NCBI GenBank assembly: GCA_029866325.1
Contig: JARWZO010000004.1
Span: 124,001 to 188,000 of the forward strand
Direction: 5' to 3'
From: Fluviicola sp.
GTDB taxonomy: Bacteria > Bacteroidota > Bacteroidia > Flavobacteriales_D > Crocinitomicaceae
Length of the DNA: 64,000 nucleotides
The notes beneath the pieces were generated by a model. The model did no database searches and was not told where the DNA came from. It saw only the letters and a list, made by a program, of their open reading frames with translations. The stretch's first letter is position 1. Each line of letters starts with the position of its first letter. Positions 1 to 64,000 of the stretch are shown here, piece by piece. The position numbers and the translations under genes were made by a program.

Positions 1-910
1 TTTTGCGGTCGTCTGTCACAAAAACAAATCCTTGTCCGGCATCACCGTCAAGCAAGGCTTCGTATGGAATGGTCCAACTGGTGGATTGCACACGCGGGGT
101 GATTTCGGCTTTTCCAAACATGCCGGAAGCGATCAAGGCATCTGTTTTTTCACTGATGGTTAGATCGATGCTAAACGTCCCTGTATACGGATCGCTGCTT
201 TCTGCTCTGCGGGAAACAACGGCTTTTACCTTGCGGTTTCCAAATGCTTCCGACTGAATCCAGGCTTCGTCACCTTCTTGAATGCTGTTCCATTCGTGAT
301 CGCTCACACCAACTTTTAAGTACCATTTTCCGTCACCGGCTCCATTGGTTTGAAACACAGGAGTTCCGGTTGAAACCAATTGACCTTGGTTCACAAAACG
401 CTTCAGAATGAAACCATCAGCTACTGCGCGTATTTCAGAATATTTTAGGTTAAAACGAGCAGATGAAAGTTGTTGCTCGGCAATGTCCACGGCGGTTTGC
501 GCATTTTGTACTTGTTCCAAAGTTGCGTAACCGTCTTTCTGCAGATTAGTAGCACGCTCGAGGTCGCGTTTTGATTTTTCCAACCCGATTCTGGCCTGAT
601 TTACCATGGCATTGATTGCCGTCAAATCAAGTATAGCCAACAATTGTCCTTTGCGTACACGATCGCCTTCTTTCACGAGCAATTGTTTCACGATTCCGCC
701 GGTAAGGAAGGAAAGATAGGTTTCATCGTCGGTTGTAAACTGCCCCGAAGCATTGATTGTAGCATTCGTCGCCGATTTTTCGATGGTTACCACTTTTACA
801 GGAATGGTTTCCGTAGCCGATGGAATGACCTTTTCAGGCGTACTTTTTCCGCAAGAAGCTACGATCAGCAGCAAGCTGAAAATGGCGATTGAGTGTTGGA
901 TTGTTTTCAT
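1..910 (-). CDS. RND-type efflux periplasmic adaptor (membrane-fusion protein), 3' end cut by window edge
   Basis: About 303 residues are visible, starting at the ATG at 908-910; the C-terminus lies beyond base 1. The N-terminus is a lipoprotein signal with lipobox VASC (about residues 17-20). It is followed by a biotinyl-lipoyl-like half (VKEGDRVRKGQLLAILD), an alpha-hairpin with two coiled segments, the second lipoyl half and a beta-barrel region, the HlyD/AcrA order. Such adaptors bridge an inner-membrane RND pump and a TolC channel. The tolC-like gene stops one base upstream on the same strand and a tetR gene precedes that, so this is the third gene of an efflux operon; the pump gene is expected just outside the window (inference). 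Substrate cannot be told from sequence. Confidence 0.9.
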   Translation of the reverse strand, partial: MKTIQHSIAIFSLLLIVASCGKSTPEKVIPSATETIPVKVVTIEKSATNATINASGQFTTDDETYLSFLTGGIVKQLLVKEGDRVRKGQLLAILDLTAINAMVNQARIGLEKSKRDLERATNLQKDGYATLEQVQNAQTAVDIAEQQLSSARFNLKYSEIRAVADGFILKRFVNQGQLVSTGTPVFQTNGAGDGKWYLKVGVSDHEWNSIQEGDEAWIQSEAFGNRKVKAVVSRRAESSDPYTGTFSIDLTISEKTDALIASGMFGKAEITPRVQSTSWTIPYEALLDGDAGQGFVFVTDDRK

Positions 911-911
911 A

Positions 912-2273
912 TTAATTCGTTTTTTGAGTTGTTTCGATTGGATATGTGGCTGTTTCGCGTTCCAGATTGGCTACAGCGCTATTGATTTGTTGTTGTAAAA
1001 GAGATACCTGCAATTCTGCTTGGGTCAATTGATTGGCAGCGTCGATGAATTCAATTTCACTGGCTACACCTTGTTTTTGAGCGTCTTCAATGAGGTGAAA
1101 GTATTCCTGAGCGGTAGCCAATTGTTTTAATGACGACTCGTAATTGGCTGTTGCAGTAGAAAGCGCATTGAGAGCCAATTGTACCGAAAGCGAAAGCTGT
1201 TGCGTCGTTTGTTGAATGGCCAAATCAGCTTGTTTGAGATTCCATTCGGAAAGTTTTACTTTTTGGGTATTACGGGTTCCGTTGAAAATCGGAATGGATA
1301 AGGAAACACCTACCATGTAATACGTCGATTTTGAGCTCACTTCCCAGTCAACACCTTGTGAACCGAGGTCCAGAAATGCATTGAGTTTGGGAACCCAAAA
1401 CAATTCATTCATGCGCAAAACGGTTTGCTGAATGCTTTTGGATTGTTCCAGCAGGTTGATTTCTTCGCGTTTGGAAACATCGGTTGTGGTAGTGGATGCA
1501 TCCGCAACAACGAGTTCGTTTTCAATGGGCGAGGAGAGGTCTTTATTCAAGAGAAAGTTAAAATACACTTGTGCGTTTCGTTGTTGGTTTTCAGCCTGAA
1601 TCAATTGGGCATTCGTAGTTTCCCACTCGCTTTTTACCCGCATCAGATGAATGTTCAATCCTTTACCATTGGCAATCAAGGCTTCGTTCATCGCGATGTT
1701 TTTCTCGAGCGTCGTCAAGGCTTTTTTATAGATTTCGATGGCTTGAACAGACGATTGGTAGTTGAAGTAAGCCACTTTGATGTCGTTGACCAACTGTCGG
1801 GCATACAGGTTCAGATCCAATTGAGTCAGCACGGTTTTCTGTTCCTCGATGCGTTTGTTGTAAATGATATCCGTATTTACAATCGGAACAGCTGTTCTAA
1901 CGTAAGCATCGTAATAATTTTTCGGCAAGAAATCAATCTGTTGGTTTTCAATTTGCGGAAACGATGAAGAGCCGGTTAATTGGTTCAAGGTAGCGTAAAC
2001 CGGATTCAGTAAATCACCCACCGGCAAATCGGAATAACGTCCACCTTTGGCGGTAGAAAACGTTCCGGAGAAATTAACCGTTGGAAGGTAATTGCTCTTC
2101 GCTATTCTGAGCGCGATCATGGCTTTCTCTAGATCGATTTGTTTTTGCTGAAGTACACTGTTATTCGCCAGGCCTTCTGCGATGTATCCGTCGAGTTTAC
2201 TCTGCGAATGAGCCATTGAGGACACCACTAGCAGACCGATGATACTGAAAAAGTAATGTTTTAGTTGTTTCAT
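912..2273 (-). CDS. TolC family outer-membrane efflux protein
   Basis: 453 residues with an N-terminal signal peptide (MKQLKHYFFSIIGLLVVSSM, cleavage probably after AHSQ), then two repeats rich in long amphipathic helices and Ala/Gln/Asn, as in the outer-membrane factor family. The length matches TolC/OprM-type proteins (about 420-490). It would form the trimeric outer-membrane and periplasmic channel for the adaptor encoded immediately downstream (1-base gap). A TetR operator-like sequence sits 20 bases upstream of the ATG, so expression is probably repressed by the tetR product encoded just before it. Confidence 0.93.
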   Translation of the reverse strand: MKQLKHYFFSIIGLLVVSSMAHSQSKLDGYIAEGLANNSVLQQKQIDLEKAMIALRIAKSNYLPTVNFSGTFSTAKGGRYSDLPVGDLLNPVYATLNQLTGSSSFPQIENQQIDFLPKNYYDAYVRTAVPIVNTDIIYNKRIEEQKTVLTQLDLNLYARQLVNDIKVAYFNYQSSVQAIEIYKKALTTLEKNIAMNEALIANGKGLNIHLMRVKSEWETTNAQLIQAENQQRNAQVYFNFLLNKDLSSPIENELVVADASTTTTDVSKREEINLLEQSKSIQQTVLRMNELFWVPKLNAFLDLGSQGVDWEVSSKSTYYMVGVSLSIPIFNGTRNTQKVKLSEWNLKQADLAIQQTTQQLSLSVQLALNALSTATANYESSLKQLATAQEYFHLIEDAQKQGVASEIEFIDAANQLTQAELQVSLLQQQINSAVANLERETATYPIETTQKTN

Positions 2274-2292
2274 GTTATCATTGTTAATTTAC

Positions 2293-2305
2293 TAAACACT
2301 GTTAA
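2293..2305. promoter_or_regulatory. Putative TetR operator upstream of tolC-like gene
   Basis: TAAACACTGTTAA matches the reverse complement of the palindrome in the tetR promoter (2967-2979) at 12 of 13 positions. It lies 20 bases before the tolC-like start. Shared spacing and sequence at two promoters of one operon suggest binding by the local TetR regulator. No binding data are available. Confidence 0.6.
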
Positions 2306-2321
2306 GTATAGGGTAAAAAAA

Positions 2322-2939
2322 TTAGTTTCTATGATTTTCGAGCATACCAACAAATTGCTCATAGGACAATTCCACGATGTGTTCACGGTTTTTTTCATCG
2401 AGGATTTTGCAGCGCCCGCGATCAAACAACGAGCACATTCCGTGCATAGTCGACCAAATAACAAACGCGCCAATTTCGGCATCCGTAAACGCCAGTTTCC
2501 CTGAGTCCATGCATTCTTGAATGGTCATTCGAAGTCCTTCAAAAGCCGTTTTTCCTTCCATCCAGGATTCTTCTTCTTCCAGCGAATCCATGGGGGCTTT
2601 TTGCACGAACATCAAGTCGTAATAATCCGGGTTTTCTTCTGCAAAACGAATGTAGATGCGTCCCATTGCCTTTAAGCGTTCAAACGGATCACTCACGGCA
2701 TTCAACGGAGCCATGTGTGTATTCAACAAATTAAAGCCATCCATGTGAAGGGCGTAAAAGATGTCGTTTTTGTCTTTGAAATACAGGTAAATCGTTGTCG
2801 GACTGTATTCAATGCGCTGGGCGATGCTGCGAATAGAGGTCTGGTCGAATCCTTTTTCAAGGAATACCTCACGTGCTGCATTCAGGATGCTTTTGCGCAA
2901 GTCTTCTTTATCTCGTTCTTTTCGTTCGCTGATTCCCAT
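2322..2939 (-). CDS. TetR/AcrR family transcriptional regulator
   Basis: 205 residues. Residues about 12-58 form the TetR helix-turn-helix domain (ILNAAREVFLEKGF, then the recognition part SPTTIYLYFKDKNDIF); the rest is a helical ligand/dimer domain with the frequent element FAEENPDYYDLMF. These proteins repress target genes until a ligand binds. It is encoded directly upstream of the tolC-like and adaptor genes in the same direction. Its own promoter contains a perfect 6-1-6 palindrome between the -33 and -7 elements, which implies autoregulation together with efflux control (inference). Confidence 0.93.
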   Translation of the reverse strand: MGISERKERDKEDLRKSILNAAREVFLEKGFDQTSIRSIAQRIEYSPTTIYLYFKDKNDIFYALHMDGFNLLNTHMAPLNAVSDPFERLKAMGRIYIRFAEENPDYYDLMFVQKAPMDSLEEEESWMEGKTAFEGLRMTIQECMDSGKLAFTDAEIGAFVIWSTMHGMCSLFDRGRCKILDEKNREHIVELSYEQFVGMLENHRN

Positions 2940-2957
2940 TTGGATGAATTAACGGCA

Positions 2958-2988
2958 CAAATTTACTTAACAGTGTTAATTAAACAAG
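2958..2988 (-). promoter_or_regulatory. tetR promoter with embedded operator
   Basis: Read on the minus strand there is a -33-like CTTG (2985-2988), a 19-base spacer and a perfect Bacteroidota -7 box TAAATTTG (2958-2965). The spacer contains the perfect palindrome TTAACA-G-TGTTAA (2967-2979). A repressor bound there would block RNA polymerase. A near-identical site lies before the downstream tolC-like gene. Confidence 0.7.
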
Positions 2989-3122
2989 TTATTTTTATTT
3001 TTTTTGGTGAATTATTTTTTAAATACTTGAAAAACAATAGATTACAATCGGTCATAAAAAAACGTGTCCGTTAGGGCGTCAGCCGCGGCTGGTGCATTCG
3101 TGGGAAAACTTTTTAATACTTC

Positions 3123-4901
3123 TCAATCAACATACTCCCAAGCACTCTGATAAATCCCATTTTCTTCAATGAAATCGAGCAATTCTTTGTAAAACGAATC
3201 GTTGCCCAATGTAGAACTGTCGCCTATGATGATGCATTGAAAACGAGCACGTGACAACGCGACATTTGTTCTGCGGTAATCTTTCAGGAAACCGATAATC
3301 TGATCGCTGTTGCTGCGGGTTAAGCTGATGATTATGACATCTTCTTCTTGTCCCTGAACGGAATCGATGGTTGAAATCCGGAACCCCGGTAACGCGATCT
3401 TCAACAACCCCAATTGCGCATTGTAAGGCGAAAGAATGATGGTAGCCGAAGGTTTAATGGCAAGCACTTCCGTGATTCGTTTAACGGTAGCAACCTCATC
3501 TGCATTGTAAATACTTCCTGAAGATTCGTCTTGCTGTTCGCCATCGCCAAATCCGGCCATATCGATGAAGCGCACTTCGCCCTTTCGTTCGGTATGAAAT
3601 GTCTGCAGTTGATTTTCGTAGAAAAAAGGATTGATACAGTTCACAATTTCGGGCGCCATACGGTATTGGGTATCAAGTAAAGTCGACGGAAAGAAACGCA
3701 TAGTCCGTTCCAGTAATGATTTTTCCAAGCCGAGTTGTTTGGCTTTTTGCGCAAATACAGTTGGCGGAAGTTGTTGGGGATCGCCGCACAAAACCAGACG
3801 GTTTCCGAAGCTTGCCGCAAGCCAAGCCAGCGGTTCCAGACATTGTCCTGCCTCATCGATAATCACAACATCCGTTTGGAATGTTTTTGGAAGCTCATTG
3901 AACAAACCAACAGGCGTTCCGGCAATCACGGGTATGCTTTCCAACAATTGTTTTTTGGCATCCTGACCCACTTTTCTGATTTCCTTGCGAAGCGTGCTAC
4001 ATTCTTTTCGTGCTTCACGTTTTTCATCTCCGGCCTCTTTGGTATAGTTTCGAATGTGTTTATTGGCGGTGTTTTCGGCTTTTCGGAGCGACGATTTTAA
4101 ATGATCGAGGAGTTTTTTATCCGAACCGTTTTCCAAATACCCATCCAAGGTGTACGGCGACACCCGATCACTCATTTTTTCCTCGTTCCCCAAACGCAGA
4201 ATCGGAATGGAAAGATCCAATAACAAATGACAGAGGTTATCGACCGCCGTATTGCTCGGAGCGCAAATGATGACTTTTTTTCTGCGCTCGATCAATTGCT
4301 GAATGGCTACTGAAAGCGTGAGGGTTTTTCCCGTTCCCGGAGGACCTTGAATCAAGACTACAGGATCGGTTCCAAGGATTTGTCCGACTGCAACCTGTTG
4401 TTGATCGTTGAGGGTTGGATGATTGAATTTATCTCCAACTGCGGAATTTTTTCTTTCCAGAAAGGTGAGAAACGCTTCCACTTGCGGATGCTCGGTCATT
4501 AATTTACACCCCAATTCCATGCAACGCATGGTTTTGTCATCCGGCAGGAAATGAATCGTTACCGGCTCATCGCGTAAGTTGGGAACATCATCTGCCAACA
4601 GCGAAAACGTTCCGGTAGTATAATCCAATTCCCGCAAGCGACCTTCTTCCGACCAATTTCCCTGCACGCAACGAATGGCGCATCCTTTTCGGAAATAGGT
4701 CTCGTTGATCGCATAAGAGGTCTGAAATCCGACTATAGAAAAACCACCGACCGTTTCCTGTGAAAGAATCGTAACCGGAAACAGTAGAATGCCCAGTTTT
4801 CGTTGTTCTGTAGGAGTGAGGTTTTGCTGCTTCTCGTAGGTGTCATTCAATTCCCTTTTCTCGGCAATGACAGCCTGGTGTAGTTGTTCAGCAAAATCCA
4901 C
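3123..4901 (-). CDS. SF1 DNA/RNA helicase, UPF1/SMUBP2-like AAA protein
   Basis: 592 residues, close to the usual size of bacterial SMUBP2-like helicases. An N-terminal OB-like part precedes Walker A GPPGTGKT (about 185-192), motif Ic/II with DEAGQ (about 350), LCGDPQQLPP (motif III), DTQYRM (motif IV), TIDSVQGQEEDVIIISLTR (motif V) and NVALSRAR (motif VI), so the ATPase is complete. The family unwinds DNA or RNA 5' to 3'; the cellular role in Bacteroidota is not established. The start is GTG at 4899-4901. It follows the ABC exporter genes in the same direction with a 30-base gap but need not share their function. Confidence 0.9.
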   Translation of the reverse strand: MDFAEQLHQAVIAEKRELNDTYEKQQNLTPTEQRKLGILLFPVTILSQETVGGFSIVGFQTSYAINETYFRKGCAIRCVQGNWSEEGRLRELDYTTGTFSLLADDVPNLRDEPVTIHFLPDDKTMRCMELGCKLMTEHPQVEAFLTFLERKNSAVGDKFNHPTLNDQQQVAVGQILGTDPVVLIQGPPGTGKTLTLSVAIQQLIERRKKVIICAPSNTAVDNLCHLLLDLSIPILRLGNEEKMSDRVSPYTLDGYLENGSDKKLLDHLKSSLRKAENTANKHIRNYTKEAGDEKREARKECSTLRKEIRKVGQDAKKQLLESIPVIAGTPVGLFNELPKTFQTDVVIIDEAGQCLEPLAWLAASFGNRLVLCGDPQQLPPTVFAQKAKQLGLEKSLLERTMRFFPSTLLDTQYRMAPEIVNCINPFFYENQLQTFHTERKGEVRFIDMAGFGDGEQQDESSGSIYNADEVATVKRITEVLAIKPSATIILSPYNAQLGLLKIALPGFRISTIDSVQGQEEDVIIISLTRSNSDQIIGFLKDYRRTNVALSRARFQCIIIGDSSTLGNDSFYKELLDFIEENGIYQSAWEYVD

Positions 4902-4931
4902 TCTGGTACAATTTAATAAAGGTTGGAAAAT

Positions 4932-6122
4932 CTAGTTGACCACATTTTGTTCGCTTCCGAACTTTCTGTGAGAAACCATTACCATCAGTGTTGCCAACAG
5001 ACACATGGTGCCGAATGCGATTGCGATCAAATGCCATTCCAGCGTACCTGCAATCAATTCTTTTGTGGCCAATACGATATTTACGACAGGAATCAAAGCT
5101 GTGATGTAGTTGAGTTCGACACCAGGAAAAAAGCCAATCATTGCCGGTAAAACGATCACAATATTGAGCGGAGAAATGATACTCTGGGCTTCTTTGAAAC
5201 TCTTCGCCCTCACCGCAATCGGAATCATAATTCCGGCAAAGAAAACCGTAAGCGGGAAGAGTAAACAGTACATGAGCGCAATGAAACCCGGAGTCAAAAT
5301 ACCATGAATCACGGCCAACAATTCCTTGTCTTTTACCAAATCCATTACTTCGATGGAAAAAAACAAGCCTAGCAAAGAGAAGGTCGAGGCGGTTAAACCG
5401 GAAAGAACAACCACGCCCATTTTGCCCACTAAAATTTTCCAACGGGGTACCGGAGTTGTGAGTAAGGTTTCAATAGTACCTCGTTCTTTTTCGCCGGTAA
5501 ATAAATCAATCGCCGGATACATGCATCCCAGAAATCCGAATGCAATAAAAATATACGGAAGAACTCCACCTGCAAACTTTCCGATCATTTCTTTATCGGA
5601 AGCTACATTCGTATAATTCAATTCCATTGGAACCAGTGTTTTTTCATCGATTTTCAGCTCAATGAAACGTTCTTTTTTGAGTTTTTCACTGATGTAATTG
5701 AGGTACACCTCAGCCCGTTCCTGCATGCCAACTTCGGTAGCATCGAAGAAAATCTTTACCGGAATTGCTTCTTTTCTAGCTAAATAGTCATCGGCATTTT
5801 CGGGAATATACAATCCAATTTGCAACGAATCTGTTCTTAAAGCGGCAATCATTGCGTTGGTGTCGGTAATCGGGATGATCTCTTTTTTACCCAGTGAAGC
5901 AGGAAGCGAAAGCAACTCTTTTTCCAATCTGGAAGTGTGTTGCGAGCACAAACCAATGGACACTTTTTTCGCAGCGGCTTCTTCCTGAAAACTGCTTGAA
6001 ACACCCACAAATATGTTCATGATGATAGGGAAAATCAGCGTCGGAATCACGATCATCATCATCACCGTTCTGCGATCGCGCAAGGTATCTCTCAGTTCTT
6101 TTTTGAAAATCGTCCCAATCAT
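4932..6122 (-). CDS. ABC-2 type transporter permease (NatB-like)
   Basis: 396 residues. One N-terminal membrane helix (about 22-42) is followed by a large extracytoplasmic loop and about five helices from residue 180 on, with the family hallmark GEKERGTIETLLTTPVPRWKILVGK (in parts) at about 210-235. This is the NatB/CcmB-like ABC-2 topology. The ATG overlaps the stop of the upstream ATPase gene by 4 bases (ATGA), indicating translational coupling. Together they form an exporter; NatAB exports Na+ in Bacillus, but the substrate here is unknown. Confidence 0.9.
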   Translation of the reverse strand: MIGTIFKKELRDTLRDRRTVMMMIVIPTLIFPIIMNIFVGVSSSFQEEAAAKKVSIGLCSQHTSRLEKELLSLPASLGKKEIIPITDTNAMIAALRTDSLQIGLYIPENADDYLARKEAIPVKIFFDATEVGMQERAEVYLNYISEKLKKERFIELKIDEKTLVPMELNYTNVASDKEMIGKFAGGVLPYIFIAFGFLGCMYPAIDLFTGEKERGTIETLLTTPVPRWKILVGKMGVVVLSGLTASTFSLLGLFFSIEVMDLVKDKELLAVIHGILTPGFIALMYCLLFPLTVFFAGIMIPIAVRAKSFKEAQSIISPLNIVIVLPAMIGFFPGVELNYITALIPVVNIVLATKELIAGTLEWHLIAIAFGTMCLLATLMVMVSHRKFGSEQNVVN

Positions 6123-6895
6123 TGTGCGGTCGTTTTAGAAGCGTTTACTATTCGAATGAATTCTGCCGTAAGATTCGGTGCTTGCATTTGCGAGCGAAAA
6201 GCCTCCATTGTGTCGTTAAACAGGAGTTTTCCGTTGTAAATAATGCTGATATCATCGCACAGCAAATCAACTTCGCTCATGATGTGACTCGAAAAAATAA
6301 CGGTCTTACCTTGATTCTTGCAATCGTTGATCAGTTGAATGATATTTTCGGCGGTAATGACATCCAAGCCACTGGTCGGTTCATCAAAAATCACGACTTG
6401 TGGATCATGGATCATCGTTCGGCAAATAGAAACCTTTTGTTTCATACCAGTGCTTAACTTACCGATGCGTTTGTTTTGAAAATCGTGCATATCCAATAAA
6501 CCGAACAACTTCTCTTTTCGGCTTTGAATCACTGCATCTTCAATACCATATAATTTCCCGAAATAAGTGATCAACTCATTGGGCGTTAAACGGGCATACA
6601 AACCGGCCGATCCTGTCAAAAAACCGATTCTGCGACGCGCTTCTTCCGGGTTTTTAATCGCATCAATTCCATCAATTTCAATCTTCCCTGAAGTGGGTGT
6701 GAAAATGGTTGAAAGCATGCGAAGCGTGGTGGTTTTACCTGCTCCGTTGGGTCCTAGCAAAGCGGATACGCGTCCGGGCTTGCAGTCGAAACTTAAATTA
6801 TCAACCGCAGTGACGCTTGTAGCAGTTGTGCCCATTTCCTTGCGCTGTCTGGCGTTCAAGGAAAATGTTTTCGAGAGATTTTCTACGTGAATCAT
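6119..6895 (-). CDS. ABC transporter ATP-binding protein (NatA-like)
   Basis: 258 residues with a complete nucleotide-binding domain: Walker A GPNGAGKT (about 49-56), signature LSTGMKQK (about 146-153), Walker [13 protein letters not shown] and the switch region SSHIMSEV. It powers the ABC-2 permease whose start overlaps this stop by 4 bases. Length is normal for a single-domain exporter ATPase. Closest by pattern to NatA-type exporters; the substrate cannot be inferred. Confidence 0.93.
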
Positions 6896-7183
6896 AGATT
6901 GTGTTTACAGCACTAAATTAGTAAGATGTTGCAAGTAAAACTTTAGGCGGGTGTTTTTTTAAGGACTTTTGGTAAATCCCCAGTGTTTAAAGGGCCGTAG
7001 ACGTTTCTGTCCACGTCTAAGGCGAACTGACGGTTACAAACACTTATACCCTTGCTCTTAGTGGGGTTTCGTCAAACTCAATGTATATCAGTTACTGAAT
7101 GCAGGCGAAAGAATCAAATAGAAACTATGATTGATTAAAACCTTTATTTTAGCTCGAAAATGTATCATTCTTAGTTTCACAAA

Positions 7184-8095
7184 ATGAAAAGTAAAATTCT
7201 TATTTTATTGTTGTTTTTAAATCTTTCTGTGATTTGTTTCGCACAAATTGACAAGGCAAAAGAGCTGTTTTACAAAGATGAATACTCCGCTGCTCTAAAA
7301 CTCTTCAAAAAAGAAAGCTCCAAAAATGATTCTTTTGAAGTACAGTTTTATGTTGCAAGCTGTTACTTTAAAATGGAAGAATTTCCTGTTGCCAAAGAAC
7401 ACTTTTTAAGTATAGTAAACAGCTCTTATCTCGGCGTTGAAATAGGATTTTCCATGGTCAATTTGGCTAGTTGTTACAGAGAACTTGGGAAAATTGATAG
7501 CTCACTCTATTATTACGATTGGGCAATTAAATTAAATCCAGAAGATCCTGAAAGCCATTTTAATAAGGCGCAGTTGTTGTATTCTATTAGTAGATTTGAA
7601 GAAGCACGAGAAGTCTATAATACAGTGATTGAATTAGATTCTACAAATGGAATTTACTACATGAAACGACAAGAAATATCTTTTATCTTACTTGATTACT
7701 CATCGGCATTGGATGATATGTTAAAAGCCAAAAAGGTAAAGCCTGATTTGGACATAGATTTTAATATGGCTTATTGTTATTCAATGATGAAACGCTACAA
7801 AGAAGCAGATTCATTGTACCAAAAAATCTATGATGAAAAGGATGCTTTGTTCCTGAATAATTATGGATTTAACAAACACAAATTAGGACAATCCGAAGAA
7901 GGAGTATCATTAATTAAGAAATCAATTAAACTAGAGCCCACAAATTCCTACGCTTATAGAAATCTCGCAATCATTGAACTCGACAAGGGAAACACTGCAA
8001 AGGCTTGTGAATATTTGACAAAGGCAAAAGAGTTGAATTTCTTTTCCCATTATGGAGAAGAGGTGGATTCGTTGTTGGTGAAGCATTGTAAATGA
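7184..8095 (+). CDS. Secreted TPR-repeat protein
   Basis: 303 residues. The signal peptide covers about residues 1-20 (ends CFAQ). The remainder is tetratricopeptide repeats, for example ELFYKDEYSAALKLFKKE, SLYYYDWAIKLNPEDPESH and EGVSLIKKSIKLEPTNSYAY. TPRs are protein-binding scaffolds; no catalytic domain is present. It faces the periplasm or cell surface. The following small gene starts 21 bases after its stop. Partner unknown. Confidence 0.8.
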   Translation: MKSKILILLLFLNLSVICFAQIDKAKELFYKDEYSAALKLFKKESSKNDSFEVQFYVASCYFKMEEFPVAKEHFLSIVNSSYLGVEIGFSMVNLASCYRELGKIDSSLYYYDWAIKLNPEDPESHFNKAQLLYSISRFEEAREVYNTVIELDSTNGIYYMKRQEISFILLDYSSALDDMLKAKKVKPDLDIDFNMAYCYSMMKRYKEADSLYQKIYDEKDALFLNNYGFNKHKLGQSEEGVSLIKKSIKLEPTNSYAYRNLAIIELDKGNTAKACEYLTKAKELNFFSHYGEEVDSLLVKHCK

Positions 8096-8116
8096 TATTA
8101 TTAAGTTCTTCTTGAG

Positions 8117-8482
8117 ATGAGTGAAATCAAAAAAATAACCGATTTGGTTTTGTTATCAAAAACTATGACCGATGAAGTTAAGTCAGAAATTATCGAATGT
8201 TTGCAAGCAGATATTGACCAATCGTTAACAATTACTCATTTTGAACAAAACAGGGATAAAACTTTGGATTTTTACAAGACTATAATACATGCAGATAAAT
8301 TGATGAATAAAGATTCCGTTAAAGGTTTAAAGGAGTTAGTAGAAGCACTCTCAGAAAGTCAGGAAGAAAGCTGGATAATTTACAATGTGCCTTTACGCAA
8401 AGGAAGCTATTCCTTTATAGTAAACGGTATTGAAACGAGTTTAATGGGTTATATGGAGTCGATACACCCAGGATTCAGGTAG
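8117..8482 (+). CDS. Small hypothetical protein
   Basis: 121 residues, no signal peptide, acidic and mostly helical in the first two thirds, with a final segment (SWIIYNVPLRKGSYSFIVNG) that looks like beta-strands. I do not recognise a family. It follows the secreted TPR gene by 21 bases and may be cotranscribed. It converges on the 3D-domain gene with only 20 bases between stops. Confidence 0.6.
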   Translation: MSEIKKITDLVLLSKTMTDEVKSEIIECLQADIDQSLTITHFEQNRDKTLDFYKTIIHADKLMNKDSVKGLKELVEALSESQEESWIIYNVPLRKGSYSFIVNGIETSLMGYMESIHPGFR

Positions 8483-8502
8483 ATAAAGGTTAGTTGATAA
8501 AA

Positions 8503-9246
8503 CTACTTCACGTGCAAACTCTTCAACCCTTCAATCACCAACTGATCTTCCACCAAATAGGCCTCCACAGTCTTATTTGCATTGGAAGTTACCAGCGCTT
8601 TAAACGGATTTCCGGTGTAAATTCCCGTAAACACATCGATGTGGTTTTGTTTGATTGCTCCGCCAGTATCGCCAGCAAAGAAATAACCGTCGTGGGTGAC
8701 TTTTTCACCGTTCGGTAGTTCGATGGTAACGCCACGGGCTGCAGGAATGTAAATCACACTGCCATACGGAATTGTTTTTGAATCTACAGCAATCGTGCGA
8801 AACGGAACCAACCGGTAGTTTTTGACGCCATCGCCAAAGCCCGACGAGATAGTCCAACGTGTTTTCCCCCAACTTTCAACCGACAATTTGCTGCTGGCAT
8901 ATTTCATGCATTTGCGGCAATCCACAAAATTAGAATCGCCCGTATTGGCATAGTTTACCACAAAAACATTCCCCGAACTATCTGTGATCGATGCCGTTCC
9001 TTCCAACGCCGCCATGCAAAAATCGCAGGTGTCGCCGTAAAGCCCAAGCGGTTGATTGTTTTTATCCACAAACGGAATGGTGCCGTTACTGGCAAATTCA
9101 TGCACGTAATACTGAGTAGCCCAAATGATCAGCTTTTTTTGGGGAAGTGGGGCAGGAGCAGTGTACGAAAAATCCGATTGAGATTGCGCGTGAAGACCTG
9201 AAGTCAAAACAAGCAAACCTGCAATCATTAATAGAAGTATTCTCAT
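8503..9246 (-). CDS. Secreted 3D-domain protein (MltA-like 3D fold)
   Basis: I place the start at the ATG 9244-9246 because GGAGAA precedes it and it begins a clear signal peptide (MRILLLMIAGLLVLTSGLHA); an upstream in-frame TTG at 9291 would bury this signal. The mature protein ends in a 3D domain with IPYGSVIYIP, AGDTGGAIK and HIDVF, the three-aspartate pattern shared with lytic transglycosylase MltA and spore/resuscitation proteins. Paired cysteines (CDFC, CRKC) occur in the middle. Likely periplasmic peptidoglycan-related activity, though catalysis is unproven. It follows the SdiA-regulated-type gene and may be cotranscribed. Confidence 0.82.
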   Translation of the reverse strand: MRILLLMIAGLLVLTSGLHAQSQSDFSYTAPAPLPQKKLIIWATQYYVHEFASNGTIPFVDKNNQPLGLYGDTCDFCMAALEGTASITDSSGNVFVVNYANTGDSNFVDCRKCMKYASSKLSVESWGKTRWTISSGFGDGVKNYRLVPFRTIAVDSKTIPYGSVIYIPAARGVTIELPNGEKVTHDGYFFAGDTGGAIKQNHIDVFTGIYTGNPFKALVTSNANKTVEAYLVEDQLVIEGLKSLHVK

Positions 9247-9294
9247 TTCTCCGAAATATCTGATGTAGCGATATAATACTCCTGCAATCAAGAG

Positions 9295-10188
9295 TTACAG
9301 CTTTTTAGCAGTGTACCGAAAAAACAACAACGTAGGTCTATCGTGTTTCCCTTCATTCGAAATGTACACATCGCCGTTTTCCATAAAGGCAATGCCTTCT
9401 GGTTTGGCAAAAATCGTTGGATTTAAGCGTTGAATCGTTTTAATTTTGCCCGCTGGCGAAAACACGAATAACGCATGGTCTTTTGACGATAAAACATACA
9501 ATTCACCGGTAAGCGGATGTAGCGCCAATTCGGAAGGTCGAAACGAAAGATCGGATGGTTTTTTCCATTTCCCCGAAAAAGGATTCAAGGTAAAAGCCCG
9601 TTTTTTTGATAGCCGTTTTTTAGCCAGATCAAACGCGTAAACCACTCGTTCTTTGTTCTTTGTGTGTGGCGATTGTTCGCGTGAAATGATCAATAACCGA
9701 TTGTTTTTTTGATCGAAGCACAAACCTTCGTTTTCATCAATGGGTATACCTGTATCGTATTGTTTTGCCGGCGTATTGTCAATATCAGGAGCATCTTCTT
9801 CCATTATGACCTCCACTTTTTTCATGAATTGATTGTCGAATTCAAACAACACCCCGTCGCTTCTTAAAACATAGAAAAAAGATCCGGCTTTGCAAACACC
9901 TTCATAATCACCATCTTCGCCGAAATAGCTTTGTGTAACAATTTCCAAGCTTTTCGTATCAAATTGAAACAAGGCTCCGTTTTCATCCTGAACGCACACT
10001 AGTTGATGGTTGTCTTCGATAGCTATTCCTGAGACTTCGCGAAGAATATCGGGTAAAATAATCGTTTCATTCGGTTCGCTGAAATCATACCCCAATGAAA
10101 CGTCGCGCTTGTTTAAAAGTATAGATGTTGCAATAAGTACCGCAAAAAAAACGATTCCGAATAGGATAAAAACAGGATATTTTTTCAT
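9295..10188 (-). CDS. SdiA-regulated domain (beta-propeller) protein
   Basis: 297 residues with an N-terminal membrane anchor (about 7-27). The body has propeller-like repeats with the family traits LREVSGIAI, VQDENGALFQFD, GDYEGVC, NEGLCFD and RPSELALHPLTGELYVLSS, typical of the SdiA-regulated/NHL-like family common in Bacteroidota. The family is extracytoplasmic, with no firmly assigned biochemical role. The 3D-domain gene lies 48 bases downstream on the same strand. Confidence 0.8.
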   Translation of the reverse strand: MKKYPVFILFGIVFFAVLIATSILLNKRDVSLGYDFSEPNETIILPDILREVSGIAIEDNHQLVCVQDENGALFQFDTKSLEIVTQSYFGEDGDYEGVCKAGSFFYVLRSDGVLFEFDNQFMKKVEVIMEEDAPDIDNTPAKQYDTGIPIDENEGLCFDQKNNRLLIISREQSPHTKNKERVVYAFDLAKKRLSKKRAFTLNPFSGKWKKPSDLSFRPSELALHPLTGELYVLSSKDHALFVFSPAGKIKTIQRLNPTIFAKPEGIAFMENGDVYISNEGKHDRPTLLFFRYTAKKL

Positions 10189-10247
10189 GCAATTGGAGAG
10201 TCGCTAAAGTAAACAAAAAGCGCTATAACGGCTCAATTTCCGTGCGT

Positions 10248-11567
10248 TTAACTAGTGACTAACCCGTTCAAGGTTTCTACTAGTCTCTGAGTTAGTTCAC
10301 GTCGACTGTACTTCGCTATTTCCGATTCGTTGCGTTGAGCTACCGTTCCATGGAAATAATCCAGCAGGTTTTGCTCCAGTTGCTGTTCATCATCAAATCC
10401 GCTGATCAATCCTGAATTGGTGGCATGAATGATTGCAGCCAAATCACCGTCGGGCGGACCAATGGCAACAATCGGACAACCGGAAGACATATATTCAAAA
10501 AATTTGCCTGTCAAAATTCCTTTGGCATTGCGGGTGTTATTCACCAATAACAGCAATACATGCGAACGTTGTTGTTCCACAATCACTTCATCGTGAGGCA
10601 GGTAATCGATTTTCCGCACAAATGTTGTGAGTCCGAAGCGTTCAATCTGCTCATTCACGTAAAAGTCAACTTTTCCTACCAATTTGATTTCCAGTCGATC
10701 ACGGAAGGTTTCGTTTTTTGTAACCAAGGCTGAAAGGACTTTCCACAATACTTCCGGATTGCGGTCTTTCACCAACGTACCGATGTGTGCAATGCTGAAT
10801 TTCGCATCTTTTTCCACCGGTTCCTGAGAAACATCATCAGCGTCGTAACCGTTTGAAATAACAGAACATTTCTCCGTATTTCCACCCGGTAACTGCTGCA
10901 ACATGGCTTTGAACTCTTTGTTCATTTCTTCGCCCACACTGATCACCGAATCGGCAAAACGCAATACACTTTTTTCCATGCGGTGGTGTTTTCTGTCGGC
11001 CCAACCCGAGAGCATCAGCTGATCGTAAAAATCGATGTTCGTCCACGGATCTCGAAAATCGGCAATCCATTTCAGCGAAGGGTTCTTCTTTTTGACTCCC
11101 AATGCAATCATGTGCATCGTATGCGGCGGTCCGCTGCTGATAATCGCATCAACAGGATTTGAAATGAGGTAATCGTTGAGGTACTTGATGCTGGGTTTGA
11201 TCCAGAATTTACGGGCATCTGGGATGAAGAAATTACCCCGAATCCAGATGCTCATTTTGTCTTTAAAACCTTGTTTTTTGTTTTCGTTCAAAAACCCGGC
11301 ATTGATTTTTTCGCCCTTTTTCTTTCCGCTGAAACGTTTGTAAATCTTATACGGTTCCCAGATTGGTTGTTTCAGAATCACCGTACCCAGAGGAATGTCT
11401 TTTGCCAAACTATCGTCAATCACGGGCATTTCACCGTCTTCAACCGTATACACAACAGGTTCCCACCCGAATTGATGCAGGTATTTTACAAATTTCAACC
11501 AACGCTGCACACCGGCTCCACCACTCGGGGGCCAATAATACGTCAGAATCAGGACTTTTTTCATCAT
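10248..11567 (-). CDS. Glycosyltransferase family 4 protein
   Basis: 439 residues, GT-B fold. The N-terminal donor-side motif LTYYWPPSGGAGVQRWLKF (about 7-25) and the C-terminal nucleotide-sugar segment KGILTGKFFEYMSSGCPIVA with a conserved Glu are typical of GT4 enzymes in surface polysaccharide synthesis. No signal peptide or membrane helix, so it acts at the cytoplasmic face. A second Met at codon 2 is an equal start. No other polysaccharide genes adjoin it; acceptor and donor are unknown. Confidence 0.88.
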   Translation of the reverse strand: MMKKVLILTYYWPPSGGAGVQRWLKFVKYLHQFGWEPVVYTVEDGEMPVIDDSLAKDIPLGTVILKQPIWEPYKIYKRFSGKKKGEKINAGFLNENKKQGFKDKMSIWIRGNFFIPDARKFWIKPSIKYLNDYLISNPVDAIISSGPPHTMHMIALGVKKKNPSLKWIADFRDPWTNIDFYDQLMLSGWADRKHHRMEKSVLRFADSVISVGEEMNKEFKAMLQQLPGGNTEKCSVISNGYDADDVSQEPVEKDAKFSIAHIGTLVKDRNPEVLWKVLSALVTKNETFRDRLEIKLVGKVDFYVNEQIERFGLTTFVRKIDYLPHDEVIVEQQRSHVLLLLVNNTRNAKGILTGKFFEYMSSGCPIVAIGPPDGDLAAIIHATNSGLISGFDDEQQLEQNLLDYFHGTVAQRNESEIAKYSRRELTQRLVETLNGLVTS

Positions 11568-11961
11568 CGCAAAGCTAGTAAAACTCTTTTAGATGGACTC
11601 TTCAACATCCGCCTCAGGCAGATACAACGCTTTCGCCGATCGCATTTCGCCGAAGCTTGTGCCATCGCTAAAGCTATTGGCGACACGCGATTAGCGAAGG
11701 AGCAAAGTTTTTTTGAAGGATAGATGTGTTGAGACCACAAAGGGGATTTCAGTAAACTTCAAAAATTCTTTCCGGTTTAAATTTTCCGAATTAATTGATA
11801 TTTATGAATTGAAAGAATCTCAATAAACTTAGGAAGAACGCCTTTGTGATCTTTTAACTCGTCAAACTTGTCTATTTTCTTCGTGTCCACCTGAGGTGGA
11901 AGGTGAAAATTGAATCATAACCAACTGGTTTTATTAGTAAATTTGTCTACAACGTTTTCCA
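11568..11961. repeat. Intergenic region with interspersed repeat unit A (copy 1)
   Basis: No gene is visible. 11716-11742 and 11841-11886 match, in the same order, 23157-23183 and 23302-23347; the 46-base right part agrees at 42 positions and contains CCTTTGTGAT and GTCAAACTTGTCTATTTTC. The two ends are partly complementary, giving a weak inverted-repeat layout. 11886-11900 is a perfect odd palindrome TCCACCT-G-AGGTGGA. A second short palindrome GCCTCAGGC lies at 11611-11619. The promoter of uvrB is at the right end. Confidence 0.7.
11938..11945 (+). promoter_or_regulatory. uvrB -7 promoter element
   Basis: TAAATTTG fits the Bacteroidota -7 consensus TAnnTTTG perfectly and lies 16 bases before the uvrB ATG. 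A convincing -33 element at the usual spacing was not found. No LexA-like box was recognised. Confidence 0.6.
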
Positions 11962-13980
11962 ATGGATTTTCAACTCATTTCAGATTTTCAGCCTACCGGC
12001 GATCAACCCACTGCGATCAAAGAGCTGGTGGAAGGAATCAATTCAGGTGTGAAGCATCAAACCTTACTGGGAGTAACGGGTAGCGGTAAAACGTTTACGA
12101 TGGCCAATGTGATTCGCGATACGGGAAAACCAACACTGATTCTTTCGCACAACAAAACGCTCGCGGCTCAATTGTATGGTGAATTCAAGCAGTTCTTTCC
12201 TGAAAATTCGGTGGAATATTTTGTGAGTTATTACGACTATTACCAACCTGAGGCTTATTTGCCGGTGACCGATACGTTTATTGAAAAAGACCTGGCCATT
12301 AATGAAGAATTGGAAAAATTGCGTTTATCAGCCACTTCTGCCCTGCTTTCAGGGAGAACGGATGTGATTGTCGTTTCTTCCGTTTCGTGTATTTACGGTA
12401 TCGGAAACCCGAATGAATTCGCCAATTCCATTATATCGATTCAGGTGGGACAGCGGGTTTCGCGTAATCAGTTTTTACTGCGTTTGGTAGAAAACTTGTA
12501 TTCGCGCACGGAACTGGATTTTAAGCGCGGGACCTTTCGCGTGAAAGGAGATACCATTGATATTTATCTGGCTTACGCCGATTATGCCTTGCGCATCGAG
12601 TTTTGGGGCGATGAAATTGAAACCATCCGCGCCATTGATCCGGAAAACAATGCTGAAATAGACCGTTACCAAGAAATCAATATTTATCCGGCCAATATCT
12701 TTGTTTCAAGTCCGGCAACAACCAGAAGAGCCATCGACCAAATTGGCGAAGACATGGCTATTCAGGTAGAAAACTTCAGACAGGAACGCAAAATAATGGA
12801 GGCCAAACGCCTGGAAGAGCGTGTTTCCTACGATTTGGAAATGATGCGCGAGTTGGGCTATTGCTCGGGTATCGAGAATTATTCACGGTATTTTGATCAA
12901 CGCGAACCGGGAACACGTCCCTTCTGTTTGTTGGATTATTTCCCGGATGATTTTCTGATGATCATTGATGAAAGCCACGTGACCTTGCCACAAATTCGCG
13001 CCATGTATGGTGGTGACCGTGCCCGGAAGATAAACTTGGTTGAATATGGTTTCCGCTTGCAGGCAGCAATGGATAATCGTCCGTTGAAGTTTGAAGAATT
13101 TGAGCAAATAGTGAATCAGATAGTTTACGTTTCGGCGACTCCTGCCGATTATGAATTGGAACATTCGGAAGGTGTGGTGGTGGAACAATTGATTCGACCA
13201 ACCGGCTTGTTGGATCCGATTATTGAGGTACGACCAAGTGAAAATCAGATTGACGACTTAATCGAGGAAATTCAGGTGCGTCGCGAACTGGATGAACGTA
13301 CACTAGTGACCACATTGACCAAACGCATGGCAGAAGAACTGCAGAAATACCTGGATAAACTGGGCATTCCTTGTCGCTATATTCACTCGGAAGTAGATAC
13401 GATTGAACGTGTGGAGATTTTGCGTCAGCTGCGATTGGGTGAATTTGATGTATTGATTGGAGTGAATCTGCTGCGCGAAGGGTTGGATTTACCGGAAGTA
13501 AGTCTCGTAGCCATTATCGATGCTGACAAAGAAGGTTTCTTGCGTAATGAACGCTCGTTAGTACAAACTGTTGGAAGGGCAGCGAGAAACGTGAATGGTC
13601 GAGTAATTATGTACGCCGATAAAATGACCGATTCGATGGCACGAACGATTTCGGAAACGGAACGTCGTCGCAAAATGCAGATAGCCTACAACGAAGAACA
13701 CGGATTGGTTCCAACTGCGTTGAACAAGTCGAAGGAAAAAATCATGCGTTCAACCAAGGTAGCCGATGGAGATCCGAATATGCGTCAACAAAAAGCTGAT
13801 TATGCTGAAAGCCAATTAATGGTGAACGAACCTCCAATGGTTTACCACAATCCGGAAGAACTGGAAAAAGCCATTGTTTCTAAACGCAAACAAATGGAAA
13901 AAGCGGCCAAAGATCTTGACTTTATTGAAGCTGCACGTTTACGGGATGAGTTGTTTGAGTTGCAAGCTAGGAAAAAATGA
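11962..13980 (+). CDS. uvrB: Excinuclease ABC subunit B
   Basis: 672 residues, the normal UvrB length. Walker A GVTGSGKT (about 37-44), the damage-binding beta-hairpin region SYYDYYQPEAYLPVTD (about 92-107), DESHV helicase motif II, QTVGRAARN motif VI and a C-terminal UVR domain (DFIEAARLRDEL) that contacts UvrC are all present. UvrB is the damage-verification helicase-like subunit of nucleotide excision repair. It is a single gene here, bounded by repeats on both sides and followed by a hairpin terminator. Confidence 0.98.
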   Translation: MDFQLISDFQPTGDQPTAIKELVEGINSGVKHQTLLGVTGSGKTFTMANVIRDTGKPTLILSHNKTLAAQLYGEFKQFFPENSVEYFVSYYDYYQPEAYLPVTDTFIEKDLAINEELEKLRLSATSALLSGRTDVIVVSSVSCIYGIGNPNEFANSIISIQVGQRVSRNQFLLRLVENLYSRTELDFKRGTFRVKGDTIDIYLAYADYALRIEFWGDEIETIRAIDPENNAEIDRYQEINIYPANIFVSSPATTRRAIDQIGEDMAIQVENFRQERKIMEAKRLEERVSYDLEMMRELGYCSGIENYSRYFDQREPGTRPFCLLDYFPDDFLMIIDESHVTLPQIRAMYGGDRARKINLVEYGFRLQAAMDNRPLKFEEFEQIVNQIVYVSATPADYELEHSEGVVVEQLIRPTGLLDPIIEVRPSENQIDDLIEEIQVRRELDERTLVTTLTKRMAEELQKYLDKLGIPCRYIHSEVDTIERVEILRQLRLGEFDVLIGVNLLREGLDLPEVSLVAIIDADKEGFLRNERSLVQTVGRAARNVNGRVIMYADKMTDSMARTISETERRRKMQIAYNEEHGLVPTALNKSKEKIMRSTKVADGDPNMRQQKADYAESQLMVNEPPMVYHNPEELEKAIVSKRKQMEKAAKDLDFIEAARLRDELFELQARKK

Positions 13981-13997
13981 TCAGGCAATTTGGCCTA

Positions 13998-14104
13998 CCA
14001 CAGATGCACTGATTTTAGCTCGGCTAACGCACTCGCTTAATTCAACTTTGCAAGACACTTATTCGATCACTGCCAGCCTGAGGCTGAAGCGCAAAAATCT
14101 GTGG
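13998..14104. repeat. Palindromic intergenic repeat downstream of uvrB
   Basis: The ends are complementary: CCACAGAT at 13998-14005 pairs with ATCTGTGG at 14097-14104, and further AT-rich matches extend inward. It contains the perfect odd palindrome CAGCCT-G-AGGCTG (14074-14086). No reading frame of note. It looks like a small repetitive extragenic palindrome; only one copy is in this window. Confidence 0.5.
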
Positions 14105-14175
14105 GAGATTAAACAATTTCATCGGCGAACCGATGAATACTAAATCACTCGGTTTTCCAGTCAAAAAATAAAAAC

Positions 14176-14209
14176 AAACAAAGCGATGGTACTAATCATC
14201 GCTTTGTTT
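14176..14209. terminator. Hairpin terminator after uvrB
   Basis: A 13-bp perfect stem (14176-14188 with 14197-14209, arms AAACAAAGCGATG and complement) encloses an 8-base loop and ends in TTT with A-rich sequence before it. It probably ends uvrB transcription. Confidence 0.75.
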
Positions 14210-14233
14210 ATCTGGTAGAACCTAATCGGTGGG

Positions 14234-14507
14234 TAATTCACGTGAGTTCGACATAAGAATTTCGTCAGATCGCCTATTAAATAGTTGGATACAAGCGAAA
14301 AAAACGAGATGTATCGAGATACATTGAGTGTTTTTCGAGCAGAAGACAGCTGTTTAGAGGTGAAAACTCAGAGTGCTAATCCCTAAAACATTCATCTGCT
14401 TCGTTGTATTTCGCCGAGATGACTCGCCATCTCTACTCTATACGCCTAACATCTGAACATTTTATGAATTTCTGACTGTAATTCGTATGTCGAACTCACG
14501 TTAATTA
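14234..14507. repeat. MITE-like element with 28-bp terminal inverted repeats
   Basis: 14234-14261 and 14480-14507 are inverted copies matching at 26 of 28 bases, core ACGTGAGTTCGACAT. The 274-bp interval contains an inner hairpin (about 14299-14340, arms with ATGTATC/GATACAT) and no reading frame of any size. There is no transposase. The right end supplies the TAA stop codon of the lipoprotein gene on the minus strand. These are the features of a non-autonomous miniature transposable element. Confidence 0.7.
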
Positions 14508-14930
14508 TTTCTCGATCATGTGAAACTCATGACGATCACCGTTCACTGTGTAGTAATACCAAAACTGTTTTTCTTCCAATTTTAGGATGTACAATGTGTG
14601 ATCGTCCTGATTGTCTGTTCCTGTCAAGGCGATTTCTTCATCATTGTGTTGGAACTTCCATGTGCCGGTTCCACTTACAGCACTCCAATCATACGAATAT
14701 CCGCCACTTTTGGTAAACGTTTCGGTGTAACCGCTTACCAATGAAGTAACATCTGTTCCGTTTACTTTGTAATTGTCAACTTTCCATGTGTTGGAAACAC
14801 GTTCTGTACGAGTGCGAAAACTAATTGCAGGGCCTTCATCGTACTTACTGCAACCTGCCATTATAAACAAGCTGCATCCAACCATTAGCAAAAACAGGTT
14901 GGCACTTCTTTTTTTTAGAATCATGATCAT
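14505..14930 (-). CDS. Small lipoprotein, lipocalin-like
   Basis: 141 residues; lipobox MAGC at about 24-27, with a second Met start possible at codon 3. The mature part has strand-forming segments TWKVDNYKVNG, GTGTWKFQHNDEEIAL and YILKLEEKQFWYYY, resembling the small lipocalin-like lipoproteins frequent in Bacteroidota, which have no assigned ligand. Its stop codon lies inside the right terminal repeat of the adjacent MITE-like element, so the last residues may have been altered by insertion. Confidence 0.78.
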   Translation of the reverse strand: MIMILKKRSANLFLLMVGCSLFIMAGCSKYDEGPAISFRTRTERVSNTWKVDNYKVNGTDVTSLVSGYTETFTKSGGYSYDWSAVSGTGTWKFQHNDEEIALTGTDNQDDHTLYILKLEEKQFWYYYTVNGDRHEFHMIEK

Positions 14931-15125
14931 TTTGTTTGTGTATTAATCTGTTACAAAATTGTAGAGATCTAAACCGTGAAGTATTATCAAACAAACGGCA
15001 AACGTTACATCATTCCCACTTTTAGTGGTTTTATTTATAAAATGGGGATTTTTGGGCTTTAGAACAATCATTTCAGTGGTTACTGATATTGCGACTTAAT
15101 CGAACCCACGTGTTATTTGAATGGT

Positions 15126-15133
15126 TATCTTTG
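15126..15133 (+). promoter_or_regulatory. -7 element that decides the SRPBCC gene start
   Basis: TATCTTTG fits TAnnTTTG and lies 24 bases before the ATG at 15158 but downstream of the in-frame ATG at 15089. It favours the shorter protein. No clear -33 element. Confidence 0.5.
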
Positions 15134-15157
15134 GAATACCAAACAAATGTGAACTTC

Positions 15158-15775
15158 ATGGGGATCACTGCAAAATCGACAAGAAACAGACGTTTTAAAC
15201 GCCTTCGTAGTTGGGCGCTTTGGCTATTCGCACTTTTGGTTGCGGGAATGTCTTTGGCGATTTATTTCAGTCCTTATGGCTCACACGAAGGTTTCTCCTA
15301 CAAGTTGATCAAAGAATCGGTTGTAGTAGATGTTTCCGTTGACTCGGCTTTTCGTTTTTTGGGGAATTCTGACAATGCCAAAAAATGGTCTGTCTATGTG
15401 GATCACATCACCACACTCAATAGCACTCGCACTCCAGACGGCACTCCCGGTTCTATCAGACGTTGTTTTTGTTACAAAAATGAAAAAGGTCAACGGTGGG
15501 ACGAACTCATCACATTGGTAGAACCGAACAAACGTCGGCAACTTACCACTTTTAATCTGGTTGATTTCCCGATGCAGGCAAACGGTTTGGCTTCGGAACA
15601 ACGCTACCGGAAAATTTCTGAAAATCGTTGCGAAATAACCTTTACGCTCTTTTTCGCGAATCACGATCCCGGCTTTTACGATGAATTCAAAACCTATTTC
15701 GGCGCGTATAAGGCACAATCTATTTTCGAGCAAAATCTGAAGAATATTAAACGGATTTTGGAAACTGGAAAGTAA
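15158..15775 (+). CDS. SRPBCC family protein, membrane-anchored
   Basis: 205 residues from the ATG at 15158; an in-frame ATG at 15089 would add 23 residues but lies upstream of a -7 box. Basic N-terminus (RNRRFKRLR), one membrane helix, then a START/Bet v1-like domain: VVDVSVDSAFRFLGNSDNAKKW, GTPGSIRRC and the long C-terminal helix AQSIFEQNLKNIKRILE. SRPBCC proteins bind hydrophobic ligands; the ligand is unknown. It stands alone. Confidence 0.78.
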   Translation: MGITAKSTRNRRFKRLRSWALWLFALLVAGMSLAIYFSPYGSHEGFSYKLIKESVVVDVSVDSAFRFLGNSDNAKKWSVYVDHITTLNSTRTPDGTPGSIRRCFCYKNEKGQRWDELITLVEPNKRRQLTTFNLVDFPMQANGLASEQRYRKISENRCEITFTLFFANHDPGFYDEFKTYFGAYKAQSIFEQNLKNIKRILETGK

Positions 15776-15910
15776 CCTGCTTTTTAAACCACATAGAACA
15801 CAATAGGAAACATGGTTGTTGAATCTCATCAGTTTCTAAGTTGCTTCATAGGGTTTACTAGGTTGCAGATTTGATCAAAAAAATCGTACCTTTAACCGAA
15901 GAACAGATTG

Positions 15911-16327
15911 ATGAATACCAGATTTTACATACGACCTTCTTTGCTCACCTGTCTTGCGGTGCTTTTGCTCGTGCTTTTTACGGAATCGGCTTGCAACAAA
16001 AAACTTTCCAAGTACAATCCTGATTTTATCGGTACCTGGCGCACTGCTGTGATTGAAGATTCAACCATCAACCTGACGGTTCGCAGTGAAATTGTGATCG
16101 AAAAACGCGACGGACTTTTTAACAATACCTGTACGGACGAATGCGGCGAACGCTTGTGTGAATGCATTTCGCAACAAGGCGGAAGGGCCGTTATTAATAC
16201 GGACCATACGCGACTCAAAATAGGATCGTCGTCTTCTTCAAGTTTATCTATAGACAAGGAACCGTATCAGGATTCAACCGGACAATGGGTGATGAAAATT
16301 CAAGGTTTGACTTATTACCGTCAATAG
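15911..16327 (+). CDS. Small hypothetical lipoprotein
   Basis: 138 residues from the ATG at 15911 (a TTG directly before it is less likely). The signal peptide ends in a lipobox-like TESAC at about 26-30. The mature protein begins FIGTWRTAVIEDS, a lipocalin-like opening strand, and carries a cysteine cluster CTDECGERLCEC that could form disulfides, then a serine run. Family not recognised; likely outer-membrane lipoprotein. Confidence 0.68.
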   Translation: MNTRFYIRPSLLTCLAVLLLVLFTESACNKKLSKYNPDFIGTWRTAVIEDSTINLTVRSEIVIEKRDGLFNNTCTDECGERLCECISQQGGRAVINTDHTRLKIGSSSSSSLSIDKEPYQDSTGQWVMKIQGLTYYRQ

Positions 16328-16441
16328 CTATATCCTGCTGTTGAATTGTTGTAACGCGCTGTTAGTTCAACCAACCCTCGTTTTACCAACTGTATTCTAG
16401 CCTGCAACGTTTCCAGTTCTAGAACATTAAATCCAAACGTT

Positions 16442-17971
16442 ATGAAACGGTTTTTACTTAACTCATCATTATTCCTTTCTGTTAGCTGTGCTTTTTCTCA
16501 GCAGAGCGACATTTCAATTAACAATGTTTCAGCTGTAATTAATAACAACGGAACTTTTTTTCATGATTACGGTAATCAAACTGCCGGATATGAAATCCCT
16601 AAAAACTCAGGCAAAAACGCCATTTATTTTATGAATTTAATGGGAGCCGGGATGGATCCCAACGGCCAGCTTAAAGCAGCATTAAGCGACTACGTAAGCA
16701 CTGATTTTTTCCCTGGGCCTTATGTCCAAGATTTTCAGAACTATCAAACTCCCGCCTATGTGAGTCGTTTTTCCGAATCTCTATGGGTTATTGAGAAAAC
16801 AACCATTGATGATCATATTGCTCATTGGAATGATGCAGGTTATGTCGTTCCAACTTCAATCAGCAATTGGCCGGGGAATGGAGATGTGACCAATGGTGAA
16901 TCATTAATTCTTGCTCCTTTTGAAGATTTGGATGGCGACAATCTCTACGAACCCGAAACAGGGGAATATCCGATCATTCGCGGAGACAAAGCAATCTTAA
17001 GTATCTTAAACGATGGTGCAGGCATTCACCCATCCGGTGCACAAAGGATTGGCTTAGAACTACACATTCTTTTTTATCAATACAATTCAGTTGATCCAGC
17101 CATAAACAATACCACATTTATTCATTCACGTTGGTACAATAGAGGAACACAAACACTTTCTGATTTTAAAGTTGGCTCCAGTATTGATTTCGATTTAGGA
17201 AATTCACAAGACGATTATTACGGAACTGCACCTGCACACAATCTTGCTTACGTCTATAATGCAGACTTGAATGATGAATCGAACGGAGGACTTCCTGGTT
17301 ATGGAGTAAATCCGCCTGCAGTAGGAATTGTTGCCTTAAATACCGGACTCACAAGTCATGTACCACTCACCGGTGGACCGAATTCACTCAGTCCTATCCA
17401 GTATCACAATCTTCTTTCGGGATATGACAACTTTGGTAGTTATTTTTATGACGACAATAATCAAATCACCACTTACATGTACAACGAAGAAGGTGTGAAT
17501 GGTTGGAACCAATATACAGAAGGGCTTGCACCTGAAGATGTAAGAACAGTTGCTGGTTTTGATACCGGAATTTCAGATGGAATCTTCCGACCTTTAAGCT
17601 CTTTTTGTCTGGACTTAGCGGTGGTTTACGCTGAAAATCCATCAAGTGACTTTTTTGGAAGTGTCGCACACCTCATTACTGTAGCCGACTCGGTACAGGC
17701 ATTTTATGATACCCAAATGTATGAATGTCAGTCAACGCTTAGTCTTGAACAAGCCGATCTAGTTTCCGTTGAATTGTTTCCAAATCCTACAACAGGTTTC
17801 GTTACCTTAAAAGGAGCTGAAAATGTACCATTCGAAGTACATTCTACTGACGGGAAATTGATCCTTCGCGAAATGAAAGGGGCATCATTCATTGATTTGA
17901 GCCATGTTCAGGCAGGCATTTACACCATTACTTTTTCAACTGGTACAAGTGCCAAGATTTGTAAACAGTAA
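16442..17971 (+). CDS. Secreted protein with T9SS type A sorting domain
   Basis: 509 residues. Signal peptide about 1-19 (ends CAFS). The body has no domain I can name, but shows Asp/Asn-rich calcium-like loops such as DLDGDNLYEPETGEYP. The last 75 residues are a Por-secretion C-terminal domain: VELFPNPTTGFVTLKG, STDGKLIL and AGIYTITF. Such proteins cross the outer membrane through T9SS, are cleaved at this domain and attached to the surface. Followed by a strong terminator. Confidence 0.85.
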   Translation: MKRFLLNSSLFLSVSCAFSQQSDISINNVSAVINNNGTFFHDYGNQTAGYEIPKNSGKNAIYFMNLMGAGMDPNGQLKAALSDYVSTDFFPGPYVQDFQNYQTPAYVSRFSESLWVIEKTTIDDHIAHWNDAGYVVPTSISNWPGNGDVTNGESLILAPFEDLDGDNLYEPETGEYPIIRGDKAILSILNDGAGIHPSGAQRIGLELHILFYQYNSVDPAINNTTFIHSRWYNRGTQTLSDFKVGSSIDFDLGNSQDDYYGTAPAHNLAYVYNADLNDESNGGLPGYGVNPPAVGIVALNTGLTSHVPLTGGPNSLSPIQYHNLLSGYDNFGSYFYDDNNQITTYMYNEEGVNGWNQYTEGLAPEDVRTVAGFDTGISDGIFRPLSSFCLDLAVVYAENPSSDFFGSVAHLITVADSVQAFYDTQMYECQSTLSLEQADLVSVELFPNPTTGFVTLKGAENVPFEVHSTDGKLILREMKGASFIDLSHVQAGIYTITFSTGTSAKICKQ

Positions 17972-17990
17972 GTTTTTATTACCCTCGATA

Positions 17991-18027
17991 AAAGCCGCTA
18001 CTTGGAACTACTTCCGGTAGCGGTTTT
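17991..18027 (+). terminator. Rho-independent terminator after T9SS cargo gene
   Basis: Arms AAAGCCGCTAC (17991-18001) and GTAGCGGTTTT (18017-18027) form an 11-bp stem with one G-T pair, followed by a T run. It ends the gene that stops at 17971. Confidence 0.85.
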
Positions 18028-18068
18028 TTCTTATCTAACTATGTCTTTTATATCGCATACAAATCGAA

Positions 18069-18076
18069 TACATTTG
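18069..18076 (+). promoter_or_regulatory. -7 element of the glycan cluster, implying leaderless mRNA
   Basis: TACATTTG is a perfect TAnnTTTG box only four bases before the ATG at 18081, so transcription would begin at or next to the start codon. Suggests a leaderless transcript. Confidence 0.5.
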
Positions 18077-18080
18077 TGAC

Positions 18081-18812
18081 ATGTCATCTTTACTCATACT
18101 TAATTATCACCGTGTCACCCATGAAAATGAATTCATTGATCCGCGCTACCGATCTTTTACGATAGCCGAATCGGATTTCATAAAACACCTGCAGTTATTA
18201 CACGATCTGAACATACCGGTTATTCATTTGGCGGAATTAGATCACGTCAATGTTTCAGGGCTATCTGTGGCACTCACATTTGATGACGGACACCATTCTG
18301 ATATCAATATTGTACTACCTCTTTTAAAAAAGTTTCATTTTTCTGCAACCTTTTTCCCGGTTGTGCATCACATCAATAAAGAAGGCTACATGAATTGGGA
18401 AGAACTGCATTTGCTCAGTAAGGAAGGTCACACAATCGGATCGCACGGTTTAACTCACCGTCGTCTGAGTGCATTGACTTTAAACGAGGTGCGCAGCGAA
18501 CTTTCTGATTCAAAACAACAACTTGGAAGCCGGTTGGGAATTCCCATTCGGTTGTTTTCTTTTCCTTACGGTGATTATACAAGGGCAATTTCAGATTTGA
18601 TTCCCAAAACAGGTTACAAACAAAGTGTTTCAACCGAGTTTGGATTCAATGAAATACCCACAAAATCAACTGTTCTGAAACGTTGGAATATCAAACGGAC
18701 CACATCAACCCGCGAGTTGAAACGTGTGCTCGATGGAAATATTCTAACGCATTTCAAGTACCGTCTAAAAACTCAATTGAGCAACCATTTCCGCAGCATT
18801 CAACGAACTTGA
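18081..18812 (+). CDS. Polysaccharide deacetylase (NodB homology)
   Basis: 243 residues without signal peptide. NodB motifs are complete: LTFDDGHH (motif 1, catalytic Asp and metal Asp), SHGLTHRRL (motif 2, metal histidines) and FSFPYGDY (motif 3). CE4 enzymes remove N-acetyl groups from GlcNAc polymers or sugars; the missing export signal suggests a cytoplasmic or membrane-face substrate. It is followed after 14 bases by a GT2 gene, so both likely act on one glycan. Confidence 0.88.
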   Translation: MSSLLILNYHRVTHENEFIDPRYRSFTIAESDFIKHLQLLHDLNIPVIHLAELDHVNVSGLSVALTFDDGHHSDINIVLPLLKKFHFSATFFPVVHHINKEGYMNWEELHLLSKEGHTIGSHGLTHRRLSALTLNEVRSELSDSKQQLGSRLGIPIRLFSFPYGDYTRAISDLIPKTGYKQSVSTEFGFNEIPTKSTVLKRWNIKRTTSTRELKRVLDGNILTHFKYRLKTQLSNHFRSIQRT

Positions 18813-18826
18813 CACCTCTCTAGACC

Positions 18827-19981
18827 GTGATCACATTTTTAACCACCCTTTTATTTTGTTGCTCAGGCATATTAATCGCACTGCTTCTGGCATATCCGCT
18901 GTTCAGTTACCTTCGATCGGTCATTTCACCTGATCCGGTAAAAAAAGACGCAACATTTCAGCCACCGGTAAGTATTGTCATTGCTTGTTACAATGAAGAG
19001 CGTTACCTGCAGGAGAAACTGGAAACCTTGCTCGCTCCCGACGAATGGATAGAAGGCTCGGAAATTATTGTGGTTTCAACCGGTTCTACCGATAGAAGTA
19101 ATTCGATATTACAATCTTTTGCCCACAGACCGGAAATTACCATTTTGTTGGAAGATCGCATCACCAAAATTGAAGCGTTAAACAAGGCTGTTCCGCTGGC
19201 AAGGCATGATTACCTGGTTTTTTCCGATTGTCGACAATACATGAAACCGGGATCTGTAAAAGAACTGATTTCGAACCTGAAAGACGAGCGTGTAGGAACA
19301 GTAACTTGTACCATTTTAGATACTCGAGAACGTCCGACCTTTTTCAGACGATTGTACCTCTTTTTAGCAAAATGCGATAGCAAAGCGAACTCCACCTTTA
19401 ACCTTTACGGAGCATTATATGCCCAGCGAAGAGATGTTTTTAGACCAATTCCTGATCACTTACTCTTCGACGATTTTTTTGTAGCAATATCAACTTTGTC
19501 TCAACAAAAGCGGCTTATTCAGGAAGAAAATTCCGTTTTGTACGATATTCCTTTTCCGCACTATTACCATCGCGAACGGATTGAACGACTTGCCCGGGGG
19601 TTATTGATCTTCTTCTTCAACAATTATTCCCTCATCGGTCAGATTCCGTTAAAAACCCGCATTCGGCTTTTGATTTACAAGTACCTCAAACTATTATTGC
19701 CATTTCTTGCACTTATTTTCGCACTTACAAGTTTATTGTTGTTTTGGGAAACCTTGTTTTCAGTTACTACCCTGTTTGTGATCACCATGTTGTCATTGTT
19801 TGTGTTAACCAGTAATAGTTTGACTCAACACTGTTTTCTAATCTTGAAAATCAACCTGTATTTTTTCAATGCGCTTTTGGGATATGCTTTTCTGAATAGA
19901 CGTTCCAAACACTGGAAACCGCTTAACATTAGAAGAAAATGGTATCGACTCGGTGTTCATGAAACAAGTCCTGAAAAGTAA
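18827..19981 (+). CDS. Glycosyltransferase family 2, membrane-bound
   Basis: 384 residues with GTG start. Membrane helix at about 1-25, GT2 domain with PVSIVIACYNEERYLQEKL and the acidic site VFSDCRQ, then three or four membrane helices at the C-terminus (about 285-365). The layout resembles processive synthases (PgaC/NodC-like), although the usual QxxRW motif is not evident. Paired with the NodB-like deacetylase 14 bases upstream; product unknown. Confidence 0.87.
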   Translation: MITFLTTLLFCCSGILIALLLAYPLFSYLRSVISPDPVKKDATFQPPVSIVIACYNEERYLQEKLETLLAPDEWIEGSEIIVVSTGSTDRSNSILQSFAHRPEITILLEDRITKIEALNKAVPLARHDYLVFSDCRQYMKPGSVKELISNLKDERVGTVTCTILDTRERPTFFRRLYLFLAKCDSKANSTFNLYGALYAQRRDVFRPIPDHLLFDDFFVAISTLSQQKRLIQEENSVLYDIPFPHYYHRERIERLARGLLIFFFNNYSLIGQIPLKTRIRLLIYKYLKLLLPFLALIFALTSLLLFWETLFSVTTLFVITMLSLFVLTSNSLTQHCFLILKINLYFFNALLGYAFLNRRSKHWKPLNIRRKWYRLGVHETSPEK

Positions 19982-20016
19982 GATCTCAATTCAACCTGTC
20001 AGTCGATTCTGATGTG

Positions 20017-20024
20017 TATTTTTG
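20017..20024 (+). promoter_or_regulatory. -7 element before the DUF3817 gene
   Basis: TATTTTTG fits TAnnTTTG and lies 18 bases upstream of the ATG at 20043. A candidate upstream TTG start at 20022 falls inside this box and is therefore rejected. Confidence 0.5.
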
Positions 20025-20042
20025 TACTTCAATTTTGAATCG

Positions 20043-20345
20043 ATGAATTTTTCCAGTACACTCAACGCGCTTCGGTTGTTCGGCTTTGCAGAAGGCTGTT
20101 CGTTTTTGCTTTTTGCACTCACTATGCCCTTGAAATATGTATGGCACATCAACTGGCCGAATCAGGTGGTTGGTATGGCGCACGGTTTGTTGTTCATCAT
20201 CTACGTATTGCTGGTTTTTCTTGTTTCGAGGGAATACAAATTGTCGCTCAAAGATCAATTTTGGTCATATCTGGCCTCGTTACTGCCATTCGGTACATTT
20301 GTTGCCGATGCCAAGATATTTAGGAAGATAACACCGCAAGAATAA
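20043..20345 (+). CDS. DUF3817 family membrane protein
   Basis: 100 residues with three membrane helices. The pattern LNALRLFGFAEGCSFLLFAL, MPLKYVW, VGMAHGLLF and LLPFGTFVADAKIF is the DUF3817 signature, an integral membrane family of unknown function. The ATG at 20043 is chosen because a -7 box overlaps the upstream TTG. The acyltransferase gene follows 10 bases later. Confidence 0.85.
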   Translation: MNFSSTLNALRLFGFAEGCSFLLFALTMPLKYVWHINWPNQVVGMAHGLLFIIYVLLVFLVSREYKLSLKDQFWSYLASLLPFGTFVADAKIFRKITPQE

Positions 20346-20355
20346 TGTTTCTTCT

Positions 20356-21345
20356 ATGACTGAACAACGGAATCAGTTGATTGATCTTTTAAGGGTATTT
20401 TCGGCATTCATCATTGCCGTCTATCATTTCACGCTCCATCATTCGGCAACCGAAACACTCTTTCCGGCTTATGAAGCAAATCAATTGTTTTTCCGTGTTT
20501 TAGCAAGTTCTGTACTAACCTTCTTTGTCATCTCAGCCCTGGTCATTCCCCTGCAACTAATCAAAAGTGATTATCAGCTTTCTCACTACCCTGCTTTTCT
20601 GATGAAGCGATTCCTGCGCGTTTACCTCCCGTTTACCGCTGCTATTTTGCTAATCATTATGGTAGATCTGGCTTTTCAGTTGAAAAACCACCAGACACTC
20701 ACCGTCGATTTCCGGCAACTTATTGCCAATCTCACCTTGAGCAGCGAATTTGTGCATCTTCCTTGGTACAGCACTATTTTCTGGACCCTTTCCATTGAGA
20801 TGCAGTTTTATTTTTTCATTGGAATCGTTTTTCCGCTGATCAAAAAGTATGAATTAAAAGCAGTTATCGCACTTTTCGTTCTCGGTGAAGGTGTACAATT
20901 TTTGTTCAACGATAGTCGTTTCCTTTGGTATTACACTCCCTATTTTACCATTGGTTTCGGGCTGTATCTTTGGTATTTGAAAAAATTAAGCAACTCTTAC
21001 CTGATCTTGTTTATGCTAGTAATAAGCGGGTTTATTCTCCTGATCAACGAACAATTGACTATTTGGACAGCAATTCTGATTCCTGCACTCTTTTTAATGC
21101 TAAAAAACACGCCCATTCCATTTTACAAAGCCGGCAAATTCACCTTTAGCTTTTACCTGATTCACGGTTTGGTTGGTGGACATTTCATCTATTTCACTCG
21201 TTCATGGGGAAATGAAACACCTGTTACCATTGCCCGAATTGCATTTGCAATCATCATTGCCGCAATAGCATCGTGGGTTTTCTACCAGTTGGTTGAAAAA
21301 CAATCCATGAAATGGACTCGATTTATCCGTTATCGAAAAAACTGA
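20356..21345 (+). CDS. Acyltransferase family 3 membrane protein (OafA-like)
   Basis: 329 residues, about ten membrane helices. Family features are RNQLIDLLRVFSAFIIAVYHF with the conserved His near residue 22, FLMKRFLRVYLP, and PWYSTIFWTLSIEMQFYFF. Members transfer acetyl or other acyl groups to sugars of surface glycans or lipids. Located after the deacetylase, GT2 and DUF3817 genes, it is a plausible modifying enzyme for the same glycan (inference). Confidence 0.88.
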   Translation: MTEQRNQLIDLLRVFSAFIIAVYHFTLHHSATETLFPAYEANQLFFRVLASSVLTFFVISALVIPLQLIKSDYQLSHYPAFLMKRFLRVYLPFTAAILLIIMVDLAFQLKNHQTLTVDFRQLIANLTLSSEFVHLPWYSTIFWTLSIEMQFYFFIGIVFPLIKKYELKAVIALFVLGEGVQFLFNDSRFLWYYTPYFTIGFGLYLWYLKKLSNSYLILFMLVISGFILLINEQLTIWTAILIPALFLMLKNTPIPFYKAGKFTFSFYLIHGLVGGHFIYFTRSWGNETPVTIARIAFAIIIAAIASWVFYQLVEKQSMKWTRFIRYRKN

Positions 21346-21371
21346 ACTTTTTTGTACTTTCGCACCCACTT

Positions 21372-22100
21372 ATGGATACACGAAAACATGTAGAGGTGTG
21401 TTTCACACCGGGCGAATACGATTATTACAAAGATGAATACGAGATCGTAGTGGTGATTGACGTTTTGCGTGCCACATCGGCAATTTGCGCGGCATTCGAC
21501 AATGGAATTTTATCCATTATCCCTGTTCCTACAGTTGAAGAAGCTTGGGAATACAAACAAAAAGGATTCCTTGCGGGGGCTGAACGAAAAGGTCAGATTG
21601 TTGAAGGGTTCGACTTCGGAAACTCGCCTTTCAGCTACATGCGTGAAGAATTTCGTGGAAAAGAAGTGGTGCTTACTACCACCAACGGTACCAAATCGTT
21701 GGATGTAGCCAAAGATGCCGAAATTGTAGTAGTAGGTTCGTTTTTGAACTTGGATGCGCTATCGGAATGGTTGTCGAAACAAGACAAAAACGTACTTTGT
21801 TTGTGCTCTGGCTGGCAGGATAAATTCAATTTAGAAGACACCATTTGTGCCGGAGCTATTTCAGAATACCTTATCAATACCGGTAATTTTGTTTCTGAAG
21901 AAGATTCATCCATTGCCGCAAAATATTTGTATCTTTCTGCCAAGGACAATTACTTGGGGTATCTGAAATCGAGTTCGCACAGAAAAAGGTTGAAAAACCT
22001 GAACCTCAATGAAGACATCAAGTATTGTTTGACACCCAATCAAACACGCGTGATTCCTATTCTGAAAAATGGCAAATTGGTTCAACTTTCCGAAGATTAA
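21372..22100 (+). CDS. comB: 2-phosphosulfolactate phosphatase family protein
   Basis: 242 residues from the ATG at 21372; an earlier in-frame start at 21312 lies inside the acyltransferase gene and upstream of a -7-like TACTTTCG (21354-21361). ComB signatures: VVVIDVLRATSAICAAF, TTTNGTKSL and FNLEDTICAGA. In methanogens the enzyme dephosphorylates phosphosulfolactate for coenzyme M; in Bacteroidota the substrate is uncertain and a link to sulfonate or sulfonolipid metabolism is only a suggestion. The end overlaps the next gene by 32 bases. Confidence 0.88.
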   Translation: MDTRKHVEVCFTPGEYDYYKDEYEIVVVIDVLRATSAICAAFDNGILSIIPVPTVEEAWEYKQKGFLAGAERKGQIVEGFDFGNSPFSYMREEFRGKEVVLTTTNGTKSLDVAKDAEIVVVGSFLNLDALSEWLSKQDKNVLCLCSGWQDKFNLEDTICAGAISEYLINTGNFVSEEDSSIAAKYLYLSAKDNYLGYLKSSSHRKRLKNLNLNEDIKYCLTPNQTRVIPILKNGKLVQLSED

Positions 22101-23103
22101 GCACAGCCTTTTAATTGGCCTGCTGTTTCTCTCTTTCTATTCAGAGGCGAAACCGCTTCCGGTTACACAACATACTCTGCCCGCACTGTGGGGATTTTTC
22201 GGTCATAAACGCATCAATCGCGTGGCAGTTTTTACCTTGCCACCCGAAATGTTCGGTTTTTTCAAAGAACACATAGAATACATTACCGAACATGCTGTTG
22301 ATCCGGATAAACGCCGGTATGCCGTTGAAGGCGAAGCACAACGTCATTACATCGACATTGATCATTACGAAAAAGACAGTTTGGATCCGTTTGAAATCGT
22401 GCCCCGAAAATGGTACGATGCGGTCGAAAAATTCACAGAAGACACCTTGCAGGCTTATGGCATTGTTCCATGGCATATTAACGTCATGAAAATGCGCTTG
22501 CAAAAAGCCTTCGAGTCGAAAAACGTGGATTTGATTCTGAAGAACGCTTCCGATATCGGACATTACATTGGCGATGCGCACGTTCCGTTGCATACTACCG
22601 AAAATTACAATGGTCAGTTGAGCGGTCAGCGTGGCATTCACGGTTTGTGGGAAAGTCGCATTGTTGAACTGAACTCAGAAGATTACGACTATTTTGTGGG
22701 GAAAGGCAAATATGTGGCCAGCGTTCTCGACTTTGCCTGGGATGCTGTTGAAGCGTCGAATGCGGCGGTAGATTCGGTCTTGTCCATGGAAAAAGAACTC
22801 ACAGCAGAATTTCCAACCGATCAGAAATACAGTTACGAACAACGCGGTCAAACGGTTATTCAAGTCTACTCCAAAGCATTTTGTGATGAATATTCCAAAC
22901 GTATGGCCGGAATGGTGGAACGCCGTATGCGCGAAGCTATCATTGCTGTAGGCAGCATTTGGTACACAGCCTGGGTAGATGCCGGTCAGCCTGATTTATC
23001 TACACTTACCAACACGCCTCCTTCCGCTGAGTTGTTGAAAGAACTGGAAGAGTTGGAGAATTTGTACGAGCATTCAGAGCATAAGGGAACGATCTGTGAT
23101 TGA
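22069..23103 (+). CDS. Zinc-dependent phospholipase C-like protein
   Basis: 344 residues with a membrane/signal segment at about 12-27. The histidine/acid pattern of zinc-dependent PLC and S1-P1 nuclease folds is visible: LWGFFGHKRINRVAVF, HYIDIDHY, DIGHYIGDAHVPLHTTENY and GIHGLWE, enough to bind three zinc ions. Substrate (phospholipid or nucleic acid) is not certain. The start ATG lies inside the comB end (32-base overlap, other frame), implying coupled translation. Confidence 0.83.
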   Translation: MANWFNFPKIKHSLLIGLLFLSFYSEAKPLPVTQHTLPALWGFFGHKRINRVAVFTLPPEMFGFFKEHIEYITEHAVDPDKRRYAVEGEAQRHYIDIDHYEKDSLDPFEIVPRKWYDAVEKFTEDTLQAYGIVPWHINVMKMRLQKAFESKNVDLILKNASDIGHYIGDAHVPLHTTENYNGQLSGQRGIHGLWESRIVELNSEDYDYFVGKGKYVASVLDFAWDAVEASNAAVDSVLSMEKELTAEFPTDQKYSYEQRGQTVIQVYSKAFCDEYSKRMAGMVERRMREAIIAVGSIWYTAWVDAGQPDLSTLTNTPPSAELLKELEELENLYEHSEHKGTICD

Positions 23104-23489
23104 TACAAAAGCAAGGTGATTGTTTTATTTTCACCACAAAGACACAAAGTTTTCATGTAGGATAGGCGTGTTAAGGTCACAAAGGTGTTCTTCCTAAATC
23201 ATTCTAAATAACTTCGTGATCTTAACAAGTTTGGTACTTTTTCTTTGTGGTAATGTGTTAGTCCTGACTTAAAAAAACGCTTTTACATTCCACCGAAGTC
23301 ACCTTTGTGATTTTTTAAAACGTCAAACTTGTCTATTTTCTTTGTGTATTTGTATTGAAAAAAAACAGAACACCATCAACCAAAAGAGGTCAATCACAAA
23401 CCCGAATCAGCCATTTACACATCAGCAGACCTTTTGATTTCTCAAAGCAGTTTTGAGATTGTAGTTTTGCCGAACTAAATAAAATCAAA
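23104..23489. repeat. Intergenic region with interspersed repeat unit A (copy 2)
   Basis: No gene seen. 23157-23183 and 23302-23347 repeat the uvrB-upstream sequences at 11716-11742 and 11841-11886. A third degenerate direct copy lies at about 23209-23250 (CTTCGTGATCTTAACAAG then TTTCTTTGTGG), and CACCACAAAGACACAAAG at 23132-23149 is the inverse orientation of the same theme. The right end holds the promoter of the next gene (TAGTTTTG at 23462-23469). Confidence 0.7.
23462..23469 (+). promoter_or_regulatory. -7 element of the sialidase-like T9SS gene
   Basis: TAGTTTTG matches TAnnTTTG exactly, 20 bases before the ATG. No well-spaced -33 element found. Confidence 0.5.
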
Positions 23490-25055
23490 ATGAATAAAAA
23501 TATACTCTTAACAATTATTCTTACTGTATTCACTACAGCCATTACATTCGCTCAGGCATTCGGCCCTGATGTGATCATTACACCCGATACCTTGAATCAA
23601 CGCAATGTTGAAATTACAACCGCTTTCAATGGCTGGATTTTTGCTGCACAAACAACGGTAGATGAATCGGCCAATAAAGGAGGTATTACGATTAGTAAAT
23701 CAACAGATGGTGGATACACCTGGGCAGTAATTGATGCATATTCAACTCCTGAGATTCGTTACGAAGCAGTTGATTTGGTGGTTGCAGGAACTTCCGAAGC
23801 TTCATTGACACTTTACGTATCTGGAGTTAATCACAATATTACAACAGGAGTATTCGTGCTTTACGTAGACCGTTATGATGCTGTTACAGGAGGTTTCATC
23901 GGATCTAACTACAACCTGAACAAAGGAACAAGTCGCATTTATGATGTGGAAATTGCCTCAGATTATACAATGCCAGCAGTTGGTGCATCACCGTATTCAG
24001 TTGCCTTGTTATATTCTTGCTACAGTTCAACGTATGATTCCATTGTTTCTGTTGTGTCGATTGATGGTGGTGCTACTTTTTCAATGCGAAATACCGTTGG
24101 TACAACCGGAAGCTATTTCCGTCACATCAGTTTGGATTACGGTAAAAGTACCTCTGCAAGTAACGGACGCTATTTTGCGGCATGGGAACGTCTTCCAAGT
24201 TCTTCAGCTAGAACAGGAAATATCTACACTTCCCGCAATTCATCAACAGTTGATGGTGTCTGGATCACTCCAGTAAACCTTGATTCACTGAGTTCTACGA
24301 TGATCGGTTTGTGTCGTAATCCACGTATTGCTTGCTCGAAAGGTGCTTTCGACAACGATAGTGGTAGTGTAACATCTGTGGTGTTGGTAGATAGAGATTA
24401 CCTGGGTGACGGAAGCGATTATGACTTGCTAGGTTTTTACAATAAACGTTCGCATTACACCGATTTTTGGTACCGTTTGGATGTTAACAATTCTGGAGAA
24501 AATGATCTTACTCCAGACATTTTGTTCGCTGAAGCCGATACGATGTTTCATGCTGTTTATTTCGATTCAACTAACTTGAGACTGACGTACGTTTCTAACG
24601 ATTATAACCTTTTGTCACCAAGCACTTGGAATTCTATTCAAAATGGAATGAATGATATGCCTTCAGCAACAATGTATCCTAATCCGCGTATTGCTTACAG
24701 ACCGGGAATCAACGAATTGGCCTTGGCTTGGATTGATGAAGATGCTACGGGTGGTGTAGCCAAATTTGACATAGAAAACTTTATTTCAGCCGAACTGAAT
24801 GAAAAGCAGGAAATGAATGCCTTATTGTATCCGAATCCGGTAAAAGATCAACTGTTCATCGAGTTGGATGAAGCAATGTCGCAATTGGCAACTAAGCTTA
24901 CCATCACCGATTTAAACGGTAGAGTAGTGCGCAATGTTGAGTTAGACGGTCAAACAATACTTTCGATATCAGTAAATGATTTGGCGAATGGAACCTATAT
25001 GTTGCGTCTTGACAATCAAAGAGGATTTGCTTCACGTTTGTTCGTGAAAGAATAA
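23490..25055 (+). CDS. Secreted BNR/sialidase-like protein with T9SS type A sorting domain
   Basis: 521 residues; signal peptide 1-21 (ends TFAQ). Asp-box-like repeats SKSTDGGYTW (about 70) and VVSIDGGATFS (about 195) point to a sialidase-type beta-propeller, without visible catalytic Arg triad assignment. The last 80 residues are a T9SS sorting domain: LLYPNPVKDQLFIEL, ITDLNGRVV and LANGTYMLRL. Probably a cell-surface propeller. Followed by a terminator. Confidence 0.82.
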   Translation: MNKNILLTIILTVFTTAITFAQAFGPDVIITPDTLNQRNVEITTAFNGWIFAAQTTVDESANKGGITISKSTDGGYTWAVIDAYSTPEIRYEAVDLVVAGTSEASLTLYVSGVNHNITTGVFVLYVDRYDAVTGGFIGSNYNLNKGTSRIYDVEIASDYTMPAVGASPYSVALLYSCYSSTYDSIVSVVSIDGGATFSMRNTVGTTGSYFRHISLDYGKSTSASNGRYFAAWERLPSSSARTGNIYTSRNSSTVDGVWITPVNLDSLSSTMIGLCRNPRIACSKGAFDNDSGSVTSVVLVDRDYLGDGSDYDLLGFYNKRSHYTDFWYRLDVNNSGENDLTPDILFAEADTMFHAVYFDSTNLRLTYVSNDYNLLSPSTWNSIQNGMNDMPSATMYPNPRIAYRPGINELALAWIDEDATGGVAKFDIENFISAELNEKQEMNALLYPNPVKDQLFIELDEAMSQLATKLTITDLNGRVVRNVELDGQTILSISVNDLANGTYMLRLDNQRGFASRLFVKE

Positions 25056-25097
25056 TAAGAATTTTACTACTTATCCCACAAACAACCTCAACAAACG

Positions 25098-25130
25098 AAA
25101 CGGTTAGTCTTTAGCGGACTGACCGTTTTT
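25098..25130 (+). terminator. Rho-independent terminator
   Basis: Arms AAACGGTTAGTC (25098-25109) and GACTGACCGTTT (25117-25128) form a 12-bp stem with one G-T pair, followed by TT. Terminates the gene ending at 25055. Confidence 0.85.
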
Positions 25131-25150
25131 ACGTTTCCGACTTTCCTTGC

Positions 25151-25158
25151 TATATTTG
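25151..25158 (+). promoter_or_regulatory. -7 element of the TerC gene
   Basis: TATATTTG is a perfect -7 box 19 bases before the ATG at 25178. Confidence 0.5.
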
Positions 25159-25177
25159 CACTCCTTGAATTGAAACT

Positions 25178-26146
25178 ATGCTTATTTACATTGTCTTTTT
25201 GCTTTTTGTGTTTTCATTGCTAGCGCTCGATTTAGGCGTTTTCCACAAATCACAGAAAGAAGTAAGTATGAAAGAATCGCTGGCTTGGACAGCAGTTTGG
25301 GTTTCACTGGCCTTGCTTTTTGGTGGAGTGGTGTATTGGATGTATGACACCAATTTTTTAAATGTCAATCCAATCAATCCTGAAACACACTCAATTACGG
25401 CGCCCGGCAAAGCCATGATCGATTTTTACACCGGTTACCTCATTGAAGAATCGCTGAGTTTGGACAACATCTTTGTGATGGCGTTGATCTTTGCCTTCTT
25501 TCGCATCAAACCACAATATCAGCACAACATTCTTTTTTGGGGAATTTTAGGAGCGGTTGTTTTTCGTCTGATCATGATTGTGCTCGGCACAGCATTCGTA
25601 GAGCAATTCCATTGGGCAATGTACGTCTTTGGTGCTATCCTGCTCTATTCGGCCTTTAAAATGCTCAAAGAATCAGATGAAGAAAGCGATTTCAAAAAGA
25701 GTATTGGAGTTAGATTATTGAGTAAGATTATTCCTATTGATTGGGATAATCAGTCGGGTGCTTACATTGTTCGGAAAGACGGTAAACGGGTAGCTACCAT
25801 TATTCTGGCGTGTTTGGTAGTGATCGAGTTTACCGATATCGTATTTGCTGTAGATTCCATTCCGGCTATTTTTGCTGTGACTAAAGACCCGTTCATTGTT
25901 TTTACCTCCAATATTTTTGCTATTCTCGGCTTACGAAGCCTGTATTTCTTCCTTTCCGGAATGCTTCACCGCTTCGAATACCTCAAGTATTCATTGGTGT
26001 TTGTTTTAGCGTTCATAGGGGTCAAAATGCTCATTATGGATTGGGTTGAAATTGAAAGCTGGATTTCATTAACGGTAATCGGTGTGGCGCTTGCTACAGG
26101 ATTGTTGGTTTCATTATCGAAGACCTCTGAAAAACGGAAACATTAA
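25178..26146 (+). CDS. TerC family integral membrane protein
   Basis: 322 residues with eight or nine membrane helices. TerC/Alx hallmarks include EESLSLDNIFVMALIF (about 88-103), VIEFTDIVFAVDSIPA and SNIFAILGLRSLYF, with membrane-embedded acidic residues. The family exports or balances Mn2+ and is linked to tellurite resistance and metal loading of exported proteins. Metal specificity here is not tested. It stands alone between two terminator-like regions. Confidence 0.93.
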   Translation: MLIYIVFLLFVFSLLALDLGVFHKSQKEVSMKESLAWTAVWVSLALLFGGVVYWMYDTNFLNVNPINPETHSITAPGKAMIDFYTGYLIEESLSLDNIFVMALIFAFFRIKPQYQHNILFWGILGAVVFRLIMIVLGTAFVEQFHWAMYVFGAILLYSAFKMLKESDEESDFKKSIGVRLLSKIIPIDWDNQSGAYIVRKDGKRVATIILACLVVIEFTDIVFAVDSIPAIFAVTKDPFIVFTSNIFAILGLRSLYFFLSGMLHRFEYLKYSLVFVLAFIGVKMLIMDWVEIESWISLTVIGVALATGLLVSLSKTSEKRKH

Positions 26147-26152
26147 GAGAGT

Positions 26153-26296
26153 GGATGCTTGATGTTGAATGCTTGATTTTTGATTAGGGCCTCTTTTAAC
26201 TAAGTTTTTTACTTCCAAATCAAAGCTTGTAAGATGTACCTTCAATCGTTTTTTTACCCTGAATTCTCATCAAACATCAAGCATCAAAAATCCAAC
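26153..26296. repeat. Inverted GATGCTTGATGTT repeat between convergent genes
   Basis: GATGCTTGATGTT at 26154-26166 recurs inverted within 26268-26289, and GCTTGATTTTTGAT adjoins the left copy. The pair sits between the convergent terC and porP/sprF-like genes, so it may act as a bidirectional terminator or be a dispersed repeat. Confidence 0.45.
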
Positions 26297-26297
26297 A

Positions 26298-27239
26298 CTA
26301 CCTTCGGTAAGGCTTCTTATACATCTTCCCGTTTCGTTTGCGGTACTGACGTTTAGAGAAAGGACTTTCGTAAATACTTCGGGCATAATTCAAACTAATT
26401 TCATGCGTAGCATCCAGTTTTGTATGCGCAGTGCCATTAGAGGTTTCGTACGTGTAAACAATTCGTAAACCCTTTTCAAGAAACAGACCACCAGAAAGAG
26501 CAACAGAATTGTCGCTGCGATAAGCACCTCCGAACCAAAACAATTGATAGAGAAGGATGTGTCCGTCAATAGACATAGAAATAGGAGAGCCAGAAACACC
26601 TTTCACCAAAACACTTGGGTAAATAATAAAGTTATCCTTAAAAAGGCGCACTTTATAACCGAGTGTTGAATAGAAATGGCTAAACCTAGTGCTGTATTGT
26701 GCTTTGGCATTGGCGTAAGCGTTGTTGAACAAATACGGCATAGAAACACCGAACAGGAGGTTTTTCGATTGCAACGATATACCGGTTCCCAGATTCAAAC
26801 CGGCTTTGCGCGTGCGATTCAGCGCCGGATCGAGTTCCTGGTCGAAATACACAAACTGATTCTTCATCGAAATTTGCTGATAACCCACTTTTACGCCAAG
26901 ACCCAGAGCAAGCTTACGCGTGATCCACAAATGGTAGGTATAGTTGGCACCGATATCGGTAATATTAACGTTGTTGACCTGATCCGAAGAAATGGTTCCG
27001 CCAACCGAATGGTTTTTCGTAAAACGATAATGTCCGCTCACAAATCCGGTAAGAGGAGTATCTCCCATCGACATCCATTGTTTACGCACCGAAACCAATC
27101 CGCCGTAGCGTGTTTCAATATCAGCAAATCCCGGATTGATCACTCCTTGGTTGAGCATGTATTGCGCATAAGTTGAACGCAATTGTGCCTGCACCATTCC
27201 TGCCACTAAAAGAAGGCTACATGTAATTAGTATTCTCAT
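26298..27239 (-). CDS. PorP/SprF family T9SS outer-membrane protein
   Basis: 313 residues; signal peptide ends at about QAQ (19). The body is an outer-membrane beta-barrel with the family opening STYAQYMLNQGVINPGFAD, then SVRKQWMSM, LGTGISLQSKNLLFGVS and FIIYPSVLVKG. PorP/SprF proteins work with the T9SS, commonly for cargo carrying type B (gliding-motility-associated) C-terminal domains. It overlaps the upstream gene, which encodes such a domain, by 4 bases. A Lys/Arg-rich tail ends the protein. Confidence 0.9.
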   Translation of the reverse strand: MRILITCSLLLVAGMVQAQLRSTYAQYMLNQGVINPGFADIETRYGGLVSVRKQWMSMGDTPLTGFVSGHYRFTKNHSVGGTISSDQVNNVNITDIGANYTYHLWITRKLALGLGVKVGYQQISMKNQFVYFDQELDPALNRTRKAGLNLGTGISLQSKNLLFGVSMPYLFNNAYANAKAQYSTRFSHFYSTLGYKVRLFKDNFIIYPSVLVKGVSGSPISMSIDGHILLYQLFWFGGAYRSDNSVALSGGLFLEKGLRIVYTYETSNGTAHTKLDATHEISLNYARSIYESPFSKRQYRKRNGKMYKKPYRR

Positions 27240-27646
27240 CGTTTCAGGGTGATTTTACCGTTCGCTTTTTTGTCGTTGCCGTTGTAAAATTCAAAGAAAT
27301 ATACACCGTCACTCAATTTTTTCCCGCCAATAGGGCCACCTTGATTGCAAGTGCCATCCCAATCGTTCAAATACGGAGAAGATAAATACACCACTTCTCC
27401 CCAGCGATTAAATACTTTCAGGCTGCTGTTGCTGTAATTCTCCACATTCAGAATGATGTATGTATCGTTGTGGTTATCACCATTGGGTGAAAAGAAATCG
27501 GCAAATACCAAATCGTCCAGAATAAGGGTGTCCGGCACCGATGGAGTGACAACCATTACATTAGTTTTGCTTCTTATAGTAGAGGTTGGCTGCTTTGCCC
27601 AACTAATGAGGACGATTGGCAGCACAAATAGAAAGATCAAACGCAT
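27236..27646 (-). CDS. Minimal protein consisting of a T9SS type B (gliding motility-associated) sorting domain
   Basis: 136 residues: a signal peptide (about 1-18), a linker of about 30 residues, then a full gliding-motility-associated C-terminal domain (ADFFSPNGDNHNDTYIILN, LKVFNRWGEVVY, LSDGVYFFEFYN, NGKITLKR). No cargo domain precedes the sorting domain, which is unusual since type B cargoes are normally large adhesins. The stop overlaps the porP/sprF-like start by 4 bases, so the two are translated together. Either a very small surface protein or an accessory of the partner. Confidence 0.85.
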   Translation of the reverse strand: MRLIFLFVLPIVLISWAKQPTSTIRSKTNVMVVTPSVPDTLILDDLVFADFFSPNGDNHNDTYIILNVENYSNSSLKVFNRWGEVVYLSSPYLNDWDGTCNQGGPIGGKKLSDGVYFFEFYNGNDKKANGKITLKR

Positions 27647-27810
27647 GTTTTGAATTTTACGGCAAATTTGACCAAATTATACTGTTTTCCTGTGATTTTT
27701 GTGTTAAATCTTTTGCACAAAGAATGAACAGTTGTCCACGTTATTGGAATGGTAACATTGGTTTAGTGTTTGGTTGTATTGCTGTTTTTTATGTGATTTA
27801 GATCGAGCAG

Positions 27811-28392
27811 CTAATTCAAGAGGAGTCCGAGATACATTTCAAGGGCTTCATGTAGTATACTTTCTTCCGATAAATCCAAAAATGCTTCTTCAAAGGTTTC
27901 ATATAAATACTTCCCGTTGATGATTCCAATTAACGTGTAAACATCGTGCGAAAACCCAGTAAGGGGCGGTTTTTCGCGTGTGAAATAATCCATTAGATCA
28001 CGTTCAATATTGGGGAAGTCTGTTTCACACGTGTCAATTATTCTCGCAACCCTAACTCTCGAAAACGAAATAAATGAAATCGAATAGTGTTCATCAATAG
28101 TCAAAATAGTGCCGAGTGAACAGGAGTCATTTGCTTCATAAATAATGCGGCAATAGTTGGTTAAGTACAAATTCAAAGAATCGTTGTACTTCCGCAGGAT
28201 GACAATGTCTTTTCCCAAGGAATCTGCTTCGCTAAAAAGGTGTTCTATTTCCTTGTCTATTAATTCGTTGGTGATACGAATACTATCTAGATTGGTGATT
28301 TGTGCACGTGCAGAAAAGCAACAAACGAAACTTAGGAAAAGAGCTGCAGTTAATTTCCAATAGTGAAGCGCTAAAATAGAGGACTGTTTCAT
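27811..28392 (-). CDS. Hypothetical secreted protein
   Basis: 193 residues. N-terminal signal peptide with hydrophobic core AALFLSFVCCFSARA, then a coiled-coil-like stretch (NELIDKEIEHLFSEADSLGKD region, about 40-70) and a mixed domain with no motif I recognise. It may be periplasmic. Encoded upstream of, and in the same direction as, the porP pair but 165 bases away; next to another small secreted protein gene. Confidence 0.6.
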   Translation of the reverse strand: MKQSSILALHYWKLTAALFLSFVCCFSARAQITNLDSIRITNELIDKEIEHLFSEADSLGKDIVILRKYNDSLNLYLTNYCRIIYEANDSCSLGTILTIDEHYSISFISFSRVRVARIIDTCETDFPNIERDLMDYFTREKPPLTGFSHDVYTLIGIINGKYLYETFEEAFLDLSEESILHEALEMYLGLLLN

Positions 28393-28474
28393 TTACTTAG
28401 TTGAGTTAATAAATGTCTGATTTAGCCATTCGTAACCTTCTTCATTTATGCAAGATCAGTTCGTAGTTACAGAA

Positions 28475-28969
28475 TCAAAAAACGCTTCGAAACAGTTTTC
28501 GGTATTCATCTTCGAGTTTTTTCAGGAAATCAAAGTAATACCTATCCTCACAATCAATCACGGTTCCCATTTCCCATGAAACAGTTTTTCCAACCATTGC
28601 ATCTCCATCTTTTAGTGAAACTTTCAATGATCCTTTATTACGGAATTCACAGTAACAGGACTTCTTTTCGCCCTGCAATTCTAGCGAGTTGGTTACAATC
28701 GAATCAATAACACTGTAATTCAATGAATCGGTAAAGTACGATACATCAATAGGTTCTTTGAATGTTTTCCACTTTCTGCGTGGATTTTTCCGGTAAATTA
28801 TTGTTGGAATTGAATCCGGAATGATCATAATCTGTGACTTCTCAACGATTTCGGATCGCCAAATTGGTGTCCAAGATTCCCGTGTCAGCGCAATAACATG
28901 CTTACTTTTCTGTGCTATACTGGGTTGGCTGGCAATCGCGAGTAATAAAATATACAAGAATCGATTCAT
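28475..28969 (-). CDS. Hypothetical secreted protein
   Basis: 164 residues with signal peptide 1-19 (ends SIAQ). A single CYC pair near residue 105 may form a disulfide. Strand-rich C-terminal half. No recognised family. Same orientation as the 27811-28392 gene, 82 bases apart; divergent from the zinc-ribbon-like gene at 29171. Confidence 0.6.
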   Translation of the reverse strand: MNRFLYILLLAIASQPSIAQKSKHVIALTRESWTPIWRSEIVEKSQIMIIPDSIPTIIYRKNPRRKWKTFKEPIDVSYFTDSLNYSVIDSIVTNSLELQGEKKSCYCEFRNKGSLKVSLKDGDAMVGKTVSWEMGTVIDCEDRYYFDFLKKLEDEYRKLFRSVF

Positions 28970-29170
28970 GCTTGAAAGATAACCATAAAGTTAAACGTTC
29001 TGTTAACCGTCAATATTCATTCCTTTCAGATAGTATCGTTATCCGTCGAAAACCATTTAAACAAACATTCATTCACTTTGGGGAGTTGTTGGCTTAGATC
29101 CCGTGTTTGAAAAAGGAAAGGTTCGTTTTCAAATCCTTTTAACTAAGTTTCCACTCAGAAAACCCAACAC

Positions 29171-29599
29171 ATGAAAACCCAACTAAGAGTGGAGAACCCT
29201 TGTCCGATGATCCTTTCCCGAATGTCGTGTGGCGACGGCAGTTTTACCTGTACATCCTGCAAAACCCAAGTGGTCGATTTCAGAAACAAAACTCCTGAAG
29301 AAATAAAGCGCCTTTCTACACCGGATACCTGCGGGATTTTCACTACCGACCAACTTCCGGGACAACAAAAAATGGCGTTTTCCAGAAAAGCGGTTTTTTA
29401 TGCCTTGGCATTCTGTTCGTTTCTCGGATTCAACGTTACACCTGTTCAGGCTGCCTCCAAACCAATGAATACTTCCGGAATCCCCACATTTAGTGCTGCT
29501 TTAGCGCAGGAAAAAGAAACCCAAAAACCAAAAAAGAAAAGGAAGTCAAAAAAGGCAAAGAAAGCAGCGCATGTTACAATAGGTTGTCCAAGTTTTTAA
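29171..29599 (+). CDS. Single-pass membrane protein with N-terminal Cys motif and basic tail
   Basis: 142 residues. The N-terminus CPMIL...GSFTCTSCKTQVVDFRNKTPEEIKRL resembles the short CxxC-type segment (C, M, F-C-xx-C, VVDF, EEI) that begins many Bacteroidota membrane proteins; it may bind zinc. One membrane helix follows (about 78-95, AVFYALAFCSFLGFNVTP), then an extracytoplasmic tail ending in the Lys-rich KKKRKSKKAKKAAH and a final cysteine. The role is unknown; no regulatory or carboxypeptidase-like domain follows, unlike in larger relatives. Confidence 0.68.
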   Translation: MKTQLRVENPCPMILSRMSCGDGSFTCTSCKTQVVDFRNKTPEEIKRLSTPDTCGIFTTDQLPGQQKMAFSRKAVFYALAFCSFLGFNVTPVQAASKPMNTSGIPTFSAALAQEKETQKPKKKRKSKKAKKAAHVTIGCPSF

Positions 29600-29639
29600 T
29601 AATCCTATTTTTACGGACATAACACCTTTTCAAAACGTT

Positions 29640-30446
29640 ATGTCGAAGAATCGATCAGCAATACCGGATTTCATTGGTTTGTTATTCTTGTTAATCATCC
29701 TTTCAGCCTGTTCTTCGGGGAAGGGACTTCCGAAGAAGAAAACAAGTGTACCATGTAATGTGCAACAAAATGGTATTTATCGGGTTAGAGTAACCATTGT
29801 TGGCGAACATCCGAGCATATATGTCGGGTCACTTGACGATCAATATTTCACAGAAGTAGTTATTAAGAATGAGAAAATTGTGGAATGGAAGAACCAGAAG
29901 CGAGATAGTGGTTTACCCATTTCTCTTTATCCACAAAATGGGGTCACTATGGGTTCTTGGAGTGAAGAATATTCTGACTGTTCAGTTGATGTTATCAAAT
30001 GTCTGAGTAAAATTGAGCAAACTGATATTGTACAAGCGAACCAAAAAAAGCACTTGAATGAAATTCCTTTATTACCTGTTCGTTTAGGCGATATTCTTGA
30101 AGGTGCCGGAGGGAAATACGCTTTTTCGAAAGAAGAATACTTTAAGGAAAATAGCTGTTTTGTAATAGATAATGATTGTTTCGCACTTCTGAATTTGAAT
30201 GGGGAGGATGTTTATTTAGACCACGATATTTTTAGATCTTCGTTTCCTGAAAGCGGTAAGACTTATCATCTTTACAATGATAATTATTCAGCCACAATTG
30301 AGTTTAAAGTAGCAGGCGAAGTCCATCGTAAAAAGATAGGATACTCTACCACACCTCAAACCATGGTTTTAAAACTTACCCGAAAAAAAGACGGCGAAAC
30401 GGCAACATATCATTTGTTTGGCTATAGTGGTGATGTTGAAGCATAA
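29640..30446 (+). CDS. Hypothetical lipoprotein
   Basis: 268 residues; lipobox LSAC at about 21-24, so probably lipid-anchored. Four further cysteines and strand-rich segments; no known domain recognised. It starts 40 bases after the zinc-ribbon-like gene and converges with the FG-GAP-like gene (8 bases between stops). Confidence 0.68.
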   Translation: MSKNRSAIPDFIGLLFLLIILSACSSGKGLPKKKTSVPCNVQQNGIYRVRVTIVGEHPSIYVGSLDDQYFTEVVIKNEKIVEWKNQKRDSGLPISLYPQNGVTMGSWSEEYSDCSVDVIKCLSKIEQTDIVQANQKKHLNEIPLLPVRLGDILEGAGGKYAFSKEEYFKENSCFVIDNDCFALLNLNGEDVYLDHDIFRSSFPESGKTYHLYNDNYSATIEFKVAGEVHRKKIGYSTTPQTMVLKLTRKKDGETATYHLFGYSGDVEA

Positions 30447-30454
30447 GCAAACAC

Positions 30455-31081
30455 TCAAAACCTAACCTCCTCCCGATAAGGCGTATCTTCACCATCAAAG
30501 CGAATTCCTTTCAAATAATATCGATTCCCCGATTTTACAAGATGAGACTGCAATGTTGTCTCGCCGTAATCGCGACGGTGATTGACCGACGCTACTTGTT
30601 CCCATTTTCCATTTCGTAAGGTATAGACATATAGGTGCGCCATGCTGCTGGTAAACCATCCCGGACAAAAAATCAGTTCATTCATACCGTCACCATTCAA
30701 ATCGCCGGCATTTTCAACGGTTCCCCATACGGAGTTTTCAAATACCAGTTCGGGTACTTCACACGAAAAGGTGATTTTGTTGTAACAATCGCCAGCCGCA
30801 CAACCAAACTCGTAGTGAATAGTTCCCTTTTCGTCCATGTAGGCGAGCGTGGGTGGCGTGATCACAAAAGCTGTGTCGTACTTACCGTCGTTATTCAGAT
30901 CCTGCACCAATACCGTATCGCAGTATTCGGGTTCCACAATTTCGGTTAATTCGGGCACTTTTGTGCTGTCGCCCGCTATCGCTTTATTTCCTGCATGCAA
31001 GCGGTTGTCTGTTGGTTTTGCAGTACAATTGGTCAGTGTAAACAATCCGCAAACCAGTAGTGTAATCAGTGTTTTTTTCAT
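30455..31081 (-). CDS. Lipoprotein with FG-GAP/VCBS-like calcium loops
   Basis: 208 residues with lipobox TNC at about residue 19. Two calcium-loop repeats, VQDLNNDGKYDTAFV (about 60) and AGDLNGDGMNELIF (about 125), match FG-GAP/VCBS propeller blades. It is too short for a whole propeller, so it may hold only a few blades or oligomerise. Cysteines at CAAGDC may form a disulfide. Likely exported; ligand unknown. Confidence 0.7.
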   Translation of the reverse strand: MKKTLITLLVCGLFTLTNCTAKPTDNRLHAGNKAIAGDSTKVPELTEIVEPEYCDTVLVQDLNNDGKYDTAFVITPPTLAYMDEKGTIHYEFGCAAGDCYNKITFSCEVPELVFENSVWGTVENAGDLNGDGMNELIFCPGWFTSSMAHLYVYTLRNGKWEQVASVNHRRDYGETTLQSHLVKSGNRYYLKGIRFDGEDTPYREEVRF

Positions 31082-31226
31082 ACACCAAATCTGCTGCTTT
31101 CAGCTGTAACCGAAAGCGGTGTTTTATTATTTGCGCGGAGTGGGGGATTATTTGATCTACTTCTTTAAGAACGTTGATTTGCCGAAAGTAAAAAGAGCAC
31201 CACCTTCCGATAGCGCTCTTCGTTGT

Positions 31227-33281
31227 TTACTGAATGATCTCAACCTGTTGAACCGTTTCTGAAAGTTCACTGATTTGCTGCTGAATCTTGTGTTCGAATG
31301 AAAAATAATCTTCTTTCGTTCGGAAGCCGCTTGTGTGAATCCAGTCTTCGGTTGAGTAAGTGCGCACGAATTCACCAATCAATTGCTCTTCCATTTTGTA
31401 GTGCGTTGTCAGGTATTCCGACAATTTCAACAGCAACAATTTGTGCTTTTGCAACAATTGTTCGGCTTCTTTTTCACAGGTGTGGATCAACTGCAACGCT
31501 TCTTCTTTGTACTTGTTTTCCATGTAAAAGAGGTCGCTGTTGTCAGCAGAATACACCGAAATGGTAATTGGATCGTTGCCCATGGCATAACTACGAATGG
31601 CAGCGTTGGCCAATTTGGTCGCCGTTTCAATGTCACTGGAAACGCCCGATGAGGTTTGCTCGATACCAAAGATCATTTTTTCAGCAATGTAACCACCAAG
31701 TGAAATGATGATGTCTTTTTTGATGATCTCACGGGTCGTCAATCCTTCCGGAAGATTCACCATACAAAATCCGTCGGCATATTCGGCTGCTGATTTGGAA
31801 ACAATGATCGATGGCAAAATACGCAACGTCATGATCGCCAATACGGCATGTCCGGCCTCGTGCACCGCTGTGTGAGCTTGCAAATCACGATTCGTTGTTT
31901 TTCGCAATGAGTCAATTTTGAGGTTCACTTTTTCTTCCTTCAGCGCAATAACACTGTTGGTTAAATCTTTGAACACAAAACGATAGCCATCATTTACGTA
32001 GAACCATTCGACCGTTGAAACGTGTAGTTTAAGTTCAATGACTTCGATCACAATTTTCCCAAACCACGCTTCAATGTAATTTTTGATGGTGGTCAACACC
32101 GGTCTGGTTCCTTGCGCCGGAAATACTCCTTCACGGTAAATCAATTCGTTGATCGAAGAGTCATACTGCAGCTCGAAGTGAAATTGTTCACGAATGAAGC
32201 TTGCCACACGTTCTAGTTCACGACGAATCAATTCTTCGAAATGAGCATTTTTAAACGCGCGATAAATCACATGGTTATTCCCCAAACGGGCAATTTGCTC
32301 CAGTCTGAATCGTTTCTTTAGTGCAGTTTTGATGGAAGTCAAGTTGATTTTCAACGTAGCTTCATGCAATTCGTCTGCACTGATATCAGGGTTCATTGAT
32401 TTACTCATGTCGTAGGCTTCATCGAGGTTTCCCAAAATGAAAATCAAGGCTTTCGACAAATCCAATTCTTTGGTGGCATTACGGGTTTTTAATCCGCTGA
32501 GTAAAATATCGATGATCCCGAACAAATCGCTTTTCGAGGCTTCTTCTTTGATCATTTCCTGAGGCGTAACATCGTCGTTGAACAAATAATAAACCCCGGA
32601 AACAAAGTCGGTCGACAAAAAGTAACCGGCATCCATGGCGTTGCCGTTGCGGGAGTAATTTTCAAAGTAGAAGTGCTGAAAAATCTCCGTAAACTGCTCA
32701 ACGTTGGTCGTTACAACGCCATTTTCGATGATCACACCTTGATCTTTGGCTTTCACCAGATTCATCAAACACACTTCTGCACGTTTAATGTAAAAGGCGT
32801 TGTTGGAAGGGATGTACGAAAGTTTTCCATTATCGATCAAATCCCAAACAAAGCGCAGTTTGTCTTTCCCCAGTTCGTTTCCGCTATTGTCGAGCGTGCG
32901 GGCAAATTGAAATTCGTCCATGCACATAATGCACGGTTGTTCATGAAGAAATTCCAAATCGTCGGTCAAGGTATTTTTAAACCACGTAGCCGAATCGGAT
33001 TCAAATTCTCCCATGTCAATTTGCACGTACAATTTTTCGTAAGCCAGCAATTCGACCAGCTTTTTCACGAGTGCCGTTTTACCCGAACCTGTCATTCCCC
33101 AAAGGTTGATCACCATCGGACGTAATTGTGCCTTTGGAAATAAGTACCACGATGATACCAAGCCCATCACTTCATCGATGATCTGATCCAACCCGATGAA
33201 ATGTGTTTTTAGCGCGACCGTAATCTCGGTCATTTTATGTTTTTTCAGGATGATTTCCTGATGTAATGCATGTTGTTCCAT
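31227..33281 (-). CDS. ClpB-like AAA+ ATPase fused to an M41 (FtsH-type) peptidase domain
   Basis: 684 residues from the ATG at 33281 (a GTG 39 bases earlier is unlikely). Residues about 1-400 are an AAA_2-type ATPase: Walker A GMTGSGKT (about 61-68), Walker B CIMCMDEF, sensor asparagine in FILGNLDEAY and Arg finger in LKKRFRLEQIARL. A ClpB-like small domain follows (FPAQGTRPVLTTIKNYIE). Residues about 460-650 are a full M41 peptidase with HEAGH (about 473) and the third ligand SSDIETATKLAN. No membrane helix is evident. The usual FtsH has a different AAA domain; canonical ftsH is at 60963-63119. Soluble ATP-dependent protease; substrate unknown. Confidence 0.85.
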   Translation of the reverse strand: MEQHALHQEIILKKHKMTEITVALKTHFIGLDQIIDEVMGLVSSWYLFPKAQLRPMVINLWGMTGSGKTALVKKLVELLAYEKLYVQIDMGEFESDSATWFKNTLTDDLEFLHEQPCIMCMDEFQFARTLDNSGNELGKDKLRFVWDLIDNGKLSYIPSNNAFYIKRAEVCLMNLVKAKDQGVIIENGVVTTNVEQFTEIFQHFYFENYSRNGNAMDAGYFLSTDFVSGVYYLFNDDVTPQEMIKEEASKSDLFGIIDILLSGLKTRNATKELDLSKALIFILGNLDEAYDMSKSMNPDISADELHEATLKINLTSIKTALKKRFRLEQIARLGNNHVIYRAFKNAHFEELIRRELERVASFIREQFHFELQYDSSINELIYREGVFPAQGTRPVLTTIKNYIEAWFGKIVIEVIELKLHVSTVEWFYVNDGYRFVFKDLTNSVIALKEEKVNLKIDSLRKTTNRDLQAHTAVHEAGHAVLAIMTLRILPSIIVSKSAAEYADGFCMVNLPEGLTTREIIKKDIIISLGGYIAEKMIFGIEQTSSGVSSDIETATKLANAAIRSYAMGNDPITISVYSADNSDLFYMENKYKEEALQLIHTCEKEAEQLLQKHKLLLLKLSEYLTTHYKMEEQLIGEFVRTYSTEDWIHTSGFRTKEDYFSFEHKIQQQISELSETVQQVEIIQ

Positions 33282-34021
33282 ATTGTTTGTGTTGATGAAG
33301 GAGCAAAAAGAAATAATCACCTTTTACCGCTTCAACCGTTTTTAAAAGTCACCCCATTTGGGATAACCTTTGATTAAAGTGTAGATCTTTTTTGAACGAT
33401 GAAAACCGAACAAGCAAGATGCTGATTTGTTGTTGTGATGAATGTTTCCGAAAAGCGATACTTGTCTTTTAGACAACGTATTGAGCTATTTTCAAAACCG
33501 TTTTGTAGAAGAAAGTGAACTAAAAAGCCGCGAAACGTGGTGGAACATTTCGTTTAATTCTTGTCGAAAAATTGATTGTGAAAGTGTCTAACTTTTACTG
33601 TCAACAATTGACAACTGTGCTTCCGGATTACCTTTTGTCGGTTTTGAAAGTTGAGGGAAAAAGACAACAAAAAACCCGGCTGACGACCGGGCTAAATATC
33701 ATTGAATGATCAGTATCCGGTCTACGATTTACCTTTAAGATTTACTACTGACATACTGTTGCTTTTTTAGAGTGTTTTGTTAATTCTGATGGCGAAACTA
33801 GAATCTTAAAATGGAATATGCAAATTTTGGGTTGTTTTTTAGATAGACGTAGTTCTTTTTATTGGTTTTAATGAGCTGAAAAATTAGTGGTTAATGGTGT
33901 GTTATAAAAAACAAAATTCTTCAATTCAAAAAGTATGTAAGTTGATTCATATAGTGATTTTGTTTTCGCTGACAGACAGATTTAATAACTAAATTAGTGT
34001 TATCTTGCTATTTGTTTTTTA
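33282..34021. other. 740-bp non-coding divergent region with inverted repeats
   Basis: No plausible gene. It contains inverted repeats TGTCAA-CAA-TTGACA (33600-33614) and CAAAAC-C-GTTTTG (33493-33505), either of which could be regulator sites, and a minus-strand terminator at 33675-33691. It separates the AAA-M41 gene (minus) from a lipoprotein gene (plus). Confidence 0.6.
33675..33691 (-). terminator. Orphan minus-strand terminator upstream of the AAA-M41 gene
   Basis: On the minus strand: stem CCCGG/CCGGG with loop TCGTCAG, directly followed by TTTTTTG. Nothing is annotated on the minus strand between here and 34022, so it would end an unannotated RNA or attenuate a leader. Confidence 0.6.
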
Positions 34022-34555
34022 ATGAGGACTACATTATTAATAACACTTTTGGTTTTGCTTCAAAGTTGTAACGCCCAACTGCAACAAGATTCTGTCTCAA
34101 TGTCAGTCTGGCAAAGCAAATATCACAATCTTAAAGCAAATTATTCTTCTGAGTGGAGTTTACTTCCTGGGATCGATAAAGAAAACAAAGTAATCTTCGG
34201 ACTAATCGATAAAACAGATGGGAAATCCTACTTAGTAAAAATAGCAGAAGATGTTTCTAAAGAAGATCTTCCAGATGAGGATTATTACTTGGCGTTTAAA
34301 GAGATGGTTCTAAATGAAAATCCGAAAAACAAATTACTGAGTGAGCAAGATGTCGATTTTCATGGTAGTAATTACCATCGATTGGAATTCCTCATCTATA
34401 CTGAAAAATGGGGCTTACTCAAGCAATATGCCTATGTTAATAGACCAGGTGATTTTATCATTGGAGTTCAGCTATCATATCCTGTGGCTGAAGATAAATC
34501 GAATGCGGAAATGCCCGAATCAATGATTGAGTTAGATAAAAATGTCGTACTATAG
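34022..34555 (+). CDS. Hypothetical lipoprotein
   Basis: 177 residues; lipobox LLQSC at about 12-16. The mature part begins with a long helix and contains YYLAFKEMVLNENP and YVNRPGDFIIGVQLSYP, an alpha/beta arrangement reminiscent of PsbP-like stress lipoproteins, but I cannot assign it. It stands alone after the long non-coding region. Confidence 0.62.
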   Translation: MRTTLLITLLVLLQSCNAQLQQDSVSMSVWQSKYHNLKANYSSEWSLLPGIDKENKVIFGLIDKTDGKSYLVKIAEDVSKEDLPDEDYYLAFKEMVLNENPKNKLLSEQDVDFHGSNYHRLEFLIYTEKWGLLKQYAYVNRPGDFIIGVQLSYPVAEDKSNAEMPESMIELDKNVVL

Positions 34556-34686
34556 ATTATTTAGTTCATAAATTTGAACATGCATTAACTATGGTCATTT
34601 CCAAGTATCAGCGCTGAATTTTACTTTTTGTGAGTTGTAGATTTTTTCTCACAGTTAGTTCGCTGTAAACCCACCACAGTCATTAC

Positions 34687-35673
34687 TCAATTCACCCGCA
34701 CAAACACATTTTCCCGCACCGAATAGGTTGTATTATCCACTTTCAACGTCATTCCTTCTGTATATGCATCCAATCCGGTATACGACCTTCCGTTAAAATG
34801 CACCGATCCTTTCGTCATGCGTGCAAGGTTCAGAAAAGCAACTTCTAATGCTGCCGGTGGTCCGCAAACCAGTATGTGAACGGGCTTCGTAACCTGTGAT
34901 GCCATTGAAAAATCCCATGGCTCGTTGTTGTCGTTGATCATGATGAGGCTTTGGGCCAGCGGATAGTCCGATTGTGCTCTCAGCAATGCTTGAATGTTGT
35001 TTTCATTGACATCGAAGCCATTGCTTTCCTTTCGGGCAGACCGAAACCGTTCAGCAGTGCTTTCGTAAGTGGTCGGTTTAAATGAATGAGTGCCAAGCAG
35101 CATGTTGATTTCGTGGTCTTTATTGTCGTTGAAAAGCACGATGCCATGAATGGAAGAGTCTGCTGCTGCTATGCGAGGTTTCAGCCAGGCAAGTGTCTGA
35201 TCGTTGTAGCTGTCCATACTTCCGGTTACGTCACATACCAATACTGTGCTTCGCAATGAATTACTGGTCAGTGTTTTTGAAATAAACTCAGCTTGCGGAA
35301 TGCGTGTCGCCTCGGCTTTGCGTTCTTCTTCCGTTCTCAGAGCAATTTCCTTTTCTTCACGTGCTTTGAGGGCATTTGAGCGTAAAAGCTGATCTTTTGC
35401 ATATTGATCTTTCTGTAGCTCAAGCGCTTTGGTATAATTGTCAATCGCCTCTCGGTAGCGTTTCTGGTTGAAATAATAATCGCCCGTGGCTACCAGTTGC
35501 TTGAAATCTGGTGCTGTGGCCTCTTCTGTCGGATTAAAAACAGTGGGGAAACGTACACTTGGAAAAGGAATAGTTGTTCCGCCTGTTGCTGGTACCGGAA
35601 GGTTTGGTCGCGGAGTTTGCGCGTGGCCTGAAACAATAACGGCAATCGAGAAAAGAGTAAAAAGTGCTTTCAT
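34687..35673 (-). CDS. Secreted TPR and von Willebrand factor A-like protein
   Basis: 328 residues; signal peptide ends at about GHAQ (19). A TPR unit (YYFNQKRYREAIDNYTKALEL, about 68-88) and a charged helix precede a vWA-like domain from about 140: LVCDVTGSMDSYND carries the MIDAS pattern DxTGS, followed by HGIVLFNDN and SLIMINDNNEP. vWA domains bind partners through a metal ion. The upstream gene has the same TPR style, so they probably form a two-gene unit (25-base gap). Confidence 0.78.
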   Translation of the reverse strand: MKALFTLFSIAVIVSGHAQTPRPNLPVPATGGTTIPFPSVRFPTVFNPTEEATAPDFKQLVATGDYYFNQKRYREAIDNYTKALELQKDQYAKDQLLRSNALKAREEKEIALRTEEERKAEATRIPQAEFISKTLTSNSLRSTVLVCDVTGSMDSYNDQTLAWLKPRIAAADSSIHGIVLFNDNKDHEINMLLGTHSFKPTTYESTAERFRSARKESNGFDVNENNIQALLRAQSDYPLAQSLIMINDNNEPWDFSMASQVTKPVHILVCGPPAALEVAFLNLARMTKGSVHFNGRSYTGLDAYTEGMTLKVDNTTYSVRENVFVRVN

Positions 35674-35698
35674 ATCGGGAGTGTTGTGTGATGAATCA

Positions 35699-36607
35699 TT
35701 ATTTCACGGTGATAATTTCCATGGAACCGTTGATCCATAAGTGCATATCGCTGTTGCTTTGTGTTCGTACCTCCGGAGGAAAAGTTTCCTGTAAAATAGA
35801 TGTGGTGTATGTTTCCGAGAATAAACTGTCAGCTGGAATATTGGCAGAATTGTAAACAATCGCAGGACCGGTGATGTCAAGGAGAAGTGTGCCCTTGAAA
35901 TCACGTTCGCTGTAAACGATGAGGCGTGTATTGGCAGGAATTGCAACACCGTCGAGCTCAGTGAAATTAGAAAACGCTAGTACGCGGTCTACCCAGGAAT
36001 AGTTTCCCGGAACAATAAAATCTGACCACGGGTCATTCGAAAAGGCTTTCGACGTTTGATGGTCAACACGTTCTCCGGCAATCGGTAATCCGCTGAAATG
36101 AACCGTTTTCCAAAGGGACAGTTCCAGATTAATTTTACTGATCTGATCTCTAGGGTATTGCTCACCCGACTTCAATGCGATGGCTTCATTATAACGGTCA
36201 ATTGCCGGTTGGTACTGATAAAGTGCGTAAAGGCTGTCTCCTTTATCTACCGCAAGTTGATAAGGATCGCCGTTCAAACGTCTTTGAGCTACGGCTGCCA
36301 GTGCAATTCGGTCTTTCGGATATTGTTCGTCTTTGTATTCGAGTGCTTTTTGGTATTGTGAAATGGCTTTTTCATACTGTTGATGAACGTAAAACGTATC
36401 TGCCAGCGAAATGAAGTTCCAATACATGTAATCGCGTTCTTCCTGTTCGCGCGCGCTGTTTTTTGCTTCATTAGCCTGACGAATCCCGCGTCCCATAGAA
36501 GAAACTGTGCTAACAACCGTACCTAACCCCGGCTGGAATACAGGCAGTTGACCGTAAGCGGTTTGTTGTGTGAAATAAACTATAATCAAGAGTAACAGCT
36601 GTTTCAT
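35699..36607 (-). CDS. Secreted TPR-like repeat protein
   Basis: 302 residues, signal peptide 1-19 (ends AYGQ). Two clear repeats of the pattern Y-xx-AI-xx-Y-x-x-AL-x-x-K-x-E-x-YP-x-D-x-I (about 77-110 and 135-165), found in Bacteroidota secreted TPR proteins. The C-terminal third has beta-strands (ANTRLIVYSERDFKGTLLLD) suggestive of a beta/gamma-crystallin-type segment. Precedes the vWA gene by 25 bases on the same strand. Confidence 0.72.
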   Translation of the reverse strand: MKQLLLLIIVYFTQQTAYGQLPVFQPGLGTVVSTVSSMGRGIRQANEAKNSAREQEERDYMYWNFISLADTFYVHQQYEKAISQYQKALEYKDEQYPKDRIALAAVAQRRLNGDPYQLAVDKGDSLYALYQYQPAIDRYNEAIALKSGEQYPRDQISKINLELSLWKTVHFSGLPIAGERVDHQTSKAFSNDPWSDFIVPGNYSWVDRVLAFSNFTELDGVAIPANTRLIVYSERDFKGTLLLDITGPAIVYNSANIPADSLFSETYTTSILQETFPPEVRTQSNSDMHLWINGSMEIITVK

Positions 36608-36736
36608 ACGCTCGTATTAACAAATCAATTGCGAATCAATAACCTACAAAACGTATGCCATGTTTCAGCCTGGATCGGGTTTTTCAACCGCTTGGAAGCT
36701 TTAAATTATCGTCTAGCAATCGGTTGATTCCGCGTT

Positions 36737-37357
36737 TTATTTTCCCAAATAATTGGCATCTCCATGGTAAAGAATTCCGTTTACCTTGCCTGTCTCTTTC
36801 TCGAATTGCGACTTGTCAATTGATCCGTCAAACGAATCGGAGTAGAACAGCGTATCATCTTTTTTGAACTTTAAACGGATTTTGGTCTTAAAATTTCCGG
36901 AGTATTTTTTGATAGGCACCAAGACATATTTTCCGGGTTCAAGTTCCAACGGATCAAAATAACTATTGCCGCATCCGCTATACACCCAATATTCAATCGG
37001 TAACCATTCACCTTTTTCATTCTGTGCCTCTTGAATCATGATCAGGCTTCCGTCTTGCCTATCTGCGGTGAAGGTAGAATCGGTTGTATTGACAAGATAG
37101 GCCGTGAAATATTCTTTTGGGTTGTTTTCCAACCAAATAAAATCGAGCTTCTTTAAGTCAGTCGGCGCCAAATCTGTATTGAAGTGGAAATAGATTTTGC
37201 CCTGTTCCGGTTTGAATAAATTGGAATCAATATCTATCGGGTCGCTTGATTCATAGAACGCCTTCTGATTTCCGGTAGTTTTTTTGTCATCCTCTTTTTC
37301 CAGAAAACCTGACAGAATGACGAATAGAGCTATTGGAAGTAGGGTGTATTTAGCCAT
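36737..37357 (-). CDS. Hypothetical secreted protein
   Basis: 206 residues from the ATG at 37357 (a TTG six bases earlier is less likely). Signal or membrane segment at about 4-18. The mature protein is acidic with strand-rich elements such as KIYFHFNTDLAPTDL and GKYVLVPIKKYSGNFKTKIRLKFK, which look like an immunoglobulin-like fold. No family recognised. Confidence 0.6.
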   Translation of the reverse strand: MAKYTLLPIALFVILSGFLEKEDDKKTTGNQKAFYESSDPIDIDSNLFKPEQGKIYFHFNTDLAPTDLKKLDFIWLENNPKEYFTAYLVNTTDSTFTADRQDGSLIMIQEAQNEKGEWLPIEYWVYSGCGNSYFDPLELEPGKYVLVPIKKYSGNFKTKIRLKFKKDDTLFYSDSFDGSIDKSQFEKETGKVNGILYHGDANYLGK

Positions 37358-37442
37358 GTTCAATACGTTTGATTAAAATAACAACGCTTGTAATCGGTTC
37401 ATGTTGTACCGATAATGTATACTGATGATCTAAGCTACTTAA

Positions 37443-38246
37443 TCACTTGCATTTGTCAAGTAATTCCTGATCAATTTCAAATCCTTCTTGTTTCGCGCGA
37501 AGGAACATTTCACAAGCACCTTTTTGATCGTTCATTTCGAGTCTGACCATTCCAATCTTGTAAAGGTTGAAAGGACCATCACCCCCTAGGATACTTGCTT
37601 GTAAAAAATCGGCAATGGCATCTTCATACTTTTTCATCTCTAATTTGAGATCGCCACGGGTTGTATAAGCATCCGGGTTACCTCCATCAGAGATTGCAAT
37701 CATGTAATCACAATCTGCCAATGCACCTGCAAAATCACCGATTTTTATTTTGGCTTTTGCCCGAATATCATAGGCAAAGGGCGCTCCATGAAACTCCAAT
37801 TCTATAGATTTGTTACAATCTTCAATGGCTTCCTTATATCGTTCTAAAGACAGATAGGATACAGCTCGATTGTAATACCATGCCCCATTAGTTGGATCAG
37901 ACCGAACGGCATTGTTGTAATCACTAAGTTCTTTTTCGGTGTCTCCCAGATAGCCGTAAATTCCAGCTCGATTGTTATAGGCTTCGGCGTAATTGGGATT
38001 GAGTTCAATGGCTTTTGTAAACTCATCCATTCCGGCGGCAGTGTTTGTTGTGTTTTTGGTCAATCCAATGTAATACCATGCCTCACTGCTTTTTGGATTT
38101 GCTTTGATTTCTTTTTCAAAACAGGCAATGGCTTTTTCGTCTTCACCCGTATTAAAGAATTCTATTCCTTTTTCCAGATTACTGGATTGTTGGGCATTTA
38201 CGGTGCAATACAAAATGCTGAACAAAATATACAAGTTAATCTTCAT
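37443..38246 (-). CDS. Secreted TPR-repeat protein
   Basis: 267 residues; signal peptide 1-18 (ends VNAQ). Seven or so canonical TPRs, for example FFNTGEDEKAIACFEKEIKANP, GMDEFTKAIELNPNYAEAYNNRA, ERYKEAIEDCNKSIELE and KYEDAIADFLQASIL. A superhelical binding scaffold in the periplasm or on the surface; partner unknown. Closest in style to the TPR protein at 7184-8095 but in a different context. Confidence 0.82.
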   Translation of the reverse strand: MKINLYILFSILYCTVNAQQSSNLEKGIEFFNTGEDEKAIACFEKEIKANPKSSEAWYYIGLTKNTTNTAAGMDEFTKAIELNPNYAEAYNNRAGIYGYLGDTEKELSDYNNAVRSDPTNGAWYYNRAVSYLSLERYKEAIEDCNKSIELEFHGAPFAYDIRAKAKIKIGDFAGALADCDYMIAISDGGNPDAYTTRGDLKLEMKKYEDAIADFLQASILGGDGPFNLYKIGMVRLEMNDQKGACEMFLRAKQEGFEIDQELLDKCK

Positions 38247-38413
38247 AAGAATTTATTTAGATGATCCATTAACAAAAATACGAAGAATCTACGATAGATT
38301 TCTCAATTGCATTCATTGAAAGGCGCTGATTTTCCTTTTGAAAAACTGATGTATCCTGATGTGCCAGCCTCTAGTTAAACAAAAAGCAATGAATTTTCCT
38401 ACTTCACTTCCCC

Positions 38414-38548
38414 TTAAGCGCCAGGATGCACCGTCTTAAAAACAACATCCCACACCGACGAGTAAAACCCGAAATTGTAATCAGGGTGCTGATGGTGTAA
38501 ATAATGAAATTCGGAGTTGGATATGTATACTTTTTTAGCTGATGATCT
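38414..38548 (-). pseudogene. 3' remnant of a fatty acid hydroxylase/sterol desaturase paralogue
   Basis: Minus-strand translation gives a stretch nearly identical to the C-terminus of the intact hydroxylase at 39708-40433, including SEFHYLHHQHPD and SSVWDVVFKTVHPG, ending in its own stop (38414-38416). Upstream of about 38548 the match fades and stops occur. It is the 3' end only, so non-functional. Lies 1.3 kb from the intact gene, with 38608-39537 in between. Confidence 0.85.
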
Positions 38549-38607
38549 TATCAAAATTGATAGAACTGTGCGTGATTCGAGCTAAAGAAAGAACCGAACT
38601 TACCTTA

Positions 38608-39537
38608 TTAGTTTGTTGATTTAGCAATCATTTTATTCAAGGTCTTAATATCTTTTTTGTCGAATGCGTAATTACCTTTTACAACATCATGATAAATGAT
38701 TTCTAACGTCGATAAATCGATGACAATTGAAACTTTTCCATGGCCTACTTTTTGAAACATGAAGACATACCCCTTCTCTCCGGATACGATGAGTTCATTG
38801 AGTTTTTCCGTCGAAACGATTTCATACGTGTAATCATATTCTTTGTCGACAGTAGCTTCGTAGTCTATTGTTTTTTCGCTACCGTTAAAACGATTTTGTT
38901 TAATTTCAATTGCATCAGCAATATATAATTTTTGCTCTTTTAGTCCCTTCAGATCGGAATTATTACTTTCCAAAGTAGTGTGAGACTTACTGTCTTGTAA
39001 ATTAGTGGAAACAGTTTTCATGATTGTTGCTAAGTACACATAATTCCATGAAAACACTGTGCTAGATTTGTATTGGTTGTAAATGATCTCTTTCGGTTCT
39101 TTATCTGTTCTACATACATCAAAGATTGTTTCTCCCGAAATCGACAAACTTGATCGCGAAAGTTGGGTGTATGCTTTTTCCGTTTTTTGTGACAAGGTGA
39201 GATAGAAATCCACGAAATTGCTTGTAGGACCAGAGCTACCATCCGTATAGGTTGAGTAGGTTTGCAAGTAATCATAGTTGATCATAAAAAGAAAATCATT
39301 TACTTTCATTTCATAATCAGCAAATTCATCAATCGATTTTAATTCGATCTCATTGTAATCCCAATTGTCATCAAGGATTTTTGTAAGTTGGTCTAGGTTC
39401 GCTTCATCAGCTTGACGATAAACAAATATCGTTTTGGAACCATCTGATTCAACAATAGAATTTGGGTTAACTGTGATCTGAGCTACGAACGTTAGGTTGA
39501 AGAACAAGATAAATGTAAAGGTGAAAATTGATTTCAT
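38608..39537 (-). CDS. Hypothetical secreted protein
   Basis: 309 residues; signal peptide 1-19 (ends FVAQ). The body is a mix of helices and strands with no known motif; regions EKLNELIVSGEKGYVFMFQK and KVSIVIDLSTLEIIYHD look like a beta-domain. It sits between the intact hydroxylase gene and its 3' remnant, so it may have been inserted there together with the duplication. Family unknown. Confidence 0.6.
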   Translation of the reverse strand: MKSIFTFTFILFFNLTFVAQITVNPNSIVESDGSKTIFVYRQADEANLDQLTKILDDNWDYNEIELKSIDEFADYEMKVNDFLFMINYDYLQTYSTYTDGSSGPTSNFVDFYLTLSQKTEKAYTQLSRSSLSISGETIFDVCRTDKEPKEIIYNQYKSSTVFSWNYVYLATIMKTVSTNLQDSKSHTTLESNNSDLKGLKEQKLYIADAIEIKQNRFNGSEKTIDYEATVDKEYDYTYEIVSTEKLNELIVSGEKGYVFMFQKVGHGKVSIVIDLSTLEIIYHDVVKGNYAFDKKDIKTLNKMIAKSTN

Positions 39538-39707
39538 TAGATGATTAATTAATTTGAAACAAATGTAGTGTTTTGAATCGAAAAGTTGTCAACGTATTAT
39601 CTGCATATTAGAACATGTTGATTTAAAATTTCATGAAAAATAGTGTAAGTGAGTTAAGATACTTTAGTTTACATAATTTCCAAATCAAATGTTGTCCTTT
39701 TTTCACC

Positions 39708-40433
39708 TTACTGGCGTACTCCAGGATGCACCGTCTTAAAAACAACATCCCACACCGAAGAATAAAACCCGAAATTAAAATCAGGATGTTGGTGGTGCAG
39801 ATAATGAAATTCGGAGGTGCAGATGTAGCCTCGTTTCGCCAGTTTCAGCCATGATGGAGGAAGAACGGTGTGGTGCAGGTGTCCGATGGTTCCCCACAAC
39901 GAATTGAGGCCTAAATACAACGAAATACCGATGGCCGAAAACGGAACCACATAGATGACGGCGAGCATCATAAGTCCGAAACCAATGGACTCAATAGGAT
40001 GAAGCACAAACAAGCTGAGCATGTTGGTGGATTGGTGTTGGTGGTGACGTTCGTGCAATTTCCGGAATTGTCGCACAAAATGCACGGCCCGATGAAACAC
40101 ATACATCAGGAAATCCATGATCACCGTCAGGCAAAGCAATTCGGCCAACACACGCCACCATTGTTGCTGTTCCGACAACTGAATAAACCCGTATTTCCAC
40201 AACCAAACGCCTAAAAGAAAGACAAATGTATTGCAGATGACGGTGATCAAACTCAAGGTAATATCAGATCCTGTAATCGGGTGCTGATTGCCCATTTTTC
40301 GGGCTTTCGGGAAATTGCTCAATACCGTATACAAACCCATTGAACCGATATAAATCCCGAAATTAATGATGAGTCCGTAAACGATCAATTCACCGTAACC
40401 GACTGTCATTAATGTTTCCAGCATTGTTTTCAT
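39708..40433 (-). CDS. Fatty acid hydroxylase / sterol desaturase family protein
   Basis: 241 residues with four membrane helices. The di-iron histidine boxes are visible: HRAVHFVRQFRKLHERHHQHQ (H-x3-H and H-x2-HH), HLHHT and FHYLHHQHP. The family hydroxylates or desaturates lipids in the membrane with O2. A second Met at codon 4 could also start. A degraded 3' copy lies at 38414-38548. Substrate unknown. Confidence 0.9.
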   Translation of the reverse strand: MKTMLETLMTVGYGELIVYGLIINFGIYIGSMGLYTVLSNFPKARKMGNQHPITGSDITLSLITVICNTFVFLLGVWLWKYGFIQLSEQQQWWRVLAELLCLTVIMDFLMYVFHRAVHFVRQFRKLHERHHQHQSTNMLSLFVLHPIESIGFGLMMLAVIYVVPFSAIGISLYLGLNSLWGTIGHLHHTVLPPSWLKLAKRGYICTSEFHYLHHQHPDFNFGFYSSVWDVVFKTVHPGVRQ

Positions 40434-40495
40434 GGATGGAATTGTTTGGGTAAAGGTAGGGTTGTCCCTTAAATGAACACCAATATCTTATCGAA

Positions 40496-42493
40496 TCAGT
40501 TTTCAACCACCATTGATTTCTGCTCTTTGATCATTTTTTTGATCTCAGCCGTCATTTCGAGTGTGAGTTCACTCCAATTACTGAAAAATTCATGTACCGT
40601 TCCAGTTTCATTACGAGGGTTTCTTTCCGTGATTCCTTCCACATAACGAAAGCGATCAACCGGACTTGGATGCGTGTCGTTTTCACTTGTTTTGCGGTTG
40701 AGCGATTTTTCTACTTCAGTTTCAAGATCAGACGCGTCGGCAGGAAGTTCAGACAGTTCATACAGGTTGTTGTAGGCCCGTTTCTGTGCTTCCGCTTGTT
40801 CTATTTCAGCATTTGCCAACATGCCAAATTCAATGGAACGACGCACAACAAAGGTTAACCCGTTACGGAAAGATTGTGCTCCGTAGGTTTGGGCGGCAAC
40901 TCGGTCGGCAAGGATTTCTTGTAAGCGAGTCGCACCTGCCGAAATGCGGGTAAAAATGAAATGATAAAATTTCAAAAACAAAAAGGCGATACTCCACCAA
41001 GTTGCATTTCCGCTGTTGTAAAGCGCAATGTAATAATTGGTCATATCGCGCTGTACCCGCATAGCACCACCACCACCTGCTGTATCGCGATTGGCAAAAT
41101 GTCCGTACTCATGCGCAAGAATGGCTCTGAAATCATTTTTCTGAAAATCCTTCAAAACAGCTGTTCCTAAAATAAGCACTCGTTTACTTTTGTCTTGCAT
41201 TTTTGCCCTCCATGACCCCATTTCGTAAACAGCCAAATCGGTTTCGGGGGTGATGCGAATTTCATCAATAGGTCTTGTGTTTAGGTCTTTTGCAACTTCG
41301 CGCGTCAACGCAAATAATTCGGGCGCTTCAGATTCTTTTAGCAATCTTCCAGGTTCGTACAATCGCACTCTGACAAACAATGATTTAAGGAGTGCCCAAA
41401 TGGTGCCACCCACAACAATCGCAACAATAATGATTAGTTTAATGGCAATCACACCCGCCGAAAACATTCCGAAAAGGAGGCCGCCTCCGATTGCTAATAC
41501 CAGAATCACGATGATTGGTAATGAAATGTAGTAGTAAAATCCGGCAATATTGATCAGGATTTTATAGAATTTGCGTATCCCGGTACTTTCTTGTAAATGA
41601 TTGTTTTTTATTTGTTGCGCAATAGAGCGCAAGGTAATCATGGACAAAATAATCCCAATTAGATAAAGCAACACAATGCCACTAACCCAAGCAATGACGA
41701 TCCAAAAAAGAAGGTCTAGGTAGCCCCATTCGGTATTTTCGGTGTAATTAAAGTAATTACTTGGATCATACGATTGAGTTGAATTGTATTGAGCATTCGA
41801 TGCCAAAAATTCACGCATGTCTTCATCTGACAATCCCAATTTATTGGCAATTCTAATTTCGGTGGTGGCTTTTTTCTGATCTCCATCATTTGCGGCAAGA
41901 ATGGCAGCATAATAATGTGTCGCCATTTCATTAGGGAAGTTAGCACTCAAAAAGTTGGAGGCTTCACGAAATTTAGTGAGATCGTTTTCTTGCAAGCCCA
42001 TTTGCGCCATCAATAAATAGTAGGCCGGGTCTTTTTTTGATTCTGGAAATAACTTCGCTTCTTGAATAATCGAGTTCAAGCGTTCAGCGTCTCTGTTAGA
42101 ATCGGCAGTTGATGCTGGGGTTTCTTGTTGAACCAAACACGAAGCCAATGTAATGAGATTCGCATACGAGCGATTCATTTCTAATGCCTTTTCGCAAAGA
42201 AGCAATCCGTCGGCATGTTGCCCAAGAGCATATTTAACATTTCCTAAACGTCGCACTACATGATCAAAGGTAGGTGCATGTTGATAAACGATAGAATAGA
42301 GCTTTTCTGCCGTTCCATAATCGTTTTGATCCAACGCAATGGTTGCGTCCTTGAATTCGTCAACATAATCAGGAGCAATTACCTGAAGCTCTTTTTCAAT
42401 GATTCGTTCGGCGATTGAGTCGCGTTTTTGTCCAATAACGACATTTGTAAAAAGCAAGGCAAGAAGCGTAATGTAGGTGGCAAAGTGTTTCAT
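40496..42493 (-). CDS. M48 family zinc metalloprotease with N-terminal TPR domain
   Basis: 665 residues, longer than HtpX (about 300). Signal peptide 1-22, TPR-like helices to about 240 (YGTAEKLYSIVYQHAP), membrane helix at about 260-285 and a second hydrophobic block at about 325-375, then the M48 domain with AHEYGHFANRD (HExxH at about 461) and EILADRVAAQTYG carrying the third ligand. M48 enzymes degrade misfolded membrane or envelope proteins. The TPRs face outside and probably recruit substrates. Confidence 0.88.
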   Translation of the reverse strand: MKHFATYITLLALLFTNVVIGQKRDSIAERIIEKELQVIAPDYVDEFKDATIALDQNDYGTAEKLYSIVYQHAPTFDHVVRRLGNVKYALGQHADGLLLCEKALEMNRSYANLITLASCLVQQETPASTADSNRDAERLNSIIQEAKLFPESKKDPAYYLLMAQMGLQENDLTKFREASNFLSANFPNEMATHYYAAILAANDGDQKKATTEIRIANKLGLSDEDMREFLASNAQYNSTQSYDPSNYFNYTENTEWGYLDLLFWIVIAWVSGIVLLYLIGIILSMITLRSIAQQIKNNHLQESTGIRKFYKILINIAGFYYYISLPIIVILVLAIGGGLLFGMFSAGVIAIKLIIIVAIVVGGTIWALLKSLFVRVRLYEPGRLLKESEAPELFALTREVAKDLNTRPIDEIRITPETDLAVYEMGSWRAKMQDKSKRVLILGTAVLKDFQKNDFRAILAHEYGHFANRDTAGGGGAMRVQRDMTNYYIALYNSGNATWWSIAFLFLKFYHFIFTRISAGATRLQEILADRVAAQTYGAQSFRNGLTFVVRRSIEFGMLANAEIEQAEAQKRAYNNLYELSELPADASDLETEVEKSLNRKTSENDTHPSPVDRFRYVEGITERNPRNETGTVHEFFSNWSELTLEMTAEIKKMIKEQKSMVVEN

Positions 42494-42642
42494 AATAGGC
42501 TTTTAATTCAATAAAAATTATGAAAACGAAAATAATATATTTTGGGAAAACAGCAGTTACTAATTGATGCATATAGTTATTAAACAAAAAATTACCATTT
42601 ATTTGTTTTTGAACTTTAGATCCCGAATTCATTTAAAAACAG

Positions 42643-42885
42643 TTACCGATGTTTTCGGTCCCATTTATCACGAACCCATTTCACAAACAATATCAAAAAC
42701 GCGACTCCTAGCGGCACGAGACATAAATACTTGTGGTCCGGCGACAAGATCAAAAGCAGAATGCCAGAAAGGCCGCAGAGTAAAGCGCTCAAGATTAAGT
42801 AACGTGGATTACGACTGATACGCATGATTGCAATAGCGCTTAGTAAAGGAATAATGGCTATTGTATGCGCTAATTGTTCAGTCAT
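42643..42885 (-). CDS. Small membrane protein
   Basis: 80 residues with two or three hydrophobic helices (AHTIAIIPLLSAIAIMRI, ILSALLCGLSGILLLIL, LCLVPLGVAFLILFVKWV) and a basic C-terminus. No family recognised. It follows the barstar gene by 51 bases on the same strand and may be cotranscribed. Confidence 0.55.
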   Translation of the reverse strand: MTEQLAHTIAIIPLLSAIAIMRISRNPRYLILSALLCGLSGILLLILSPDHKYLCLVPLGVAFLILFVKWVRDKWDRKHR

Positions 42886-42936
42886 ATTGGATAAAAATAG
42901 TGAATCGAAAAAAAAGAATTTGTGAACATTCGAAAC

Positions 42937-43458
42937 TTATTCATCTCGGTTTGATTCAAACCATTCTTGATCATTCCAAAGCCAGAAGTTTAGTGATCCT
43001 ATCGGTTCTTTAATACTGAATTTCCGATTATCGACTTGCACAAGAAGTAACAACTTCCTTCCGATTGCGCAATTTCTTCTACAATGAAGCGCGAAAACGT
43101 CAAGCAATTGGTAGATAGATCGGTGATCGAGGTGATCCAAATGTTTAAATACCAAAACATGTCCGGGGGATGTGACTTCGTAATTTCTCAGACAATCATT
43201 CAGTGCGTCAAAGTTTTTGCCGTAATAACCTGGGAAACCAAGTTTTTCTTGCAAATCCCAATGTAATTCTGTTTTGGTTGTAATAATACGATCATCAAAT
43301 TCGATAATCTTATACCCTTTTGAAGCGAGTAGTTGAATGTCAGAATTAATCAAGTTTAAATTATGGTATAAGCTGACACCTCCTTTTGCAACAATTGCGA
43401 CATCAAGATTCTCATCTCTGAGTTTTTTGAATGCTTCTTTTTTAGTTTGATTTTCCAT
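42937..43458 (-). CDS. Barstar family protein
   Basis: 173 residues from the ATG at 43458; an upstream reading start would run into the preceding gene. The centre (about 85-135) has the barstar pattern ELHWDLQEKLGFPGYYGKNFDALNDCLRNYE, where Asp and the following helix bind barnase-type RNases. Residues before it and a C-terminal extension are not assigned. Barstars inhibit secreted or contact-dependent RNases; no cognate RNase gene is next to it. It follows an unknown small gene by 55 bases. Confidence 0.8.
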   Translation of the reverse strand: MENQTKKEAFKKLRDENLDVAIVAKGGVSLYHNLNLINSDIQLLASKGYKIIEFDDRIITTKTELHWDLQEKLGFPGYYGKNFDALNDCLRNYEVTSPGHVLVFKHLDHLDHRSIYQLLDVFALHCRRNCAIGRKLLLLVQVDNRKFSIKEPIGSLNFWLWNDQEWFESNRDE

Positions 43459-43513
43459 GAATGTTAGATTGGTTTTAAACTTAGCTATCTTAAAGTATGA
43501 AGCTTCAATCTTA

Positions 43514-43987
43514 TCAAACACATGATACACTTCCTTTCGCAAATTGGCTCCGATTGATGTTCTCCAATATCCATTTCTTTTGTATTGAAGCACATTCTAC
43601 AACATGTCGATCAGCATTCTTTTGATAGAAATCAATTTTTTTTAGAATCTCAGAATAAAATTCGCTTGATTGATTGCATCCTACATTTACAGCGAGGTTT
43701 TCTAATAAATACTGAGCAGTTTTCGGAAACTCCGTTTTTAAGAATATTTCTCCATAAAATTGTTCATTATCATTCAATTCAGTTTTAAACAAACCTAAAA
43801 CTTCTCCAATGACAATTTGTTGATGTTCATTAAACCCCCAAATTGTTTGATTTAAATCCATCCAATCTTGATTATTGAATGACTTCAGTTCCGTAATCAA
43901 ATGAGGAACTTCCCATTCCCAATAACCTTGTTCTGCTTCTTGATGATCATCAATGTATTTCAGGATCGACTTTATTTTGGAATTCAT
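43514..43987 (-). CDS. Hypothetical protein, possible immunity protein
   Basis: 157 residues, acidic, entirely helical by appearance (NSKIKSILKYIDDHQEAEQ, YLLENLAVNVGCNQSSEF), no signal peptide. This profile is like many contact-dependent immunity proteins, but I do not recognise the family. It is directly upstream of the barstar gene on the same strand, which supports a shared role. Confidence in function is low. Confidence 0.55.
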   Translation of the reverse strand: MNSKIKSILKYIDDHQEAEQGYWEWEVPHLITELKSFNNQDWMDLNQTIWGFNEHQQIVIGEVLGLFKTELNDNEQFYGEIFLKTEFPKTAQYLLENLAVNVGCNQSSEFYSEILKKIDFYQKNADRHVVECASIQKKWILENINRSQFAKGSVSCV

Positions 43988-44429
43988 GCGGGGGTATTTG
44001 GAATCTAATTTAATAAGTCTATCCTAATTTTCAACGAATATCCAAGCTTTACTGCTAAAATCTATGAACTAGGTTTGCAACTGCACATATTCAAAAATTG
44101 TGAACAATTGATGGTTGGTTTTTCTGAAATTAAACAACTAGTTGCTAGAGATAATTTTGTACATTCATGCAATGCAAAATGATTGCTACTATGCTTATTC
44201 CACATCAACTGAATTGATGAAACTGTTCGATTTGCAACAAACTATCGGCATTCATTACTCTTTTCTCCTAAAGATAAACCCCGTATTGCCGATAGAAAGT
44301 AATAGCATTACCACTATTAATGGATTACCAATGTGCGTCCCAACTAACAAAAATGTGTGCAATGACATTTTCCCATTTAAATGGGAACCAACTACTACTA
44401 GAATTTTATACCTGTAATACTGCTTAACA
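43988..44429. other. 442-bp intergenic region
   Basis: I see no supported gene. A 91-codon open frame at 44142-44417 lacks a start signal, a signal peptide or a homologous look and is treated as chance. AT-rich; includes the palindrome-like CATTTTCCCATTTAAATGGG at 44367-44386 and the promoter of the following PorE-like gene, which I could not locate precisely. Confidence 0.5.
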
Positions 44430-46772
44430 ATGAAGTTATTTATAGTAATTCTGATCTCAATTTCACCCCTTTTTCTTTTGTCGCAATACGATTTGCTCCA
44501 ACTCAATCATTTACTCAATGAAGCTGACGAAAAAGAGCAATTGTTTGAATGTTCTAACCTCATGAACGACGGTTATTTTTATCAAGCAAATTTGGTATGC
44601 GATAAACTGCTTGAACGGCAACCGGATAATAGCAACTACAATTTCAGGAAGGGTTATTTGTTATTGGAAATGAGCACTGATTTTGTGCATGCTATTCCGT
44701 TTCTTGAAAAGGCAATTAGACAAACGTCCAAAAACTGGGATCAATACAGTATCACTGAAACGAAAGCACCAGTTGATGCCATTTACGTACTAGCCCAATG
44801 TTATCATCTGAATAAAGAAATCGACAAGGCGAAAGAAAAGTACAATGCCTTCATTGCGGCATCTAATCCGAAGTCGTACAACATTGTGCAAGCCAAGTTG
44901 CGTCTCAAACAATGTGATATAGCAGCTTATGAGTTAGCTCACCCGAAACCGGCTATTGTGGAAAACGTGGGGAACACTGTAAACACCGGAAAGCCGGAGT
45001 ATTCTCCCGTAATTTCATTGGACGGATCAGCGCTCTTTTATACTTCCAGAAGACAATGGGAAGGCACAAAGCCTGAAGAGAACCGCGATGATCGCTTGTA
45101 TCAGTATCCAGAGGATATCTATGTTTCTTATGTAAATGTTGATTCTTCGTGGACGAGTCCCGAGCGGATCCCCTTTTGTGATCCCGCTCAGAATGAAGCT
45201 ACCATGGCTGTAAGTCCGGATGAACGACGGATTTACCTCTATCAGGACATCGATGGGAATGGAGATATCTACTATTCGAATGTGACAAATGAGCGTTTTA
45301 AAACCATCACGCATATCGATAACAACAAAATCAATACACCGAATTGGGAAACGCACTGCACGGTTACACCGGATGGAAGTACGATGTATTTTGTATCGAA
45401 CATGAAAGGCGGTTATGGCGGACGTGATATATACTTCTGTGTAAAGAATGACAAAGGAGAGTGGAGTAGTCCGAAAAACTGCGGACCGATTTTGAATACG
45501 CCTTATGACGAAGAATCACCCTTTATTTCCATCGACAATAAAACACTCTACTTTTCTCACAACGGCGAAAAGAGCATGGGCGGCTTCGATATTTTTCAAT
45601 CCATCCTTGATTCTGTCGGCAATTGGTCCGTTCCCATGAATCTGGGGCATCCGTTCAACAGCACTTCGGATGATCTTTTTTACACAACAACGTTCGACGG
45701 GTTGACCGGTTATTTTACATCACTGCGCACAGACGGTTATGGCGAAAAAGACATCTATGTGATCAAAAACGATTACCTCGGAATTCACCCGCTTGCCATG
45801 TTAACCGGAAATATTCGTCTAAGAAACGGCGCAACAATGCCTGCTGATCTTGCGGTTGAATTGAAGTGCAAGAACTGTTCTTCCTTTACCCAAAAGACCT
45901 TATTTCCACGTTTTCGCGATGGTTATTTTCTATCTGACTTGAATTTATGCGCACAATACGACCTAGTGTACACCCGCAACGATGGAAAAGACGTGATTTT
46001 TACCGATACCTTATCCACCAATTGCAATTACATGCAGCAAACGGTTTACCGCGAATTGTGGTTGGATAAAGAAGGAAAATTGTCGCGCTTGTATTTTGTA
46101 GACGGAATCATCCGCGACAGCAAGACCAATGAAGTGGTGACCAACGCACAAGTAACGCTCAAAGATGTCGCCACCGGTGCCATCCTAGCGAATATCGAAA
46201 CAGACGAAAAAGGCTTCTTTAAGTCAGATTCACTATTTGGAAAACTCCCGAACGATCAAATGAGCGTACATCTTGACGTATCGAAAAAGGGTTATGCTCC
46301 AACTTCCGTTGATGCAACGATTACCTTTGCTAATGAATCGGTGGTTCACTTGAACGAAGTCATCAATCCATTGTTGTCTGAAGTGGCAATCGGAACCGAT
46401 TTGGGCTTGTCAATTAATCCGATCTATTTTGATTACCGCAAATGGAATATTCGACCGGATGCAGCTACGGAACTGGATAAAATTGTTGCCATCCTGAAAG
46501 CCAATCCGAAAATGAAAATAGCCTTGGGTTCGCATACAGACTCACGCGGAACCGACGAAGACAATCAGTTGTTGTCTGAGCGTCGCGCCAAATCTTCTGT
46601 AGATTACATCGTCTCAAAAGGAATCTCCAGAAACCGCATTACCGGCAAAGGTTACGGCGAGTCACAACTCAAAGTCTCCGATGCGGAAATCAAAGCCGTT
46701 TATCTATGGGTAGAACAGGAGAAAATGCACCAGTTGAATAGACGAACCGAGTTTGTGGTGGTGAAGTTGTGA
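44430..46772 (+). CDS. PorE-like TPR / PD40-propeller / OmpA protein (paralogue 1)
   Basis: 780 residues with signal peptide 1-19. Order: TPR helices (about 20-165), PD40/WD40-like propeller (about 180-450; SPVISLDGSALFYTSRR, AMAVSPDERRIYLYQD, GGYGGRDIYF, KSMGGFDIF), carboxypeptidase-regulatory-like fold (about 550-650) and OmpA peptidoglycan-binding domain at 665-780 (GSHTDSRGTDEDNQLLSERRAKSSVDYI, in parts). This is the domain order of PorE, a T9SS component that links the secretion machinery to peptidoglycan. It lacks a lipobox, unlike classical PorE. Paralogues at 49685 and 52021. Confidence 0.88.
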   Translation: MKLFIVILISISPLFLLSQYDLLQLNHLLNEADEKEQLFECSNLMNDGYFYQANLVCDKLLERQPDNSNYNFRKGYLLLEMSTDFVHAIPFLEKAIRQTSKNWDQYSITETKAPVDAIYVLAQCYHLNKEIDKAKEKYNAFIAASNPKSYNIVQAKLRLKQCDIAAYELAHPKPAIVENVGNTVNTGKPEYSPVISLDGSALFYTSRRQWEGTKPEENRDDRLYQYPEDIYVSYVNVDSSWTSPERIPFCDPAQNEATMAVSPDERRIYLYQDIDGNGDIYYSNVTNERFKTITHIDNNKINTPNWETHCTVTPDGSTMYFVSNMKGGYGGRDIYFCVKNDKGEWSSPKNCGPILNTPYDEESPFISIDNKTLYFSHNGEKSMGGFDIFQSILDSVGNWSVPMNLGHPFNSTSDDLFYTTTFDGLTGYFTSLRTDGYGEKDIYVIKNDYLGIHPLAMLTGNIRLRNGATMPADLAVELKCKNCSSFTQKTLFPRFRDGYFLSDLNLCAQYDLVYTRNDGKDVIFTDTLSTNCNYMQQTVYRELWLDKEGKLSRLYFVDGIIRDSKTNEVVTNAQVTLKDVATGAILANIETDEKGFFKSDSLFGKLPNDQMSVHLDVSKKGYAPTSVDATITFANESVVHLNEVINPLLSEVAIGTDLGLSINPIYFDYRKWNIRPDAATELDKIVAILKANPKMKIALGSHTDSRGTDEDNQLLSERRAKSSVDYIVSKGISRNRITGKGYGESQLKVSDAEIKAVYLWVEQEKMHQLNRRTEFVVVKL

Positions 46773-46909
46773 TGATTTATGGGGAATTTAACGATGATTT
46801 GAGACAACGCGGTAACTGAACTTTTATGCTCGAAACTTGTGCATGCGTCTTCAAAAAGAGAAGCATGAGAATGAAAAAGTGCGAGGAGGAATCACTGATT
46901 TGCATCAAG

Positions 46910-47428
46910 TTAATAGGGAAGTTCCTCTATTGTTTCTTCATTCAGGTAAATAAATGTGAATCTCCATTCGTCGTTGATTTTTCGGAATTCAAGGTCTGCC
47001 ACATTAATGTAATCAATGTTTGTAGCAGACTCTTTTGGTGTAGCTTTTTTAATTTCCTCCAATTCGGTAGTGCCTTCAAGATCTAAACCACTCCATTGTT
47101 TCAGAAATTTCCAGAACACAACTGGAAATTGTTCTTTGTTGTACTCAACAATTGGGTAATCGTCTAAAGGACCGCGAGTCCTAAATGGGAACTCCGTCAT
47201 TGCGGTAACTGCAGTTGTATCTGAGTTCAACACAGCAGTTCTAAAACGACTCCAGAATTCAGAAAAACTTTTCGTTGAAACTTGTTTTTTGGTCTCATTT
47301 GAGTCGACGTTGACGTCCTGTGCGTTAGGGGTGTTGTTTTGTTCTGGTCTCACTTCTACAGTTTTTTGTGACTCTTGACAGGAAACAATGGACGAAAATG
47401 CAATGAGTATTGAGATACAAACTCTCAT
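46910..47428 (-). CDS. Hypothetical lipoprotein
   Basis: 172 residues from the ATG at 47428; lipobox IVSC at about 14-17. A Thr/Asn-rich linker follows, then an NTF2-like-looking domain (FSEFWSRFRTAVLNSDTTAVTAMTEFPF and WRFTFIYLNEE). Likely an exported lipoprotein with a ligand pocket; function unknown. Confidence 0.65.
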   Translation of the reverse strand: MRVCISILIAFSSIVSCQESQKTVEVRPEQNNTPNAQDVNVDSNETKKQVSTKSFSEFWSRFRTAVLNSDTTAVTAMTEFPFRTRGPLDDYPIVEYNKEQFPVVFWKFLKQWSGLDLEGTTELEEIKKATPKESATNIDYINVADLEFRKINDEWRFTFIYLNEETIEELPY

Positions 47429-47501
47429 GGTCAAATGAATTAGTATTTATGTGGGTTTAACTTGATGAAAGTAACTAAAAAGCCCATCTTTTAATGGGTA
47501 T

Positions 47502-47816
47502 TTATCCGTTTCGTTCGTTGTTTGCCAATTCAATCAGATCAAAAGGTGGGATGAAATAATGTCGTGGATTACCACATTTGGCTTCAGCACTCATAATGAT
47601 ATCTCTCGGTTCCATTGTTGAAATTGTTTTTCGCAAATCGACTAAATTACCATCCGTTAGAATAAGAAGACTTCGTGTGAGTTGATCACAGCCTACGCCC
47701 CAATTTTCATCAAAAAGTTCAAGGACAATGGTTAGAACAGCTTTTTTATCTGCATCACTAGTAAACATCCGTTCGATTTTTCTTAGAATGTCTTCGGGTA
47801 TACTATTAGTTTCCAT
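47502..47816 (-). CDS. Hypothetical small protein
   Basis: 104 residues starting at METNS (ATG at 47816); an upstream GTG at 47864 falls in an inverted repeat. Cytoplasmic, helical first half (IPEDILRKIERMFTSDADKKAVLTIVLEL) with FIPPFDLIEL at the end. Not recognised. A strong inverted repeat lies just upstream and may affect its expression. Confidence 0.55.
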   Translation of the reverse strand: METNSIPEDILRKIERMFTSDADKKAVLTIVLELFDENWGVGCDQLTRSLLILTDGNLVDLRKTISTMEPRDIIMSAEAKCGNPRHYFIPPFDLIELANNERNG

Positions 47817-47858
47817 GTTATCGAAGTTAAGCCTTTCTAACAAAACGAAACTATATTC

Positions 47859-47942
47859 CCACACTCAAAACTCACGCTCACACTGAAATAAAAGAGAAGC
47901 ATCGAAAAACAATTTTCAGTGTGAGTTTGAGTGCGAGTGTGG
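47859..47942. repeat. Long inverted repeat rich in ACTCACACTC
   Basis: 47859-47887 and 47915-47942 are inverted copies (CCACACTC...CACACTGAA), with small differences, around a 27-base loop. The arms are built from tandem 6-8-base units. Lies between the tRNA terminator and the small gene ending at 47502; might be a terminator-like or dispersed structure. Confidence 0.6.
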
Positions 47943-47947
47943 AGGGA

Positions 47948-47987
47948 AAAATAAAAGAGCAGCGATAAATCGCTGCTCTTTTATTTT
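47948..47987 (-). terminator. Terminator after tRNA-Leu
   Basis: A perfect 18-bp stem (47948-47965 with 47970-47987) with a 4-base loop directly follows the tRNA 3' end on the minus strand, with AT-rich flanks. Confidence 0.85.
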
Positions 47988-47989
47988 TG

Positions 47990-48071
47990 TGCGCACGACT
48001 GGATTCGAACCAGCACACCATACGGCACCACCCCCTCAAGATGGCATGTCTACCAATTTCACCACGTGCGC
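47990..48071 (-). tRNA. tRNA-Leu(GAG)
   Basis: 82 nt, minus strand. Acceptor arms GCGCACG and CGTGCGC pair; the anticodon stem CCATC/GGTGG encloses loop TTGAGGG with anticodon GAG; the T-arm contains GGTTCGAATCC and the variable arm is long, as in class II tRNAs. CCA is not encoded. It reads CUC/CUU leucine codons. A strong terminator begins two bases after it. Confidence 0.95.
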
Positions 48072-48119
48072 GTGATTTTTAAGACGGTGACAAATATACG
48101 CATTTGCACCGCTTTTCAA

Positions 48120-48731
48120 CTACTTGATCTGTAAATCGAGTAATTTTTCTTCGCCTATAAAACCTTCCAATCGGTCGCCGATAGCTACCGGACCAACACC
48201 TGCAGGTGTGCCTGTAAACAGTAAATCACCGGTTTTCAAGGTGATGAATTGCGAAACGTAGGCAATCAGCTTGTCGATGGAGAAAATCATGTCGGTTGTG
48301 TGACCGGTTTGCACCAACTCGCCGTTTTTGTGGAGCGTGAAGGTTAAATCGGTTAAGTTGAGCGCGGTTTTCGGCAAGAAATGCGTTCCCATTGGCGCGC
48401 TGTTGTCGAAGGCTTTCCCGATTTCCCAAGGCAAGCCTTTTTCTTTACAAGCGGTTTGCAAATCACGGGCTGTAAAGTCAATTCCCAAGCCGATTTCGTC
48501 ATAATAATCACCGGCAAAGTTCTCCGGAATGTGTTTTCCGGCTTTTTTGATTTTCACTACCAACTCGCATTCGTAATGCAAATCGTTGGTGAAATCGGGA
48601 ATGTAAAACGGATTTCCCGCCGGAAGCATCGCTGTGTCGGGTTTCATGAAAAACACCGGAGCGGAGGGAAGTGGGGAATTCATTTCTTTGGCGTGGTCGG
48701 CATAGTTGCGACCGATACAAATAATCTTCAT
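48120..48731 (-). CDS. Fumarylacetoacetate hydrolase family protein
   Basis: 203 residues, the short FAH form. Family motifs: CIGRNYADHAKEMNS, KPDTAMLP, HYECELVVKI (metal Glu residues), GLGIDFTARDLQ and GTPAGVGPVAIGDRLEG. Members split or decarboxylate acyl-pyruvates or similar keto acids and bind Mg2+/Mn2+. Substrate not inferable. Same strand as the exonuclease gene, which ends 3 bases upstream of its start. Confidence 0.9.
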   Translation of the reverse strand: MKIICIGRNYADHAKEMNSPLPSAPVFFMKPDTAMLPAGNPFYIPDFTNDLHYECELVVKIKKAGKHIPENFAGDYYDEIGLGIDFTARDLQTACKEKGLPWEIGKAFDNSAPMGTHFLPKTALNLTDLTFTLHKNGELVQTGHTTDMIFSIDKLIAYVSQFITLKTGDLLFTGTPAGVGPVAIGDRLEGFIGEEKLLDLQIK

Positions 48732-48734
48732 GGG

Positions 48735-49598
48735 TTATTTGGAAAATTTATTTTTAAGCGCAGCTAGTTTGTCTTCTATGCTGGCGTTGTCTTCCGGTTC
48801 TTGTTTTACCGCAACCGAAGCACGTTTGGATTGTTTGATACGGTCCATTTCATTGCGCAACAATTGTTTGGTATAGAGCGGGAAATCGGCATCTAAGATC
48901 CAACCGTAATAACCCGGTTCAGATTCACCAATTTCTTCAACGGTTTTGCCTTTGTGTTTCCCGAAATTGTAAATCACCTGACCTTTTGCATTCACTGCCA
49001 AACGTCCGGCGAAATCATGCCATTCTACATTGCCCTGACGTGAAAATTCAGCCAATCCTTCTACACTTTTCGCCAAGTCTTGGTAACGCGCTAATTGTGC
49101 TTTAAACACGTCCAAGGTCACGCGGGTATCATACAAAGCGTTGTGGGCATTTTCCATGCTCTGCTGGCAGTAGAATTGATAGGCAGCAGCTAAAGTGCGT
49201 TGCTCCATCTTGTGGAAGATGTTCTGCACGTCTACAAATTTGCGTGAACGCACGTCAAACGAATGATTGCAACGTAAAAACTCTTCGGCCAATACCGGAA
49301 TGTCAAATTTATTGGAATTGTATCCTGCCAAATCGGCATCACCAATAAATGCAGCAACTTCGTCTGCAATTTCTGCGAATTTCGGTGCGTTTTCAACGTC
49401 TTTATCCCAGATGCCATGAATCTCACTGGATTCTTTCGGAATGGGAATAGTCGGGTGAACACGTTTGGAATATTCTTCTTCCGTGCCATCGGGATGAACC
49501 TTAATGATTGCTATTTCAACAATGCGATCTTGTGTGACATTTACACCGGTGGTTTCGAGATCAAATACAGCGAACGGACGTTGAAGAGTTAGATTCAT
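48735..49598 (-). CDS. DEDDh 3'-5' exonuclease
   Basis: 287 residues from the ATG at 49598, chosen because the -7 box TATATTTG overlaps the upstream start candidate at 49625. Exonuclease domain with FDLETTGVN (ExoI), AGYNSNKFDIPVL (ExoII) and ENAHNALYDT (ExoIII, H-x4-D), the DEDDh pattern of DnaQ/RNase T. A C-terminal segment FGKHKGKTVEEIGESEPGYYGWIL resembles the small DNA-binding-like DUF3820 region. Role: DNA or RNA 3' trimming. Confidence 0.9.
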   Translation of the reverse strand: MNLTLQRPFAVFDLETTGVNVTQDRIVEIAIIKVHPDGTEEEYSKRVHPTIPIPKESSEIHGIWDKDVENAPKFAEIADEVAAFIGDADLAGYNSNKFDIPVLAEEFLRCNHSFDVRSRKFVDVQNIFHKMEQRTLAAAYQFYCQQSMENAHNALYDTRVTLDVFKAQLARYQDLAKSVEGLAEFSRQGNVEWHDFAGRLAVNAKGQVIYNFGKHKGKTVEEIGESEPGYYGWILDADFPLYTKQLLRNEMDRIKQSKRASVAVKQEPEDNASIEDKLAALKNKFSK

Positions 49599-49608
49599 GT
49601 TTTTTGCC

Positions 49609-49616
49609 CAAATATA
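49609..49616 (-). promoter_or_regulatory. -7 element of the exonuclease gene
   Basis: Minus-strand TATATTTG fits TAnnTTTG, 10 bases before the ATG at 49598. It lies within the longer in-frame extension and argues against that longer start. Confidence 0.5.
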
Positions 49617-49638
49617 CGTTTCCATTCGGATAAAAAAA

Positions 49639-49667
49639 AGTCCCGTCTACCTTAGGCTGACGGGACT
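49639..49667 (-). terminator. Terminator of PorE-like paralogue 2
   Basis: Minus strand: arms AGTCCCGTC and GACGGGACT (9 bp) around loop AGCCTAAGGTA, followed by TTTTTTTT. Shares its loop pattern with the terminator at 51973-52000. Confidence 0.9.
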
Positions 49668-49684
49668 CTTATTGTTTTCTTGTT

Positions 49685-51784
49685 TTATTGGGCTTTCAGC
49701 TCAACGAACTGATATGGCCAGTATTTTTCGGTGTTGTCTCTGTCTCCACCAAATGCAGGTCCGGAAACCACAGCAGAAACCACTTTCACTTCTACACGAT
49801 CTTTGTACTTAGAGTTGCGGTAATGCCAGTTTACTTTTTGCTGCATTTTCTGAGCACGCGATTCACTCAATTCTTGGTTGTCTTTAAACGCAGCCGTTGG
49901 CACATAAGACGCCGAAGAGTAAACTTCGATCACAATTTTCTCACGACCCGCTTTCAACTGTTCATCAACACCATCGAAGAATTGTTTCAATGAACCATTC
50001 TCATCTTCAGGAGCGTTTTTGTTGTATCCGAAGTTGCGTTTGTAAGCCAAAGGCAAGTAAGTTGGTTTCACAGGAATTACAGTATCTACAACAGGAGTAG
50101 TATCAACAACCGGTGGTTGTACGATCAACCATTTGTCGGCATCTAAAAAGATTTCACGGTAGATCTCTTCTTTTTCTTTCGAGCAATCTGTTGTGAGGGT
50201 TTCTCTGTAAAACTCAGTCGCGCCATTGGTGTGGTGGAAAACCACTTCGTATTCGTGACAAGGCTCTAGGTTCATCATGAAAACACCGTCGCGGGCGCGT
50301 GGGTAAACGGTACGACCCATTTGATCACCACAATCAATGCAATTCAATGAAACGGTCATGTCTTCAGGCATCGGACGTTCATTAAGTGTGATGATTTTCC
50401 CTTTCAAGATAGCACCACGATTCGGTGTCAAATAATCATTCTGAATTTCGTAGATATCTTTTTCACCTTTCGAATCACCACGTGTTGAAGTAATGTATCC
50501 GCGACGACCGTCGATTGTCTCGGTATAAAATAAATCATCGCTGGTAGAATTGAGCGGGTAACCCAAGTTGATAGGAGTGGACCAATTGTTATCGCCATCA
50601 ATTACAGAAACCATGATATCAAAACCACCCATACTTCTTGGACCGTTACTAGCGAAATAAAGAGTTTTGTTATCGCTGGCCATAAATGGTGAATCTTCGT
50701 CGAATGCACTGTTAACAGTAGCTCCTAAGTTAAAAGGCTTGCTCCATGATCCATCAGGTAATTTAACGATACGATAGATATCACGACCACCGAAACCTCC
50801 GGGTCTATCAGAAGTAAAATACATTGTACGTCCGTCAGGTGTAACAGCACAGTGTGTTTCCCAATATTCTGAATTGACTTCAGCAACTTTATAATCCTGT
50901 ATTTCTTTGAAGCGATTGGTAGAGAAGTCAGAGAAATAAATATCACCGTTGTTGACCATATCTTGGTAAACATAAATACGACGTTCATCCTGACTCACCG
51001 AAATAGATGCCTCATTTTGATCGGCTTTACAAAATTCCAAACGTGCAGGTTCCATCCATACATCGTCAAAATCTTTATAAGAAACGTAGATGTCTTCCGG
51101 GTAAAAATCGTAACGAGGATCTTTTGAATCTTCATCTTGACCTTCAGACCATGCACGGCGCGAAGTAAAATAAATCGCACTACCGTCAAATGAAATAACC
51201 GGAGAATATTCCGGTGCGGTAGAATTGATGGTGTTTCCAAGGTTGATAACCGTTACGTTTTTCTTTGGAAATTCCATTGATCTTTTGGCGTTTGCCAATT
51301 GATCCAATCCCAATTGTGCAGAAGCTGTGAGATCTGTTTTCTTTGGAGCTTGCGCCAAAAAGGCTTTATAATTCTCTTCTGCTTTATCTACATTTCCGGT
51401 TTTGTGGTAGCATTTTGCCAAACGGTACAAAACATCTACTGCAGCATGACTTTCCGTTCCCGAATACATGTCGTAATTCTTATCGATGTTTTTGGACGCT
51501 TTTTCCAAATACGGAATTGCTTCTCCGGGTAAGGCACGACCTTCTGACACCAAAAACCCTTTTCGATAATTGTAATTGCTGTTTTCCGGATTTTTACCGA
51601 TAAGCTTGTCCATTATTTTTTCAGCCGCAGCATAATAACCTTCTTCAAGCAGTCTGGAGCTTTCAACCAAGAGTTTTTCGTCAGAATAAGTGGCAATAAT
51701 ATCGTCCAATTTTGCATTCGTATATTGGCCGAAACTAAGTGAGCAATAGGTGCTAACAAATACAAAGAATAGTAATATTTTCAT
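49685..51784 (-). CDS. PorE-like TPR / PD40-propeller protein with degenerate OmpA-like end (paralogue 2)
   Basis: 699 residues, signal peptide 1-19. TPR (about 20-160), PD40 propeller with the same landmarks as its paralogues (SPVISFDGSAIYFTSRR, GGFGGRDIYR, RSMGGFDIM), then CRD-like cysteine segment (LNCIDCGDQMGRTVYP). The C-terminal 110 residues are OmpA-like by LSESRAQKMQQ but lack the TDxxG aspartate site of a peptidoglycan binder. It is about 80 residues shorter than the other two. Probably an OM-associated scaffold of the T9SS family with altered anchoring. Confidence 0.85.
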   Translation of the reverse strand: MKILLFFVFVSTYCSLSFGQYTNAKLDDIIATYSDEKLLVESSRLLEEGYYAAAEKIMDKLIGKNPENSNYNYRKGFLVSEGRALPGEAIPYLEKASKNIDKNYDMYSGTESHAAVDVLYRLAKCYHKTGNVDKAEENYKAFLAQAPKKTDLTASAQLGLDQLANAKRSMEFPKKNVTVINLGNTINSTAPEYSPVISFDGSAIYFTSRRAWSEGQDEDSKDPRYDFYPEDIYVSYKDFDDVWMEPARLEFCKADQNEASISVSQDERRIYVYQDMVNNGDIYFSDFSTNRFKEIQDYKVAEVNSEYWETHCAVTPDGRTMYFTSDRPGGFGGRDIYRIVKLPDGSWSKPFNLGATVNSAFDEDSPFMASDNKTLYFASNGPRSMGGFDIMVSVIDGDNNWSTPINLGYPLNSTSDDLFYTETIDGRRGYITSTRGDSKGEKDIYEIQNDYLTPNRGAILKGKIITLNERPMPEDMTVSLNCIDCGDQMGRTVYPRARDGVFMMNLEPCHEYEVVFHHTNGATEFYRETLTTDCSKEKEEIYREIFLDADKWLIVQPPVVDTTPVVDTVIPVKPTYLPLAYKRNFGYNKNAPEDENGSLKQFFDGVDEQLKAGREKIVIEVYSSASYVPTAAFKDNQELSESRAQKMQQKVNWHYRNSKYKDRVEVKVVSAVVSGPAFGGDRDNTEKYWPYQFVELKAQ

Positions 51785-51972
51785 TCTTTAAGTTAATCTA
51801 GTGAATATCAATGCTGTGAATATAGCTAAAACCGCAAGCTTAGTTGCAAGAAAATATTCATTTTTTCTCAACGAATATATAATGAAAACTATTTTTTAGT
51901 CGATATGAACGTTTAATCGCATTTTTTTCGCCTAAAAAAACAAGTGTTAAAAAACGTTTAGAGGAACAAAAA

Positions 51973-52000
51973 AAGGTCGTCTGCCTTGGCTGACGACCTT
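51973..52000 (-). terminator. Terminator of PorE-like paralogue 3
   Basis: Minus strand: arms AAGGTCGTC and GACGACCTT (9 bp) around loop AGCCAAGGCA, followed by TTTTTTTG. Confidence 0.9.
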
Positions 52001-52020
52001 CTATATTTTGTCTGATCCCT

Positions 52021-54372
52021 TTACTTTACAATCAGGAATTCTGTACGACGATTTTTCTGGTGACCAGCTTCTTTTTCAGCTTCTGTTGCCATACCTGAAA
52101 TAGCTGCATCACTCACAACCAACTTAGATTCTCCGTATCCTTTTCCTGTAATTCTGTTAGCAGGAATTCCTTGTGAAATAATATACGCGGCAGACGATTT
52201 AGCACGACGATCAGAAAGTGCTCTATTAAATTCATTACTACCACGGCTATCCGTATGCGATCCCAATTCGATTTTGATACTTGGATTTTCCTTCATGATT
52301 TTAACAATCTTATCCAATTCCATTTTCGCATCCGGACGAATGTCTGATTTGGTATAGTCAAAGTAAATCGGTTTGATATCGATTACATTTGCCAAATCTA
52401 CACCAACTTCCACTTTCGTCATCATCGGGTTGATCAACGAATTGATATCAATACGCGATTCCATTGCCAATTCAAGAGGAACGTCGTAGGTCATCGTAAC
52501 GTATCCTTCTTTTTCCAAACGAAGTTCAATAGCGAATTTATCGTTACGTTTTTTACCAACTAAGGTGTCGCTTTCAAACGAACCGTTGGTTAAAGTAGAC
52601 GCGTTTAAGATCGGTTGTCCATTGCTTTTATCAACAATGGATACTTTCACGTCACCCAATTCTTTTTTGGTTTTACTGTCTTTAACAGTTCCTGCCAAAT
52701 AGTAGATGTTTACAATGTCTTTCAACTCTGTATCCAACCATACTTCACGGTAAACTTCCTGGTATTGTTTTTCGCAATCGGTATTGAATGTTTCTTTGTA
52801 GAATTCTTGTTTTCCTCCTTCATACGAGAATACCATTTCGTATTCACGACAAGGTTCCAAAGAGCTCAAGAAAACACCATCACGCATACGAGGGAATACT
52901 TTACGGTCAAACGGATCACCACAGTTGGTGCAACGCAATGTGATTGAAACATCTTCCGGAAGCGGTTTTCCGCCTACAGTATTGATTTTTCCTTTCAACA
53001 CGGCAAGGTTTTTCATGCCCAAGTAATCGTTTTGTACTTCGTAGATGTCCTTTTCACCAAATCCGTCAGCTCTGAAAGATGTCAGGTAACCGGTCATTCC
53101 ATCAACTGTAGTTGTATAGAACAAATCATCGCCCGTAGAGTTGAGCGGGTAACCTAAGTTAATTGGGTCTGACCACACGTTGTTTTCATCGCGAACGGTT
53201 ACAAATACGTCAAATCCGCCCATACTTTTAGGACCATTGCTGGAATAGTACAATGTTTTGTTATCCACAGCAATAAACGGAGATTCTTCATCAAACGGTC
53301 CGTTGATACTTGGTCCCATGTTTACCGGATTACTCCAATCACCATCAGGTAATTTTACAATGCGGTAGATATCACGACCACCGAAACCGCCTTTACGGTC
53401 AGAAACGAAGTACATGTTTTGTCCATCAGGAGTTACCGTACAGTGGGTTTCCCAGCTGGAAGTGTTCACATTACGGTTTTCGAAGTGTGTTACTTCCTGA
53501 AAACGATTGGTCGAGAAATCCGAGTAAAAAACGTCACCGTTTCCTTGCGTATCTTGGTATAAGTAAATACGACGCTCATCCGGACTCACGGCCATGGTGG
53601 CTTCATTTTGAATTGAATCACAAAATTCCATACGAGCAGGTTCCGTCCATGTTCCGTCAAAATCGCGGTAAGAAACGTAAATATCTTCCGGCAATTGGTT
53701 TATGCGGGTGTCCATTCCTTTGTTGCTGGCTCCGCTTGGCCATCCGCGACGTGAAGTAAAGTACAAAGCAGATCCGTCTAATGAAATTACCGGAGAATAC
53801 TCAGGTTTTGTTGTATTCACAGATGATCCGATGTTTTGCAATTTCACTTTGCGTGGAACTTCCATTTGCTTGCGGGCAATGACACATTGTTCCAGGTTTA
53901 ATTTGGCGAAAAACACAAATTCCGATTTCGGATTGGAAACAGCAATGAATTTATTGTAATATTCTTCTGCTTTGGTGATGTTTTCAGCCAAGTGATAACA
54001 ACGAGCCAAGTGATAAATGGCATCTGTTGGGGCGCTTTTTTCACCTGCCGAGTACATGTCGAAATTTTTATCGGTACTCAAAACCGCTTTTTCCAATAAT
54101 GGCAATGCTTTTACAAAATCACGCGACATTTCAAGGTAAACAAAACCACGACGATAGTTGTAGTTACTGCTATTCGGGTTGAGTTCCAACAAGCGATCGG
54201 CTACTAAACCGGCTTGATAGAGGTAGCCCTCTTGCAGCATTTGAGAATTTTCGGTTACCAATGTTTGCTCCGAAGAGTTTTTTAAGATATCCTGCAATTG
54301 TTCGTCAGTATACTGAGCAAACGTTAACAAAGGCAGCAAGAATAAGGCTACAGTAGTAAAAATTCGATTCAT
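52021..54372 (-). CDS. PorE-like TPR / PD40-propeller / OmpA protein (paralogue 3)
   Basis: 783 residues, signal peptide 1-19 (ends TFAQ). TPR (about 20-165), PD40 propeller (about 180-450; SPVISLDGSALYFTSRR, AMAVSPDERRIYLYQD, GGFGGRDIYR, KSMGGFDVF), CRD-like fold (about 550-660; AGTVKDSKTKKELGDVKV), OmpA domain (about 665-783; ELGSHTDSRGSNEFNRALSDRRAKSS, in part). The peptidoglycan-binding TD and R are retained. Closest to the protein at 44430-46772. Likely a T9SS-linked outer-membrane/peptidoglycan bridge; role by domain analogy to PorE. Confidence 0.9.
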   Translation of the reverse strand: MNRIFTTVALFLLPLLTFAQYTDEQLQDILKNSSEQTLVTENSQMLQEGYLYQAGLVADRLLELNPNSSNYNYRRGFVYLEMSRDFVKALPLLEKAVLSTDKNFDMYSAGEKSAPTDAIYHLARCYHLAENITKAEEYYNKFIAVSNPKSEFVFFAKLNLEQCVIARKQMEVPRKVKLQNIGSSVNTTKPEYSPVISLDGSALYFTSRRGWPSGASNKGMDTRINQLPEDIYVSYRDFDGTWTEPARMEFCDSIQNEATMAVSPDERRIYLYQDTQGNGDVFYSDFSTNRFQEVTHFENRNVNTSSWETHCTVTPDGQNMYFVSDRKGGFGGRDIYRIVKLPDGDWSNPVNMGPSINGPFDEESPFIAVDNKTLYYSSNGPKSMGGFDVFVTVRDENNVWSDPINLGYPLNSTGDDLFYTTTVDGMTGYLTSFRADGFGEKDIYEVQNDYLGMKNLAVLKGKINTVGGKPLPEDVSITLRCTNCGDPFDRKVFPRMRDGVFLSSLEPCREYEMVFSYEGGKQEFYKETFNTDCEKQYQEVYREVWLDTELKDIVNIYYLAGTVKDSKTKKELGDVKVSIVDKSNGQPILNASTLTNGSFESDTLVGKKRNDKFAIELRLEKEGYVTMTYDVPLELAMESRIDINSLINPMMTKVEVGVDLANVIDIKPIYFDYTKSDIRPDAKMELDKIVKIMKENPSIKIELGSHTDSRGSNEFNRALSDRRAKSSAAYIISQGIPANRITGKGYGESKLVVSDAAISGMATEAEKEAGHQKNRRTEFLIVK

Positions 54373-54388
54373 TGAGTTGTTAATTAAA

Positions 54389-54418
54389 AAGACCCACTTA
54401 ATTCATTGCGTGGGTCTT
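54389..54418 (-). terminator. Terminator of the E2 gene
   Basis: Minus strand: AAGACCCAC and GTGGGTCTT (9 bp) around a 12-base loop, followed by TTTAATTAA. It lies between the E2 stop and the PorE-like gene start. Confidence 0.85.
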
Positions 54419-54438
54419 ACGAAATTAATGATTATATG

Positions 54439-55818
54439 TTACAATTCACGGTTAACGTCAAATTGCTCGAGGTAATCAGCTACCCGTCGCACAAACTGTC
54501 CGCCTAGCGCTCCGTCAACCACACGGTGGTCATACGAGTGTGAAAGGAACATTTTATGTCTGATGCCGATGAAGTCGCCATGTGCCGTTTCAATCACCGC
54601 AGGCATTTTTCGAATGGCACCTAAAGCCATAATCGCTACTTGCGGTTGATTGATGATTGGAGTTCCCATTACGTTGCCGAAAGTTCCTACATTGGTTACG
54701 GTATAAGTTCCTCCTTGAATGTCTTCCGGTTTCAATTTACCATCGCGGGCATTGCGTGCCAGTTCATTCACCGATTTTGCAATTCCGGTAAGGTTCATGC
54801 GGTCGGCATTTTTGATAACCGGTACAATCAGGTTACCTGAAGGAAGAGCTGTTGCCATTCCGATATTGATGTCTTTTCGTTTGATGATATTGGTTCCGGA
54901 AACAGAAACGTTGATCATCGGGAAATCTTTGATCGCTTTTACGATGGCTTCCATGAAAATCGGCGTAAACGTTAGGTTTTCACCTTCGCGTTTTTCGAAA
55001 TCCTTTTTCATTTTGTTTCTCCAGTTCACGATGTTTGTCACATCTGCCTCTACATAAGAGGTAACGTGCGGAGAAACGTGCGTGGACATTACCATGTGAT
55101 CGGCAATGAGTTTACGCATGCGGTCCATTTCAATGATTTCATCTCCCGGATTGGCTGTAACAACCGGTTCTTTGATGTTCGATAAGAACGAAGAACCCGA
55201 AGTGATTGCTGCAGGAGCTACAACAGGAGCCGGAGTTGAAGCTGGTTGTTGAACTGTCGGTGTTGCTACCGGAGTAGCTACAGTTGTGGATGCGCCACCA
55301 CCTGCAACACGTGTATCGATGTACGATAAAATATCTTTTTTGGTAACCCGACCACCTAAACCTGAACCTCCAAGGGTTTCAAGTTCAGACATGCTTACAC
55401 CTTCTTTTTCTGCAATGCTGCGAACAAGTGGAGAGTAGAATTTACCAGAATCACCTGATTTTTCAAGAACCGGAGCTTGACCGTTTGCCAACACTTGTGC
55501 TGCCGCTACTGTTTCTGCTACTACTTCAACAGGAGTTGCTTGTGTTGTAACCGGAGCGCTCACCGGAGCACTATCACCATCTGTAGAAATGATCGCAATT
55601 ACATCACCTACCTGAGCTACTTGGTCTTTTGCAAATAATTGCTGAACAAGTACACCTGCCGCTTCCGAAGGAAGTTCGTTGTCTACTTTGTCAGTAGCTA
55701 CTTCAACCAACGGCTCGTCAAGCGCAACGCTATCACCGATGTTTTTTAACCAATTAGTAATGGTTGCCTCTGTTACACTTTCTCCCATTTTAGGAAGACG
55801 AATCTCAATCTGTGCCAT
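54439..55818 (-). CDS. 2-oxo acid dehydrogenase complex dihydrolipoyl acyltransferase (E2)
   Basis: 459 residues from ATG at 55818, which starts the lipoyl domain MAQIEIRLPKMGESVTEATI; an upstream in-frame start would add 12 unlikely residues. Lipoyl Lys in EVATDKVDNELPSEAAG (about residue 43), Ala/Pro/Thr/Val linker, peripheral-subunit-binding domain (SPLVRSIAEKEGVSMSEL, about 135-175), catalytic domain with EMDRMRKLIADHM and the active-site HRVVDG near the end. Branched-chain or 2-oxoglutarate type; E1 and E3 genes are not in the window. Confidence 0.92.
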   Translation of the reverse strand: MAQIEIRLPKMGESVTEATITNWLKNIGDSVALDEPLVEVATDKVDNELPSEAAGVLVQQLFAKDQVAQVGDVIAIISTDGDSAPVSAPVTTQATPVEVVAETVAAAQVLANGQAPVLEKSGDSGKFYSPLVRSIAEKEGVSMSELETLGGSGLGGRVTKKDILSYIDTRVAGGGASTTVATPVATPTVQQPASTPAPVVAPAAITSGSSFLSNIKEPVVTANPGDEIIEMDRMRKLIADHMVMSTHVSPHVTSYVEADVTNIVNWRNKMKKDFEKREGENLTFTPIFMEAIVKAIKDFPMINVSVSGTNIIKRKDINIGMATALPSGNLIVPVIKNADRMNLTGIAKSVNELARNARDGKLKPEDIQGGTYTVTNVGTFGNVMGTPIINQPQVAIMALGAIRKMPAVIETAHGDFIGIRHKMFLSHSYDHRVVDGALGGQFVRRVADYLEQFDVNREL

Positions 55819-55941
55819 ATCAATCGCGAACGGTTCTCTTAAAAGTTCGCACAAAAATAAGCTAAAATTTAATGTATGAAAGTATTAAGATCTTGTTTAA
55901 TTGTGTTATAAAGTTCGTGAGTTCGCTAGTTCGATAGTTTT

Positions 55942-55987
55942 TGAGTTTTGTAAGTTGATTAGTTAACAGAAAAACTTACAAAACTCA
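55942..55987. terminator. Bidirectional hairpin terminator after GT2 fusion gene
   Basis: Perfect 15-bp inverted repeat (55942-55956, 55973-55987; TGAGTTTTGTAAGTT and complement) downstream of the GT2 fusion stop at 55996. No long T run on the minus strand, so efficiency is uncertain. Confidence 0.65.
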
Positions 55988-55995
55988 GAAACTGA

Positions 55996-57954
55996 TTAAA
56001 CTGTTCTACTTAACTTTTTCCAAGACTTCAAAATAATCTGAACATCCAACAACATCGTGTATTCACGGGCGTAAAGCAAATCCAATTTCACGGCGATATT
56101 CGTGTCGACTTTGCTCAATCGGTCTTCGGGCGATAAAATGCCGCGTTTGATGGAAGGTAATTCGCTTTGTTTTCCGGTCGCTTTGGCACTGTAACCTATT
56201 GCGGTCAGTTGACCCGAGATCAATCGCAGGGAATTGTGCAAATAGGCCATCTTGTTCGGATAGAACCAAATCAAAACAGGAGCAAAGAGCAGCATGACCG
56301 TTCCGGTGAGTAAATCGATGAGTCGTTTTTGACGACGTTTCACCGGGTGCGAAATCGCATTGATATCCATGATATAGAGATCACCTGCCGTTTCAATAGA
56401 GTTACTTCCGATCAAAAACAAACTATCCGGTTGTGCGATTTTAAAATCGATGTTCGGCAATTGAATGGTGGTCATCCATTCGATGATTTCGTTGGCCGAA
56501 GTGTCTTTGGCGCAGAAAATCAATTCGTCGATCTTATGGATATTGGTGATTTGATCTAATTGATTGAGTGTTCCGATGGCATTGTGTTCTTTTTCCGGAC
56601 CTATGGAAACATGCACCACCTTTTCTACTTTGGGTTGCGTTTGACGTAAAATCAAGGCTACGCGTTCAAATTCTTCGCTCGATCCGATAATGGCGAAATT
56701 GCCGTTTTTCTTCCCGTTGATGATGAATCGTTTGCCAATCGCAAGGTGCAAAAACAAGCGTGAAAGCCAATAATAGGCAATGACCCATGCAGCACCTAAT
56801 AAAATATAGAGCCTAGAAAACTGCCAGTCTTTTGGGAAAAGGGCATAGAACATAAGGATGATTCCGGTTCCAACCACAGTTCCCAGCACCATCTTTTTCA
56901 AACGAACGGGTTGATCGTAACTGCCCACCATAAGATTGGTAAACATCCAAACCATGGTGTAGCCATAGATCAATGCCGAAGTAATTTCCCGTGGAAACTC
57001 GATATTGGCTTGATGCCAGTAATTGGTCAACGCAAATAATCCGATGAGAATATAAATTGCATCCACCAACGGTAACATCGATTTTTTGATGAACCGGCTA
57101 GCAATGGCTAAACTGGCTCTAAAGTAAATGGCAGAATTGATCAAGAACGAAAATAACTTGGCGTTTTTCTGCGAAAAATGCTTGCGGGCAAAAATCACCA
57201 TGGCGCGGTAAAACACAAAAACGTAGTTGACGCTGCTTTTCTTGGTGCTTTCGCCTTTATAATGGATAATTCGTGTTTCGGGGAAATAGACGTTTTTGTA
57301 GCCGCCTTTGATGATGCGGTACGAAAGATCAATGTCTTCGCCATACATGAAAAAATCTTCGTCGAGCAAGCCAACTTTATCCAACGCTTCTTTGCGCATA
57401 AGCATGAAGGCACCACTGAGAATTTCGATTTCGTTGGTTTCAAATTCGCTCAAGTTGCCTAGGTGGTAACGACCGAAACGTTTGGAACGCGGGAAAATAC
57501 GAGAGATTCCGAAAATTTTGTAAAAAGCCACGGCTGGTGTCGGTAATCCGCGTTTCGATTCAGGTAGGAACTTTCCTTTTCCGTCAACCATACGCACACC
57601 AAGTCCTCCGACGTCAGGATGTTCATCCATGTAAGCGACCACTTTTTGCAGCGTGTCTTCTTCTACAACCGTATCCGGGTTTAACAGAAGTTGGTATTTA
57701 CACTGCGAAAGCAACATTGCCTGATTATTGGCCTTGGAAAATCCTTTGTTGTCTTTATTGGCAATGAGTTTGACCCACGGAAATTTCTCGGCCACCATTT
57801 CTACCGATCCGTCAACGGAGTTATTATCCACGACCCAAACCTCGGCAGGCTCTTTTTCCATAGCGCGAGCCACAGAGTTTAAGCACTGTTCCAGAAAGAA
57901 TGTCACATTGTAATTAACAATAATGACTGCTATTTTGGGGTGTTGTTCGTTCAC
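55996..57954 (-). CDS. GT2 glycosyltransferase fused to a degenerate polyprenyl sugar-phosphotransferase
   Basis: 652 residues with GTG start. Residues about 1-240 are a GT2 domain (VIIVNYNVTFFLEQCLNSVA, DNNSVDGS, LLLNPDTVV, GGAFMLMRKEAL-like, EDIDLSYRI). Four membrane helices follow (about 290-410), then a Rossmann-like CoA-binding domain (FAIIGSSEEFERVALIL) and a C-terminal segment reminiscent of bacterial sugar transferases (KRLIDLLTGTVMLLFAPVLI, LDLLYAREYTMLLDVQIILKSWK), but the P-x-x-GP-x-I-x-x-R catalytic stretch is missing. Probably acts in surface glycan synthesis. Confidence 0.83.
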   Translation of the reverse strand: MNEQHPKIAVIIVNYNVTFFLEQCLNSVARAMEKEPAEVWVVDNNSVDGSVEMVAEKFPWVKLIANKDNKGFSKANNQAMLLSQCKYQLLLNPDTVVEEDTLQKVVAYMDEHPDVGGLGVRMVDGKGKFLPESKRGLPTPAVAFYKIFGISRIFPRSKRFGRYHLGNLSEFETNEIEILSGAFMLMRKEALDKVGLLDEDFFMYGEDIDLSYRIIKGGYKNVYFPETRIIHYKGESTKKSSVNYVFVFYRAMVIFARKHFSQKNAKLFSFLINSAIYFRASLAIASRFIKKSMLPLVDAIYILIGLFALTNYWHQANIEFPREITSALIYGYTMVWMFTNLMVGSYDQPVRLKKMVLGTVVGTGIILMFYALFPKDWQFSRLYILLGAAWVIAYYWLSRLFLHLAIGKRFIINGKKNGNFAIIGSSEEFERVALILRQTQPKVEKVVHVSIGPEKEHNAIGTLNQLDQITNIHKIDELIFCAKDTSANEIIEWMTTIQLPNIDFKIAQPDSLFLIGSNSIETAGDLYIMDINAISHPVKRRQKRLIDLLTGTVMLLFAPVLIWFYPNKMAYLHNSLRLISGQLTAIGYSAKATGKQSELPSIKRGILSPEDRLSKVDTNIAVKLDLLYAREYTMLLDVQIILKSWKKLSRTV

Positions 57955-57957
57955 GTT

Positions 57958-58335
57958 TTAGCGCACTGCAATGCAAGATATTTCAATAGGCACATCCATC
58001 GGAAGACGACTTACCTGAACGGTTTCGCGTGCAGGAGGCATTTCCTTGAAGTACGAGCCATAAACGGCATTCATGGCAGAAAATTGTCCGAGGTCGGTGA
58101 CGAAAATACTGCACTTTACAATATTATCGAGGGTCATGCCTTCTTCAGCCAGCAACGATTCGATGTTTTTTAGGATGCGATGCGTGGCTTCCTCAATCGT
58201 AGCAATCTCCAACTCGCCTGTATGTGGACTCAACGGAATTTGTCCGCTTACATACATCGTGTCGTTCGACAAAATTGCCTGACTATAAGGTCCAAGTGGT
58301 GCAGGAGCTCCCGAAATCATTACCGCTTTTTTCAT
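57958..58335 (-). CDS. ridA: RidA family enamine/imine deaminase
   Basis: 125 residues from the ATG at 58335, the normal length; an upstream in-frame start is rejected. Family signature: GAPAPLGPYSQAI, YVSGQIPL, ATHRILKNIESLLAEEGMTLDNIVK and PPARETVQVSRLPMDVPIEI with the conserved Arg. RidA hydrolyses reactive enamines from PLP enzymes. The start is 44 bases from the divergent pabA/trpG start. It precedes the GT2 fusion gene by 3 bases. Confidence 0.93.
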   Translation of the reverse strand: MKKAVMISGAPAPLGPYSQAILSNDTMYVSGQIPLSPHTGELEIATIEEATHRILKNIESLLAEEGMTLDNIVKCSIFVTDLGQFSAMNAVYGSYFKEMPPARETVQVSRLPMDVPIEISCIAVR

Positions 58336-58359
58336 GCCTTGTCTTTTTTGCAAGTTTAG

Positions 58360-58367
58360 TAATTTTG
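58360..58367 (+). promoter_or_regulatory. -7 element of the glutamine amidotransferase gene
   Basis: TAATTTTG fits TAnnTTTG and lies 12 bases before the GTG start at 58380. It favours that start over any upstream in-frame codon. Confidence 0.5.
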
Positions 58368-58379
58368 AATCAAAAAGCA

Positions 58380-58946
58380 GTGCGTATACTTTTGCTCGAC
58401 AATATCGATTCATTTACTTACAACATCTACCATTATCTGGAAGGGTTGGGAGCTGAAGTTACGGTCATAGACCATTCTGTTATCGAGCCTGAAGTAGTGT
58501 ACTCTTTTGATGCCTTGGTCATTTCACCCGGTCCCGGACTGCCTAATGAGGCCGGAAAACTCATGGAAGTATTAGCAAAAGCGGTTTCAGAAAAAATCCC
58601 GACACTGGGTGTTTGTCTAGGAATGCAGGCCATGGCGGAATATTTCGGTGGAACCATTTTTAATCAGCAGGAAGTAAAACACGGTCAGCAGGCTATCATC
58701 ACGCATACCAACGAATCAATCCTCTTTAAAGGAATTCCGGCACAATTCCACGTCGGCTTGTACCACAGCTGGGCGGTTGATAAGAAGTTGCCTAAGGTAC
58801 TTACTGCGACTGCTTTTTCAGAAGTCGGCATCATGATGGCGCTGGAACACACTTCTTTACCTGTTTATGGCGTTCAATTTCACCCGGAAAGTATTTTGAG
58901 TGAATACGGGAAACCTTTGTTTGCGAATTTTCTGGAGAAGGTTTAG
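58380..58946 (+). CDS. Aminodeoxychorismate/anthranilate synthase glutamine amidotransferase
   Basis: 188 residues, GTG start (VRILLLDNIDSFTYNIYHYL). Class I GATase triad: Cys in GVCLGMQAMAEY (about residue 77), and GVQFHPESI with His and Glu. This small subunit supplies ammonia to a chorismate-using partner (PabB/TrpE); no large subunit adjoins, which is more like pabA than trpG, but I leave the symbol open. Confidence 0.9.
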   Translation: MRILLLDNIDSFTYNIYHYLEGLGAEVTVIDHSVIEPEVVYSFDALVISPGPGLPNEAGKLMEVLAKAVSEKIPTLGVCLGMQAMAEYFGGTIFNQQEVKHGQQAIITHTNESILFKGIPAQFHVGLYHSWAVDKKLPKVLTATAFSEVGIMMALEHTSLPVYGVQFHPESILSEYGKPLFANFLEKV

Positions 58947-59009
58947 TTTGTTAATCAAAACGAAGCAGTTTGGTGCTTTTTAGACACCTTCGTTGCGATT
59001 AAAATGGTA

Positions 59010-59056
59010 AACAAAAAATCCGACTTCCACTTGAAGCAGAAGCCGGATTTTCCAGT
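59010..59056 (-). terminator. Terminator of the small Lys/Cys-rich protein gene
   Basis: Minus strand: AATCCGGCTTC and GAAGTCGGATT pair (with one G-T) around an 11-base loop, followed by TTTTTG. It lies between convergent genes. Confidence 0.85.
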
Positions 59057-59072
59057 ATTCTTTGAAAACTAA

Positions 59073-59285
59073 TTAAGCCGCTTTTTTACCAGCGCAGCAA
59101 GATCCCTTTTCAGTTGAACAAGCTCCTTTAGTAGCACATGCTTTTTTAGATTTCTTAGATTTTTTCTTCTTGTCGTCGTCTTTCTTAACAACTTCAGTTG
59201 AAGTGCTGTTAGTAGCTGCGTAAACTGTAGCAGACATAGAACCTACAAACATCATCAACGACAAAGCAACAAATACTTTTTTCAT
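59073..59285 (-). CDS. Small secreted Lys/Cys-rich protein
   Basis: 70 residues. Signal peptide about 1-23 (VALSLMMFVGSMSATVYA), a Lys/Asp run (DDDKKKKSKKSKK), and a tail with four cysteines (CATKGACSTEKGSCCAGKK). No catalytic domain. The cysteines might coordinate metal or form disulfides. Common small exported proteins of unknown function in this phylum resemble it in outline; also compare the basic tail of the 29171-29599 protein. Confidence 0.65.
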   Translation of the reverse strand: MKKVFVALSLMMFVGSMSATVYAATNSTSTEVVKKDDDKKKKSKKSKKACATKGACSTEKGSCCAGKKAA

Positions 59286-59329
59286 GATTAATCTTATTAA
59301 TTTGTTATAACGATTTAAAATTACGCCTT

Positions 59330-59995
59330 TTATTTCAATACGGCAAGGGTTGTTAACTTTCCTTTAACATCTTCTCCGATTTTAACATTTAGCTGTGTTC
59401 CAAGCGGTAAGAATACATCCACTCGTGAACCGAACTTGATAAAACCGAACTCTTCACCGGTAGTGGCTTGTTGCCCTTCCTGCGCATAGTAGCAAATGCG
59501 GCGCGCTACAGCCCCGGCTATTTGACGAAACAACACCGATTGACCGGAAGAATGCTCCACAACAAACGTACTCCGTTCATTATCCGTACTGCTTTTCGGA
59601 TGCCACGCTACCAGAAATAATCCTTTGTGATAACGCGCAAAGGTTACTTTTCCGCTAATCGGGAAGTAGTTGGCGTGTACATTCAATGGCGACATGAAGA
59701 TCGAAACCTGAATGCGTTTGTCTTTGAAAAACTCGGTTTCTTCCACTTCTTCAATCACCACTACTTTCCCGTCTGCCGGACACAATACGTCATTTGGTCC
59801 GAAGGTAAAACTCCGCTTCGGAATGCGGAAAAACTGCACGATCAGGTAAGCCAATACAAGAATTCCAAGTGTAAGTAAAAGGAATAACCATAACCATCCG
59901 GTCAATTGCCAAAGTAAGAAATTGCCCCATTGCATGATACTTAGAACAAGGGAAGCGAGTATGATAGTGGCGTAGCCTTCACGGTGTAATGTCAT
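59330..59995 (-). CDS. Phosphatidylserine decarboxylase family protein
   Basis: 221 residues, the short archaeal/Bacteroidota type. Two membrane helices at the N-terminus (about 15-50), then the catalytic region with VLCPADGKVVVI, FMSPLNVHANYFP, RRICYYA and FIKFGSRVDVFLPLG, where the FGS serine is the pyruvoyl-forming site. Makes phosphatidylethanolamine after autocleavage. It follows cdsA by 13 bases in an rsfS-ftsH-cdsA-psd array, consistent with phospholipid synthesis. Confidence 0.9.
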   Translation of the reverse strand: MTLHREGYATIILASLVLSIMQWGNFLLWQLTGWLWLFLLLTLGILVLAYLIVQFFRIPKRSFTFGPNDVLCPADGKVVVIEEVEETEFFKDKRIQVSIFMSPLNVHANYFPISGKVTFARYHKGLFLVAWHPKSSTDNERSTFVVEHSSGQSVLFRQIAGAVARRICYYAQEGQQATTGEEFGFIKFGSRVDVFLPLGTQLNVKIGEDVKGKLTTLAVLK

Positions 59996-60008
59996 GCGTA
60001 TTTCGGTT

Positions 60009-60899
60009 TTAGAGAATGTGAGCCAAAAGTACGTATAAAACAGGAGCTACAAAAAGCATAGCGTCTATTCGATCAAGTATTCCGCCATGTCCGGGGAGTA
60101 TTTTTCCCGAATCTTTTACACCTGCCGCACGTTTGAGTTTACTTTCAAATAAGTCACCGAAAGTCGCTAAAACGGAAGCGAGAATACTCACAAATGTGAT
60201 AATGAAAGCATTGTTTATAGAGTATTCACCCGCAAAGAACACGATTACATGCATCACGATCAATGTGCCGATTACACCACCGAAAAAACCCTCCCATGTC
60301 TTTTTGGGAGAAACGGAAGGAAAGAGCTTGTTTTTTCCAAAAAAGCGACCTGAGGCATAAGCCAGCGTATCGTTGAGGTAAATGGGAATGAGTGCAATAA
60401 ACAAGTAGCGCTTTTCACTTGGATCGGAAACGGTTAACCCAAAACTTAAAAGTAAAAGTGGTAGCAGGGGATAAACCAATCCGAGAATGAAGCTTCCTTT
60501 GACGATGAATGCAATTTCGTTTTTCCGGAAAATGAGAACTATGAATAGGATTAAAGCGACCAAAAAAATCGCCCAAAAGGACAGGAGCCAGAAACGAATT
60601 TCAGGTGTGAAATTGTTCACTGAAATTCCTGCATCAATGCTTGGCATGAAATCATGCAAAGAAGTCAGAATAAAGGGAAGAAATGCCAGAATAACGATCA
60701 ATAAACTTACCGGAAGCATCTTGGATGAATGATGCAGCGCTTTGCGCATCGCATACAGCTCAAATGTACCAATAAGGGCAAACAACAGTAATACAAAGTT
60801 GAACGTGTTTACATGGTACGTGAGATCAATCGCGAATGGCACAAATACGATTGCCAAAAATACAATTCCAAATAAGCTACGAATCAACAATTCTTTCAT
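60009..60899 (-). CDS. cdsA: Phosphatidate cytidylyltransferase
   Basis: 296 residues with about eight membrane helices. The CDS signature is present: SPKKTWEGFFGGVIGT, GDLFESKLKRAAGVKDSGKILPGHGGILDRID (in part), with catalytic Asp pairs near residues 245-275. It makes CDP-diacylglycerol for phospholipid synthesis. Upstream of psd and downstream of ftsH on the same strand. Confidence 0.95.
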   Translation of the reverse strand: MKELLIRSLFGIVFLAIVFVPFAIDLTYHVNTFNFVLLLFALIGTFELYAMRKALHHSSKMLPVSLLIVILAFLPFILTSLHDFMPSIDAGISVNNFTPEIRFWLLSFWAIFLVALILFIVLIFRKNEIAFIVKGSFILGLVYPLLPLLLLSFGLTVSDPSEKRYLFIALIPIYLNDTLAYASGRFFGKNKLFPSVSPKKTWEGFFGGVIGTLIVMHVIVFFAGEYSINNAFIITFVSILASVLATFGDLFESKLKRAAGVKDSGKILPGHGGILDRIDAMLFVAPVLYVLLAHIL

Positions 60900-60916
60900 G
60901 CTATAAAACTAAAACT

Positions 60917-60941
60917 CCCGGAAAGTTTCCTGACCGGGAGG
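60917..60941 (-). terminator. Terminator after ftsH
   Basis: Minus strand: CTCCCGG and CCGGGAG (7 bp) around a loop of 11 bases, followed by TTTTAGTTTT. It lies between the ftsH stop and the cdsA start, so cdsA-psd may have their own promoter. Confidence 0.75.
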
Positions 60942-60962
60942 TTAATAGGGGGGTACTTTTGT

Positions 60963-63119
60963 TTATTCTTCTGTTTTATTTTCTTCCGCCGATTCTTCGG
61001 TTGCCTTGCCATTCAAAGGCTCAACTTTACCTGTGGCGCTTTTTTTCTTAGAAGGTTTCGCTTCTGCAGCTTCTTCGGTTTCGTCAGGTTGAATGGAAGG
61101 TGCTTCTGTTTCTTCCACAATCACAGATCCACCAATGGTTTCTTCGTGTTTTGGAGTGCTCACCAACTCTTCTTCAGCCCAAGCGCGTTTTCCGAAAATC
61201 TCTTCCAAATCTTCTTTGAAAATGACTTCTTTTTCTAATAGCTTGTCTGCAAGCAAGGTCAATTTATCTTTGTTTTCACTCAGAATTTTGATTGCTCTCT
61301 GGTATTGAATTTCGATCATTTTGCTCACCTCTTCATCAATGATACGGGCTGTATCTTCCGAGTAAGGTTTGGTAAACATTTCACGACCTTGCGAATCGTA
61401 GAAGGAAACATTCCCCAAACGTTCGTTGAGTCCGTAGATTGAAACCACATCATAAGCTTGTTTGGTTACTTTCTCCAAATCGCTCAATGCGCCGGTAGAA
61501 ATTTTACCAAAGATCAATTGTTCTGCGGCACGACCACCCAAGGCTGAACACATTTCATCCAAAATCTGTTCGGTGGTAGTAATACTGCGTTCTTCAGGCA
61601 AATACCAGGCAGCACCCAATGAACGTCCACGTGGCACGATGGTTACTTTTACCAATGGATGAGCGTGTTCCAACAACCATGAAGTAGTAGCGTGACCGGC
61701 CTCGTGGAAGGCAATAGCGCGTTTTTCTTCTTTAGTGATGATCTTATTTTTCTTTTCCAATCCACCGATGATACGGTCAACGGCATCTAAGAAATCTTGT
61801 TTTTCAACAAATTGTTTTTCTTTACGAGCGGCAATCAACGCTGCTTCGTTGCACAAGTTGGCAATATCCGCACCCGAGAATCCCGGAGTTTGTTTCGATA
61901 AAAATTCAATGTCTAAGTTTGGAGCTAATTTCAACGGTTTTAAGTGCACCTGGAAGATTTCCTTGCGCTCGTTCAAATCGGGCATATCCACATAAATCTG
62001 ACGGTCGAAACGTCCGGCACGCATCAAAGCGCTATCCAATACATCGGCGCGGTTGGTTGCTGCCAGAATGATCACTCCGGAGTTGGTACCGAAACCATCC
62101 ATTTCAGTCAATAACTGGTTCAAGGTGTTTTCACGTTCGTCGTTGGAGCTGAATCCTGCGTTTTTACCACGCGCTCTACCGATAGCATCAATTTCGTCGA
62201 TGAAAATGATAGCTGGGGCTTTTTCTTTCGCTTGACGGAACAAATCACGTACACGCGATGCACCTACACCTACAAACATTTCAACGAAGTCTGAACCTGA
62301 AAGGGAGAAGAAAGGAACTTTGGCTTCACCGGCAACGGCTTTCGCTAACAAGGTTTTACCGGTTCCCGGAGGTCCTACAAGTAAAGCTCCTTTCGGAATC
62401 TTGGCACCTAGTTCGGTAAACTTCTTCGGATTTTTCAAAAACTCAACGATTTCCTGAATTTCTTCTTTTGCTCCTTCCAATCCGGCTACGTCTTTAAATG
62501 TAGTGTTGGTAGATTTTCCTTTTTCGTAGACCTGAGCACGCGATTTTCCGATGTTGAAAATCTGTCCGCCCGGTCCGCCACCGCTGCCACCCGACATACG
62601 TCGCATGATCACGATCCAAATCACAACAATAATCAAAATAGGGAAAAGATAGCCCAATATATTACCGAGGTAATTGACTTCTTCTTCAAACTGACAATCG
62701 ATTTGTTTTTTATGAGCGGCTTTCAGCACTACATTTAAATCGTCTACCTTTTCTTCAAAACGACCGGCATCGGAAATGTTGAGGGAGAACTCTGGATCTT
62801 TTTCGGCACGCATTGAACGGCCTTTCGTTTCAAGTGCTTTTTTCAATTTCTTGAATTCACCTTTCTGATTTTCCTTCACGAATTTTTTTCCTTCTTCGGT
62901 CAAGCGAAAATCAACACGCACACGGTTTACGATACGTACATCTTTTACGTAGCTCGAATCGGCCAAACTGAAAAAGGTCTCCGGACTTTTAATCTCCACA
63001 TCGTTCGACCCACCAAGAAAGAGCTGGAATGCGATGACGGCAACACCGATAGCGGCATACAACCAATAAATGGCGTATGGATTTCTCTTCGGTTTGTTCG
63101 AATTATTGTTTTCTGACAT
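60963..63119 (-). CDS. ftsH: ATP-dependent zinc metalloprotease FtsH
   Basis: 718 residues. Two membrane helices (about 13-31 and 152-172), AAA domain with Walker A GPPGTGKT (about 247-254), Walker [36 protein letters not shown], and the M41 peptidase with HEAGH (about 470) and [14 protein letters not shown] Gly-rich joint and an acidic Glu/Lys-rich C-terminal tail of about 60 residues follow. It degrades membrane and short-lived regulatory proteins. Confidence 0.97.
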
Positions 63120-63130
63120 GAGTCTGTTTT

Positions 63131-63508
63131 TTAATTTAAGTTAGGGATGTTGGTGCGAATCGCATCCGACCACAAGTCCTCCAATTCGTAGAAATGACGT
63201 GCATCTTTGTAGAAAATGTGTGCAACAACGCTCACGTAATCCAATAAAATCCACTCTGAATTGGTTTTTCCTTCCTGGTGCCACGGCTTTTCCTGCAATT
63301 CCTTGCGGGTGTGTCGTGTTACGGTTGTGCTGATACCATCCACTTGGGTTGATGATTCTCCTGAACAAATCACGAAGAAGTCCGTTACAGCATTGGCAAT
63401 GTTTCGTAAATCGAGAACAACGATGTCCTTTGCTTTGTTTTCTTGCATTCCTTCTACTATTGCGTTGCACAGTATTTGGGAATCAGTATCTTGTTTTAAT
63501 TTATACAT
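63131..63508 (-). CDS. rsfS: Ribosome silencing factor RsfS
   Basis: 125 residues from the ATG at 63508, supported by a -7 box TAGATTTG at 63526-63533 (18 bases upstream of the ATG). Family pattern: AIVEGMQENKAKDIVVLDLRNIANAVTDFFVICSGES (in parts) and WILLDYVSVVAHIF. It binds uL14 to block 30S-50S joining in starvation. The ftsH start follows 11 bases later. Confidence 0.95.
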   Translation of the reverse strand: MYKLKQDTDSQILCNAIVEGMQENKAKDIVVLDLRNIANAVTDFFVICSGESSTQVDGISTTVTRHTRKELQEKPWHQEGKTNSEWILLDYVSVVAHIFYKDARHFYELEDLWSDAIRTNIPNLN

Positions 63509-63525
63509 TCGTAATTTTGAGTTCA

Positions 63526-63533
63526 CAAATCTA
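63526..63533 (-). promoter_or_regulatory. -7 element of rsfS
   Basis: Minus-strand TAGATTTG fits TAnnTTTG and overlaps the upstream in-frame TTG start (63538), favouring the ATG at 63508. Confidence 0.55.
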
Positions 63534-63589
63534 AGCAATTATCGGCTTGAAATGTTTGAGTGTTATTTGCTAATCATTGTTAATTTGCC

Positions 63590-64000
63590 ATGATAGGACA
63601 GAAATTCATCCTTCTTGACGAGGTAGACTCTACGAACAATTATACTGCCAAGTTGCTTAGCGAAGGTAAAATGGCACATGGCACTGTTATTTTGGCAGAG
63701 AAACAGACCGCAGGAAGGGGCCAACGTGGCAATTTGTGGCACTCCGCCTCGGGAAAGCAGTTTACTTGTTCGGTTTATGCGGCGACTGCTTTTTTGTCAG
63801 TTGAACGCTACTGGTACTTGAATTTGGCGGTTGCATTAGCTGTTCGCGATACCATTCAGGCATTTATTCCCGAAAAAACAGCGATTAAGTGGCCAAACGA
63901 TGTGCTGGTGAACGATAAAAAGATCGCCGGAATTCTCATCGAAACGCAATGGAACGCCGGAATGATTAATGGAGCTATCATCGGTGTTGGAATCAACCTG
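63590..64000 (+). CDS. birA: Biotin--[acetyl-CoA-carboxylase] ligase, cut by window edge
   Basis: 137 residues visible from ATG at 63590; the C-terminus lies beyond 64000. BPL/LplA-type catalytic domain: LDEVDSTNNYT, AEKQTAGRGQRGNLWHS (biotinyl-AMP binding loop), IKWPNDVLVNDKKIAGILIE and IGVGINL. No N-terminal HTH domain, so it is the monofunctional ligase. Divergent from rsfS (81 bases between starts). Confidence 0.95.
   Translation, partial: MIGQKFILLDEVDSTNNYTAKLLSEGKMAHGTVILAEKQTAGRGQRGNLWHSASGKQFTCSVYAATAFLSVERYWYLNLAVALAVRDTIQAFIPEKTAIKWPNDVLVNDKKIAGILIETQWNAGMINGAIIGVGINL

What the first reader, a model, noticed from the sequence alone, without database searches (positions are those of the whole stretch)
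31227..33281. ClpB-like AAA+ ATPase fused to an FtsH-type M41 peptidase
The ATPase half has ClpB/ClpX-like motifs and small domain, not the FtsH AAA domain, yet the C-terminal half keeps all M41 zinc ligands. It is soluble, unlike FtsH, and coexists with a normal ftsH in the same window. This swapped pairing would be a new style of AAA+ protease with its own substrate choice.
Basis: partly seen in the sequence, partly recalled or inferred. Interest (0 to 1): 0.7.

Follow-up and report, generated by a model that had tools for sequence, protein, structure and literature searches.

The report
Clp-type AAA+ protease beside RNA repair
A bacterial protein joins the motor of one family of protein-unfolding machines to the cutting domain of another, and in many relatives it sits next to genes that rescue and repair damaged ribosomes, behind a similar short leader sequence.

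Summary
Window 31227-33281 (- strand) encodes 684 aa: a Clp/Hsp100 D2-type AAA+ ATPase followed by an M41 zinc peptidase, with no predicted membrane segment and a normal ftsH in the same window. Profile comparison puts the ATPase half with ClpB/ClpC D2 (E 4e-15), not FtsH (E 3e-4). All 14 nucleotide, finger, sensor and zinc positions checked are invariant in 58 of 58 aligned relatives.

The main new result is context. In the window's clade the gene lies just downstream of RtcB (RNA ligase) in 15 of 28 loci, with PrfH (rescue release factor) between in 9. All 27 other clade I genomes have RtcB (160 of 395 in a phylum sample). 20 of 28 loci, the window included, have an upstream 10-codon leader ORF (3 of 257 controls). 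A related leader precedes the separate RtcB gene in 7 of 7 genomes of one group where the protease stands alone, and not its paralogue (0 of 7).

Best reading: proteolytic arm of a leader-controlled ribosome-rescue/RNA-repair response. Linkage and leaders are shown; attenuation, substrate and signal are inferred. I found no published description in the papers searchable here.

The parts
31227..33281 (-). gene for the AAA+ (Clp D2-type) / M41 protein, 684 aa, start ATG at 33281
33075..33098 (-). Walker A, residues 62-69
   Evidence: invariant positions
32985..33029 (-). shortened segment (residues 85-99) where ClpB has its pore loop 1; no GYVG- or FVG-like motif in residues 85-125 in 58 of 58
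32913..32930 (-). Walker B, residues 118-123 (D122, E123)
32457..32825 (-). insert (about residues 153-275, boundaries approximate) between the Walker B helix and sensor 1
   Evidence: alignment to ClpB D2; model secondary structure
32427..32429 (-). sensor 1, N285 (assigned by eye)
   Evidence: invariant
32286..32288 (-). likely arginine finger, R332, aligned with the NRID region of ClpB D2
31992..32249 (-). ClpB_D2-small-like lid domain, about residues 345-430, with sensor 2 R393 at 32103-32105
31380..31880 (-). Peptidase_M41 domain, residues 468-634
31848..31862 (-). HEAGH zinc motif, residues 474-478
31632..31634 (-). D550, position of the third zinc ligand
33722..33754 (-). 10-codon leader ORF MSVVNLKGKS followed by TAG
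33669..33693 (-). terminator-like hairpin after the leader ORF (8-bp stem plus T run)
31192..31221 (-). terminator-like hairpin just after the gene's stop codon

Best explanation
It is probably a soluble AAA+ zinc protease in which a Clp/Hsp100 D2-type ring motor feeds an M41 peptidase in the same chain. In its clade it belongs to a response that rescues and repairs RNA-damaged ribosomes together with RtcB (which reseals cleaved RNA) and PrfH (which frees the nascent chain from a damaged ribosome). The genes lie behind a leader ORF and terminator whose translation probably decides whether transcription goes on, so that ribosome trouble turns on ligase, release factor and protease. The protease most likely clears untagged truncated chains, or protein left on the damaged particle, that general proteases handle poorly. 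Shown: domain make-up, conserved catalytic residues, operon linkage in relatives, genome co-occurrence, related leaders. Inferred: ATP-dependent proteolysis, hexamer, substrate, inducing signal, and attenuation itself.
For: Chimaera; catalytic positions 58 of 58; model mean pLDDT 88, pTM 0.75. Operon: RtcB upstream on the same strand in 15 of 28 clade I loci, PrfH between in 9 of 28; the gap to the gene before the protease is under 10 nt in 11 of these 15; one RtcB and one PrfH representative confirmed by Pfam. In clade II a separate group (L061, L066, L071 in the tree; L068, L072, L081, L100 by neighbourhood) is linked to RtcB and/or PrfH, some with KptA. RtcB in 27 of 27 clade I genomes against 160 of 395 of the phylum sample (Fisher 9e-11); PrfH in 11 of 27 against 28 of 395 (5e-6); the window's genome has RtcB-PrfH on another contig. 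Leader M[LMFSV]V of exactly 10 codons in 20 of 28 clade I upstream regions against 3 of 257 control intergenic regions; 19 of 28 if only the last 400 nt are counted. In 7 of 7 group-B genomes with a stand-alone protease the separate RtcB has an [LSF]HI leader within 500 nt; the other RtcB paralogue of the same genomes has none, 0 of 7, by the same test (first seen). Precedent: armZ (RtcB-like)-prfH with leader peptide PA5471.1 (PMC12057347, passages).
Against: Most PrfH genomes in the phylum sample lack the protease: both in only 2 (G000, G361) of 28, and the G361 match is interrupted by two stop codons. Clade II is mostly tied to a WYL regulator instead, and 12 of 23 of its genomes tested have no RtcB match at E <= 1e-30, no more and no fewer than the background (test). 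8 of 28 clade I loci lack the 10-codon leader. The window's copy is not beside RtcB or PrfH, its upstream region had no blastn match to the others, and the RtcB-PrfH pair of its genome has a differently spelt leader. The missing pore-loop motif (0 of 58) argues against ordinary threading. Related genomes are not independent, so the Fisher values overstate significance. The leader pattern was written after seeing the sequences, and control regions were shorter (mean 399 nt against up to 800). Terminator-like hairpins are not commoner around the window gene than in shuffled sequence (5 against 4.1).
Confidence: 0.6

Rival explanations
1. It is a stress- or defence-regulated effector protease (for example against phage) that only happens to be stored next to RNA-repair genes in some groups; clade II, with its WYL regulator, shows the basic role.
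For: A member of the WYL homology cluster within 6 kb in 31 of 55 clade II loci (one member confirmed by Pfam), often about 60 nt upstream on the same strand; 12 of 23 clade II genomes tested without an RtcB match; patchy distribution, 8 of 99 related genomes with the long homologue and 5 of 395 of the phylum sample.
Against: PADLOC gives only weak ATPase-region hits. In clade I the RtcB tie is complete at genome level (27 of 27) and a related leader is found before the separate RtcB gene. RtcB linkage needs at least two changes on the tree.
Confidence: 0.22
2. It is a remodeller rather than a processive protease: the ring lacks the usual pore-loop grip, so ATP drives local stripping or site-specific cleavage of one partner (a toxin, a ribosomal protein, or RtcB/PrfH itself). 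This may hold inside the best reading as well as outside it.
For: Pore-loop motif absent in 58 of 58; ClpB's pore-loop stretch falls in a 12-residue gap; insert at the pre-sensor-1 position.
Against: Zinc site and ATPase positions invariant, as expected of a working protease. The shortened loop may carry another aromatic residue (W or F near residue 98 in many members).
Confidence: 0.3
3. The window's stand-alone copy is a relic that no longer takes part in the repair response.
For: No RtcB or PrfH beside it; the genome keeps these on another contig with a different leader.
Against: Frame intact, all catalytic positions kept, leader ORF and terminator-like hairpin kept. Stand-alone copies recur in other genera with a related leader before their RtcB.
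Confidence: 0.06

Closest known systems
FtsH / Yme1 (M41 AAA+ proteases)
   Same: M41 domain with HEXXH and distal Asp; profile match E 3e-21, best PDB sequence match Yme1 4e-28; FtsH chains rank first in Foldseek for the whole model, with rmsd about 11-17 A
   Different: ATPase half not FtsH-type, no membrane segment predicted, no FVG pore motif
ClpB / ClpC / Skd3 second AAA+ ring (Hsp100 D2)
   Same: Whole ATPase half aligns, E 4e-15; Foldseek TM-score 0.72-0.77 normalised to the shorter Skd3 chains, 0.56 for one longer chain; D2-small lid and sensor 2
   Different: Single ring, no GYVG pore loop, insert of roughly 110-120 residues, own peptidase fused in cis instead of ClpP or none
RtcB2-PrfH ribosome rescue and repair operon (E. 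coli: Maviza et al. 2022, PMC9223846, abstract and a word search seen; biochemistry by Tian et al. 2022 seen only as a reference in PMC12320835)
   Same: Same two partner genes directly upstream in 9 of 28 clade I loci
   Different: The described operon has two genes. The accessory genes named in PMC6514570 section 2.4 (section read in full; its supplement not read) are TPR, Pol-beta NTase, zinc-ribbon and charged-helix proteins; no protease
Leader-peptide control of armZ-prfH in Pseudomonas (PA5471.1; PMC12057347, passages read)
   Same: Short leader ORF and predicted terminators before an RtcB-like gene and PrfH; expression rises when ribosomes are impaired
   Different: No relation between these leader peptides and PA5471.1 was tested; control here is inferred from sequence only

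Membership tests
Peptidase family M41 | M41 domain above Pfam cut-off with HEXXH | tested here: met
   67.3 bits against 29.9; H474, E475, H478 in 58 of 58
Peptidase family M41 | third zinc ligand (distal Asp) | tested here: met
   D550 in 58 of 58; zinc binding itself not testable
FtsH (TIGR01241) | FtsH-type AAA domain and full-length score above cut-off | tested here: not met
   56.8 bits against 600, best stretch in the peptidase part; AAA half E 3.5e-4 over 64 columns
FtsH (TIGR01241) | membrane anchoring | tested here: not met
   max hydropathy 1.78 against 2.95 for the window's FtsH
Clp/Hsp100 D2 AAA+ | alignment along the D2 module including the small lid | tested here: met
   hhalign 4.1e-15, residues 11-437, with the insert region poorly aligned; ClpB_D2-small in 47 of 58 at E <= 0.01, but just below cut-off in the window protein itself
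Clp/Hsp100 D2 AAA+ | aromatic-hydrophobic-Gly pore loop 1 | tested here: not met
   0 of 58
Clp/Hsp100 D2 AAA+ | hexamer and ATP hydrolysis | not testable with these tools
   single-chain model only
RtcB-PrfH RNA repair operon | gene linked to RtcB and PrfH | tested here: inconclusive
   met in relatives (15 and 9 of 28); not met at the window locus, whose genome has the pair on another contig
Leader-peptide attenuated operon | short ORF with terminator-like hairpin upstream of the structural gene | tested here: met
   hairpin count alone is not above shuffles
Leader-peptide attenuated operon | readthrough depends on leader translation | not testable with these tools
   needs reporters

The most novel reading that the evidence does not exclude
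A distinct class of AAA+ protease: a Clp-type motor without the classical pore grip, fused to an M41 peptidase, acts as the dedicated proteolytic arm of ribosome repair. Ligase, release factor and protease form one regulon, in cis or in trans, switched by a conserved leader peptide that reads the state of the ribosome itself.
Probability: 0.4. Interest if true: 0.85.

Novelty: new variant of a known kind. Interest (0 to 1): 0.72.

Why it matters
AAA+ proteases known to me come as a few fixed motor-peptidase pairings; a natural Clp-D2/M41 pairing in one chain shows that motors and peptidases can be re-paired, and it lacks the loop thought to pull substrate. The link to RtcB and PrfH would add protein clearance to ribosome RNA repair. 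What becomes of chains released by PrfH is, as far as I know, an open question, and this makes it testable. The leader gives a ready read-out of what signal calls the repair system in Bacteroidota.

Tried and rejected
FtsH orthologue: rejected. Chance fusion or assembly artefact: rejected by long homologues (27 named clade I loci at 44-66% identity). Phage or plasmid gene: no record covering 80% of the protein in the phage or plasmid collections; three viral-contig loci, two of them alike. Known defence system: only weak PADLOC hits. tRNA upstream: ARAGORN found none in 34 of 35 upstream regions (one reverse-strand tRNA-Gly near L100). Known RNA: no Rfam match reached its gathering score in window 30400-35000 (two weak ones below it). 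Covariation: RNAalifold gave nothing on group B, I think because gaps shifted the stem; per-sequence stems were compared instead. In group A the terminator stem hardly varies, so it gives no covariation support. A looser leader scan (any 6-25-codon ORF plus terminator) gave 18 of 36 upstream regions against 26 of 149 controls, weaker than the 10-codon pattern. Of 28 PrfH operons in the phylum sample I fetched 20; by eye 5 show a leader plus terminator (L128, L129, L131, L132, L133); L120 and L125 were first read in the wrong orientation and, reread, list short ORFs of which none looks like these. Sigma-70 promoter scan: 3 sites, fewer than in shuffles (7.4). Paper searches gave nothing that describes this protein, judged from listings and, for three of the papers, passages.

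Rows dropped before counts: L005, L006, L007, L009, L010 (taken to be the genomes of L083, L080, L084, L096, L101), L106 (same match as L104), L095 (no blastp hit), the L008/L023 split copy and L107-L111 were left out of the neighbourhood counts. One search kept 80 of 93 loci. Searches were given 50 of the 80 named loci (all 27 of clade I and 23 of clade II). Alignment A2 holds 57 loci plus the window protein. In the tree's label counts 22 of 58 rows, stand-alone clade I copies among them, were in no group. One stretch (L198) did not show an RtcB start and was set aside.

Full report
What is there. The reported ORF is real: 684 codons from the ATG at 33281 to the stop ending at 31227 on the - strand. 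Its C-terminal part is a Peptidase_M41 domain, 67.3 bits against a cut-off of 29.9. Its N-terminal part gives only weak single-sequence hits to AAA models and to ClpB_D2-small, so I built a family. One genome scan with the single sequence found no relative. A search of 99 related genomes found eight with the long form, including the window's own and one split over two contigs. A scan of named genomes with the resulting alignment then found 93 loci, of which 80 were kept; by record title 77 of the 80 are Bacteroidota, the others a deltaproteobacterium (Myxococcota), a Chlorobiota and a Riflebacteria genome.

Where the ATPase belongs. An alignment of 58 members was split into halves and compared with profiles built from related genomes (28 ClpB/ClpC D2, 9 ClpX, 11 FtsH sequences). 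The ATPase half aligns along most of its length to the second ring of ClpB/ClpC (E 4.1e-15, residues 11-437), far better than to ClpX (5.7e-5, 68 columns) or FtsH (3.5e-4, 64 columns); the peptidase half aligns to FtsH M41 at 2.9e-21. A profile search of the PDB gives the same split: Yme1/FtsH for the C-terminal half, ClpC/ClpB/Hsp104 for about residues 317-443 and ClpE/CLPB for about residues 13-98. The AlphaFold2 model has mean pLDDT 88. In Foldseek, FtsH chains rank first over the full length with poor superposition (rmsd about 11-17 A); Skd3, ClpB and ClpC match the ATPase half, with TM-scores of 0.72-0.77 normalised to the shorter Skd3 chains (0.56 for one longer chain).

Is it active? 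Walker A and B, sensor 1, the finger arginines, sensor 2, HEXXH and the distal Asp are each present in 58 of 58 (motif names recalled, sensor 1 placed by eye). There is no membrane-like segment. Two oddities: ClpB's pore loop 1 falls in a 12-residue gap, and no aromatic-hydrophobic-Gly motif is found there in any of 58 members; and roughly 110-120 residues are inserted between the Walker B helix and sensor 1. How substrate is gripped is thus unclear.

Neighbourhood. In the window's clade (27 named loci at 44-66% identity, plus the window; clade I), RtcB lies upstream on the same strand in 15 of 28 loci and PrfH between RtcB and the protease in 9 of 28; where RtcB is directly next, the gap is 4-6 nt in 6 of 6 (one representative of each confirmed by Pfam). 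The window's copy stands alone, but its tree sister L024 (support 100/99) is in an RtcB-PrfH-protease operon, and the window's genome has RtcB-PrfH on contig C21. Every one of 27 clade I genomes has RtcB, against 160 of 395 in the phylum sample; PrfH is in 11 of 27 against 28 of 395 (tests). Clade II (28-38% identity) differs: a protein of the WYL homology cluster within 6 kb in 31 of 55 loci, and RtcB in 11 of 23 genomes tested, no more than background (test), though PrfH is enriched there too (8 of 23). Within clade II a Dysgonomonas/Tannerella-type group is again linked to RtcB and/or PrfH, some members with KptA and TatD, and the tree needs at least two changes for RtcB linkage (22 of 58 rows not counted).

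Related leaders. Upstream of these operons, and of stand-alone clade I proteases, blastn showed conserved non-coding DNA; the window's own upstream region gave no blastn match. The conserved stretch holds a leader ORF followed by a hairpin. The pattern M[LMFSV]V plus seven codons and a stop (10 codons in all) is present in 20 of 28 clade I upstream regions (up to 800 nt) and 3 of 257 control intergenic regions (mean 399 nt); the 20 stops are TAA or TAG. Counting only the last 400 nt gives 19 of 28, the window's own lying at -473. The pattern was chosen after inspection. The window has MSVVNLKGKS at 33722-33754 and a terminator-like hairpin at 33669-33693 (folding z -2.2; the number of such hairpins around the gene is not above shuffles). 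In group A (window, L024-L028, L031, L033) the hairpin stem is nearly invariant. In group B (L030, L032, L034, L035, L037-L044) the stem sequence changes while staying complementary (CGGTAAG/TTTACCG, GCGGCAAG/CTTGCCGT, TTAGTTGAG/CTCAACTGA). The best test came from genomes in which the protease stands alone: in 7 of 7 such group-B genomes (those of L035, L037, L038, L040, L041, L042, L044) the separate RtcB gene has its own leader with a Leu-His-Ile motif within 500 nt (MLDQNLHITL in three, MLDQSLHITL, MLVLTLHITL, MFALKLHIAPIRQR in two), while the other RtcB paralogue in the same genomes has none by the same test, 0 of 7. Stretches tested outside this group, from the genomes of L029, L046, L048, L049 and L050, showed no such leader. 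The window genome's own RtcB-PrfH has a different short ORF, MMERTYISSFVAEA, with a weak hairpin, so co-regulation in this genome is only suggested.

How it may work. PrfH-RtcB2 is described as rescuing ribosomes cut in 16S rRNA and protecting E. coli from colicin E3 (PMC9223846, abstract read). In Pseudomonas a leader peptide, PA5471.1, controls an RtcB-like gene (armZ), next to prfH, by proposed attenuation when ribosomes are impaired (PMC12057347, passages read). By analogy, the leader here probably senses ribosome state, and the protease probably removes protein left after rescue. Those steps are inference. Against it: only 2 of 28 PrfH genomes in the phylum sample carry the protease, one of them interrupted by stop codons, so the core repair does not need it.

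Novelty. Section 2.4 of PMC6514570 names accessory genes of PrfH-RtcB operons and no protease (its supplement was not read). Word searches of PMC1586002 and PMC9223846 for protease and AAA showed no such gene. Searches 'Peptidase_M41 + ClpB + domain architecture' and 'FtsH + M41 + ClpB + fusion + Bacteroidetes' returned no paper; 'leader peptide + RtcB + attenuation' returned only the Pseudomonas review; 'M41 + WYL + AAA' returned 68 papers of which the 10 listed are unrelated. Burroughs and Aravind (2016) and the PrfH papers by Tian and colleagues are not held, so prior notice there cannot be excluded.

Noticed in passing
L119 (G000:C5:47984-52603): The window's genome has a second RtcB next to a slipin/Band-7-like protein (by eye) and near a protein whose start resembles WYL-cluster members, on another contig.
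   Followed up: partly
L128, L129, L131, L132 upstream of RtcB: PrfH operons from the phylum sample have a different conserved leader, MVVRLRG[WL]VHS, followed by a terminator-like hairpin.
   Followed up: partly
L133 and L118 upstream of RtcB: A third leader type: MTEQFYISSLFIAA in L133 and MMERTYISSFVAEA in the window's own genome.
   Followed up: no
L064, L066, L068, L071, L072, L081: KptA (RNA 2'-phosphotransferase) directly or closely downstream of the protease, with TatD in five of the six: RNA-processing genes around the clade II protease.
   Followed up: partly
L054, L056, L067, L074, L084 and others: WYL-cluster regulator about 60 nt upstream of the clade II protease: a separate two-gene module; an HsdM-like protein lies near it in L087 (by eye).
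   Followed up: partly
L104, L105, L106: Viral-catalogue contigs carry the protease; L105 has a KptA-cluster gene nearby.
   Followed up: no
window 33531-33552 (-): A second hairpin followed by a T-rich stretch between leader and gene.
   Followed up: no
window 40496-42493 (-) and 44430-54372: M48 peptidase with TPR-like repeats; PD40 proteins at 44430-46772, 49685-51784 and 52021-54372, OmpA domain in the first and last.
   Followed up: no
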